Assembly (NCBI GenBank): GCA_029964075.1
Contig: CM057135.1
Span: 26,587,366 to 26,651,365, forward strand
Reading direction: 5' to 3'
Source of the DNA: Patiria pectinifera
Lineage: Eukaryota; Echinodermata; Asteroidea; Valvatida; Asterinidae
Length of the DNA: 64,000 nucleotides
Position 1 is the stretch's first letter, and each line of letters opens with the position of its first letter. Below, one piece after another: positions 1-64,000 of the stretch. The position numbers and the translations under genes were made by a program. Below the pieces are notes generated by a model that saw only the letters and a list, made by a program, of their open reading frames with translations, did not search any database and had not been told where the DNA came from.

Positions 1-112
1 GACACGAGAACAGCGGTCTCGAACGTGACGAACAGACCCGAGAGGGCGTTCGCGGATCAATTTTTTCACTCCCCGGTTGATGGAGGGTTCGGCGAGGTGC
101 AGCTTGAACAAA
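1..112 (+). promoter_or_regulatory. Probable 5' UTR/proximal promoter of the TTC6-like gene
   Basis: This GC- and CpG-richer stretch lies just before an ATG at 113 in a favourable context (AAAATGGCGG). No TATA box is evident. The inference that it is the transcript start region depends on the first-exon call and on the next exon at 641 needing two bases of incoming phase, which a donor at 145 supplies. The window edge cuts off anything further upstream. Confidence 0.25.
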
Positions 113-3100
113 ATGGCGGACTGTGCAGATTCGAAAGTTGTTTTGTGTGTTGTTTTTTTGTGCTAATACCCTAATGATTGGAATAAGAATACCATTATAG
201 TGCAGGTGTGCAATTTTGGTCTGTTTCACATTCATCTTCAGAGTATTCCTCGTTCATTTGGAATAGGCCTAAGTACAAATTCAGACGATTGTCGGCCATT
301 TTGCATTGCTTTATATCGATGCGACACGCACCCGCGCGTTCGTAACAACCAGCTCGAGAACACGTTCTCGTGTTACACGCGTGTTGTCAAGAACAGGGAT
401 TCGAAAATGCCCCGAGTGACCCTTCATACTTCATCTACACCTATTGAAAAAAACCTTGATGCACATGTATTCATTCTGTTACTAGAGATTTCGTGTTTAC
501 AGGGTAACATAAAATCCATTTGCATCATAAGCAAATTCACGATTTCTGTGGTTAGCAGAGCCCCTAAATTTGGTTATTTATCGGCCGATTGTTTATTGAT
601 ACAAGATTGGTCATTGATTGATTACTCATTTTCTTCACAGTGGCGTGAAATCGGAAGCCGATATCAAGATCCAGCAGATCATGCAGCGGGTCCTGTCACG
701 CACGGCCGCCGTGCTGGGAACGGAGACAGAAGCCCCAGAAGGGATGGAGCAGGAGGAAGGGGAGGAGGAGCTTGGTGGTATAGAGGGGGAGGCTGACCTC
801 AGTGAACTAGGTATTCCATTGTTTCCAATATGTAGACCTTAAAAATATATGTCTACTGAGATATTAATTTTGGAAGTCATAATAAACCATAAATCACTTT
901 GAAGGATACAACTTTAGAAATATTTCAAAATACCACAGGCTCATTATTAATAAATTAATTAAAATAAAGCAAGGCTAAGGCCAAGTAAAAAAAAAAGGGT
1001 AGTTTCTAGTCTGGCCTTTTTGAAAAATGAAGGAGGCAGGAATTTTTTCTTCTTTTTTTCCCCCAAGATGGCGGATTTTCCAAGATGGTGATGGATTTTT
1101 CACTTTTCTCAACTATTTGCTGATACAAAATTGTGTCCAAAGGAGTCATAACCCTTTCTACATAGCTATAATTTTGTTGGAAACAAATCAAAAGACATAT
1201 TGATAATATATGTGATGCGATCAAGCTAAATGAGTCGTTTGTCGGCAATTTTCATTTGGAGATTCAGGCCAAAATAGGGCCACTTCATCACATCACTTCA
1301 CACATCTCTTGGTGGTCCAACTTCCATAATTTTTGAACTAAAGATGGTACCAGCATGCAGTTTTCTTAGCAGTAATGCTGAGGTTGTGCTCTTTTTTAAA
1401 TCTGTAAAAAAAAAATTGACCAGGGTCGACAAACGACTCATTTAGCCTGATCGCATCACATATGTGCAAAACATATTGCAAATGTACAAATTTAAAAAGA
1501 GGCGGCCGGGAATAAAGGAAGCGGACAGGGACGAGAAACTGGTTTGTTTTTGTCTTGGCCTAAGTTTAAAGCAGTGGACGCTTTGGAATTTAACTAAAAA
1601 AACTATGTTATGAATTCCCTTTAAATTTGAATTTGTTTTCTTATATGCATAAACACATCCTAGCACGTTTGTTTATGGTGTATTAAAATCGAGGATTTTC
1701 TTTTGTTCCTCTTCCCTTTTCCTTTGTTTGTACTCTTTTTCGCAACTGCTCTCATTGGTTTTGTACACGTTTTCTAATCGAGGTTGTCCTCGATTTGGTT
1801 CCTGTCCTCGATTCACCGATGATTTTTCATGTGTGTGTCCTCGATTAACACCATAAACAAACGCCACAGTTGCAGATTCTGTGCATACAGGTATCTGTGC
1901 CAGGGTTGTAGGCACAAAATATTGATTGCATTAAACGTCCGAATTTTTTGGTTAGCAGAGCCTTGAAATTGAGCCTTGTTGAGATATTTTCTCGTTCATA
2001 TTAGATATTATCTGTGTCAATATTTTTATTTTCTCTGAAGATCTCAAAGACAGCGTTCCAGTCATCACGGTGTTGGGCAGTACAAGCCAGGTATCGATTG
2101 GAATGTCAGAGCAGGACGCCCTCTCTGTCAAAGTGGACGACACCAGCAAAATTCAAGTATGTAAACACCAAAAACGACTGTAAAACATTAACCCTAACTC
2201 CCTTGGCATTTTGGCTGGAAAAAGTTTTTACGAATCCTCCAAAACTCATTCCAAACTTAACAGAATCTTGCCTTAATGTGCTAAGATTATAAAGCTGTTT
2301 TGAGGGAGAAAAAGCTGTTTTGAGGGAGAATTCCTTTACTGTGTGTGAAAGGTAGATTGTCGAAATAGATTTTGCAGTACTGACTTTGGAAGATGTTGAT
2401 GATTTTTATGGGGGGAGGGGGGTTTGTGTTTGTGTTTGTTTCCATAGACAATTCTCTAGGCAGTCATTTTCTGTGGTGGCGCCAGGCTCGCGTGAGTCGC
2501 ACTCAGATAGTACACACGCGCTCCGGGCTCCTTCAACCAATAGGAATACCAGAACGCTCGTGCACCTCGTCTTTAAGAACGCGTGCAGCATGCGCGTGAG
2601 CGCGACACCATCGCAGTAAAAGCTTCTAATTCTGGTCGCCGGATTCCACTATACAGTGGAATGCCGCGATAACGAACATCGCAGGATCCACAGAAAATGT
2701 TCATAATATGATCTTTCGGTATAATGATTTGACGATGTTCAGAATAGCCGAATCTTTGGTATAGCGGTGTTCAGTATAGCAACGTTCCACTGTAGTTTAA
2801 TTTTTTAATTTTCTTGTTTGGAGTTGGTTAAGTGGATATCTTGAATGTAGCACACGTCATAAAATTGTGATCAAGTAGTGTAAGCTGCTATACATCTGAT
2901 CTAGTTCCAGCAGTTCAGTGGGTGTTTCCAGCCGGCCGCCCTGATCCTTGTCAAACAAATGGGCCCAGAAATTGCAAATTCTGACCTTCGATAAAAAATC
3001 ATCTTAAAGGGAAAATACAACATTTGCAAACATCAAAAAATAAAACTACCAAATCATTTTGAAATACCTTGCTGGACTGTTAGTGAATGACAGTGTAAAG

Positions 3101-6100
3101 CATCCTGTAAAATCATGGCACCTACTGTCATTTTCAAGAAAAGTGGTATTTTTGTATCAATTTCCAACGCGATCAGCGTTGGAAACAACTGGCTTTTTTT
3201 TTCAAATACTGGCCCCAATTGACCATCGCACTTGTTTGCAATCGATTACAAACCTGTGAACGGGTACGAGCCAGCTAGACTGGTTCCCTGACCTTACAAT
3301 TCCCCAATGTATGTAAACTGCTCTGTTTCTTCTTAAATGGAGTCAGGCAACCAGACTACAGGAAAATGATCGTTTTTCTTGGTTTTTATAGCATTTTCGA
3401 ACCCAAAACCTCAAAAAAGTCAGTGTAACTATATTTGCTATATATTTCCAACCCCCCAATTCCATCCATTTCTGAAAATTACAGCAAAAGCAAATGATGT
3501 ATATTCCCTTTAATGTTCTTTTTGTGTAAATTTCCCATAGGCTAGCACAGAGTCCCTCCCCAGAGTTGACTCCGATAAACTCCCAACGTCGGACACCAAG
3601 ATCTCCCAAGACGGCACCTCGGAGCCAGAGCCAGCCACTGGGGCAGACAAGGAGGCAGGCACCAAACCGTCTGTGGTGTTCCAAGAGGAACCCACCGAGA
3701 TTAAGTGGGAAGAGGAGGTTGACCTACAGCAGGCCTGGATGGTAAGACTAACTCCAGATTCACTTTTTATGAATAAAAAATAATATGAGGAGATCATAAA
3801 ATTTACATTAAAGGGAATGTCAGTCTCTAAGCCTCTAAGCCTTGAATCAACACAGTGACAGATATTATCAGGGGTGTGAAATCTCAGCTTTAAAGCTGAT
3901 TTCAAGCTTTTTGTATGTTGGATGTCAGGTTTTTTTCAGCTTTTTCCCTCACTTGCTGTGTACAAAAGTATAGGAGATTTCCAAAGTTCAGCTTTTTTAC
4001 AGCTATTTCAGCTGTTTTCAGCTATTTTTATCAGTGGTCACTCACACCCCTGATTATAGGAATCGAACCCAGGACCGATCATTCACCAATCCAGTGCATG
4101 ATCCCTTACCTACTGTACTCCTGTATAGGATCCTCAGGTGCATCTAGATATCACCTATGTAGGCTTGAAGCCCCATTTATGCAACATTCAATTGTTAATT
4201 CATAGGAATCAAACCTGGGACAGTACTTCAGTAGTCTAGTACCTACCCATCAATTACTGTTTTCCCATCCTAGGACCTTAAGATGCCTCTGGGTGTCACC
4301 TATGAAAGTCCAAGGGAACCTCAGACTATGAGCCTTTTGCAGCCTTATTAAACAATACTCAGTGATAGTAAAAAAAAAATGATCAAACCTGTGACCGACC
4401 ATTTACAAGTCCAGTGCTTGACCCTTAAGGTGCCATGTCCCCCTCTGTTAGGACCTGCAGGTGCCCCTGGATGTCACATAGGAGAAGACGGTGAATGTCA
4501 AAGGGGAACATTAGCCTATAAGCCGTCAGACTTGTTTAATATTACTCCATGATAAAATTATAAAAGTTAAACCAGAGACCACTCATTTATCAATCCAGTG
4601 CCTGAGCCTGAATTACCATTGTTACCCTCCTCTAGGACCTTCAGGTGCATCTAGAAGTCACCTACGAGAAAATCATAAAGTTTAATGTGGGAGGGATAAC
4701 CTCAGCCTCAAGCCTTAAGCCTTGTTCAAGAACATTCTGTGATAAACGAAGAGAAATGAAACCTGGGACCAAGCAATTACAAGTCCAGTCCCTGACCCTC
4801 TAATTGCTGTATTTCCCTTTATAGGACCTTCAGGTGCCTCTGGATGTCATGAGGAAATCATGAATATCGTCGTGTCCGTGCAACAAGGTCGTATCTCCTA
4901 AAATGGCGTGTGACGTCATGTACGTGAAACGCGAGTTTTCAATGCCAAAAGGTTGTGTCTCGCTTAAAATAACCCGGATGTACACACAAAATCAATGGAC
5001 GTCGCAATACGCAAGATATGACCTTGTTGTGCAGAGAGTATTGGTGGGAGATCCAACTTTGTTGCAGAAGCGAGTTACGACCTTGTTGCACTGACGCGAC
5101 GATATTAAATGGTATTCGGAAAATATAAGCCTTGAGTCTTGTTCAGCAAGACTCAATGATAACATTATAGGAATTAAACCTGAGACCACTCATTTACCAG
5201 TCCAGTCCCTGAGCCTTACGTACCATTATTACCCTCTTCTAGGACCTTCAGGTGCATCTGGATGTCACCTGCGAGAGATCAGAATGCCTAATTAAGGGGA
5301 ACCTGAATCTATAAACAATGAGTCTTGTCAAGCAAGACTCAATAATAAAGTAGTAGGAATTAAACCTGACACCACTCATTTACCAGTTCAGTGCCTGAGC
5401 CTGAATTATCATTGTTACCCGCTTCTAGGACCTTCAGGTGCCTCTAGGTGTCACCTATGAGGAGATCATGAATGTCGAAGGAGAACCCCAGCCTACAAGC
5501 CTTATTAAAGCCTTGTTAGATAACCTTACCCTCTACATACTGTTTTCCCCTCTTAGGACCTACAGGTGCCTCTGGATGTCACCTACGAGGAGATCATGAA
5601 TGTGGAAGGCGAACCTCAACTGTTGAATCCCAGGAGAGATGCCAGGGAAGCCATCAGGGAACCCATGTCCAAGCCTACCGTCCAGAGCTCCTCTGTGTCT
5701 TTCTTGTCCAGCTGGGCACCTCAGGAGAAAGCCCCCAGGGAGGAAGTGAGAGTCTTCAATTTATGATATAGAGTCTGTCCCAGGACTTTGGCATTGAGTT
5801 GTCCCCTCAATAAAGGATGCATGAACACACTCTCTCGTTTTTTGAATGATTTAGACTGTGCACAATCAATTTTTGACTCTTGAGTCCGTATCTTTATTTA
5901 AGATGAACGCATCTATTCATTAGTGCACAGAAGAAATGTCTGGCTATCCGTCTGACTATTTTTGAAATAACTACAAAACTAAGAGGTCAATTTTGAAAAT
6001 GTGGGTTGTGCAGATACTCCTAAGCCTTGGCCTCAACCCCTATGAGTTTCATTTGATTTCAGTCACGCATCAATACACAATTGTCAATTGATCACAACAA

Positions 6101-9100
6101 CATTTGTGGACACTGTGACCAAGTTCCTTGCCTTATTCAATTTCAGTACTGTGGTAAGTAAGCTGTGTAAAATCCTTCATGGTGTGAAAGGCAGACTTGT
6201 ATGACTCGGGACTCGGACTCGAGTCCGACTCGAGTCACATTTTTAATGACTCGGACTCGGACTCGAGTCACCTTGACTTACGACTCGGACTCGGACTCGG
6301 GGCTACGGACTCGGACTTGAACTCGAACTGACTTGTGACTCGACAGAAATTACCGCACTGCACACGCGCACATACGTAAGTCGATCGTTTTCTTTACTGT
6401 GCAATACATGTACAGGTCGCTCGATGCGGTGCGTGCGTGGCCATGGCCGGTTACCGATATATTGATTAAAGAAATCAATGTACCGAAATGTGTACCCCGC
6501 CGTCCGCACGTAATACTGCATTGGTGCAAGATTGATAGGGTAAGGTACCAGACTTTTCTTGTCAGACGTCCTGTCGTTCACACGTGTATTGCTGTCGCAT
6601 CGCGATAAAGCAATATGAATAGTCTGCTGATCTGCCCGTTTTGGTAACGTTACATGCAAGTTGCAACGTAGATCATGATGGCATCCACTCCAAAAATTGT
6701 CAATTTTGGGTATCTTAACTTCAAGAGAAATGCCAATGGAATATCAAGTGCAGAATGCAAGTTCTGCAAATTAGAAGAGAAAATTAGAAAAAAGCTGTGG
6801 GGAAAAATGGAAATTTACAGCACCTGAAATGGACGTATTTCCAATACTATATCAAAGGTGACTCTGAATCTCTGAATTCCCTAAAATGTACGTTTTACCA
6901 ATACAATGTTAGAGGCGACTCGTGACTCGGACTTGGACTCGACCTTTGTGACTCGTGACTTGGACTCGGACTCGCCCTGGAGGACTCGGGACTTGGACTT
7001 GGACTCGAGAAATGTGACTCGGACTCGGACTTGGACTTGATGTTTCGTGACTCGAATACAAGTCTGGTGAAAGGGGCTGCGGTTGGGATTGGAATCATTT
7101 GCCTGGCTATCAGTCATCATGGTAAGACCACAGTTTAATACTCAAGGGCAAAGGATTCCAATCCCAAACCACATCAGCCTTTTTTTCACAGCATGAAGGA
7201 TTTTACCCAGCTTAAAACACAGTACTGAAATTGATTAAGGCATTGAACTTGGTCACAGTGTCCCAAAATATTGTTGTGATCAATTGACAATTGTGTAGTG
7301 ATGCCTGACTGAAATTAAATGAAACTCATAGGGATTGAGGCCAAGGCTTAGGAATATCTGCAAAGCCAAACAGTTTCAAAATTGACCCCATGGTTTTGTA
7401 GTTATTTTTAAAAAAAAGTCAGACGAACACTCTTTTGGGGACATACTGTAGAATGTCTCAAGCAAGAGATTACGTTTTCAACTCCCCCAAACAAAATTTT
7501 GTGATCTTTTCTTTCTCTCTAAAACTACACTGAGTAAACAATGTTCACAGTTACACCAGTGAAAATTGGCCTCGCCCTAACGCACAGATTCCATCAAAAG
7601 CCGAACGAGAATGGCCAACTTCCAGAAAAGACTAACTTTGGATTTTTTTTCCTAACATCGACAGAGAGTTCCAGAAGCCAAATCAGAAGGCTATCGTAAC
7701 AGCATCCATCACTTCTGCACCATCCCGGCCCAGCTGCCCATCCCTGGTAGTCTGCAGCTAGCCACGCGTATGTATCACACACCTAGCAAGTATGCCGGTA
7801 CCACAAAGCTGCCGCCTACCTCCGTCAAGGTGAGTCAGGGAACCAACTTTAAACGTAGAGTACATCATTTGTGAATTTTTACGTTTGAAGCAACAAAAGT
7901 GCTCAAAATCTAAAGAAGGGTACTTAAGGCCAAAAAAGGAATAAGTCGGTCTCTGGTCAGCGCGTGCGTCAATTTTAATCATGCGCGTCGATCTTTTTTT
8001 TCCAAAATGTTCCGCGGTAGCTTCAACAGCGCCCTCTATTTCCGCACCTCCTCAATTTTTTTTTACCAAAGAGCACCAAGGAATGGCAAATTGCACCAAG
8101 GCAAATGATCGAAAGCACAAAGGCAAATTATGGAGGACACCAATGTACATGAGGACACCAAAAAAGCAAAATAGTACCCCACCTTGTCTGTACAATCCAA
8201 GCTTGAAGAAAAAAAAAAAAGCCACGTGGCCGCGTCAATTCTGGAACTTTGGTCTGACCAGAGACCGAATATTTTTTTTTTTTTGCCTAACAACTAACCG
8301 GATGAAGTTTTAGCTCAGTGAATGCTGTATATTCCAAGAAAACAAAATATTCTAGGATTTTGATCTCTATTCAGAAGTTGCGAAGTTATGTTTTGAATTG
8401 TGCCCAAATTCAGCGTCTGGGACACGTTCACATTCAGCCAATTGCAGCTACGCGATGTCACACACTTCGAGACTGTTGATACGATGGAAAGCGCTATTGG
8501 TTGGGCAGAAAGGGGAAATTGGATTGGAAATTGGAATTTGGCACACAGTCAGAGTATGCCATGAGAAAGATATTTTTCCATAGGGCCATCGCAGATTTAT
8601 CCTTTGAAAAAAATATAGGTAGAATAACAAAGCAATTTTCAAAATTTTTGGTATTTTTTTTCAAAGGACTAATCTGCAATGGCCCTATAGCCAAATATCA
8701 TTCTCATGACATACTCCCATGACCGTGTGCCACATGTCATGCTTGTATAAAAGGCACAATATGATCACCTATCTGCCTTACTATATATAAGCATTGTAAT
8801 TTATTTATTTTTTAATTGATAGACTTTTGAGGACACTGACTTTACCCTAGACCGAGACAGAGTTGTATTTACACGTAAGTCAGTAGTCAGTCATAAATTC
8901 TTCAGTCAAAAAACAAGTCCCAAACTTGTGATTGGACTTGTGATTTGACTTGTGATGCGACTTGTGATTGAACTTGTGATTGGACTTCTGATGTTTCCAA
9001 TGGACATTCTAACAGGAGCCAAGTGTCTCAGAGAACTCCTACACCCAGACGCTGCGGTCCACAACCTCTCGCCCCAGCCACAGCCACAGCCTTAGCAGCA

Positions 9101-12100
9101 AGGTAGCCTCAGAGCGGACGGCGCAGTACGCCATGGACCAGCAGCAGCGGCTGATGTCGGCTGCCGCCCAGCGCATCCTGAAGGAGGCTGAGGAGAAAAC
9201 GGGGTCTGACACCCAGACTCTGGAGGCGTGGGAGAAGAGGGCGCAACAAGTGGTGAGTGGGACCGCACTATTTGGAAATTTGCGAAATCTTGGTTTTGTT
9301 TCCAGTCTGGGCCTCATCTCCAGATCTAGAATGGTCAAGGAGCCTTCAGAGACCAAAATCAACAGTGAATGGAAAAGGAACTTAAGTATACTGTACTTTA
9401 TTTAAACTTTAGAAGATTTCAGGCACTTCAAATTTTAACAACTCGAAATATTAAAAAATATATATTAGTGACAGTTTACTTTGATTTTCCATGTACTTTG
9501 CAACTTGGGCCATTGGTGACACTTCTGGGATTTTAATTGTAATTATTAATGAGAAACGATACTGTCTTCCCAAAAAAACTTTTTCAAAAAACTTGATATT
9601 AGGCCTGGGCGAGTAGTGGCTTATTCTACTCGAGTACCTGCAAAGAAATTACACACGAGTAGTCGAGTACTCGTGAGTAGTTAACCGAATTCCCATAAAA
9701 GCAGAAAAGTGACATATAATAATAATAATAATAATATCGGAGTCTTATATAGCGCACGTATCTACCAACAATCAGGTACTCAAGGCGCTGGAGAGATATG
9801 TCTATTATTAAAGAAAGGTAAACAAAGTTTATGAGAAATATGAGACCCATTATGTAGCACCTTATAAGGATTTACAAGGTGCTGCGGCGCATATTGCAGC
9901 CACTGCCAGAAACACCGGGGCAAACCCCTTCTCTTAGCGATAAGTGTTACTGGGTTCTTTAACGTGCATTACACAACACACGGGACCTACGGCTTTACGT
10001 CCCATCCGAAGGACGAAGCAATAATGGTAAAGTGCCTTGCTCAAGAGCACAAGCACCATGTTCCCATGGTCAGGATTCGAACCCATGTACCACGGTACAC
10101 GAGTCGAACACCGTTACCATTGGACCACAGCACCCCATATATGTGATGCGATCAAGCTAAATGAGTCGTTTGTCAGGAATTTTTATTTAGAGATACAGGC
10201 CAAAATAGGGCCACTTCATCACATCACTTCATCACATCTCTTGGTGTTCCAACTTCCATAATTTTGGAACTAAAGAAGATACCAGCATGTGGTTTTCTCA
10301 GCAGTAATGCTGAGATTGTGCTCTTTTCAAATCTATAATAAAATTTGTTTGACCAGGGTCGACAAACAGCTCATGTAGCTTGATTGTGTCACATATGTTA
10401 GTATGATGAGAAGTAACTACAAGCGAACAGCGTGCAAGTCACACCACATTCTTCAGCACTGAAGTATCCTTACTGTGCGACGTTTTGGGTCATTTACTTG
10501 AATTTGTTGTTTTCTTTTGACAAATGGAATCCTAGGGAGAGAGAGGTGGAGGGAGTGATTCCCTGTTTGCAGGGGGTGTTTTAAGCAGTGAACCCTAAAC
10601 CCTTCTACTTGTACCAGGACGAGTACTCGAGTAGATGAAAAACCAAGAACAGAACGAGTAGCATAAACTACTCGTGAGTACTCGAGTAATCGAGTTACTC
10701 GCCCAGTGGTACTGAATATTCATTATCTGTAAATAAAGCTATGATGACACTTGTTTTTAGAAAATGTGTGCCTGCCACTACAGATCTGAGTAAGACATAT
10801 GTCATTCTTTTCACAGATATCAACTACATTTCTTGTAGGTTTAGTAGTTTTTTTCATGTCCTCATTTTTATCCCCCTAGCTTTTAAGCCAAGAAAGGGGA
10901 ATCTTGTGATAGTGAATTCCTTCTGTGTGTCCGTGTGTTCCATTTTGGTTAGGTTAACTGTTTAGTGCTGTCATATGAAAAGTCAGACTTTACTCTCAAC
11001 CAAACTTGGTGACAATAATCTTTGGGTAGGGGGACTTCAGATGACTTGAGACATTTCAGGTCAAAGGTCACCTAGGGTTCAAATGAGGTCATTGTTGATT
11101 TTGGTTAGGTCAACTGAAAAGTGTGCTTACTAACTGACTGTATAAATACAGCCAGCATGCCAGGGGGATCGCGCAAGTTTAACTTGAAGTATTTTTTTCA
11201 TCCACAGTTCGACGACGAAGAGCTGGAGATTGCCGGCCAGCGCATGCCCCTCAGGCAGGACCAGTCCCGCCTCTACTGGACCCCGGCCCCGCCCAAGATG
11301 GACCTGCCCTCGGCCTACATCCGCAGCGTCCTGTACCCAGAGTTCCAAGGGGCCGCGCTGGACGAGGACGGCGAGAGGCCCATCTCGGAAGGGGTGGGAT
11401 TGGAGGAAGGAGGGGATAGCGACGTGGGCCTGGCCGGAGCCATGGAGGAAGGGGATGATGAGGAGAAGAGCGACTCTCACAGGTCTGAAAAAATTAAAAC
11501 TGCTTAGAGATTTGTGCTAAGCCTTTCACCAAATCTGCTAAATTTAACCAATTTCATGTAGGTACTAAGCACACAAACATGCTAAGAAGGGAACATACTT
11601 GCTTAGGAAAAATAAGCTTAAACCAAATTTCAATGTGGTATCTATTGCCAGACTGTTTTCTGCCCCTCCACCCTCCTATATGGCGACTGGTAGCTAGCTT
11701 TCATTTAAAGCCATTGATTGGGTCACCTCTGCACATGCATCATGATTGTTTATTTTTAAATCGCTGCTTAGCTTTGTGCATGGACGGTGGTTAAACACAC
11801 GATTGTCAAAAAACTCACTCTTGCCTCACCACAAAAACTAGGCACAATCGTCAGTGTCTCCATGAGGGCAACTTTCAAGCATTTCGACTGCATAAGTTTT
11901 AAATAGTAATTTCCCTCTCTTTACTGATATTTGCCAGAGACACTTTCGAATTCAGCAAAAATCAAAGCTCATCACCTCGGTAACTACACATTTGTGGCGT
12001 GGCGTATTGCCATTTTGCAGTAGGCTGGTTGCGCGCAACCATTACCGTTGTGATATTGAATTCACGAAACGGGATTCAGACCTATACACGTCATGCATAT

Positions 12101-15100
12101 AATTTGCACACATCAGGAGGAATGCCTCCTGATGTAGTCAGGTTCACTGCTAGCTACCTGTCCCCATATTTGAAGTCCAAAGGACAATGGGGGCAGGGAA
12201 CCAGACTAGTCTATTGCTTGCGATTGGTTCTCAGCAGATTTTTGCTTTTAAGCCCACACAGTTGTTGAGTATTAAGCCGTGTCCGAATTACTCGGCTACA
12301 GCTAGGAATTACACACGTCTATGGAAAGTGGCTGCAGCCGCTACCATGGACTCCTGTGTAATTTCAAGCTGTCACCAAGTCACTTGGAAATGGCCTTAAA
12401 CTGCTTAGCAAAATCCTCCTTAGCAAATTTGTGTGCTTCACAAAACATCAACGGATTACCAGTCACAAACAACGTTGCATGCCGTTTTGGCTGGTAACAT
12501 GTCTACTTTGCATTACTTAAAGGGAATATACAACATTTGCAAACATCAAAAAATAAAACTACCAAGTTTTTACGAAATACCTTACTAGGATGTTGGTAAA
12601 TGACAGTCTCAAGCATCTTGTAAAATGATGGCACCTGGTGTGAAGTCATTTTCGAGAAACTGGTTTTTTTTGTATACATCGTTGCAAAAACCCAACTATT
12701 TTTCAACTACTGCTTCAAATTTACCATTTTTTCAGTCCAAATTTTGTTTGCTATTGGTTACATGTTCATGAACGGGTGCAGGCCAGCTAGACTGGTTTCC
12801 TTGCCTTACAATTTTCCATCATCTATCAATTGGTCCATTTTATCTTTTGTGGAGTCAGGGAACCAGACTACTTGAACATTTTTGTTTTTCTTGGTTTTTC
12901 CAGCCTTTTCGAACACAAAACTTCAAACATGTCAGTGTAACAATATTTGATCTATTATACTAACCCCTCAAATAGTTCATTTCTGAAAATTACAGCAAAA
13001 GCCAATGATGTACATTCCCTTTAACAAGGGGCCTTTGTTATGCTAATTTAACTACTTATTTTCATGGCGTTGTAAGCCTTTATAGTTTTACTATACCCCT
13101 CCAAAGCAGTCACTATTTGTATACTATATCATCCCTCATGAACAGTTTCCTTGATTACATAATCATCCTACAGGCTCTTACAGCATCAGCACAGGTCCTG
13201 CGAAGACCTGACCAAACTTGGCTGGCTCAAAAGAGAAGCTGCCACTGCAGCCAAGGTGCCTGGCCAAACTCCGTCAAAAGAGGGCGACAGAGAGGTGTCG
13301 CCGAGCGAAGAGGAACGGCAACAGGAAGGAGGGGCGACTGCACCGGTGACTCCAGCTAGGTCCAGCTCAGGTATGGAATCCTTTAATCTTCCCCTTTTTT
13401 CTCACTTGCATTAATTTTGTCCCAAATGTCTAATTTTGCGTGAAGATGTGCTGTCGTTTGCTGTGCCTTTTGACAAAAATTGTTTCTTTCTGTGTGAATG
13501 ACAAATATAAAGTCTGAACATTCTCACAACTCATTCAAGTGTTTTTTGCATGAATTTGCATGGAGTGAAATTCTAATATATATTTTTCTTGATGTCATGT
13601 GTATCTTTTAATATTCACAACTTATTTTCCCAAAAAAGAACGTACATCCTATTTGCATGTTGAATGTCTCCCAGTTTCAATAAGAATGAAGCAAATGTGT
13701 TGATAACTTGGGCTTCTAACTTTTGAGTATGTCAAAAAAGTATTGAATTTTTGAAAGAAATAATATGATTGAGAATAAAAGTAGTTGTTTCCAATGAAAA
13801 GCACAATATACATTTTAAGTGGAAATTATTCATAATATGTAATATGGACTGCAGATTCCTTTCATTTGCGCGTCATATGGAATCATTTTGTAATCCACCA
13901 TCACCCTCCACACCCTTACCTGTCTACCGAGGTACACCCAGTGGAACCCAGCTCATAACACCCAGAATTTCCCAGTGCTACATCTGTATTATCATTAGGA
14001 GGTTCTTAAGGCACCCATTGTACCCATTGATACCCATTGGTTCAGTGCTGGAATATTTACCATGAAGAGAACCTGGGCCAAGTTCGGGCAAGGACCATTA
14101 GTCGACTAGTGGTTGATTTGTGACGTACCTTACGCCTGCGCACTAATAGCAACGTGCGAACGTCTCTAGTCAAACGCTGGTCAAAATGACATCGCAAAAT
14201 GTCTGGATCCTGGCTCTCTGCTAGCGTTATGAATGCGCGCGGCTATTGGTTACCAGCGAAGCAACCAACCCCAGTAGGCTGGTTCCAAATAGTCGACTAG
14301 CATAGTCAACCACCGTCGACTAGACAGAGTTCGGGCAAACGTTAGTTAACCATTGGTCAACTATAGTCCTTGCGCGAACTTGGCCCTGTTTGGCACCCAG
14401 TGGTACATCCGTAAATGCAGAGTTCTGTCATGCTCATCAGACAGAGTACCCGTTTGCTACCTAGTTGCACCCAGAGTTCTGTAATACTCATCATGAGGGA
14501 CACCCATATGGTACCCAGTGGTACCCAGTATTCCTGTGAACACATCAAGAAGTGAGCCCAAGCATTACCCAATCGGGTACCCGGTAGACAAGGTTCCTCC
14601 AACTCAAAATCACACTGCACATTTGCACTGTTTGTCTATTTTGTTTTACTCCTCTTGTGTGCCTCTCACCATTAACCATCAAGGTGTACCCAGCCAGGCA
14701 ACCGATGACACCATCAGCAATGTGCTCATCCATGGTAAGTAGAAACTGCACACTGATGCTTAGCTGGTAAGTAAGCACATTGCAACTTATAACAGGGACG
14801 ATCTGTTTAAGGCCAAAAAAAAATATGTCGGTCTCTGGTCCAGCGTGCGCGTCGATTTTAATCATGCGCGTCAATCTTTTTTTTTCTAAAATGTTCCGCG
14901 GTAGCTCCAACAGCGCCCTCTATTGGCTCATCTCCTCAATTTTTTTTAACAAAGAGCACCAAGGAATGGGGAATTGCACCAAGGCAAATGATTGAGAGCA
15001 CCAAGGCAAATTATGGAGGACACCAATGTACATGAGGACACCAAAAAAAGCAAAATAGTACCCCACCTTGTCTGTACAATCCAAGCTTGAAGAAAAAAGG

Positions 15101-18100
15101 AAAAAAAAGCCGCGTTCCCGCGTCAATTTTGGAACTTTGGTCTGACCAGAGACCGAATTTTTTTTTTTTTTTGGCCTAATATGAGGAAATTGTTTTTAAT
15201 TACATCTCATGACATGCAACAGCTAAATGTATCTTTGCATGAAAATCGCGTTTGTGTGATTGACGTTGAACATCAGTGTTGTGCTTTTATCACCATGATT
15301 GAGTTATGTGATATGAGATGGTTACGTCCATATTTTTACATATGAATGAAGTAATCTACATTTTAATGTCCTGCATCCATGCACAATTTTATTTCAGTTT
15401 TGTTTAGTAAGAGTTTTGGCTGTAAGTTAAAAATTGAAATTGAAAAGAAAAAACAGTCTACATTTGTTGAAAAAATCTTGAGTTTATCTGTCATTTACTA
15501 ATTCACTCTTTCTCTTGTTCATGCTTTACCTTCAATCTTCTATATTTACATGAAGAAAATGTGATCTTATTGAAATAATGTACTTTCACTCTTGAAACTA
15601 CCAATGAATAACAACAGACAATTTTTTTATCAAATCATATCATTGAGTCTGCAATAATTATAACCTTTTTGTAATAAATGTGTCTCAACAGATATTCAAA
15701 GACATGTTAAGTTTTGCCTCTAGTTTTGTTGAGCAGAGTTGTAGTCAGCTCAGTCTCAGTCAAAGAACAAGTCAAATTACAAACAAATCACAAGTCAATT
15801 CACAAACAAATCACAAGGCAAATTACAAATGAATTTGAAATAATATGATATAAAAATCTCAATGTTGAGCAGTGTTGAAGTTGGGTATTAGTCTTAGTCA
15901 AATCACAAGTCAAATCACAAGCAAATCACAATTCAATTCACAAGTCAAATCACAAGTCAAATCACAAGTCAATTCACAAACAAATTACAAGTCAAATCAC
16001 AAGTAAAATCACAAGTCAACTCACAAGTCAAATCACAAGCAAATTGCAAGTCAAATCACAAGTCAAATTTCAAGATCACAATCGAAAGAAGACGAACAAT
16101 GACAAAGCAATATTTGTGTCATATTTCCTCTAATTTGCTTGTCACTTGACTGGAGACTGACTGACCTGTGAGGTCGCGACTTCAAACTTCGACATGACAG
16201 TGATATGTTGCTGTGTTTGTTTTGATATGACAGTGAAGTCTTACACCAGCGTGAGTGAATTACGCCGCAAGTTCTCCCAGGTCACGACCTCAACCACAAA
16301 GGAGGAGAAGGAATCTGAGGAACAAGGGATTATCATTGAGATACCTGAAACTACCAATGCCATTGACACACTGCAGCCAATCAGGTAGGCCAATGTTACC
16401 CTTCCTATCTGTCAGCCAAACTATGCCAATTACCAATTAGAACTAGAGTTTGTCATCAGGTGACCATGAAGCTGGGTCAAACTGGGTCACAAGCCAGAAG
16501 TAGGCGGGGCTTATGGCCAAATTTGGAACAGTCCAATGGTGTGATCCATTTGATTGGACAAGAAAAGAGAACTTTCAATCAAGAATTACTGTTGCCCGTA
16601 GTTTGACTAAATTTTATCGAATGCTTGCTTGGGTGCTAATATGAGATTTGTCTGTGGTTTTTTAAGAAGCATGGGGCACATATCTTTAAGTCTCAATTGG
16701 ACTAAATTCACCAGGCTAAAGTCTAAAGCACCAGCTGAGACAAAGCCCATGTTTCATAAACACCCTTAATATCAATTTCCTTGTTGCTGTTTTCCTATAG
16801 ACATTCAGTTAACCGTAATTTGACTAAATTTCATCGAATGCTTGCTTGGGTGCTGATATTAGATTTGCTGGAGTCTTTATAAGTCTCAATGAGACTAAAA
16901 TCATTAGCTGGAGTCTAAAGCCACAGCTGAGATGGAGCCCATGTATCATACACACCTCTAATATCAATTTTCTGTGTTTGGTGTTTCCCAATAGACGCAC
17001 CCAGTCGGCCCCGGCTCTGTCGGCCGAGTACGACACCCTGATCCTGGACGACGACTTTGACACCTGCATGCAGGAGGTGCAGAAGCAGCAGCAGCAGATA
17101 CAGGAGGTCAAGGCCGCGATGCAGCGCCAAGGCTCCGAGGAAGACGAGAGCGAAGACATTATAGGCGAGGTGGTGAGTCAGTGTTGAGACCTTTTCCGAG
17201 ACCTTTCAAGACCTCTTAAATTACCCCTGTTCATCAGGCCATGGGAGCCAGTTTTTGCAGCAGCTCGAGATGGACACATTCTGGTCTCTACCTTTGCATG
17301 CCTGTTCACAGGTATCCATTTGTACTCCCGAGTGGAGAGAGGCAATTATAGTAAATTGTCTTGCCCAAGAACACAAGCACCATGTTCCACGTCAGGGTTC
17401 GAACCCACCGTAATACACTGTAACCATTGAACCACAGCGCTCCACACCCCTTGTGTTTCTCTGAATTTCCTTACCTTTATATAATAAACCTAACCCTGCC
17501 CCAAACTGCCCTCTCTTTTACTCCCCCGACGCCTGAAACGGCCTACAATATGTAGAACATGTGCTTATGGGTTAATTCTGAGTATTTATTATTGGTGTTG
17601 GAAAGTGAAGCTTTTCTTTCTGATTCAAGCGCCATGTTTCAAGGCAAGGTTTGAAAATTGCCTAATGACTCAATTCGGGCGATTCACAATGCAGTGCGCC
17701 ACCAAGAGTTTGCCACGGAGAGTTCATTTTCGCCAGTGCATTGTGGGAGATGGTCGACAAATTCGCAGCGCGGGACATTTGAAATTGTTCGTTTTCCCGG
17801 TCAGTAGTTTCATAAGCATATGATTCGAGTATATGTTTGCCCTTTTCTTTTCTTTGTATCAATATGGTAATTTTGGATAAGGCGGCAGAACGCTATGCCC
17901 AAATCCATAACAAATTAGCTCAAATTGTCTACTGACACTCATTCAAATGGGCCATGTTTTGTCGACCGTAAACTTGAAAAGTTGACTCTCCATGGCAAAC
18001 TCTTGGTGGCGCACTGCATTGTGAATCACCCGAATTGCTCACCGGTTTGCAGCCGGTAAGGTAATCCATAGGTTGCAGGTGGCAATTCTGCTTAGTCAGT

Positions 18101-21100
18101 TTTCTGTATTGTACCAATAACGAACCTTGCTTCAGGCTTTCAGAACAAATAATTTTGAAAGTAAATTATTTTTTAAATATATGTGTCATACCAAACTAGT
18201 GATGGTTTTTTTTTTTTTTTTTTTTAAATTTTGTCTCTCATTTCTTGTTGCAGCTGGTTACTATGGCAAGAATGACACCTCAGTCTCCCTCCCCCAATGC
18301 CAGCGCCCAGAAACGTAAGTACATGTATTTACCACCAGAATTACCGAGAGATCATTTTTCAACACCCTTTTTTTTTCAGGAGAACCGAGCGTCGTTGACT
18401 TGACGTTTTGGACTGTAAGTTTTGGACCGTTTTGGACTGTGAGTTGGTCAAGGTGTCCTAAATCAAACGTTCGTATCAACAATCTCAAAGCACTTTACAG
18501 TTATTTCCTCATTCATCAGCCCACGGGACCATGCGGCAGCCGATATTAGCGCACATTTCGTCCTCTACCCTCACAGGTACCCATCCATACTCCTGGGTGG
18601 AGAGAGGCAATTGTAGTTAAGTGTCTTGCCCAAGGGCACAAACACCTTGTTGCTGGCAGGGTTCGAACCCGTACCATCGTACATGAGTCAAACACCGCAA
18701 CCACTGGACCATGGCATGAAATGGTGTCAATATTAGGTTTTACCCTTCACCGACGAATAAACACTGTATACGGGTGACACTTGAACCCACGACCTCTTGC
18801 TTTCTAGTGCAGACATCTTACCACTCGACCACCGAGCTTGCGGGATCGGTTGGCTGGTTGGAATCTGATGTACATAGCAGCGGGTACCGCAATTAAACTG
18901 TTCATAAAAAGGAATGTTGCGTTGGGGTGCTGTAAATCAATATGTAGGTTTTGGCATTCATGAAATGGTGTGAGAACTATTTCCAAGGTGAAACAGAATG
19001 GGTTATTATTTTGAAAATGTCATTGTTTACACCACAAAATTTGCTATTGACTATGCGTGCCTTTGCTAATTTCCCTATTTTGTTATTTTGTTGTTATCTT
19101 CTACAGCTTCGTCCCCGACACTTGCAGAGAAAGCTCGGTCGGCTGGTATGAAGTATGTCATGTATCCAAAGAACAGAGGGTAAGGATTTTGTTCCATTGG
19201 ATATCAAGAAGACAATGTCACCTAATGTTTTGAGGGGGTGTGTATTTGTTTTTACATATTTTGCAAGGTTAATGTCTTTTTTGATCAGGACTTCGTCTTC
19301 TGAACTTCAAATTTTTGGCACTGCGTGATCAGTTATTTTTTGGAGAAACCTCATCAAGAAAAGGATTTGGATCAAATTAAAATTACATTCCTGCAAATTT
19401 TACGTGATAAAATGTAATTCACAACTGATGTGTAATGTAAATGGGTTTTGGCCAACAGACACGAATTTCTTAGTAGGTTGTTGTGAATACATTCCTGAGT
19501 AAGAATGCTGTGATTTTCTGTGTCTTTTTTTTTTCAGGAAAAAGAAAAGGCGACCTCTTGATCCAGTAAGTCATTTTCCATTATCTTTCTAAATTTGATT
19601 AACGAAGTGGGCACAAAATGTAAAAGTGAGCTTTCATATCATTGACATTTTCTTTATCTGAGGTGTGTTGAAACTGACCAATAGCAGAGTGCAAAACAGA
19701 ATGCACTGGAGCTCTGGGTATAGTTGGTAGCATTCCATTGGTTGGTTCTAAAAAGGTTTTAAAAGTACACTTTAAGCGGTTGTTATTTTTCATTCCTTGA
19801 AATCACAAGATTTTTCTTTTCGAGCACATTTATTGAAAACATTTTTTTTTTTCAAAACTGAGCTTACCTTTTTATAGATTGAGAAATAACCTGCTCTTCA
19901 GTGTTGTTTTACTTTTGTTCACATCATCTTCATTACCATTTCAATTTTGTTTTATTACGACCAGCGTCGACTGGATGCAATTGAGGCTTTTCTGATGCAG
20001 CGGCCAAGGAGAATTCACAGGTATTTTACAGGCCATTTTTTTATTTAGGTTGTTACTGAGGCTAGTGTGACAGCCTTTCAGTTTGTCTCACCTAAAACTA
20101 TGTGCCCAAATAGAAATTGATTTGGAATTTGAACAATTTCAATAAACTTTTTACTATTGACAACATCCTTTTTTCAGGTCCGAGAGTCTTCCAAAAATCA
20201 AGATGCCTGTCGCTTGGGGCTTGCGGGTGCCGCCGTAAGTTTCTGCTTGTTTTGGTCTTGTTTCCCTTATATATCATTTTTTTTTTAAATGTCCACCAAT
20301 AGAAACCTGAAGCTGACTGCAGCCAATAACACAAGATTTTGTTATTAGAAGCCATCACAATGGCACATTATGATTGCTGTTAATTTTAATATTGGGTTTT
20401 GGCCTTCACCTACATAATTTTTTGTTGTGTGTGCTCATCAGTGACTCCCAAACATCTGTTGCACATTGTTGCATTGCGAAGAGTTCGAGTTAACCCATTA
20501 GTACTACATTGTATTACATTGTATTTGTTTACTTATGGCAGGGCCAAATTTAACTTGTAGTTTTCAATGTTTGTTTTTGTAGTGTTTTAGGATAGGAGTA
20601 GACCCCCTGAGTAAATCCAGCCTTTTTATTAGATGTCCCCTTCCCTTCCTTAGTAGTGTATACCTGTGATAAACCTTCCCCAGTAACAAGTTGACATTGT
20701 ATGTAAAATACTCCCATGCCATTGGTTCCTTCCCCCCAAGACCATGTGCCCCTGCCACCCTGTAAGACCCCTCAGTAGCAGGCCAGCAGCAGTAGAGAGA
20801 GCACTATATTTCTGAGCTTCCTCTCTTTCCCCTTTTTGTTGGGACCTGCGCTGTGTGTTTCATTTCTGCTACAGTTGTTTGGTTTTTCTGCCTGAGTGTA
20901 TTCTTTAAGATCCTAATATTACACATTTTGTTGGTTTAAGTCTTTGGTTTTTTTAGGTTTCAGGTTTTTGTCTTTACTTTTAGTCTTGATTTTCATGGTT
21001 TTGGTTTTAGTACTATCTGGTCAGTTTGGTTTTGATTTCCAGCTCTTGTTAATAAATTTGTCTTTTTTTGGTTTGAAATATAGTATTGTGTCCATGTCCC

Positions 21101-24100
21101 TATTAATTCTAATTTCCTCGCGCCTTTTCCTTCAAAGATCCTGAGTTTAGTTTAGTTGTAGTAGTTTTAGCGCGAGCTCCCATAGTGAGTCAGTTTTCAC
21201 GGTTACACATACATTGCTGGAGCGGTTCTGAGTTGTACAGGGAGTAACAGGCAGGGTGGTTGGGACGATATATGGATGAACGGGTTGATGTGGTTTCTTG
21301 TGAGAAAGATCTTGTGTCTTCTTTTCGTTTATCTAATCCTGCATCGCTGCACAGATTATCAGTGTTTTGGACTTAACAAAGCTTTAACTTCATCTTGTCT
21401 TTCTTTCTTTTAGGAGGGTCCGATCTCTGAGGAGAGGTAGTCTGCCCGATTTACTGGACTTTGATGAGTACGTCAGGGAGAACAGAGACAAGTGAGTAAC
21501 AGCCTGCTCAGAAATGTTAAAAAAGCTGCCGCCCATGGGTTCCAACTACTCCCCTCAATTGTAAGAAAGGGAGAGTTGGGGGATACCACTGGGAGAGACA
21601 TTCAAACACATTGCTGATGACGCCTGACGCTCATGCAAAAACGCAATGGCTTTGTGTAGAATAGAATAAGTCATGCATTCTTTGCGTTGTGCGCGTGCGA
21701 ACCAGTACGTGCCCACGGTCCCGTCCACTGGGCCTTGCAAAAATGGTCAAAAAGCACCTTCTCTTGTTCGTGCATGGAGCCCATATTTACGAGTCATTAT
21801 TGAGTCAACTCAATCACATGTTAAATCTGCGGTCAGGGATGAACATTGACATTGAACAAAGGGATGTCTTTGTCACATGTCTTTTTTTATGTTAACAACA
21901 ATAATTCTTAGAATAAATAATGCTCATTTTATCTTTTTAGGGATGAGACGGACAACCTGCGTGAATGGGCACGAGGCATATGGGATGCCTGGTTTGACGA
22001 GGTCTTCCCTCCCACGGAAGCAGATAGCGAGTCGGACTTTGAGGAGGAAATATCGCCGACCATCTTCCCTACCAAAAGGTAACTTCTTCTTTGGAGTGGT
22101 ATTCAAATCTGCGACCTCCAGTATGATACGCCAGAGGTCCTGGGTTCCAATCCCGCTCAAGTCTTTGCCTTGTTCAGCGTCACATGGATACCTATTGACA
22201 TCCTGTCAAACCTTCTATTGATTCTTGCAAGGTCATTAAGGTGGGGCTCAGCTGGAGTGGTATTCAAATCTGCGACCTCCGGTATGATACGCCAGAGGTC
22301 CTGGGTTCCAATCCTGCTCAAGTCTTTGCCTTGTTCAGCGTCACATGGATACCTATTGACATCCTGTCAAACCTTCTATTGATTCTTGCAAGGTCATTAA
22401 GGTGGGGCTCAGCTGGAGTGGTATTCAAATCTGTGACCTTCGTTATAATACGCCAGCGGTCCCGGGTTCCAATCCCGCTCAAGTCTTTGCCTTGTTCAGC
22501 TTCACATGGATACCTAATATTGTATGACATCCTGTCAAACCTTCTTTTGATTCTTGCAAGGCGGGGCTCGGCTGGAGTGGTATCCAAATCTGTGACCTAG
22601 AGTATGAAATTCCAGAGGTCCTCGGAGGGTTCGAATCCCGCGCCAGTCTTTTCTGTTGCTCAGTGTCATATGGATACCTAATATTGTATTACACCCTGTC
22701 AAACCTTTTGATTCTTGCGAGGGGGGGCTCGACTGGAGTCATATTCAAATCTGTGACCTAGAGTACAAAGTTCCAGAGGTCCCAGGTGGGTTCGAATCCC
22801 GCCCAAGTCTATTCTGTTGCTCAGCATCGCATGGATACCTTATATTGAATTACACCCTGTCAAACCTTTTTTTGATTCTTGCAAGGCGGGGCTCGGCTGC
22901 GAGCAGCGTGCGTTCCGTGGAGGTTGACATGACCGATCCGATCATGGAGACGGAGGAGGACAGGGAGATAGTAGAGGTAGGGCCTCGGTCAAAAATTTGA
23001 TGAGAACTTGATCGGTGTTAGTTGCTGTGCAGTTGCTGCAACAGTAACTGTAAAAATTTTCCATGTCATTGTCAGCTCTATTTCCAACTTCTTTTCATTA
23101 CTTGAACAATTTGAGATTGTAGATTTGATTACTATTGACCTCAATAGACACGTTCTCATTTAATCTACTCTGTTTATCCCATTTTGAAAATTGTCCAAAT
23201 TTTGATGTGCATATGTGCAATTGAAGTATCAAAACTGGCTTTTGAGAAATTGTGTGGTAAAAACATGTTAAGTTTTTTTTGTTTTGTTTTTAATTTTGTT
23301 TTTTCATCAGTGGCTACACGAAGAGGTATTACAGCTGACAGCCATCATTGAAAAGTCTCCCCAACCCTCACCCTTTGATCTCTGTCGACGTGGAGCTATG
23401 TATCGCAAGGTAGGTCCGAATTTTAGGATTTCTTTTAGAGAAATATGGGCAGCATCCTGCGCTCTTTATGTGAGATTTTCTCCCACTAAGCAAAATGTAG
23501 GCATTGTATTCTTTTTTCTCCAAAGAGGAAGGTTAAACACCTGTTGCCAGCTATGCATTGCCTCTGTGTAGAGCTGCCATCTTGGAATGTTGCATGTCAT
23601 TTGGGCCCAGCTGCAAGCCCAAAGTTAAGAAAGTTCATTAACTTCATGGAAACCATGGCAACTCGGTTGTCATTTTTTGCTCAGCAAATCTCTTCTGAAT
23701 TTAGCTTGATTCTCGGGGTACTCAAGGTCAAGCCATTGCAACCGGACCGGGTCAAGAGGTCATGTGGCAATTAAATCCCCTTTCCAAATGGATTCAAGCA
23801 AGAAATGGCGGTGTCACATGAAAATCCGACTCCTATGAAAATCGGACCCCTATTTCCCTATTATTGGTTGATCCCTCGCACGTGACAGGTCACTCTCCCG
23901 AAACGATCCTAAAAATAGCATAGTATCGTACTCACGCGTGCGCAGTACTACCAATGAGTCCACATTTCATGGAGTCGGATATTCACGCTACACCGGCTAT
24001 ATTTCAAATTAACTTAACATTCCACCCATTGTCTTTTTACACACTTTTGAATCCCCCACCCCCACAGCATTAGACTCAGCTGCATTTTTTCGCATTCATT

Positions 24101-27100
24101 GTGCGATACCTACCCAAGTAACCAGGTCAGTGGGTGGGTTACTTGGGCAAGGCTCGAGTAAGCGCGAAAAGTCACGTTAGAGTTAAATCATACGCAGTCG
24201 CGCTTGCACGAGTAAGCGCAGGGGAAGTAATCGAACGTGTGGATTAAAAACTACAGTGCCATGGTCACCTTATAATGAGAAAATGTCGGTGTATTTTTTC
24301 TCACCAGCTGGGTAAGTTGAAGCAAGCCTGGGACGACCTGAACCAGGCCATCCTGCTGGAGCCACTGCTCCTGGATGCCTACTGGCATCGCCATCTGCTC
24401 TTCCTGCTGCGACGCAAGCAGACCAAAGCCCTGGAAGACCTCAACACCATCCTCAAGATCAACAAGGAGCACGTGGGTGCTTACAGATCCAGGTCAGCAT
24501 TTTATTGCTTTTTTAGGTTTTGTTGTATCCTTGCCTCAAAACTTGGCAATGGTTTGAACTTTTCCACCGGTTTTCATTCAAAGCCCATCCTTCCAAAATA
24601 TTCATTAAAGATATAGTTCATCATTTGTAATTTGTGCATTTTGTTCGTTTGAAGCTATAAAAGTGCACAAAATCTAAAGAAGGGTACTGAACATTATAAC
24701 CTGATGAAGTTTCAGCTCAGCTTCAGCTGTATATTCCGAGAAAAACAGCATTCTAGGATCTCAATTTCAAATCCGAAGTTGCTGAATCATGTTTTGAATT
24801 GGGCCTGAGTTCAGCGTCCGAGACACGTTCTCCCTGACCAGATTGCAGCTACGCAATGTCGCGCACTGATCCGACGAATTATAGCAACCGCACGTGCATG
24901 TGCGTCGTGCCAATGCTTGTTCTTGCTTCGCCGAATAACAAAACGAACTACTAAAGTAAGTTTCCTATGGTACGTCTTAAGAAGCACCGTTGGAAAGGCC
25001 TTCTTTCGTTGATTACTTCAAAATGACAGCTTGCCAGAACAAATAATTTCACAGGGAGTTTAGTCCCCTTACTATCTTTCAACCAAGTATTTTTTTCAAC
25101 AACAATACGCCAGTTACTTTTCGGATAGCTGCAAATGATGGACTATAGCTTTAATACGCTTGACATCAATACATTTTGACTTGTCTTGTGGTATGATCCC
25201 CAGTTTGTTACTCAGGAAAAATCATTTTCATTAAAAAACGGATATGTACCCAAATTCAATTTTGTCAATTGGGGGCTGTATTCTGCAAAGGTTCTGTCAG
25301 AACTATTGTAATGAAATGATGGTAATTCCTGTTTTCTAAAAAAAATCACAGCATACTAGCCACACTGAATTCACAGGATGCTTCTGTTGTCTGACGTGAA
25401 ATTGTATTCTGAATTTATACTGTCAGGGCTGAGATATTTCGTCAGAGGGGCGACGTGACCATGGCCATCATGAACTACACCCAGACCATCAAGCTGGATT
25501 CTGACGACCATGAGGCGTACTACAAACGTGCCGAGATGTATGAAAAGGTGCGGCAAGTTGGTCACTTAAAGCTCAGATTTAACTGCGCTATATCAGTGTT
25601 GTACAGTCAAGGCAACTACTAGTCCTCATAAGTCCTCAGAAGTCCCTCACAAGTCCATCACAAGTCCTCCAGTCTCATTTCAAGTTACAGGCTTTTCAAA
25701 TGAACTTTCACAAGGGCAGTCGTTTTAAAAGTTAGCCTATTCAAATCCGATATAGCAGCAGTTCTATCAGATAATGTTTTGTTTCAGCATGTCAATCCCA
25801 GAAGCATATTGGTCAAATGGTGTAGACATCAGGACCCAATTTCATAACGCTGCTTAACACTTAGCAGAAAAGTTGTGCTTACTATAGCAGAAAATGATGC
25901 TGCTGCTAATTAAGCACTATTTCAAGGCGTTGATGTGCTAATGGTTGCACGCTCATGGAGATTTCTATTGTTACGCCTCTGATTTAAGCAACTCTTTCCT
26001 CTGGGGTTAAGCGTGCTTTCGCTGTGCTTACTGCTTACGGTGGCTCGGTAAGCACCAAATGGGCTGTTAAGCAGCGCTATGAAGTTTGGCCCAGAACTAG
26101 AAAGTTGGTGGTCATGGGTTCAAGTCCCACCTTAACAGACTTGAGAATATGTTTCTCCAAAGTACCTAAAAAGTAGAGAGTAGAAACTAGAGATTATGCA
26201 ATGCTTATAATGGCATGTCAATGAAGGGCAAAACCCAAGATTAATTTTACAATTTTCTGACGTAGAAGTCTGTCATAAGTGATTTTTCCTAATGTATTTG
26301 CAGCGTGGCGAGATGCTGTTGGCTCTGGAGGATTACAGAGAGGTGACCAGGCTGATGCCAAGCAAGACGGATGCGATCTTCAAGAGAGGCATCTATCAGT
26401 TCAACAATAATAAGTGAGAACCACGTTTTTTTATCAAACTTCAGATAAGCTTCATCTTTTTTGGAAATAATTAGGTTGTTTCATGATTGTTGTTCTATGT
26501 CGTTGCATTTCGGAGTGATTGAAAGTAGATAGTTTGGTGTCATTGGGAGATACTCTTCTTTTTTATTGTTTGTACAATATCCATAAAAAAAACTGAGGCA
26601 TCTTGGCCATTCCACCTATGTCAAGATAGTGAAAGTCAAAATTTAGGGACCTATATTTTTTCAGTGTTTTTTTGTACCTTGTATACATCTTCAGATTTTG
26701 AAAATTGTACATAGAAAACACCATGCAGTTTTTTCTTTAGATTTTGTAAAATACCCTGCAATTCTTGAGGCAACATGCCTTGTCGGGCAGGAAAGCTCAT
26801 ATGCAGCAATGATGGAATTAATTCCTTGCAGAGTATTCTTTGGACACTTCAGAACAATGGTTATGATGTGATGTGGGATATGTGTATTTGCCTCCCTCAA
26901 GAATGCAATTGGCATCCTCGAGTGTACTCAACTTTGTAAAATGAAAACGATTAATCTTTGTCCTGATCAGGAACTGGATGGCAGCCATCAAGGACTTCAC
27001 GGAGCTGCTGGCCCAGGAGCCAGCCAACGCCCTAGCCAAGACCTACCGCGGTAGAGCCTACGCCAAGCACGGACACTTTGTCCAGGCGGTGGAGGACCTC

Positions 27101-30100
27101 TCCTCGGCGATACACCTAGACCCGCTCAGCAGCGTGGCGTTCTATCACCGAGGCTGTCTGCTCAGGAGGTAAAGGGGTCATCTGGAGGTTGGGGATCATG
27201 GGTAACGATAACTTAAATTAACAAGTGGCTTGCTACCATCATCACAGAGGCACACTACCATCACTGTAAGGGCTATAATGCAGAGGACTGAAGCCCTGTG
27301 GACCCCATGTACAAGTGACTTCCTCAATGGTGAACAATTTCACAAGGATTAGAGAAACTTGATGGGAAATAGAAATTTCAAATAGTTACTATTTGAATTA
27401 AACAAAATCACAGAGCAAATCATCAAATATCACCCAAAAAATATTGGCCAGTACAAAATTCATCCAGAAGTGTGCTTTTAAAAGTAAAATTGTCCGCACA
27501 AATGTGAATAAAAGTTAGCTTGTTAATTCGGCTTTAATTTGAAAATGTAATGACTGTTAAAAAATATTCCCTCAGTTTCAAACACGCAAGTATTTTAACT
27601 AAGTCTATTAACGGCAATTACTTGTTTATTAACTGAGTTACAATCAAGTCCTCACAAGTCATCCCAAGTCAATCACAAGTCCATCACAAGTCATCACAAG
27701 TCAATCACAAGTCAATCACAAGCCAATCACAAGCCAATCACAAGTCAATTACAAGTCAATCACAAGCCAATCACAAGTCCATCACAAGTCATCACAGGCC
27801 AATCACAAGTCAATCACAAGCCAATCACAAGCCAATCACAAGTCAATTACAAGTCAATCACAAGCCAATCACAAGTCCATCACAAGTCATCACAGGCCAA
27901 TCACAAGGCAATCACTAGTCAATATTAAGTCAATCACAAGTCCATCACACGTCATCACAAGTCAATCCCAAGTCAATCACAAGCAACTCACAAGCCAATT
28001 ACAAGCCAATCACAAGTCAATTACAAGTCAATCACAAGCCAATCACAAGCCATTCACAAGTCAATCACAAGCTGATCACTAGCCAATCACAAGTCAGTCA
28101 CAAGTCATTCACAAGTCAATCACAAATTAATCACAAGTCAATCACAAGTCAATCACAAGTCATCACAAATCAATCACAAATCAATCGCAAGTCATCACAA
28201 GTCAATCACAAGTCAATCACAAGTCATCACAAATCAATCACAAGTCAATCACAAGCCAATCACAAGCCAATCACAAATCAATCACAAGTCAATCACAAGT
28301 CAATCACAAGCCAATCACAAGTCAGTCATAAGTCATTCACAAGTCAATCACAAGTCATCACAAATCAATCTCACGTCAATCACAAGTCATCAATTCTCGA
28401 GCATTCCTCCTGCCACTTTCATCTTGTTAATTGTGCCCTTGGTTGTGATTTGACTTGTGATCGACTTCTGATTGACTTGTGATTGCCTCAATCTGAATCT
28501 AATATGTATTGGGACCACTTCCTACAGGGCTAATCCCAAGCAGGCTCTTCAGGACCTGAGCGTCTCGGTTCTTCTTGATGACAGCGAAGAGAACGTCATG
28601 GCCTTCTTCCACCGAGCCGTGCTGTACATGGACGATGACAGGTACATTCGTCTTAAATTTGCAAGTCTCCCTATAAAGAACACCAATATGGCTGGTTCAT
28701 GTCCAGCACAAAAGAAAACTGTAAACTAACTTCATATTTAATTGGTTAGGAGTAAGTGCACAGGATGGAACGTTGAAGAGCAAAAATTGCTTCAAAAATA
28801 ATGTAATACTGTGTGCTATTCCTTCTATGGTACAGATATGAGGATGCCATCGCCGATTTTGATAATGTTCTGAAGCTTGACAAGACCATAGCGGCATCCC
28901 ACGTCAACCTGGGTCTGATCTACATGACCAAGGTGGAGAACTACCACAAGTAAGTATATCTTCAAGCACAATTTATTCCCTAAAAAAAAAACTTCAAAGT
29001 TTGGGATATTGATATAGTTTTCATCCAATTATCTTAAATATCTATTGGACCTCAATGTGTATTGATTTACCAGGTCATGCCAAGAAAAATCAGCGCTGGA
29101 TTATGTCCTGCCTTAATTGTAGTACTTTAACTCAAGTACTTGTACTCATGTACTTGTAATCTAGTACCTATACTTTTTACATCAGTGATTGTTCTCAAGT
29201 ACTTGTATTTAGGCTCTTGTTCTTAGGTACTTGCTCTCCAGGACTTGTACTTAAGTTCTTGAACAATTAGTACTTGTACTCTGACACTCTAGTACTTGTA
29301 CTCATGTACTTGTACTCTAGTACCAATACTTAAGGTTTTACATCAGTGATTGTTCTCAAGTACTTGTATTCGAACCCTTGTTTTTAAGTACTTGCTCACT
29401 GTTACTTGTATGCTAGTTCTTGAACAATTAGTACTTGTACTCTGACACTCTAGTACTTGTACTCATCTACTTGTACTCTAGTACCAATACTTAATGTTTT
29501 TACACCAGTGCTTGTTCTCAAGTACTTGTATTCAAGCACTTGTTCTTAAGAACTTTCTCTCTGGTACTTGCACCCTATAGAACTTGAACAATTAGTATTT
29601 GTACTTTAAGACTCTAACAACTAGTACTTGTACCTTTGTACTTGTGCTCCGGTACTTTTACTTAATTGCTTCCGTGCAGTTGTTCTTTAGTACTCACGTG
29701 GACTGCAGTCCAGTTTGCCCAGCTCGAAAGACTGTTTTTCTCCCTTCTCATGTGTCTAAGATTAAAACTTGAGCCAACGTCAGTGTCAGTTGCTTGTGAT
29801 TTACCTCAAAGTTAATGACGTGACACTTTTTTTTTTGGCAGAGCCATCCAGAAGTTCACCAATGCCATCAAAGTCAATCCCGTCTACGTCCGAGCCTTGG
29901 TGTGCAGAGGGGAGGCCTACCACAAGATTCACGATGTAATAACACCATATTTGTTTGGAATGGTCATACGTGGTACAGTAAACTCTCGGTCTCGGTCTCG
30001 ACTTTGGACCCGGAGGTCTCGGTCTCGGTCCTCAGGTCTCGGCCTCGGTCTCGAGCTTTCACATCTCAACTACAAAACTGATTTTATTTCATCTTAACTC

Positions 30101-33100
30101 CTTGTTACCTTTTTAATACCAAGATCCACTATTTGAACAAAAAAATAAGATTATCCACTGTTAATTTACTGATAGTTTTTTATTTATATTTATTCAAACT
30201 TGGGGCCCACATGCTTAGAGGTTTTGGCTAACGATTTTTCAAACTACAAAGTCGAGTCTCAAACTAAGCTTCATTCAGTTTACATTACTTATGTTTTTGT
30301 TCCCCTGCAGTTGAAGAACGCCCTGCTTGACTTCACCAGGGCGATACACCTCCGACCAGACCAGCAGCATTACTACATGTACAGGGTAGGTCTCACCTCT
30401 CTGATATTGTATAACGAATGCAATTTCCAATTTTTCTTTTTTTATGCAATTTGCATACAGATGTGACACACGGGAATTTCGTTTATAATTTCAGGGAGAA
30501 ATCTTGTTGGAGATGAAGAATCTGGAGTTGGCTAGCTTCTGTGTCAAGTAAGAGCAAATATTTTTCTCTTTGAAACTGGCAGTTGCAGCCGAGAACAATA
30601 AACTAAAGTGAAGAGTTGGATAACATACTCAAAAGTATATTAAAAGACATTTGAAATCAAACAATTAAAAAGGCTTGATATTTCAACCTTAGCAAAGCCT
30701 TCTTCAGAGGCAAAACAAAAAAATCAAGGTCTCCTGAAGAAGGCCTTGCTGTAAAGGCTAAAATATCGGGCTATTTTAATTTTTTGATTTGTACATTTCA
30801 GTTCAATCTAGTAAGTGGGCGGTTTGCAGCATTTTAATTCAGTTTCATAAAAGAAATGTGGTTCGCAATTCACAATGTCAGCTTAGGGTGATGGAAATTG
30901 CTAAGATGGAGCTGATTTGATGGCTCTGGTAACTACAAAATTCTGCACTGATGATCACCAATCTGTGCTTATAGCTCTTTCAAAGCACAAACCCTGTAAA
31001 AACAGAGTCCTAAGTGTGCATGCGCACAGGCCGAAATTCCTTGCTAACTCGGTGAAATATATACAGTAACAGTTTCTACAGTAACTGTTTTAGGCCAAAA
31101 ACAAAATAAGTCGGTCTCAGGTCAGCACGCACGTCGATTTTAATCATGCGCGTCGATCTTTTTTTTTCTCCAAAATGTTCCGCGGTAGCTCCAACAGCGC
31201 CCTCTATTGCCGCACCTCCTCAATTTTTTTTACCAAAGAGCACCAAGGAATGGGAAATTGCACCAAGGCAAATGATCGAGAGCACCAAGGCAAATTATGG
31301 AGGACACCAATGTACATGAGGACACCAAAAAAGCAAAAAAATACCCCACCTTGTCTGTACAATCCAAGCTTGAAGAAAAAAAACAAAAAGCACCCCCCCC
31401 CCAAAAAAAAAATCCGCGTCCCCGCGTCAATACCGGAACTTTGGTCTGACCAGAGACCGAATATTTTTTTTTTTTTTGCCTTACAGTAACCACATAATTT
31501 TCCGCAGTAGTTAACAAGAATTATTCGCTTGTAGTAAGTAGAGCCACAATATTGGGCCAATGTTCCAGAGCGTAGATCTCTTCTATATGATCCTCTGGAA
31601 AGATGACTTTGTGTCTTTTAATTCATTAGTACAATCCATATTTTATTTCTCAGACATGCAGCAGCACTGAGCCACGGCCTGGGCTCCTCAGCCACCCAGC
31701 AGGCAGCCGTCCAGTCCTTCCTTCACAACTACCCCAAGGCCATCGAGGTCCTGTCCACCGCCGCCCGGTCCCAGCCCTCAGCGCCGCTCTTCATCCTGCT
31801 CGGCAAGACGCAGATCAAGGCCAAGAAGTACCGGGACGCTGTGGACAGCCTGGAGAAAGCCCTCAACTTCATGGTAAGGAGGGCTTGGATTGTTGATTCT
31901 TCATTTAAAACCATATATGAGAAAAGCCCTTTCAGCTAGTTGAGTCCATCGTAAGTCTACACAAGCCAGTCACAAGTATAAATCACATGCGATTTCACAA
32001 GTCTGCAGGGAATGAATCAACAATAACAAAGGAATGTCTTCTTTTGACGTGGGACTCGTGATTGACGTGGTATGACTTGCGACTGACTTTTGAGGACTTG
32101 TGACTGACCTATGAGGATTTGTGAGGTTTTCTGAGGGCCTGTGATTTCTTGTGATCAGTTTGACCAGCTAACACTAATCCTTTGACTCCCTCGTTGCAAT
32201 CACAGTTTCACAAACAAAACTTTATTTTAACAACAACATTTTAAAACTACCCAATACCACCAAACACACCAATTACAATTTAAAATATGATTGTCGAACA
32301 GGTAAACAACAACAGTGAATAAAAAAAAAATTTAAAAATTATTAATAAATTTAGATAGCTACCATCTCCCTAACCCCTTCAGCTGGCTGAGATTTCTTCA
32401 AACAAAACATTTTATGAATCATTGAAAACAGAATCTCTGAAACGGTGATGAAATGAGTGAAAGTTGTATAATTGACTTGACATCAACTCTGTAATCATGT
32501 TCTGCTGGAATAATGATTGTACTGTTTGGCGTATGTGAACACTTTGACAGAAACCTTGGCAGGAGCGTCAGACTTGGCCCATGGAGGCCGCAGAGGTCAA
32601 CTACCTGATCGGGATGTGCCACACGGAGATCCCCAACTACCTCAAGGCGTTTGAGGCGTTCAACAACGCCATCAAGATCAACAGTGAATACCCAGAGGTG
32701 AGATTTATTTAAACCATTGCTATGACGTCACACTATTGTTAAAAGTGTGGATTCGGATCTACGAATCTCTTACACTGGTCACAAAGTGTGGATTCGGAAT
32801 GACGAATCTTTAGTAAAGTGTGGATTCGGAATTACGAATCCACACTTTGAACTTCGGCCAATTGTCTCCATAATGAGCATGAATAGGACCGTCTGCGTGA
32901 AAATTTGCTTTCCGAATATTACCAATGCATCTTCACAGTCAGATTCTCCGCCGTCACGGCAAAAACTACTTTTAGTCCGAAAGAAATCGTCGTCTGAACT
33001 ATCCATTTTGACGTAAGGAGCCTGTACACACAAAATGACTTGGTTGTACGGGTGTGGCGAAAAATGTTGCAACCTGACGCCACTTCCGCGCTTGTGTACA

Positions 33101-36100
33101 AAGTCTATGGAGAGTCATTTCAAGTATTTCCTAACAAAATTGGAAACATTTCGCAGTCCCAGATTCATGACTTATCATCATTTTTGCAACGAATGACCCT
33201 CATTGAGATGATAGATGAAGAAAAACGTGGCGTCAGGTTGCAACATTCTTTCCAATACTTCTGTTGACGCAATGGTTTAAGTCGAAGAATACACTCGCAA
33301 GTGTGGATTCTTAATTTACGAATTCACTCGGCGCTTCGCGCCTCGTGAATTCTTGAATTACGAATCCACACTTTCTCGTGTATTCTCCTTAAACAGAACC
33401 TTTCTTAAGATTTTCCCCTGTTGTCATTTTGCCGGACTGAATGGGACAGCCAATTTTCCACTGACTGAGCCACTGACTGACTGAGTATAATCACTTATCA
33501 GTTTGTCTGTTGTAGCAACAGTAAAAATTTTCAAGCATTCAGTAAGACGGAAGTAAAGTTTGCACAAGAGTTACAGCAAACACAGTGCAGTCCAAAACTT
33601 TCAGAATTGTGCACTTGCTACAAACCAAGAACTTTTCTGCATTTTTTTTAATGGAAGTTGCCAATTGCAAAGCCAAACTCCACTCAGACATAAAGGGCTA
33701 CTCAAATATGGAACAAGTACGGGCACAAGGGTCGCTTGCCTCTGTACTCCAAAACACACACCTGAGCGGTGTGGTACATGTACATGCCATATATGACCTA
33801 ATCTTAAACGGACCTATTACAGATGGTGTTCAAAGAAGAATCAGTAATCTCCGTCAAGGACAGATGGTTCTACAACCCAACAAATGAATCCTAAAATGAA
33901 ATTTATGAAGTCCTCTTGTGTGCTCATGCAGTCTGCATACCAAATTGGCTTATCAGAGCGATGCAGTTCTTCTTTTGTTTTCACCTCTTTCTCTTGTTTG
34001 CAATCTCGCCAGGCCTACTACCAGCGCGGCCTGACCCGCATGAAGCTGCGCCAGTCTAAAGGCATCCTGGACTTCAACCGGGCCTTGGCCCTGAACCCCA
34101 AACTCTTCCAGGCCTTCCTGAGCCGAGCCGCCTACTACGGCATGAAGGGACGCTACTCTAAGGGCATCGTCAACTGTAACGAGGCCGTCAAGCTGCAGCC
34201 AAACAGCGTCAGGGCTTACCTCTACAGGTAAGCATAGATTAAAATCATAAAGTAGGGTTCGAACCTTCAACCCCTGGAGCACCGGACCAGTGCTCCACTG
34301 ACCAAACTCAGTTGCCGGTTTTCCAATTCATCAGTTATATCAAGCTGCAGCCCAATAGTGTCAGGGCTTACCTGTACAGGTAAGCATAGATCAAAATCAG
34401 AAAGTAGATAAAGTAGGGTTCGAACCTTCAATTCCTGAAACACCATACCAGTGCTCTACCCGCTAACCTCGGTTGATGGTTTTCTTATTCGTCAACTGAA
34501 ATGAGGCCATCAAACTGCAGCCCAACAGTGTCGGGGCTTATTTCTACAGGTAGGCACGGATTAAAATCGTAAAGTAGGGTTTGAACCTCGGACCGCCAGA
34601 ACACTGCACCAGGTCCTTATCTCCATTCTGGGATTGGTGCTTTGAATGGGATGGATTTTGTTGCTGGGATTGGATTTTTGAAAATTGTATTCCTTTCAGT
34701 AGATGTCACAAACAAAACATGCTTAATTTAAAATTCTTGCTGAAATAGGTTTGTTAGGTAGTGCATTGCACCTTAACAAAATTGGCCCAAAGTCACACAT
34801 TCCTGAAATGACATTGTTTTGCTTTTCATTGTACAAAATGAATTTTTTTTTCTCGTAAGATAGAGTTGGTTCGAGTCCCACCTGAGTAGTTTCTGAATTT
34901 TTCTCTCACAATCGCTCAGGACAACACTGAGTATACAGTGTTTATAAAAACATGTTGGTGGAGAAAGAAACCCTAATTTTTCATTTTCTTTATATTTTTT
35001 ATGCTTAAACCAAATTTGTATTGCAACGTCACGAAATTGGCCTTTGGTCACACATTTTTTTACTTTTCAAGGTTAGGCCAAAAAAAAAAATAAGTCTGTC
35101 TCTGGTCAGCGCGCGCGTCGATTTTAATCATGCGCGTCGATCTTTTTTTTTTTCCAAAATGTTCCGCGGTAGCTCCAACAGCGCCCTCTATTTCCGCACC
35201 TCCTCAATTTTTTTTACCAAAGAGCACCAAGGAATGGGAAATTGCACCAAGGCAAATAATCGAAAGCACCAAGGCAAATTATGGAGGACACCAATGTACA
35301 TGTACATGAGGACACCAAAAAAGCAAAATAGTACCCCACCTTGTCTGCACAATCCAAGCTTGAAGAGAAAAAAAAAAGCAAAAAAAAAAAAAAAAAACGC
35401 GTGGCCACGTCAATTCCGGAACTTTGGTCCAGAGACCAGAGACCGAATATTTTTTTTTTTTGCCTTATTATTATTTTTTGATTTATTTTATTTCTAGGGG
35501 AGCGCTCAAGTACTACATCCTGGCCTACAAGCTGGCCATCAAGGATCTGTGTAAGGCCATCGAGATCGACAACACCTGCTCCTTGGCCTACTTCAACCGA
35601 GCCGTCTGCTACCACACCACCAAGGACTACACTAAAGCGCTCAGGGATTACGGCATCGTGCTCATGCTGGGGGAGGCCAACGCCCTCAAGGTCAGTGAAC
35701 TCATTTCTATTGGGTCTGCGCACACCCTGCTGGGGGCGCTGTTTTCTAGTTCCTGACTTTATTTAGCATGCTTAGGGGTGCTGATGATTGGTGAGGCCAA
35801 CGCCCTCAGGGTCAGTGAAGTTTTTTCCATTGGGTGGGTGCACACACTGCTGGGGGCGCTGTTGTTATATTCTCTGGCCTTGTTGAGCATTGTTTTCACA
35901 CAGCTGTGAATAAGAGCCCGTCTCAATTCATTTGCGTTGTGTTTCACAGAATATGTTATTCTCCAACTAATTTGCTAACCGTATTCCCGAACTGGCTTAC
36001 GGTTGAATCTCTGCACGTGATCACTGTACACTCACGAGGCCCCCTTCAATGGAGAAACCATTGTGCATGCTATTGTAGCAAGCAACTGCACAGTAGTGGA

Positions 36101-39100
36101 TTATCTGAGCAATAGCTAGCACAATGCTTTCGCCATTGAAGGGGGCCTCGTGATAAAAGTGATAGCCTGCCCGGGTTGGTCTATACAAACGCCTCAAAAA
36201 TGTTCCTGTCAAAATTGAGTTGATATTCTCTCATTTTTTCAATAGGTGTTGATAAACCGGGGCTTGATGTACTTTGCCCAGAAGGATTACAAGAATGCCA
36301 GAGAGGACTTTGCCCAGGCCGTTAAGGTTTGTAAAGACAGAATCACCATGCTTAACCGTAAACCTTCACAGACTACCAGAAGGTTTGGGGGGATTTTCCA
36401 AGGATGGAAAAAGTCAAGCTGCTAGTAAGCTTGCTCCTTCAAAATTAAATTGTTGATTTTTTTTTTTAAATTTCAATTCACAGATGGATCCTCGAGACCC
36501 CAAGATCAGACACACGTTGGGTCTGTGCTGCCACAAGTAAGGCTGGGCTGCTTTTCTTACAATTTCTCAAATTTGTTTTAAACATTTTTTTCAATAACAG
36601 TAACAATTTTTGCATTTTCTTTGTACCGTTGAGTGCGTAGTTATACAAAAGGAGTCCCTGTCTTTTATTAATTACAGACTCAACAAATTGGAAGACGCCG
36701 TGACTGTCTTCAGCTCGGCCCTAGAGGTGGATATATTCTTCTTAGATGCCTACATTGGCAGGGGCAACGCGTTCATGGACTACGGCCATGAAATCACCCA
36801 CCAGATGGCAAGGTACAGTCAAACCATGTTTATGTGTAATCGTAACTTTATAAACTAATTCACAGGACTTTACCCATGACCTTGCTTGCCAGTGAAGACA
36901 TTTTAATCGGTCAACTGCTGAGCTTGCCTGGGCTGGCTGGCTGCTTGCTTTACATGTGATATAGCAGAAAACTTAGAGGTTTACAATATCTTCTTTGTTT
37001 TGGTTTTTTTTCGTTGGGACATTTATACAATGTGTCAGTTTTATTGATATTGAAAATGGGCCAATAAAAACGTCATTTCTTTCACTGCATCGTAGGCGTG
37101 ACTACGAGAGAGCGCTTCATTTGAATCCCCAGTGCCTACCAGCCAGGGTCAATCTGGCCTACAACTTACAGGTCTGCGGCCACTTCCAGCAGGCTTGGAA
37201 CCAGCTAACCGCCTGCCTCAAGATCAATCCAAGTAAGCTGAAAATTAAAAAAAATAAACTACACCAAGCATTTCAGAAAATTTTGGTTGTTTTTGTAATG
37301 GTATTGAAAGTTGCGTGGAGAATGCAAAGTGTGTTTATTTAGCGAATCTTGAATTTAGCCTGCTCTCTTAAATGGCGCGCTTTGTTGGCAAATTTCCATG
37401 TGGTTGCAAAGCTCTGGATGTGAGCTTTCATTTGGCATGTGTTGGACCTTCATAACATGTTTGGTTGGGTAGAACCATATTCAGAATTTGAAGAAACTTA
37501 GAAACCTGGATCAAATATCTTATAAAGAAATTGACTGTATGAGTTAACGATTTTAGTAACAGGAAGATATTCACTATTGTTTATCGCTATGTATCTAATC
37601 TGAAATTGAAAATGTTAAAAACGAAAAAAAAATGGTTTCTCAAATTTTGAGCCTTCATTTTACTGAACGCTTCATTCTTTTAACCACTTCGCGCTGGGAT
37701 TATTTGACATTGACCGGACCCAGGCGCAGGGTTTTTTTCACAAACCTCGATACCAGACGGGTTCAGGCCGTCATCTGCGGGTAGCACACCCTGCTATTTC
37801 CGGCCTCGCTCGCTGTGAGCGGATCGCAGACAGATATTTTCGGCCTCGCTCGTTGCGTGTATATCCATCTTCCGTTGTGAATACTGCAAAACCTTTGCGT
37901 GTATACACGTCCACCGACGTGAACTGGTTTACTGAGTGGATCACAACGTAATTAACCCTTTTCACTGTAGTTCGTGAAACCGACCCTGCCTTTAACTGTG
38001 GCACCCATAACCGCCTCAGCCCTCTATGCTTTTGTTGGTTCTTCAGTGAATAAACACAATGTAATACAATGTAGTACAAGACTAATGGATTAAATTAATG
38101 TGGGAATTTCCAAGCTCCGTAAACCTTGTGTTTCCGTTGAACCGACAGACTACCGTCCAGCGCTGGAGGGCCGCGCCGTGATCTGCCTCCAGATGAGCGA
38201 CACCTTCGCCGCCTTCCAGGACCTCAACACCGCCCTCAAGCTGGGCCCCACGGCCGAGCTGTACACCAACCGCGGCGTGGTCAACCAGTTCATGCAGGAT
38301 CATCACAACGCTATGCGGGACTACCAGTCTGCTATCAAGCTGGACCCCGGCTACGCGCTGGCGTACTTCAATGCCGCCAATCTGTACTTCCACAACCGCC
38401 AGTTCAGACAGGTACAACTTGCTTAACGTCTTAACGCGTTAGTCACTGTCTTGCCCAAAACCGCTTTGTACTCCCTGTAGCAACCCGAAACCGCCCGAGC
38501 ACTCAATGATTTTATAGATTCATCAGTAAATAAACACAATGTAGTACAATGTAGTATAGTTGCTAATGGTTTAAATAACTACAGTGCTAAAGCCTTTTCC
38601 CATCGCATAGAATCCTTTCGGCGGCATCCGGGGCTCAGACTTTGTTAAATCACATGCATCTCTGTGAACTATATAGAAATAAGATGAAAAGCAATTTTCT
38701 ACCATGAGCTCTATTAAGCACAATCTGAGAGTGCAACAAACGCAGCTGCATATGTGTGGTTTCTATAAGTATGAACAAAAGTATACTTAAAGTACTATCC
38801 AACTTTCGGCGTCGTTTCTTATTTGCTTATCAGGCAGTAGACTATTACAGCAAAGTACTGGATCACAACCCAAAAGACGAATCGGCAGTTCTGAACCGAG
38901 GAATCACCAAGGTAGGTGTAATCACCAAGTTCTGTAAGGTTTTGTAGCCTTACAAGTAAAAGAAAACCTGGTGAACCAATTCTATGGGCATTGGGACGGA
39001 AATCATAGTAGTAGATCTCTCTGTATGGATTGGGTTGTGGGATAAACATTTGTTACTTTCTCCAATCACATTTTTCCTTATGCAGTGGTTGCTACAAACA

Positions 39101-40285
39101 GTCCTCAATTTGTACCTTCCTCATGTCAGTGGTTTTTATTTATTTTTTTTTATGAGATAAAAAGATTTCAAAAGTTCCTAGATGTCCAACTCCTGTGTTT
39201 TTCAAATAAACTAACAGGGAAACTGACAAGAAATTGACTGGAGTGGTGTTCAAACCTGTGACCTCCAGATTGCCGTTTGGTGCTCTACCAAGTGAGCTGT
39301 CCAGCCCTATGCTGGCGGGTTTCCCAATTCGTCAATATCCTTGTTCAAAGGGGGCTAGTCAGAAGCCATAAATCCGTATATGCCATGTAGCCAGGGATCA
39401 CGCCCAAAGTCACGATGCTAACAACATTGTACGATGCTGCAAATCCGGGAAATAACAAACAGGGATCACTCAAGAAGGATACTGCTATTCATTACCAATG
39501 TCTGTATTTTGGTAGGTTCTGATGCGCGACGCCCGTGGCGCTCTGGAGGACTTCCAGCTGGCAGTCAAGATGAGCCCGCTGTCTGCCCACGTCTACTTCA
39601 ACAGGGGCAACCTCTACGCATCCCTGCGCAGATACGAACTCGCTGAGAAGGACTACTCAGAAGGTGGGATGACCTTCATTCTTTACTTTAAAATATTCGG
39701 TCCAGGGTTCCCACCCACTCTGGAAATCAGGGAAAACCTTGAAAATGAGTTTACATTTTTCCAGTCCGGGAAAACTCTGCGAATTTTGGAAAACATTTTA
39801 AAGTTGCAGAAATATTTTACATGAATTTTGACCTTCAATAATGTTCTGAATTTTTTTTTCACAAATGAGATCAACATGATTTTTTGTGCCACGCAGTATC
39901 CGTAGAACCTTTTGTCATGCGTACATTTCTTGTCCAGATACGACAAGGATAAAATCTGATTTATGTTTTCAGGGCTCGGGAATAAATGTCTCGACGATAG
40001 ATCTATATGTGCCTTGAATTTGAAAGACAAGTCTGTATTCAACTGCAATTTTCTTGTACGTCTGACACACGGATGTGGGTTTTTTTAGATTCAGTGGGAC
40101 AGTATTCTCTTTGTCTCAAACTTCCCACTTTGTGTCCCCCAACAGCTCTGAAGCTGCAGCCAGATGACCCCCTGGTGCACAAACGCAGAGCTGAAGTCAG
40201 AGGCAAGCTTGGCAAGCGCTCAGAGGCCGTCCAGGACTACAAGAGAGCTATTGAGCTACAGAGCAGAAGGCATCCAGGGAATTGA
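113..40285 (+). CDS. TTC6: TTC6-like tetratricopeptide repeat protein (43 proposed exons)
   Basis: This is a single multi-exon gene. By-eye GT-AG splicing gives 5559 coding bases, or about 1852 residues (1838 if the small exon at 8823 is skipped), ending in TGA at 40283-40285. Phases are continuous across every junction from 9016 to the stop, which strongly supports the model. Residues 1-862 are mostly disordered-looking, acidic and Ser/Thr/Pro/Gln-rich. Residues 863-1852 are about 25 TPR repeats with the usual W-LG-Y-A-F-A-P pattern. The final repeats (for example HNRQFRQAVDYYSKVL across the 38411/38834 junction and VYFNRGNLYASLRRYELAE) resemble the C-terminus of vertebrate TTC6 as I remember it. 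TPR arrays are protein-interaction scaffolds, and the precise role of TTC6 is not established. In human, TTC6 lies beside FOXA1, and no FoxA gene is visible here. The start (113) is the least certain part. A different large TPR protein is possible but less likely. Confidence 0.85.
1211..1460. mobile_element. MITE family A, copy 1 (TA target duplication)
   Basis: Terminal inverted repeats of about 36 bp begin TGTGATGCGATCAAGCTAAA and end with the reverse complement. TA flanks both ends, at 1209-1210 and 1461-1462, as in Tc1/mariner-type insertion. Related copies lie at 10142-10393 and 42678-42928. The element is about 250 bp with no coding capacity, inside a TTC6 intron. Confidence 0.8.
1666..1863. 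mobile_element. MITE with inverted ends in a TTC6 intron
   Basis: The ends CGTTTGTTTATGGTGT and the matching reverse complement before 1863 form inverted repeats of about 28 bp that continue into AATCGAGGA motifs. The interior repeats TCCTCGATT several times. It is non-coding. Confidence 0.65.
2458..2648. mobile_element. MITE family F, copy 1 (left end degraded)
   Basis: Homologous to 44021-44223: both contain TTTTCTGTGGTG, a CTCCGGGCTCCTTC core and a CTTCTAATT...CCGGATT right end. The left inverted repeat has decayed in this copy. Confidence 0.6.
2654..2792. mobile_element. Small TA-flanked MITE with CAGTGGAA ends
   Basis: The ends CAGTGGAATG and its reverse counterpart CGTTCCACTG are flanked by TA at 2652-2653 and 2793-2794. 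The element is 139 bp, consistent with a Tc1/mariner-type non-autonomous element. Confidence 0.65.
3004..3513. mobile_element. TTAA-flanked MITE family B, copy 1
   Basis: The ends TTAAAGGGAAAATACAACAT and, at the right, ATTCCCTTTAA are inverted. TTAA stands at both ends, which fits piggyBac-like insertion, though a TA or TWA duplication cannot be excluded. A second copy is at 12517-13024. The right end lies 27 bp upstream of the exon starting at 3541, so the element supplies much of that exon's 3' splice-site region. Confidence 0.7.
3869..4052. mobile_element. MITE with CAGGGGTGTGA ends
   Basis: The terminal inverted repeats CAGGGGTGTGA and TCACACCCCTG bound an interior rich in CAGCTTTTT/CAGCTATTT motifs. 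It is inserted in the first unit of the splice-acceptor array. Confidence 0.6.
4867..5102. mobile_element. TA-flanked MITE inside the exon-edge array
   Basis: The left end reads TCGTCGTGTCCGTGCAACAA. The right end's reverse complement starts TCGTCGCGTCAGTGCAACAA, giving two mismatches over about 25 bp. TA lies at 4865-4866 and 5103-5104. Being inside one array unit, it inserted after the array formed. Confidence 0.8.
5945..7435. mobile_element. Long inverted-repeat element (outer), split by a hAT insertion
   Basis: The left arm (about 5950-6190) and right arm (about 7075-7430) are reverse complements over about 250 bp; both contain CAATTGTCAATTGATCACAA and its complement. The loop carries further inverted GGTTGGGATTGG/CCAATCCCAA. 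A separate element at 6192-7066 sits inside it. Outer ends are approximate. Confidence 0.75.
6192..7066. mobile_element. hAT-type non-autonomous element, perfect 8-bp TSD
   Basis: The ends CAGACTTGTA and TACAAGTCTG are inverted. The 8-bp direct repeat GTGAAAGG occurs at 6184-6191 and 7067-7074. Subterminal regions are packed with GACTCGGACTCGG repeats, like the subterminal motif arrays of hAT elements. It is 875 bp with no transposase reading frame. Confidence 0.88.
7838..8470. mobile_element. MITE family C, partial copy, split by a TWA MITE
   Basis: It matches the elements at 24608-25153 and 43367-43889 (shared TCATTTGTGAATTT, TGCTGTATATTCC and CAGCGTCTGGGACACGTTC-like blocks) but loses similarity after about 8470. 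A family D MITE (7928-8287) is inserted, with the TAA target duplicated. The intact paralogs show the empty site. Confidence 0.75.
7928..8287. mobile_element. TWA-flanked MITE family D, copy 1
   Basis: The ends GGCCAAAAAA and TTTTTTTGCC are inverted, with AGTCGGTCTCTGGTCAG just inside. The target duplication is TAA at 7925-7927 and 8288-8290. A 3-bp TWA duplication with G-rich ends is typical of PIF/Harbinger elements. It is 360 bp. Confidence 0.85.
8529..8745. mobile_element. MITE family E, copy 1
   Basis: Inverted-repeat element with TTGGAATTTGGCACAC at left and GTGTGCCACATGTCATGCTT at right, and inner AGGGCCATCGCAGATTT / AATCTGCAATGGCCCT arms. A paralog is at 59119-59366. Confidence 0.7.
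8823..8874 (+). other. Ambiguous small exon of the TTC6-like gene
   Basis: An acceptor at 8822 opens a frame reading TFEDTDFTLDRDRV. The strong donor (GTAAGT) at 8875 gives 52 nt, which breaks the frame with the next exon at 9016. A weaker GTATTT donor at 8865 gives 42 nt and keeps frame. Skipping it altogether also keeps frame (7829 to 9016). It is therefore a weak-donor exon, a cassette or poison exon, or not an exon. Confidence 0.3.
9717..10136 (-). mobile_element. tRNA-derived SINE with (ATT)n tail
   Basis: On the minus strand the 5' head has tRNA-like A-box (TGGTCCAATGGTAACGG) and B-box (GGTTCGAATCC) sequences. A body follows with TTTACGTCCCATCCGAAGG on the plus strand, ending in a (TAA/ATT) tail at about 9717-9736. 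Related fragments are at 17225-17455, 18485-18715 and 46540-46800. Confidence 0.75.
10142..10393. mobile_element. MITE family A, copy 2
   Basis: It has the same ends as 1211-1460, with TA at 10140-10141 and 10394-10395. The right terminal repeat has diverged (TTGATTGTGTCACA). Confidence 0.75.
12517..13024. mobile_element. TTAA-flanked MITE family B, copy 2
   Basis: Full-length partner of 3004-3513: TTAAAGGGAATATACAACAT at the left and ATTCCCTTTAA at the right, about 508 bp, in the intron between exons 11208 and 13174. Confidence 0.78.
13920..14600. repeat. TGGTACCCAG minisatellite, interrupted
   Basis: Many copies of TACCCAGTGG / TACCCATTGG-type 10-mers lie at 13925-14045 and 14390-14590. 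The two stretches are separated by the MITE at 14075-14386, which appears to have inserted into an existing array. Confidence 0.55.
14075..14386. mobile_element. MITE with GGGCCAAGTTCG ends
   Basis: The inverted ends GGGCCAAGTTCGGGCAAGGA and TCCTTGCGCGAACTTGGCCC flank repeated GTCGACTAG motifs. About 312 bp, intronic. Confidence 0.7.
14811..15176. mobile_element. TWA-flanked MITE family D, copy 2
   Basis: The ends GGCCAAAAAA and TTTTGGCC bear TAA duplications at 14808-14810 and 15177-15179. It is homologous over its length to the copies at 7928, 31093 and 35076. Confidence 0.85.
15745..16080. repeat. CACAAGTCAAAT minisatellite
   Basis: Imperfect tandem 10-12-bp units of CACAAGTCAAAT type fill this intron segment upstream of the exon at 16234. 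Same sequence family as 8920-9000, 25605-25690, 27645-28420, 31940-32160 and 40745-40800. Confidence 0.75.
17225..17455 (-). mobile_element. SINE-like fragment
   Basis: It contains GGGTTCGAACCCACC and the TGTAACCATTGAACCACAGC tRNA-like head (in minus orientation) shared with the SINE at 9717-10136, plus a TTGCCCAAGAACACAAGCAC body. The tail is diverged. Confidence 0.55.
17669..18039. mobile_element. MITE with ~50-bp inverted repeats
   Basis: The left end CAATTCGGGCGATTCACAAT and its reverse complement at the right (ending near 18035) continue through TGCGCCACCAAGAGTTTGCC. About 370 bp, intronic, non-coding. Confidence 0.75.
18485..18715 (-). mobile_element. SINE-like fragment
   Basis: It shares the GGGTTCGAACCC box, the TCTTGCCCAAGGGCACAA body and the AACCACTGGACCATGGC head with the copies at 17225 and 46540. 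A second tRNA-like/restart segment follows at about 18770-18830 (CGACCTCTTGCTTTCTAGTG). Confidence 0.5.
22090..22890 (+). repeat. Five-unit ~160-bp tandem array carrying a splice acceptor
   Basis: Units start at about 22093, 22254, 22415, 22574 and 22735 (GGAGTGGTATTCAAATCTG). Each ends with CAAACCTT...TTGATTCTTGCAAG followed by a GGCGGGGCTCGGCTG-like exon edge. The last copy of that junction is the functional acceptor at 22885, with exon 22886-22976. Each unit also contains a GGGTTCGAATCCCG box resembling a tRNA B-box. The array fills the intron between 22078 and 22886. Confidence 0.88.
24608..25153. mobile_element. MITE family C, copy 2
   Basis: Inverted ends AAGATATAGTTCATCATTTG and AAATGATGGACTATAGCTTT. 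The copy at 43367-43889 is in the opposite orientation, and 7838-8470 is a partial copy. About 546 bp, non-coding. Confidence 0.8.
25832..26092. mobile_element. MITE with CCCAATTTCATAACGCTGCT ends
   Basis: The left end CCCAATTTCATAACGCTGCT and right end AGCAGCGCTATGAAGTTTGG are inverted. The interior has further GCTTA/TAAGC motifs. About 260 bp, intronic. Confidence 0.7.
27645..28420. repeat. CAATCACAAGT satellite block (~775 bp)
   Basis: About 65-70 imperfect copies of an 11-bp unit (CAATCACAAGT, with variants CAATCACAAGC and CATCACAAGT). A higher-order repeat of about 110 bp is visible between 27690 and 27900. A short complementary stretch (GACTTGTGATTG) follows at 28445-28490. It lies in the intron before the exon at 28528. 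Confidence 0.85.
29110..29660. repeat. TACTTGTACTC minisatellite
   Basis: Imperfect tandem copies of TACTTGTACTC/TAGTACTTGTAC over about 550 bp, with a longer-period repeat of about 180 bp (TTTTTACATCAGTGATTGTT recurs). It lies in the intron before the exon at 29842. A related short stretch lies at 47150-47270. Confidence 0.75.
29978..30058. repeat. GGTCTC simple repeat
   Basis: GGTCTCGGTCTCG-type hexamer repeats lie about 40 bp downstream of the donor at 29936. Confidence 0.7.
31093..31480. mobile_element. TWA-flanked MITE family D, copy 3
   Basis: TTA duplications at 31090-31092 and 31481-31483 flank GGCCAAAAAC...TTTTTTGCC ends. About 388 bp. The right end lies about 170 bp upstream of the exon at 31654. 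Confidence 0.85.
32741..33385. mobile_element. Palindromic element with GTGTGGATTCGGAATTACGA motifs and a nested MITE
   Basis: Three direct copies of AAGTGTGGATTCGGA(A/T) at 32750-32850 and inverted counterparts at 33297-33375 (ending CGAATCCACACTTT) bracket the region. Inside, 33058-33255 is a separate MITE with GTTGCAACCTGACGCCAC ends. A GGCGCTTCGCGCC mini-palindrome sits in the right arm. Confidence 0.6.
33058..33255. mobile_element. MITE family G, copy 1
   Basis: Inverted ends AATGTTGCAACCTGACGCCA and GGCGTCAGGTTGCAACATT. A paralog in the opposite orientation occurs at 44495-44702 (shared CCAATTTTGTTAGGAAATAC on one strand). Confidence 0.7.
34190..34580 (+). repeat. Three-unit array duplicating exon 3' end plus donor site
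   Basis: The last ~37 bases of exon 34013-34227 and its donor are repeated downstream. Donors at 34228 (GTAAGC), 34380 (GTAAGC) and 34560 (GTAGGC) are each preceded by AGGGCTTAC-like sequence and followed by ATTAAAATCATAAAGTAGGG and a GGTTCGAACC box. Unit lengths are about 152 and 180 bp. The exon frame stops immediately (AGG TAA) if the first donor is not used. Confidence 0.85.
35076..35464. mobile_element. TWA-flanked MITE family D, copy 4
   Basis: TTA at 35073-35075 and 35465-35467 flanks the element. Its right end lies 33 bp upstream of the exon at 35498, so the T-rich terminus of the MITE lies within the 3' splice-site neighbourhood of TTC6. Confidence 0.85.
35655..35870 (+). repeat. 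Two-unit duplication of an exon 3' end with donor
   Basis: The sequence GAGGCCAACGCCCTCA plus GGTCAGTGAA, which ends exon 35498-35690, recurs with its donor at 35811. The following CTGCTGGGGGCGCTGTT is also duplicated (period ~120 bp). The reading frame through the first copy stops at 35756, so the second donor would make a truncated product. Confidence 0.75.
36032..36153. mobile_element. Short palindromic MITE
   Basis: TCACGAGGCCCCCTTCAATG and its perfect reverse complement bound 122 bp in the intron before the exon at 36246. Confidence 0.7.
37930..38100. repeat. Dispersed repeat with ACAATGTAGTACA motif, copy 1
   Basis: AATAAACACAATGTAATACA... and a TAATGG end also occur at 38505-38575 and, inverted, at 20490-20535. 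These are probably ends of a non-autonomous element. Boundaries are not clear. Confidence 0.4.
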
Positions 40286-40900
40286 AGATAACAGGCTGAG
40301 GATATAGGGTCCAATCCTATGACATCAAAGTACCACGTGACCATCCGGTTTCCCCGTGCTCAGCCACCATTGCAGTAGGCAAACTTTGGTTAGCAACCAC
40401 ATCGTGCTTTGTAAACTAGGCAGTAGGGCTTATTTTCACGTAAAATAACAAATTCTTTATCAAATTCTTTACCTGTGCCATGTACGGTTGTCATAATCGT
40501 GCCTACCCAGCACTGGGTGATGGCTGTACGTTTTGCTCAACAGTTTTTGCCATCCATCACAGCTATGAAGGCTTGCTTAATACTACCTACTGCGTGTGGC
40601 GCTATGCAATCTTTGCCTACTACAATGGCAATGCTGCATTTCAGGTACTCGGATGTAGGCCGGGTCACGTGGATCAGTGAGAGAGCCCTCTTGCTGCTAC
40701 CCATGAAATATTGAACTGAGAGCGTCACTGAGCTTTCTCAACATCCATTACAAGATTGGTCACAAGTAAATCACAAGTCCTTTCATTAGTCTAGTCACAA
40801 GTAACAGGGGATAAAATGAAGACCTAAATTTGTGAGTTCAGGTTTTTACTGGCATTTACCCTTTGCCTGCACACTAAATGCACACTAAATGTATAATGTA
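40286..40900 (+). other. TTC6-like 3' UTR and downstream DNA
   Basis: This is non-coding sequence after the stop at 40285. No convincing AATAAA occurs before the mariner-like element. The nearest AATAAA is at 41329-41334, inside that element, so the transcript end is undetermined. A short CACAAGT repeat lies at 40760-40800. Confidence 0.4.
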
Positions 40901-41540
40901 CAGGTTGAGTCAAAAAAAGCAGAACCCAAACCCCACAAATTATATGTCGTATTAAAAAAAAATATTTAGCACCAAACATAATAATGACTGGAAAGCCAAC
41001 TTCATAAGCTACTTTTAGTGGAAAAAATGACTGAAATTGCTCAATCTGTTTAAAGAATATTACCATTTTAACGCAATGACCCTAAAACCTCTTACGTCCA
41101 AAAATGCAATTTCAAGAATCGTCGTCACAATTGTCTTCAAACGTAACCAGCGATAAAACCTCATTTTAGAAGTTATATATAAATATTCAACAAGTCGTTT
41201 TGAAGGCCCATCTTTTAAAAAAAAAAAGGGGATTAACTAGGGTTGTTAATAAAGATATTGTGCAGTACAGCTGTTGAAACAAGTATTCTGTGTCATTTTC
41301 TTTGTTGTTCCAAACAATCAGAATACACAATAAACTGCTTTTTTTGGACGAATCAGGTTTAAGGGTCATAGTGTTTAAATGGTGATATTCTTTGAACAGA
41401 CAGCAATTTCACTTATATTTTTCATCTAAAAGTAGCTTATGAAATTGACTTTCCAGTCATTATTATGTTTGGTGCTACACATTTTTTTAAATATGAAAAA
41501 TATTTTTTGGGGTTCGAGTTCCGTTTTTTGACTCACCCTG
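40901..41540. mobile_element. Mariner-like long inverted-repeat MITE
   Basis: The ends CAGGTTGAGTCAAAAAA and TTTTTTGACTCACCCTG have TA at 40899-40900 and 41541-41542. The arms remain complementary for roughly 250 bp (CATAATAATGACTGGAAAG / CTTTCCAGTCATTATTATG). 640 bp, non-coding. The CAGGxTGxxxCAAAAA end resembles Tc1/mariner termini. Confidence 0.82.
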
Positions 41541-42677
41541 TAAATGTATATTACTTTTTGCTTAAAATTGGCACCGCCAGTCAATTTCCCATAACAATTA
41601 AAGACACAGTTACTTGGACATCATGAAAATTAGGTCTATAACAAAGGATTGCTTTTGGCAGTTGTTTTTTTAATAACTTTGTGACTTGACTTGAAACAGG
41701 AAGACTGGTGATTGACTTGTGAGAATTTTTTGTTAGCATTATATGAAAGACATTTGAAACGCCCCTTCCCGTGTGTGCGCTGTGCACACACAGACAGTGT
41801 GCTTGCAAATGTTCAGATGAAAAAAATGTTCATGCGTACTAGATAGTGTATCTAGTGTGTCTGGCATCAGCATTATCCATGACAATGTTGGACTTCCACA
41901 AAGAACATACACCAGTTGTAGTACTGTCAGATTTCTATCAAATACACTTTTTATACATTGTTTATTATAAAAGCAAAATATTCCGTCCAGAAGTTGTATC
42001 ATTTCATTTACTAACTGTATATATTTACGAGTGTGCTCGTAAGTATGCCCTGCCCTGATGAAAATACTAAGAAGTCTTTTTAATTAATGTAAAAAAATGA
42101 TTTGTAATTTTTGAAAAATTAATTGTAAATATAGAAATACTTTGTTGGCTGTGAATCCATCCATACATGTTTTGTGTACCATATTTGTTATTACAAAGAA
42201 ATTTGATGGATCTTGTTCAGCATTCCGTCCAGAATTTCCATTTTGAAAAAAAAAAATTTTGCCTTTACGTAGTTTTACTGTTTTCATTGTACAATTTTAA
42301 TGTATTTTGTCAACTAGAAATATTTTTTGAAGAAAACCACATTTTCATGTAATGTTACAATTGACCAATTTTGTATATAAGTGTGAAATCCATCCAGTAA
42401 AATGACATAAATTTGATTATAATGAAATTTAAACTGCACACTTGTGCACTTGTCTTCAAAGTGAAACCTTGAATTTCTTAGCAGTTATTTGGTGATATAA
42501 ACTAAAAGTGAATCCTCAAAATGAGGAGTGGCAAAATCCCTACTATTTTCAAAACAATGTAAGGCAGAAAGTGTCTAATGTAATGCTTAAAAATACTGCA
42601 AAAAAAACAAATCTTGGTAATTACACCTAAAAGGATAAACCATTAAAAAAAAAAACCAAGAAAATGTTAACATTATT

Positions 42678-42928
42678 TGTGATGCGATCAAGCTAAATGA
42701 GTCGTTTGTCGGGAATTTTTATGTGGAGATTTAGGCCAAAATAGGGCCACTTCATCACATCACTTCATCACATCTCTTGGCGTTCCAACTTCCATAATTT
42801 TTGAACTAAAGATGGTATCAGCATGTGGTTTTCACAGCAGTAATGCTGAGATTGTGCTCTTTTAAATTCAGTAATGAAAATTTTTTGACCAGGGTCGACA
42901 AACGACTTATGTAGCTTGATCAATCACA
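42678..42928. mobile_element. MITE family A, copy 3
   Basis: TGTGATGCGATCAAGCTAAA at the left. The right repeat is diverged (TAGCTTGATCAATCACA), and TA flanks have decayed. Confidence 0.7.
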
Positions 42929-43366
42929 TTTAAACAAAACAGCAACCTCTTGAATCTGACAAGATCTAAAAGGGTGAAACCAAACATCTTTCTTTTACAA
43001 CACTTCAATCAACATAGAGCTTATTCACGAGTCGGCCATATTGAACTAAAAGAGAGGTACCATCTTCATTTTTGGAACTTGAAAGCAATGAACTAAAAGC
43101 TCATTTCAAATTAACACAAGTCTGCTCTGCTGAATAATTAAAAATGTGTGATTAAACATACCCTAATGTTTTAAGCCATATTAAAAAACAAAAATTGAAA
43201 GCAAGGCTTTGAACGCACTCCCAATCATAAAATAGTCTGGCACCAACCCAGTTAGCAGTTTACAGTTTATAATATAGATTCAGGGAACATGATCAAAATG
43301 GCTTCCTCATGAATAAAGTCTATTGAACCTGTAAAGGAACCTGTCACTGTTAGATTCCGTTGGATT

Positions 43367-43889
43367 AAAGCTATAGTCCATCATTTGCAGCCATCCGAAA
43401 AAGTAACTGGCGTAATTATTGTTGAAAAACATACTTGGTTGAAAGATAGTAAGGGAACTAAACTCCCTGTGAAATTATTCTTTCTGGGAAGCTGTCATTT
43501 TGAAGTAATCAACGAAAGAAGGCCTTTCCAACGGTGCGTCTTAAGACGCACCGTAGGAAAATTTAAATTAGTAGTTCGTTTTGTTATTCGGCGAAGCACG
43601 CGCAAGCATTGACACGAGGCACGCGCACGCGCAGTTGCTGCAATTCGTCAGATCAGTGCGCGACGTCGCGTATAGCTGCAATTCAAAACAATTCAAAACA
43701 TGATTCAGTAACTTTTCATTTGAAATTGAGATCCTAGAATGCTGTTTTTTTTTCTCGGAATATACAGCTGAAGCTTAGCTGAAACTTCATCAGGTTAGTT
43801 GTTCAGTATCCTTCATTAGATTTTGAACACTTTTGTTGCTTCAAACGAACAAAATGCACAAATTACAAATGATGGACTATATCTTTAAG
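43367..43889. mobile_element. MITE family C, copy 3
   Basis: AAAGCTATAGTCCATCATTT at the left, AAATGATGGACTATATCTTT at the right. Opposite orientation to the copy at 24608-25153; it lacks the insertion present in the 7838 copy. Confidence 0.8.
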
Positions 43890-44020
43890 CAGGGCTTATT
43901 TTAAGTAGATCATTTAAATAAGGTTAATGCATATAGGTCATCTAAATTTCCCTCGAAAGCCTCATACTCCTACGCCAACCTTAACATAGCTTAAATACAC
44001 AACATACACTAAAAGGTACA

Positions 44021-44223
44021 GACTAATCCGGCAACAGCCATTTTCTGTGGTGACACCAGGTTTGCGCGAGTCGCGCTCAGGTAGTACGCACGCACTCCGG
44101 GCTCCTTCGACCAATTGGGTTAACAAAATTTGCTTGCTTGTCTTTAAGAATGCGCGTGTGGATGAGCGCGTGGACATGGTGCCACATCCAAAATGGCTTC
44201 TAATTTTGTTCACCGGATTAGTC
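44021..44223. mobile_element. MITE family F, copy 2
   Basis: Inverted ends GACTAATCCGG and CCGGATTAGTC with inner AGCCATTTTCTGTGGTG / CCACATCCAAAATGGCTTCT. Full-length partner of 2458-2648. Confidence 0.75.
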
Positions 44224-44349
44224 AATAAATACCAGGACAAACTTTGAAAATATGGATGGCCTTTTTACCACAATGTATCACTAGTTTACACATGTTGGTG
44301 TACTTTATAAATTTATTTAGGATCTCCATGCCTCAGATGTAGTATTTTC

Positions 44350-44800
44350 AGTGGTGCATCCAGGTTTGGCCCAGGGCGGCAAGGTGACCAATTTTTCAGG
44401 AGAAAAAGTTCATGAAAATGGTTCACAGCTCTGGAAGGTATAACTACAGTACTAGCACCAGTTGTAAGATGCTAGTGCCTTCATTTCAGTTTTGGAAGAA
44501 TGTTGCAGCCTGACGCTGCTTTTTTCTTTACATATCATTTGAATGAAGGTCAGTCATTGCAAAAATGATAACAACACATGAATCTGGGACTGAGAAACTT
44601 TTCCAATTTTGTTAGGAAATACTTTGTTAGAAAATTTTCTAGACTCTCCATTGACTTTGACACAACCGCTGAAGTAGCCTCAGATTGCAACACTCTTTCC
44701 TCATTTTAAAATAAGTTAAGAAAAAGAAACAGGATAAATGTCGCCGGGGGTCAAAATGCCCCTTGCCCCCCCCCCCCCATTTCCTGGATATGCCTATCCG
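44350..44800. mobile_element. Decayed CAGTGGTGCATCCAGG element with nested MITE family G
   Basis: CAGTGGTGCATCCAGG at 44350 and, near 44780-44797, a C-run followed by CCTGGATATGCC look like diverged inverted ends of a hAT-type MITE. No target duplication could be confirmed. MITE family G copy 2 (44495-44702) is inside. Confidence 0.45.
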
Positions 44801-44933
44801 TAGTTAAAATTTTGTGGGTGAGTAGACTCTTGCAGAATGAGTTTCCACCGGCCAACACAAAACAAGCTTCCCTCCCTTGCCTCCACATTTCCAGTTTTTT
44901 CCCCGCATGTAAATCGGAGAACACATGCAAATA

Positions 44934-44939
44934 TTTATT
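44934..44939 (-). terminator. Candidate polyadenylation signal of ZCCHC10
   Basis: AATAAA on the minus strand about 50 nt beyond the stop at 44989, implying a very short 3' UTR. Confidence 0.4.
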
Positions 44940-44988
44940 CAAATTGAGACTTATGTTCCATAAGGAAGCCGATCGAATGAGGCCACAC

Positions 44989-48929
<3,941 letters not shown>

Positions 48930-51060
48930 CTTGATTTATTTTCAAGTGCGCCCTCCATTGTTGAAAGATGAATACCCTCGCCTCACAATCACAATTTTTC
49001 GCGTGAACTTTTAGCCAATCAGAGGGCGCGTTGCTTATCGTCATTGAAAAAAACAACACCTGTTCGCCATATCCACAAACAGTGAACTTTAAGTATAGTA
49101 CATGATATGGGGTACTAGATGTTACAAAACAATTCCGCCAATCAACAAACGTGTTATAAAAAAGGGGGGAAATGCAAGTAACGAATCGTCTGCTCTACAT
49201 CTTCTGGTTGCTATGTTTAGGATGGGTTGTTCCACAGCCTCTGAGGCTCTGAGAAATCTATAAAACTGATGACAAATTCTTTGTTGGAAAGGTCAAAGAA
49301 GATTGAAGAAGTATTTGCCGATTTATCAGTCAGCATTTGGTCAAAGACTTCCGAGTATCCTGGGGTGCGTTTTGGCGGTCATAACCAAGAATTGGTTTGG
49401 TGGTTTCTCTTTGGTTTATTGTTTTGGGGATTTGAGTGCTACATAATCATGCGTAATTCTAACCCAATTAAAATTGCTGAAGAAATTCACCGACAAAAAA
49501 CTACCGAACCAATTCTTGGTTATGACCGCCAAAACGCACCCCTGGTTGTGGTAAGTAAATTGAAATTGAATAATTCTTTTTGGGGTAGGCCTAGTCATGA
49601 TACTTTACTGTTTATAGACACTGAATAAATGGGAGGTTTGCGGTTACACCATGTGAAAATCTCTTTGTAAGTTGTGAGGTTCTGCGAAGAACTTTGTGAG
49701 TTGTGTGGTTCAGAGAAAAACCTCCCATTTATTGATCATGTCCACCATGCAAACCCTGAAGTCTAAATTGTTTAGGACACCTTTCATGTTTGACAAGTTC
49801 CACAAAATTAAGCTAGCTGATATTCAACATGGTATCTTAGACGATTCCAAAGACATAAAGTGATATTTTCAGCTTGTATCATCGCCAAACATGCCAAATG
49901 TTTAGGCAAGCCCTAAAACATAAAATGTCTTTTTGTTCTCTTATACGGTATGGGATCCTAAACTTCACGATTACCCCAAAACTTCAATTCAATTCTGAGA
50001 GGCTTGTTTCTTTTGTTAAACTTTTTTAATTTCATACTGTCATTTAATTTTACAGAATTATTAACCACAAAATATTATAGGCCTACATTAATTCTGATAA
50101 ATAAATTCACAGCAGTTTATGAAGCTAGTCTAGTTAACAGAAAATAAATCTGAAATCTGTGTAAACCTGTTGAGTTGTGTGTAATTATTTTGTGGAAAAG
50201 AAAACACGTTCTTTTATCTTTCACCTAAAATTCTCTAGCAAAAGCAACAAATTATGATCTATAGGAACTTAAGAACCTCAGTAGTTGCCGATTTTATATT
50301 ATTGCAATTAACATGAACAAGTAATTAGGCTTTTTGTGTTAGAAAACAGGAACTCGATGAGAAAACACATGTACAAAAATTGGAACAGGGCCCTATAAAC
50401 CCGTAATTCATGAACCCACTGCAGTGGTTTCATGAAATTAACTAGGCCCTGTCCGAGTTTGAAACAACCGTATGCAGTCAAGATGAGAGGAAGCAAAATT
50501 GAAAAGGTTGTTGAAGAACATACAATACTTGACATTAAAAACGATGAATAGTATTTTCAAATAATTTTATCTTAAATCTCAATAACTTGTAGGGAAATTT
50601 GAGACAAATAGTGCGTATCAAATTAGTGTTATAATAAAAATACAAATACCAAATGTTACTCATATACAGAGGCACGCTTATCAAATATTGTGAAAACCGC
50701 TCAGTACATTCAAGTATGTGTGTTCATATTTTGCGTAAAATAAAACAATGCAAGCACGAGGCCTATACATTTTTGGCAAAATGTTTCAAGATCATTCAGA
50801 TACGACTTTCCGTCTATAAATATGTAATGCAGCAATAAAATTCATTGATGATTTGCTTTCTGATCACTTGGAAATATGTGACATCCCTATCCATTGTCCT
50901 CAGCATTATCAGCTTTTAATCAAAATTCAACTACAAACTGTTTTCACCAATATAACATATCTTAACAGGGTATAAAAGACAATTTAAGTTCGGGCACAGT
51001 AATATAAAATAAATATCAACACGTATTCAAAGCACTAGCACATACATGAACTTCATCTAC
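48930..51060. other. AT-rich intergenic DNA with two small MITEs
   Basis: No coding gene is supported. 49362-49542 is a palindromic MITE (GGGGTGCGTTTTGGCGGTCA and its complement). 49625-49735 is another, with AATAAATGGGAGGTTT / AAACCTCCCATTTATT ends. The ZCCHC10 promoter should lie just right of 48929, but no TATA box is clear. Confidence 0.6.
49362..49542. mobile_element. Palindromic MITE, 37-bp inverted ends
   Basis: GGGGTGCGTTTTGGCGGTCA...AACCAAGAATTGGTT is mirrored exactly at the right. It creates a spurious 119-residue open frame. Confidence 0.8.
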
Positions 51061-51068
51061 ATACACTA

Positions 51069-51454
51069 TAGGGCTGTCCATTAGCAAATAAACTAGTATT
51101 CGATTATTTGAAACTGCAAGTGACCAAATATTTGAATATTCAAAACTCGCTGTTTGACATTTTACCATCATGCTGCGTGTTCAAAGTTGTAAGCAAAGCA
51201 CACCAGTTGTGTGCTGTGTTGTATGTTAACTATCAAGCGTTTCAAGCTGCTAAAAGGAGGACAACAGTAACCGTCATTGACCAAAACAATTACCATCGAC
51301 AAAAAAGTGGCATCTACGATCCAAATAGCATCACAGTCGTGTGAATTTGCGTAGCTTTTATTATCATATTTTTTTCTGAATATTTGAACCAGCACAAAAC
51401 ATGTTCATTTGGTGATCGAATATTCTAATAATTGGTATATTCGGAACAGCCCTA
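51069..51454. mobile_element. hAT-type MITE with 8-bp TSD (one mismatch)
   Basis: The ends TAGGGCTGTCC and GGAACAGCCCTA are inverted. The flanks ATACACTA (51061-51068) and ATAGACTA (51455-51462) match at 7 of 8 positions. Subterminal ATTCGATTATTTG / CGAATATTC motifs are present. 386 bp. Confidence 0.8.
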
Positions 51455-51462
51455 ATAGACTA

Positions 51463-52231
51463 TACTGCAACAGACACTATAAATATAGCAACACCAGTGA
51501 CATGGACATTATTGAAATTATTGAAAAAGTAAAAAAAACAACTAACAACTACTCTACATAACTAATGCTTAAATAAAACAAATGAGCAGCACTGAAAAGT
51601 GTTTCCTAAAATAACTGACAAATATATTTCTGTTCATATTCTCATTTCACATTTTCTACATGTGTGACTTTATGGCATCAATGCTTTTAATAGTGTTTGG
51701 TATTATTTTTTTTTCAAATACATTGTAAAGCCCTACTTTTATCATTACGTCGCATCACCGATGATGGGTTAAAATAAAAATTTGACTTGTTGCTTGGTTA
51801 TTTAGTAAAACTGACATAAAACTCGGTAGAAACACAACATACTACATATGCCAATGAATCTCAAATTTATGAGACAATCCATCTGGATGATAACTTGTCT
51901 AGCCCGATAAACTTGAGTTTCACAGATCCATCGTTTAGTAGTTTAGAAATCTTTATCCTCATCGAAACGGCACACATGGAAAAGGCCAGCCACTTTTAAC
52001 TTGGTCGTAAGCGATCTTGCAATTGGTCTTTCTGTTTATTGACTGTCAAGTGCTGCAAGTTTGAAACGGCAAGAGCTTTGTAAAGGGAGTCTCTGCATCA
52101 GTGACTGATGTAAAACTGAAATTGTTGCTGCTCCTATTCACGACTATTCTGATAGAGATCACAAATCCTGAGACGTCAAGAACTAAGCATCAAAGTGAAA
52201 GACCGTCAAAGCAACTGCACATTTAGAACAG
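51463..52231. other. 3' flank of methyltransferase-like gene 1
   Basis: AT-rich, no gene. A minus-strand AATAAA (52040-52035), about 190 nt past the stop at 52232, is a reasonable polyadenylation signal for the neighbouring gene. Confidence 0.4.
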
Positions 52232-53422
52232 CTACTTCTGTGATGGCAAACCATTCACTTTGATGTTATCCCCACCTGCGTATATGCCTGTGGATTGTTG
52301 CTGCTGTTTTGACAGCTTACGGTAAGGCCACGCTACTTGGAGATGACCATTTACGTGTACCGCATTTGTATCTGGTTGGTTAAACAATCTGGTCTCGAGA
52401 TATGGATTTCGACGGGGCACCCCTGGGTGGGTAACTACGGCCGGCTTGTTTGGATCGGTGGTTCTCACAAGAGACAGAGTGGGCCTGTTCTTGCGGAGAA
52501 GCACGACGGACACGACACAAGATTGCATAGGTCGCAGCTCCAGAGCACTGGAGTAATTCTGGATGATGGCAGAATCCTCCCCGGAAGGTATTACTGGCTT
52601 TCCGTGCCACTCGTGTAAGACATCAAGCCCAGCCATGCGGGTGATTTCACTGAAGCACTGCCACGTCTCTTGATTCTTCTCGTTGTCGATGTACAGAACG
52701 ACTGCTCCAGGCTTCAGCTCCCTGAGGATTGCCTGGAAGACAGAGCTCCTCCTTGGATCATCTCGCATGAAGGCAGCCACAGCTGAGAAGCACTTGACCA
52801 GGGTCACCAGGTCAACCCTGCGGATGATGTCCAGTACATCCGGCTCAATAGCAGTATCCCTCACGAGATCACACCGGAAGTAATTCACAGGAAACGGATC
52901 CGGGAGTTTCTCTCGAATCGCATCCCAGGTAGTTTTCCAACTGGGAAAGGCATCGATGACACTGCACTTCAGCATGCCCACCGGAACAACATCAGTGTCC
53001 CTGAGAAACTTAGTCAGGCCCACAAGGTCAGGCCCAGGCCCGCCACCGATGCAACAGACCTGGAGATACTTCATCTGCCGCCATCTTTGGACAACATGCG
53101 AAAGCGATTTCTCCAGGAGTGGCTGTAGGGCTACGTACACCATGTGGCAATGATGCATGTAGTACAGAAACACGTAGGCACAGCGGTTGGCAGCATTGTC
53201 CCACTCAGACCTCGACCATGTGTCGGTATTGCCGAGTTTACATCTGTATGTCCTTGAGATGTTTTGTAGAGCCTGCTTCACTCTGTCGGCTCGGTCCTGG
53301 TTAGAGACTCCCTCAACATGTCCGAGGAGATCAGGTAGGATTTCACTCACTAGGTCACGGAAGAAGTCTGCAGCCTTTTGCGATTTGGGAGAAATGACGC
53401 TTAAATCCAATGCCACCTCCAT
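52232..53422 (-). CDS. Methyltransferase-like protein, paralog 1 (intron-free CDS)
   Basis: A 396-residue single-exon frame. Residues 1-120 are helical-looking and contain the family block WDNAANRCAYVFLYYMHHCH (74-93). Residues 123-132 (CCIGGGPGPD) form a glycine-rich nucleotide-binding loop like motif I of class I SAM-dependent methyltransferases. Asp157 follows in the place of the acidic ribose-binding residue. CFSAVAAFM (211-219) and LKPGAVVLYIDN (236-247) resemble late core strands. The last ~80 residues are Pro/Asn/Gln-rich and unique to this copy. A minus-strand acceptor (TTTTTGACAG, exon edge 53446) just upstream suggests a 5' UTR intron and supports the ATG at 53422. Substrate unknown; I do not recognise a named family. 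Two paralogs lie within 8 kb. Confidence 0.8.
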   Translation of the reverse strand: MEVALDLSVISPKSQKAADFFRDLVSEILPDLLGHVEGVSNQDRADRVKQALQNISRTYRCKLGNTDTWSRSEWDNAANRCAYVFLYYMHHCHMVYVALQPLLEKSLSHVVQRWRQMKYLQVCCIGGGPGPDLVGLTKFLRDTDVVPVGMLKCSVIDAFPSWKTTWDAIREKLPDPFPVNYFRCDLVRDTAIEPDVLDIIRRVDLVTLVKCFSAVAAFMRDDPRRSSVFQAILRELKPGAVVLYIDNEKNQETWQCFSEITRMAGLDVLHEWHGKPVIPSGEDSAIIQNYSSALELRPMQSCVVSVVLLRKNRPTLSLVRTTDPNKPAVVTHPGVPRRNPYLETRLFNQPDTNAVHVNGHLQVAWPYRKLSKQQQQSTGIYAGGDNIKVNGLPSQK

Positions 53423-53446
53423 CCTTGTCAGAACAACAATATGAAT

Positions 53447-55019
53447 CTGTCAAAAACAAAGGCATTGTTAGGCTTGGAAATTCATGTGATTTTTTCCCCA
53501 AGATAATTTACTGAACATTTCTCCTTTCAGTCTTTAATAATGTTGGTCTTTCTGAATATAACCTTAGATGTTTAGGCCTATATTGTATTTCCAAACCTTT
53601 CAAGTTACATATATAACTTAGGCCTCATTTATATTTGGACATGTTTTCCATCCTTTTTACATGCAAGTTAATATGCGCCTATCAATTGTTTCCCCCCCTC
53701 CCCCCCGGCTGCCCTACCACTTTTGTCACTTTTGAAGTGTCAAAATCCCCACCCTTCATGCAAAATGTAAGTGAATCACCGACCATGCCGCGACATACAT
53801 GTACATACATGTACATGGGGCGCACTAGTGATCACCTTTCCTGTAAGATTATTTTTGTAGTAAGCCAATGGTGACAATGTAAATTGAGTGCCATAAATTC
53901 CCGCCTTGGGGCATGAAAAAAATGACCAAATCCCGACCATGCCGACATCAGACCTTGGGGGGGGGGGGCATTTGGTATCACCAGTTCTTAGTAAAGTTTC
54001 CATTTTACAATGTTTTATAGCTGATTGATTGCACGAGGCCTACGCCTTGTTTAAGTAAGTTGCATTTTATAATTTTATGCAGACAGAGAGACTAGCAGGT
54101 TGGATGCCATTGCACTAAGTCTATGCTAAGACAGACTGGGTGCAGTGTCGCGTACGCACACGTGTACGTATGTCTTGCGGCGCCGATGGCATAAAGAAGA
54201 GCCCAAACATATTGAAAATAGCAGAAAATACAACTGATAATGAGTACATTTACGTCTTTTATTTCCATACATTACTGGCTGACAGTGACACTTCTTGCTG
54301 TACATACCTAAACAATCCAAACTTCTCTCACTCAGCACCGACCAAGTTGGGTCAAAACTCGAAAGACCTGCAGCTGCATGCAAGTGAAGTTGGCCGGCAA
54401 CGTGTTGAAGTTTGAAGAGCGCCGTCAACGTTGAGGATTGTGCACAGTGCAGAAACAAAACTTTAGAACTGAATGGACCGGAAGTGACCAGGCCTCAGGC
54501 CAAAATACGAAGAGAAATCGTGTTCAATTTGCATTTCATCAGGATATTTCCCCCACTTGTTAGTCCCCACATAATGTAGGAAAGGTGTCGATCAGTATCG
54601 TGTAAAAAGACTTATTAATTGTTCTGAGTGGACTCTTTGTAATTGTCAATAAACTGTACAACAATTCAAACCATGCAGGTGTGCAAATTACCACACGTGT
54701 GGTAATTTAAAGAAAAAAGGGGAGCAATATTGCTACGAAATATTAGCAAAATAAACAGCAAGTTGCAGAAAGGCAAGTTTAACCCCTCCCCAGGGGGTTC
54801 GTTTATTTTGTTTGACTGCAGTGGTTAACTGTTTATCGGGGCGCGGTAAAATAATGAAGCTTTCATTGCAAACTGGGAAAATAATGTGTACGGAGCTCAA
54901 GAGGTGCCATCCAAGATGATGTTGACTGAGATCCTGCAATACGAGATGATGATCTACCATTTAGTATAAATGTCGACCGTCCTGCGATTTACATCGGGTG
55001 CCGACATCCTAAGAGTAGG
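53447..55019. other. Intergenic/5' UTR intron region between paralogs 1 and 2
   Basis: No coding gene seen. It should contain the 5' exon and promoter of paralog 1 (minus strand). C-runs and G-runs at 53695-53705 and 53959-53969 look like decayed MITE ends. Confidence 0.4.
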
Positions 55020-55027
55020 TTTACAAC

Positions 55028-55328
55028 CAGTGGCGCACCCGGGGGGGCCTTCGGGGGGCTTGAGCCCCCCCCCCCGATTTTTTTTTTTTTTGGTAGTTCT
55101 TTTTTTAGTCCCACGATTATACCTTGGTGATATGTATGTGGCCTATTTTCGAGCACTATATAATAGCTAGGGTGTAAGTGGCGCCACCAACGTCCGCCCA
55201 CAATAGTCCGCCCCCCCCCCGAAAAAAAACTCCAATTTTTTTCTGCGGCCCAAAATTTTAGGCAACATTTTTTGGGGGAAAAGTTGAGCCCCCCCCCCCC
55301 CCCCAACCAAATCCTGGGTGCGCCACTG
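55028..55328. mobile_element. hAT-type MITE, perfect 8-bp TSD
   Basis: The ends CAGTGGCGCACCC and GGGTGCGCCACTG are inverted, and TTTACAAC is duplicated exactly at 55020-55027 and 55329-55336. Long C-runs and a T-run lie in the interior. 301 bp. Related by ends to 59476-59794. Confidence 0.9.
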
Positions 55329-55799
55329 TTTACAACATCCTATTTTAGAAAACGCTCGTGTGAAGATGAATTGTCACCTCTCAAATATCATCTCACTATG
55401 ATGATGTCGCCATCTTGCTTGCAACGTCTGATGATAAACATCAGACACCTTATTGCAACATCTTGGATGGCACCTCAGTCTAGAGCTAGCTCCGTAGATC
55501 AAATAATGGAGCAAAATGATCTGGCGATAGAGGAAAAGGTCATCGACACGCGCGCGACTGCCGCCACGCGCTATGCTGTGCTTGCGTGCGTGTTGGGTTT
55601 CTGGGGAATCCCCGAGTTACTATTTTTAGCTTTATATCTGGCAAGGCGTACATCGAACGAACAGCATGCGCTATGCACGCTGAGCTAACCGAGCGCGCAC
55701 CCGCACATTTCGACCTTGCATTATTGCAAGCACGAATACATCATGGCTGCTCATTACATTTGGAAAGCCATATTCTACCACGGCCGATTTAAACACGTA

Positions 55800-55852
55800 T
55801 AGAATATTGCAGTAGGATTTTGGTCAAGACATCTAGCTTGGTGTATCGCAAG
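55800..55852 (+). other. Candidate 5' UTR exon of methyltransferase-like paralog 2
   Basis: Sequence ending ATCGCAAG before a strong GTAAGC donor at 55853. It would splice to the acceptor at 56441 (TTTTCAACAG), 19 bases before the ATG at 56460. The 5' end of this exon is not defined. Confidence 0.4.
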
Positions 55853-56459
55853 GTAAGCCAATTTCAATAATTTCACTGCTGTGTTTTTTTGTTTTTTTTT
55901 GCCATCATTGTGACTTTTTAAGTTTGGTTTGAAAAATTTAACTTGTTCAAACTTAAAATCTTTTTTCCATTCAAACACCGATTGTTTTGTATCATATACG
56001 CGCTCATGTCATAACTGAATTTGACGGCCGTCCTCATTGTCCATACACATGGTGATTTTAGATAACGAAAATCACTGCAAAGTCCAACACCATGAGTCTT
56101 TCATAAGTTTCAATGAACGGGAATTTCCAACGACCAGTAATCATCGCCGTTGTGTGTGTAATTTTGACCGAGCAATTTCCGCCTTTGTTAGAGTCCAGAA
56201 GGGAATTTCAAGAGTGAATCTCGCTACATATAAGAGCTGCTCCTAACATTCTAGGTTCACGCCGAGTCCTGAGGTTTCAAAAGCAGAATCCGTATAAGGT
56301 TCACAGACTGAGACTATAATTTGTTTGCTATCAACACGACCGGTTTTACGTTCTTTTGATAATATTCAGGATACCACTGACTTAACAGAATTGGTGCACT
56401 TGTAATTTAATCTAACCAAATTTGTTGTGTCTTTTCAACAGGTGATTCCACCCATCGGT

Positions 56460-57872
56460 ATGTATTACATGAGACCATCTCTCTGCCAAGTAGACCTACA
56501 ACATGTAGCGAACTACTTTCACACAATCTTAAGCAATGTAGTTGATGAGCTGTTGAGCCGAGTTGATGGTGAATCGGATTCTGAGAAGTACGCCGAGGTC
56601 AGCACAGCTTTGAGGTCAATCTCATACCTGTACAGAGAGGGACTATCTCAACCTAATTCTGAGTCTCGATCAGACTGGAGCAAACCTGAGAACCAGTGTG
56701 CCTACGTGTACCTGTACTTCATGCAACATTGCTACATGATGTACATGGCGATGCAGCCTGTGATGAGTCCGAGACATTGTCACATCAGGGCTAGACTGGA
56801 GTACAGGAAGCAGCGTCACCGACAGCTGCGGGTGTGCAGCATCGGTGGAGGCCCCGGCTCAGATGTCTTAGGATTGAGCAAATTCCTTGAAGACGTCGGT
56901 TTGTTTCCCGAATCTCTGCACTTCACTGTTTTGGATCTTTGGCCAGAGTGGGCTAATGCGTGGCAGGCGATCAAGAACCGCACAAAGTCCAGGATCTCGG
57001 TGAATTATGAGAAATGTGACTTGGTAGGGGATGCACCTCTCTCAGCTTTAGCCACACAGAGACTCCGAGAGGCGGATATCCTTACCCTCGAGAAGTCCTT
57101 CTCAGCGGTGGTAGCCTTCATGAATGAGGAACATCGCCGGAACATTCTTTTAACCATCCTCTGCGAGTTAAAATTAGGATGTCTCGTAGTCTTTGTGGAC
57201 AATCGTCGACGCAGCATCGTGACAGGGCCTTTCTTTAAAATGTTCGCACGACCCACTGGTCTGCGGCTTGTCAACCAGTGGGAGGGTCTCCCTAAGGTTC
57301 CGGTACGAGGATATTCTAAACGAGTCCAAGAATTCAGAGAGAATGTCGAATTTAACCCAATGTCATGCTGCTTGGTCACCAGTCTGTTGTTTGTAAAAAC
57401 TCAACCTGGCTGTATTCAGAACATCGGCCTGAAGGCAGGCATCAGCTACGGGGTGTATCGTCGGTCAGTCGGAGACTACGGTGGATTCTATGAGGACACA
57501 CCGCTTCTTAAGAATATCTGGTTCGAAGAAGACCACGATATCCCATGCGAAGAAGACCAGGCGAGATTGGATGATTTTGAATTGGAGTACAACAACCTCT
57601 TTGGGTTCACAGAGTACGGGGACCTCGAGAACAACTTCAGGGACATGACAGCAGAGAAGAAACTCCCCTGCTGGGCAAGGACTGTGAAAACAAACAGGAG
57701 AAAATTGAAAAGGAAGAAGGATGAGAAGCAGAAGATGAAAGTCGGCCAAGGCAGAGTGAATGCGAGGACAAATAAGATGAGGAAGGAAATAAGGAGAAAC
57801 ATGCAGACAGAGACGCCCAGAGGGCCCAGGACCGCATTAGTGAGACACTCCGACGAGCTCACAAGAGAATGA
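56460..57872 (+). CDS. Methyltransferase-like protein, paralog 2 (intron-free CDS, basic tail)
   Basis: 470 residues from the ATG at 56460, chosen because the upstream in-frame sequence runs through a splice acceptor (CTTTTCAACAG ending at 56441). It shares with the paralogs the helical block SKPENQCAYVYLYFMQHCYM (74-93), the loop CSIGGGPGSDVLGLSKFL (126-143), Asp159, SFSAVVAFM and LKLGCLVVFVDN. It differs in two ways: the helix after the motif VI-like block lacks several consensus residues, and there is a C-terminal extension of ~140 residues. That extension begins acidic and ends in a strongly basic Lys/Arg segment (RRKLKRKKDEKQKMKVGQGR) that could act as a nuclear/nucleolar or RNA-binding tail. 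AATAAA at 58241-58246 is a plausible polyadenylation signal. Catalysis is inferred from fold motifs only. Confidence 0.8.
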   Translation: MYYMRPSLCQVDLQHVANYFHTILSNVVDELLSRVDGESDSEKYAEVSTALRSISYLYREGLSQPNSESRSDWSKPENQCAYVYLYFMQHCYMMYMAMQPVMSPRHCHIRARLEYRKQRHRQLRVCSIGGGPGSDVLGLSKFLEDVGLFPESLHFTVLDLWPEWANAWQAIKNRTKSRISVNYEKCDLVGDAPLSALATQRLREADILTLEKSFSAVVAFMNEEHRRNILLTILCELKLGCLVVFVDNRRRSIVTGPFFKMFARPTGLRLVNQWEGLPKVPVRGYSKRVQEFRENVEFNPMSCCLVTSLLFVKTQPGCIQNIGLKAGISYGVYRRSVGDYGGFYEDTPLLKNIWFEEDHDIPCEEDQARLDDFELEYNNLFGFTEYGDLENNFRDMTAEKKLPCWARTVKTNRRKLKRKKDEKQKMKVGQGRVNARTNKMRKEIRRNMQTETPRGPRTALVRHSDELTRE

Positions 57873-59118
57873 CTGAGATCAGGAGCAAGGGAATAAGGCA
57901 CACGGCGGGACAGGAATGATGAATCTTGGTGGACCATTTTCGGGCTTCAACCATGACTGCCCAAAAAACTGGGCCATCAAGTGGAAACCAGATCGACTGT
58001 AGAGTTCGAGACGAGCATTACGGTGTTAGAGAGGACGAGTTTTATAACAAATACTTTTGATGAGTTATAGAAACTATAGACCAGAGGGTTTGCTCCCCTG
58101 AGACAATGTATCCTGTAAGATATAATACACAGAACGTGTCCGTTTACGTATAGTTTTCAAAGTGCTTATTAGCCTGATCAAATCAACTGAATTGCCAATG
58201 TCCACTCATTAAAATGAAACAGAAACAAAAAGCATCCAAAAATAAACAACAAACAACAACAATAAAAACAACCCACACACCACTCACAATTGACCCCCAA
58301 AAAACTAGACCCCCTCACCAGCCACCCTCGCTTCTCACACTTTTTTTTTTAAAGTCTTTCAATAATTAACTTCACGAGTTCGTCTTGTTAAAAACACACT
58401 TTAAAATAATTGTAAAAAGAACAAGCCGACAGTTTCTATATTCTTGTCTATTTTTAATAATTTACAAAAAAAATGCATGGTTATATGTTAATCGGCAATC
58501 ATTTTAATTTCACACAAAATGTCGACCGTTGGTTATTTACATAGAATGAGTTTAAGTAGTTTCAAAACAAGCTGCGAGAGGAAAGGTCAAAATCTTTTTT
58601 TATGATTGTTTGAGCGTGACCAACAGGAGCTAGTTGCGTGCTGCGGGAGATTTTACGTCTAAAAATAAAAACCTCCATTGTTCAATCAACATTCAAACTT
58701 GTCTTGAGTATACATTTTTTGTACTCCCATCCATGACATGGGATATGCCCGCATTTGAATAATTTTAGACCTTCCTTTAACTTTTAAAAATGTTCTCTTT
58801 GTCTAAACATGTACTCTCGGCACGAAGTAGACCCTCCTTGTTGTTTAAGATCAGTTTTTGGCTTCCCCCATTTGCTTAATAGTACTCGGTCTATACACAT
58901 AAAAGAAACAGGCATTTCCCCCCCCCCAAAAAAAAAAAATAAAACGCATTGATCAGTCTGTGTAAACAATTGTGTAGTCTCTGTGAATATTTAAAACGAG
59001 AAAGAAAAGCATAAAGTAATAAGCAGACGCAGTGTTTCCCCGAGGTCTTCCTCTCACTCAAAACTGCTGTCACAGAGGACACAGTCTTACAGATAATAGG
59101 AATGTGCCTTGGACGATT
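57873..59118. other. Intergenic DNA between convergent paralogs 2 and 3
   Basis: 3' UTR of paralog 2 up to about 58260, then AT-rich unique-looking DNA. No gene seen. Confidence 0.5.
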
Positions 59119-59366
59119 CAAGCTTGGAATTTGGCACACAAGTCAGTGTATTTCACGAGAAAGATATTTGGCTATAGGGCCGTCGCACATTTGTCCTTTG
59201 AAAACATATAGGTAGAATAACAAGCAAAGGCAGCCATTGGGAAAGTTTTAAATATTGTCTGATATTCTAGCTGTATTTGTTCCAATGACAAATCTACGAT
59301 GGCCCTATAGCCACCTATCTTTCTCATGAGGACGGTACTCGGACTGCGTGCCAAATTCCATGCTTG
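59119..59366. mobile_element. MITE family E, copy 2
   Basis: CAAGCTTGGAATTTGGCACA at the left and TGCCAAATTCCATGCTTG at the right, with inner GCTATAGGGCC / GGCCCTATAGC arms. Full-length partner of 8529-8745. Confidence 0.78.
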
Positions 59367-59475
59367 TATCATCACTAAGGCATAATTTTCCCAAAATATT
59401 TCCCCTATCTGGCCCATGTTTCAAAGCTTTTGTTTCTTATTGGTCCCCTCTAAACAAACTCGTATTGTATTAAAC

Positions 59476-59794
59476 CAGTGGCGGTTCTACGGGGGGGGGG
59501 CTTTAGTATATAGCAAAATGTCAGAATTTGACGTACATGGGAACGGTCTCCCCCTAAATGAGAAGGGTGCATTTTGTACACTTTTAGTTAATATAGTGTG
59601 CCTGATTGAATGATTTTATCAGCGCACCCCATTGAAAATATGGGACGAGGCCCCCCTGTTTTGATTTTCAGAGGCCTAAGTGTCCAGAGAAAATAACCTG
59701 TCTACATTTCAGCACGCCTCCCTGAAAACAATTCTGGATCCACCTTGCTAGCCCCCCCCCCCAAAAAAAAATATTGGTTCTAGAACCGCGCCTG
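59476..59794. mobile_element. hAT-type MITE, perfect 8-bp TSD
   Basis: The ends CAGTGGCGGTTCTA and TAGAACCGCGCCTG are inverted, and TATTAAAC is duplicated exactly at 59468-59475 and 59795-59802. 319 bp with G- and C-runs near the ends. Confidence 0.9.
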
Positions 59795-59925
59795 TATTAA
59801 ACATGAAAGCTGTTTACTGTCCTTCCGTGCATGATTATTTGGTAAAATAAACCATGAATCATATGAACCGTAACTGTTCACCTAACAGATGACGCTTTGA
59901 AACAATTTTTGAAACATTCGATTCG

Positions 59926-60879
59926 TCAATGATCACCTTGCAAAATCCTCTCGGGCTTTCGTAGGAGCATAATGGACACGCGACAGCTATCCAGCGGGGT
60001 AACACCAGTCTCCTGAGAAATACGTCTGATGGACGACGAGTGACGGACGCTCGGCATCGCCACTTTTCCGTGCCATTCGAAGAGACATTCCGTGACGCCA
60101 CCTGAGCGGGCCAAGCTCCGGAACTCCTCGTGCTGCATGTGGTAGAGATTGTCGATGTACAGAACCATGGCGCCCGGTTTCATCACACTGAAGATTTCTC
60201 GAAGCACGTCCCCGTGTGCCTTATCTGTCCTCATGAAAGCAGCGACGGTCGAGTAAAACTTGACCATGGTGATGATGTCGGCATAGTGCACTGTGGTGTG
60301 TCCAATTTTGGTTAGACAACTGTTCTTCGCTGTCAGGTCTCCCTTAAGATATGTTACGCCAAAGTAAGGTTCGTACCTATATTCCTTTTCCAGATTATCC
60401 GTAATGGTATCGCAATCTATCTGCCACTGTGGGAAGATATCACATACCGTACATTTCACATAGGATACTGTAAGTGAGGTATCTTGAAGAAATTTCACCA
60501 GACCAATAAGATCTGACCCAGGCCCTCCGCCTAGGCAGCATACCTCCAGGTGGTATTTAGGCCTCCAAGCGTCTCGAAAACGTGCCAGTGACGACTGCAA
60601 GCTCCAGTAAACCAGGTACGCGTGCATCATGAAGAAACGATAAATGTACGCACGACGGTTGCCGGCATCATCCCAGTTTGGTCTGCTGTGCGTACCACGC
60701 AGCCTACATCGGTATATCATTGAAATAGTTTGGAAGCACGATCGAATGTCGTCGGTGACGGCATGCCTATCTGGACGGGACCGAAACATGTAATCGAAAT
60801 AATTACCGACGACACTATCAAAGTACGACACTGGCTGAAAACGACTAGCGATCTGACGCACCATATAGCTGTCGTCCAT
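59926..60879 (-). CDS. Methyltransferase-like protein, paralog 3 (intron-free CDS)
   Basis: 317 residues from the ATG at 60879. A longer frame begins at 60927, but a good minus-strand acceptor (CATGTACTGTTGCAG) lies between, so those extra 16 residues are probably not translated. Family blocks in order: WDDAGNRRAYIYRFFMMHAY (69-88), CCLGGGPGSDLIGLVKFL (114-131), Asp147 in CTVCDIFPQW, FYSTVAAFM, MKPGAMVLYIDN, FEWHGKVAMPS, and a C-terminal SCRVSIMLLRK. It has no C-terminal extension and so may be close to the minimal family core. Convergent with paralog 2. Function unknown beyond a likely class I methyltransferase fold. Confidence 0.8.
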   Translation of the reverse strand: MDDSYMVRQIASRFQPVSYFDSVVGNYFDYMFRSRPDRHAVTDDIRSCFQTISMIYRCRLRGTHSRPNWDDAGNRRAYIYRFFMMHAYLVYWSLQSSLARFRDAWRPKYHLEVCCLGGGPGSDLIGLVKFLQDTSLTVSYVKCTVCDIFPQWQIDCDTITDNLEKEYRYEPYFGVTYLKGDLTAKNSCLTKIGHTTVHYADIITMVKFYSTVAAFMRTDKAHGDVLREIFSVMKPGAMVLYIDNLYHMQHEEFRSLARSGGVTECLFEWHGKVAMPSVRHSSSIRRISQETGVTPLDSCRVSIMLLRKPERILQGDH

Positions 60880-60899
60880 TCTGGTCAATAAAAACTGAG

Positions 60900-61330
60900 C
60901 TCCAGGACCTCGTCTGCAACAGTACATGTAAATGGCTCAACGCAAGTGCCTTTTATAACAGGCAATTCATCGGATGATTATCGAAATTATGACGATTCTC
61001 AGTTCTTTTGTGGACTACATTTCAACACCATGTAGGGGAAAACCCTTTGACGTAAATTGCGACCAATAAATAACCTTAATCCAACCGTGTGCTTGTTAAT
61101 TCTTAAGGAAGTACATTAGTACACAAACACATATCGTATACTTTGCATAAAAGCGTTCATGCCCCTATAGCCTTTGCCCTCGTATTAATGGAGAATAATG
61201 TTCCCATGCAACCTCGTTTCCATGGGTACGATCTTGCTGCGCCATGTTGTTTCCCATCATGCCTTGCGCGATCTTAGTGAAGGAACGCGCACGCGCCCAT
61301 GGAGTCGATGCTGGTTCCAATGCTACTTAA
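60900..61330. other. 5' region of paralog 3
   Basis: It should hold the 5' UTR exon(s) and promoter of paralog 3 upstream of the acceptor near 60914. No further gene is supported. Confidence 0.35.
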
Positions 61331-61333
61331 CGG

Positions 61334-61846
61334 CAACCTCGTACCCAGGGTGTCGAGCAGTACGCGCCCATCACTACCTGCTCTCTCACCCTGGTATTGG
61401 ATCATTTGCATGTGCAAGATTTTTGAACAGGTATGCAAATGAGGAATAGTCTGGTGCCTGTATGTGCGTTACATTAGCGTTTGTTTTTGTATGCGGTGTC
61501 TGGGGTAAAAACAGAGTCAATTCGTAGCAGCGCGAGCATGGCGTGAGTTACGAAAACACGATTTTTATTCAATTAAACGGTTACGATCTTAACGAAACAA
61601 TATGCAGTATCACATTTCATATTAATATTAACAAACTGGAAAGGAAATTAATATTTTCGTGAAGGCGTGGACGAATGATCGCGAAAACACGTACTGCACG
61701 TTGTGAATAACAACACCAAGTACACGATAAAAATCCATTACTAGCCAATTGCGGTATCGAATCAGGATACAGGAAGAAAGTTTCCTATCCAGGGTTTACT
61801 ATTGGAAACCGTGTTGGAAATAAAGTAAGCACTGGGGACGAGGTTG
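61334..61846. mobile_element. Possible MITE with CAACCTCGT ends
   Basis: CAACCTCGTACCCAGGG at the left and CTGGGGACGAGGTTG at the right are inverted. A second CAACCTCGTTTCCATGGG lies at 61208. No target duplication is clear. Confidence 0.4.
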
Positions 61847-63325
61847 ACTTAATGGCCAGTAGGGGTGGTTTAAGCTGAACTGACGTCACACTAACGAACC
61901 GGATTATCCTATCGCGGTAGAATCGCGTCAACGCAGCTTGTGAAATATTGTCCAATTACATGATATACATTGGACGCAGAACGCGCAAAATCTGAGACAA
62001 ACAAAACTTAACGTACAAAACTCCTGGAGTTGTCTAAGAGGCGTGGTTAACTCGCAAACGGCGAGGTCAATTACCAATATCCTATACGTGCCTTTAAAAC
62101 GCAAGACCCTCAATCTATCGAGCAACTGTCACCCAACAGTGTCTACCACAAAATGGCCAATAATATACTCAGTAGGCAAACCGAAGTCAAGCAGGGGCGG
62201 ATCTATAGCTTTCAAGAAACAGGGGTTGATATAAGGGGGGGGGGGTGAGTCTAAGGCTTGCACGCCCTGCTATTTGAGGGCATGCCCCCGTAAAATTTTG
62301 ACTGAAATCAACCATGCTTTCTCCTGCATTCTTATTTACGCTATTCGAGAATATACTGAAAATGTTTCATTGATTATTTTGGCCCATTTTAGTATCACAT
62401 AACATTAGTCAGTGGCTGAACGGGGGTGGGGGGGGGGGTACGTGCCCCGCTACTGTCATGAGTAACAATTAACGTCAGTGACTGTATTGTCAAGAGCTGT
62501 TGATGAGTTTGCTAGGGGGGAAAGGTCAATTGCGCTGTTCAATGATAATGACACTGTAAAGAATTATAACACGCACTGTCTCGCCATTGTACGTTATGGC
62601 GTGACTAACAGAAGTTGCGTGCGGCGGGAAATCCCCGATGTCTCATGATAAAAACACAGCTTGCGCAATACTGTGCATGCATGCTGTTGGGACACAAATT
62701 CTGTCGCAATATGCGTATATATGTATAGGCCTTATGTTGGTGCTAATGTACTCGTTAAGGTTTTCCATCATGGCATGATATGCTGGCATTGGAATATTTT
62801 GATTCCAACCTCAAGTCTTTAGCTAATATTTCCGAATTGTACAAAATTATAGGGCCGCCTTATCTCCATGTCCGTTCATCCATAGAAATTCCTTGCTCTA
62901 CGACAATCACTGAATTCCAACATGCTGAATGAAACGCAAGTGTGTATTTTAATTTAAACAAATAACATTTTTTGTTCTTATAATTATTTACATATTTGAG
63001 CTTGATTTAAATATACACAATAGATGAAAGAATGCTGAATAAGTTGTTTACATAAACTATGAAAGGATTGTGAAATAACATGTAAAAGTGCGGTACCTGA
63101 AAAGTATAAGACGAGGTAGCAGCAGCGTTAAACTGCGGAGACGGGGCACGTTCCTACCAGTGGATTTCCGTTCCCCAGTTCCCCTCCCCCCCCCAAAAAA
63201 AAATAGAACAAAAAGTGGAAACTCAGTCTTGAATTGGAAAAAAACTGCACTTTAAAAAGTGAAACGTTTCAGTTGCCCTTGTCCCCTTGATAACTAACGA
63301 TGCACCATAGGGCTTCCACCTCTAT
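61847..63325. other. AT-rich DNA, no gene seen
   Basis: Contains G-runs at 62235-62245 and 62425-62437 beside GGGGCGGATCTATAG- and CAGTGGCTGAACGGGGG-like sequences, which look like decayed hAT MITE ends. No coding frame with family features. Confidence 0.5.
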
Positions 63326-63462
63326 GTTCCGACACCCCCTATGTTCCGACTGCACATATTCCTATTCCTAATCCCTACCCTTACCCTAAACCTAACCCTA
63401 ACAGGGAGTAACACAATCTTATGTGGGTGTTGTCGGAACATAGGGGTGTCGGAACATGAGCA
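63326..63462. repeat. Inverted-repeat element with telomere-like core
   Basis: TATGTTCCGACACCCCCTAT at the left and a matching reverse complement (GTGTCGGAACAT) near 63447-63460 enclose a run of CCCTAA/CCCTTA-type hexamers (about 63368-63403) identical to the metazoan telomere repeat sense. About 137 bp. Confidence 0.65.
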
Positions 63463-64000
63463 TTCACCACCCCAGGTGCCTCCCAAAAGTTCGACCCTAG
63501 TTCAATACGCCGCTGTATGGAAAAAGAAAGACAGTAGCAAAGTGGTCTTTTATCAGATCTACTCAGAAAATGACTCGGAAACAGAATTTGATCTTCAAAC
63601 TACTTGTACCCCTTTCAAGTTAATAAGAGACCTTACGTTACTAGCAATAAATACTCAAATTAATTGCAACATTTTGGTGCTATCAAGAATACGAGTCCAT
63701 GGAATGATGATGTCGAATCGGACATTCTATTGCAACAATGTACTATCGAGCACCTCTGGTAAATTTGTAAAAAGGTCAATATTCCGGTTAGTTTTCCTAC
63801 ATCAATTTTATGTACAATTTGCAATTTCAATTATATCAAATTTTAAATTTAATGATTTAATTTTAAATAATTCCTTATCTTTTTACTCAAATAGCATTTA
63901 AAACAACGAAGATACGTCCGAGAGGATTTACATGTCACAAATGTTTTAATGTCACCAAATCAACCACGAAGAAAAATCGTTATAATAACATCAGCTATTA
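63463..64000. other. AT-rich end of window
   Basis: A 186-codon open frame crosses from 63341 into this region but has no recognisable features and starts in the repeat at 63326. I do not support it as a gene. Confidence 0.4.

Follow-up and report, generated by a model that had tools for sequence, protein, structure and literature searches.

The window analysed in this study, a stretch of 64,000 nucleotides from Patiria pectinifera (contig CM057135.1, positions 26,587,366 to 26,651,365), carries on its plus strand a gene of many predicted exons. When exons 3541-3741, 5557-5745, 9016-9252 and 11208-11481 were joined, a single open frame was obtained. In a Pfam scan, TPR repeats were found in downstream exons of this gene, and no family matched exons 3541 and 5557. 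Exon 38145-38411 had 77 matches in the PDB, and among the matches listed (the best 60 of the 77) most were TPR proteins. A search for the TPR exon in viral contigs gave 13 pattern matches, none of which held up, and no confirmed relative was found there.

Exon 3541-3741 ends at the donor ATG/GTAAGA at 3742 (score 5.0, 99.2nd percentile among the GTs), and exon 5557-5745 is followed at 5746 by a donor-like GT in the 97.3rd percentile among 3693 GTs. A TGA (5764-5766) and an AATAAA (5809) lie downstream of the latter exon, and from the sequence it is possible that this exon is alternatively terminal, ending at the TGA. The features of the window that are considered below are listed in table 1.

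Table 1. Exons, exon-edge duplications ("mirages") and an insert in the window.
Feature	Position	Strand	Description
Upstream exon, phase 0	3541..3741	+	Exon prediction; this exon belonged to the training set of the predictor
Array 1 (mirage)	4040..5618	+	Eight units; seven decoys upstream, the eighth functional
Insert, MITE-like	4863..5106		244 bp; 35-bp terminal inverted repeats, 91% complementary; inside unit 4825
Functional exon	5557..5745	+	Open; exon prediction, acceptor score and frame joining
Mirage 5, borderline	16582..16996	+	Two copies 217 bp apart, acceptor side
Mirage array 2	22092..22899	+	Five ~161-bp units at the acceptor of exon 22886-22976
Mirage array 3	34167..34612	+	Three units of ~161 bp; last ~60 bases of TPR exon plus donor
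Mirage 4	35658..35890	+	Two copies with a spacing of 120 bp; final 33 bases of exon 35498-35690 and its donor

The intron after exon 3541-3741 contains a tandem array (array 1), in which every unit includes a pyrimidine tract, a TAG and a copy of the first part of exon 5557, and the units are arranged head-to-tail. The acceptors lie at 4129, 4274, 4452, 4636, 4825, 5243, 5429 and 5557, exactly where an earlier note on this DNA had placed all eight, and are spaced by 145, 178, 184, 189, 418, 186 and 128 bp. The 418-bp spacing after acceptor 4825 is due to the MITE-like insert within that unit. The note had counted eight or nine units over 3785-5745; eight were recovered and a ninth was not found, and the extent was corrected to about 4040 through 5618, with an ill-defined start that fell at 4002 in a profile search and at 4053 by self-BLAST. 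Its reading of the repeat as a 3' splice site amplified locally and in tandem, together with the 5' end of an exon, was borne out by the eight aligned units, as was the claim that the last copy alone (5557) has a full exon followed by a donor. It had labelled this exon TTC6, which is a putative name.

Alignment of the units, which the note had proposed as a check, was significant, with self-BLAST E values down to 5.6e-65 between distant units of array 1, and the tandem repeat is thus confirmed. The profile search gave 8 matches in the array, a circular result since the profile was built from the same units. When positions 5540-5760 were searched against the 613.5-Mb genome, four matches were obtained, every one inside array 1; this search skips common words and recovered 4 of the 8 units, so that diverged copies elsewhere could escape it. 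Repeats are generally troublesome in assemblies, but nothing specific was found in favour of an assembly artefact or a chance similarity, and either is extremely improbable: besides these E values, the copies share 60-87% identity among themselves (self-BLAST), are ordered, and in one case bear an insert of their own. The extent to which the array 1 decoys differ from each other (pairwise identity 0.47-0.74 in the alignment) likewise argues against an assembly duplicate.

The acceptors themselves had been described as decayed. In the current analysis the AG was intact in all eight, and scoring with generic weights placed them at the 97.7-99.6th percentile among 3669 AGs; it is the exon portions that have decayed. 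Over exon bases 1-31 the upstream copies were identical to the functional exon at 24-28 of 31 positions. Over bases 32-62 the identical positions numbered 28 of 31 in unit 5429 and 2 to 22 in the remaining six upstream copies, unit 4825 being truncated at its insert for this comparison. Mean column identity of the decoys fell accordingly from 0.88 (+1 to +12) and 0.80 (+13 to +31) to 0.53 (+32 to +62), with 0.62 in the intronic remainder.

Stops or frame changes had been noted in the units, and when the upstream copies were read in phase 0 from the donor at 3742 all seven met a stop, after 9, 12, 23, 25, 36, 55 and 56 codons; unit 4825 also contains a frameshift. The two longest readings belong to units 4636 and 5429 (55 and 56 codons), which had been singled out as potential alternative cassettes. 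The donor-like sites located before both the stop and the next acceptor amounted to three weak CAG/GTGCAT motifs at +10, with a score of 1.6 compared with 5.0 at 3742 and 2.7 at 5746. No good open donor before the next acceptor was detected in any of the seven decoys, and an open frame from acceptor to usable donor, as a cassette would need, was absent from all of them, units 4636 and 5429 included. The proposal of alternative cassettes in array 1 was therefore not upheld.

Array 1 is an exon edge duplicated head-to-tail, and these results make it likely that its decoys are neutral and skipped in splicing. We infer that an intron stretch together with the first ~60 bases of exon 5557 was duplicated several times head-to-tail, by unequal exchange or template slippage, giving rise to a "mirage" minisatellite. 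The last copy is the only one that continues into the remainder of the exon and a donor (or into a stop and a poly(A) signal), and would for this reason stay under coding selection. The upstream copies decay, and the spliceosome would pass them over, since an acceptor is poorly defined when no complete exon follows it.

A similar duplication has taken place at other exon edges of the same gene region. Judged by alignment to the predicted exons, the window holds three further clear exon-edge duplications besides array 1, and one borderline case. The repeats are head-to-tail, with 8, 5 and 3 copies in arrays 1-3 and two copies each in mirages 4 and 5, and in arrays 1-4 the aligned unit spans the splice site and part of the exon. 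Both sides of exons are affected: array 2 makes up 794 of the 807 bp of intron 22079-22885, upstream of an acceptor, and array 3 repeats a donor (GTs at 34228, 34380 and 34550). In mirage 5 the upstream copy has an AG at 16799-16800, and the functional AG of exon 16995 lies at 16993-16994. Only 2 bp of the exon are covered by the match, whose two AGs are two alignment columns out of register, and it is doubtful whether this duplication spans a splice site and part of an exon.

Three arrays of the window (at 22092, 29130 and 34167) share a period of 161 bp, and one of them is a simple repeat away from predicted exon edges. A direct repeat of 72% identity (37945-38095 and 38425-38576, self-BLAST) brackets the predicted exon 38145-38411, as though a segment bearing the exon had been duplicated and one copy of the exon then lost.

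The second unit of array 3 contains an open, in-frame candidate exon of 45 nt (34335-34379) between an AG and a strong donor, which repeats the end of the TPR exon and was accepted by the exon predictor. By prediction it has the open frame from acceptor to usable donor that is missing from the array 1 decoys, and is a candidate for a mirage-derived cassette. Such units could be a reservoir for new exons or introns, either by recruitment of cassettes or by introns arising between mirage copies. In addition to the candidate exon, the composition of intron 22079-22885, nearly all repeat, is as the published intron-gain model (PMC3087553) would predict. However, the acceptor of the candidate exon scores only 1.2 and no array 1 decoy has a usable open exon, and a reservoir role is quite improbable. 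Neutral decoys that are skipped in splicing are the reading followed below, and for array 1 this reading depends neither on the candidate exon nor on mirage 5.

All five of the non-simple short-range duplications in the window touch exactly one exon edge, if the 2-bp overlap of mirage 5 is counted, and no exon of the 20-exon list lies entirely within any of them. Excluded from the count were simple-sequence arrays (at 6203, 27601-28390, 29114-29694 and elsewhere), TRF repeats of shorter length and the repeat pair 37945/38425, which has an entire exon between its copies. The exon lists are our own predictions rather than an annotation, and exons of this window formed part of the training set of the codon model. 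The 20-exon list was derived from 25 predicted exons, of which six were dropped (2041, 7665, 18254, 23311, 34335 and 36246); one exon was extended and one added. The 30-exon list contains ten more exons, placed by eye.

When the duplications were placed at random in the region 600-41000 (20,000 trials), a mean of 1.86 touched an exon edge with the 20-exon list and 2.57 with the 30-exon list. All five touched an edge with P values of 0.0039 (20 exons) and 0.0247 (30 exons), and all five did so at exactly one edge with P values of 0.0000 and 0.0001. The fair figure without mirage 5 is that for at least four touching, which was 0.0536 with 20 exons and 0.1840 with 30. A preference of the duplications for exon edges is thus only suggestive, and the evidence for it is weak because without the borderline case four of five touching arises in 5.4% or 18.4% of the trials, depending on the list.

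In a genome sample of 20 stretches of 10 kb (200 kb), which held 16 duplication clusters, 8 exons were predicted and none of their 16 edges was in contact with a cluster, a number too small to gauge how frequent such contacts are. The predictor used on this sample gave 16 plus-strand and 2 minus-strand exons in positions 1-41000 of the window. No tandem duplication was found at the four plus-strand and two minus-strand exons predicted in the 10 kb upstream of the window, where the one pair detected (51 bp) lies away from predicted exons.

The good preservation of the decoy splice sites allows a different interpretation, in which the decoy acceptors work: they could bind U2AF, compete with or delay acceptor 5557, and so set the level or timing of the product. 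Apart from the eight strong acceptors of array 1, all 14 decoy splice dinucleotides of arrays 1-4 were intact and in register. The search patterns for the units of arrays 2 and 3 contain the AG or GT, but these units are regularly spaced, with no room for one that had lost the dinucleotide. Pairs of adjacent columns conserved across all decoys made up proportions of 0.11, 0.51, 0.44 and 0.62 in arrays 1-4, with a product of ~0.015. Moreover, the stretch from the acceptor to +31 is the best conserved block of the array 1 unit. Mean column identity of the decoys over +1 to +31 was 0.82 as against 0.62 upstream; in a block comparison the mean was 0.812, the best block elsewhere had 0.754, and 76 of 5000 chunk shuffles reached the value of the exon block. 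Where the decoys depart from the functional exon, the changes were distributed 20:9:4 over codon positions 3:2:1, a ratio in which 7 of the 20 represent one site and the frameshift of unit 4825 contributes to the remainder.

Against working decoys, the pyrimidine tract of array 1 showed no excess of C/T-only changes and thus no sign of constraint in this test (C/T versus other pyrimidine changes 52:75 in the tract and 237:319 in other pyrimidine columns). Lancelet mirages are reported to leave splicing undisturbed (PMC3087553, PMC3902484). Equal conservation is also produced by serial copying: repeated copying from the functional unit, which is itself selected, would yield conserved decoys without any selection on them. 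Serial copying is preferred over selection on the decoys as the cause of their conservation, and working decoys are considered unlikely. Array 1 is also a natural test of how splicing selects one acceptor among eight similar ones.

As to the origin of the arrays, pieces of tRNA-derived SINEs may have inserted next to exon edges, destabilised the site and so seeded them. An exact B-box match was present in each of the three arrays with at least three copies and in neither of the two-copy duplications, the chance per 170-bp stretch being ~0.02 for an exact match and 0.065 with one mismatch. This association was found post hoc, and exact B boxes are denser in the window outside the arrays (7 in 60.5 kb) than in the genome sample (5 in 200 kb). 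A SINE found in the genome was weakly matched by arrays 2 and 3 (E of 0.005 and 0.003), whereas array 1 had no SINE match and an exact B box in one of its units only. When scores of A/B-box pairs were compared with 300 shuffles, none or few of the shuffles reached those of one array 1 unit and of arrays 2 and 3, and 57 of the 300 reached that of another array 1 unit. Rfam scored array 3 as tRNA with 13.9 and 13.6 bits, under the cut-off of 29, and gave no tRNA for arrays 1 and 2.

Among the 16 duplication clusters of the 200-kb sample one held an exact B box and five a B box with at most one mismatch. The cluster with the exact match is a tandem pair of the tRNA-derived SINE itself (sampled stretch L020, 8690-8762 and 9037-9109, ~345 bp apart), whose heads score 32.3 and 40 bits as tRNA and of which a copy lies in the window at 39220-39356. 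ARAGORN found no tRNA genes in the window or in L020; with relaxed thresholds every stretch examined yields some call, and those calls were discarded as evidence. Two of the duplications carry no tRNA-like piece. Seeding by SINEs is given a small probability, and the tRNA/SINE piece in the larger arrays is a concrete and refutable lead on their origin. A broader proposal, that exon-edge arrays reflect a process found more widely in deuterostomes, triggered where tRNA-derived SINE heads insert beside an exon and leaving lasting rows of intact splice sites that are either ignored or tune splicing, is somewhat less probable still. Simple duplication of exon edges, with neutral decoys, remains the preferred account.

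Pfam matches make an echinoderm host probable and speak against a lancelet. The Pfam Bindin family, which to our knowledge is confined to echinoderms, gave a single match in the genome, over the cut-off (125.6 bits; 127.1 bits for the exon alone). Lancelets carry several GFP genes, and in an exon-by-exon search of this genome no GFP match was obtained, with a control that matched in no genome. A search for COX1, intended to reveal the mitochondrial code, likewise had no match.

The phenomenon is real, local and repeated, and is of a known kind. PMC3087553 describes mirages as tandem duplicates across an intron/exon boundary, on the acceptor side in the lancelet globin gene BflGb6 and on the donor side in BflGb9, with units of 150-160 and 157 bp of which many retain AG or GT. 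Both types of boundary are represented in P. pectinifera, and the units are of similar size (161, 161 and about 186 bp). In contrast to Branchiostoma, the host here is an echinoderm, the array 1 decoys are more diverged (0.47-0.74) than the published BflGb6 units (81-100% identical; PMC3087553), and four clear cases and one borderline case lie within one gene region. RT-PCR of the lancelet globin mirages suggested no interference with splicing, according to the same source. Its authors proposed mirages as a source of new introns and called the mechanism unclear. A model cited there, in which introns are gained by internal tandem duplication across AG/GT, resembles the present case in that a tandem segment carries splice signals; here, unlike in the model, the end of an exon has been copied into a pre-existing intron.

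Further lancelet mirages, in Adh3, troponin C and PGBD5, are described in PMC3902484 and PMC3087553. Like those in the window, they are tandem repeats that extend across splice sites of both kinds (5' and 3'), and in PGBD5 the repeats are likewise imperfect; the units are shorter in Adh3 (10-72 bp) and PGBD5 (60 and 108 bp), and the host differs. One PGBD5 mirage is described there as annotated as an exon without RNA support, and length instability between alleles or cells is reported for the Adh3 and BflGb6 mirages. No echinoderm mirage was found among the matches listed in a literature search that was mostly worded for lancelets, and which cannot show absence. With four clear cases in one echinoderm gene region, the question of mirages becomes testable in another phylum.

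Several other features of the window and the sample were observed. Three long ORFs (52232-53449 on the minus strand, 56406-57872 on the plus strand and 59926-60936 on the minus strand) are partly similar to each other (58-59%, self-BLAST). The Pfam scan covered the second of these, which matched Methyltransf_34 below the cut-off (22.2 of 26 bits). This methyltransferase-like ORF had no relatives in viral contigs, and the ORF at 56463 had no match in the PDB. A near-perfect palindrome (46056-46473, 92% by self-BLAST), which Rfam miRNA models match on both strands below the cut-off, is most likely a folded transposon. A dispersed repeat of ~370-400 bp is present in four copies of 85-91% identity (7924-8290, 14807-15179, 31089-31501 and 35075-35465). 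It was also found by eye that L021 (4480-5151) and L024 (3429-3918) seemingly carry one ~145-bp tandem unit, on two contigs and in opposite orientation, and similar-looking ORFs near these units may be parts of one mobile element.
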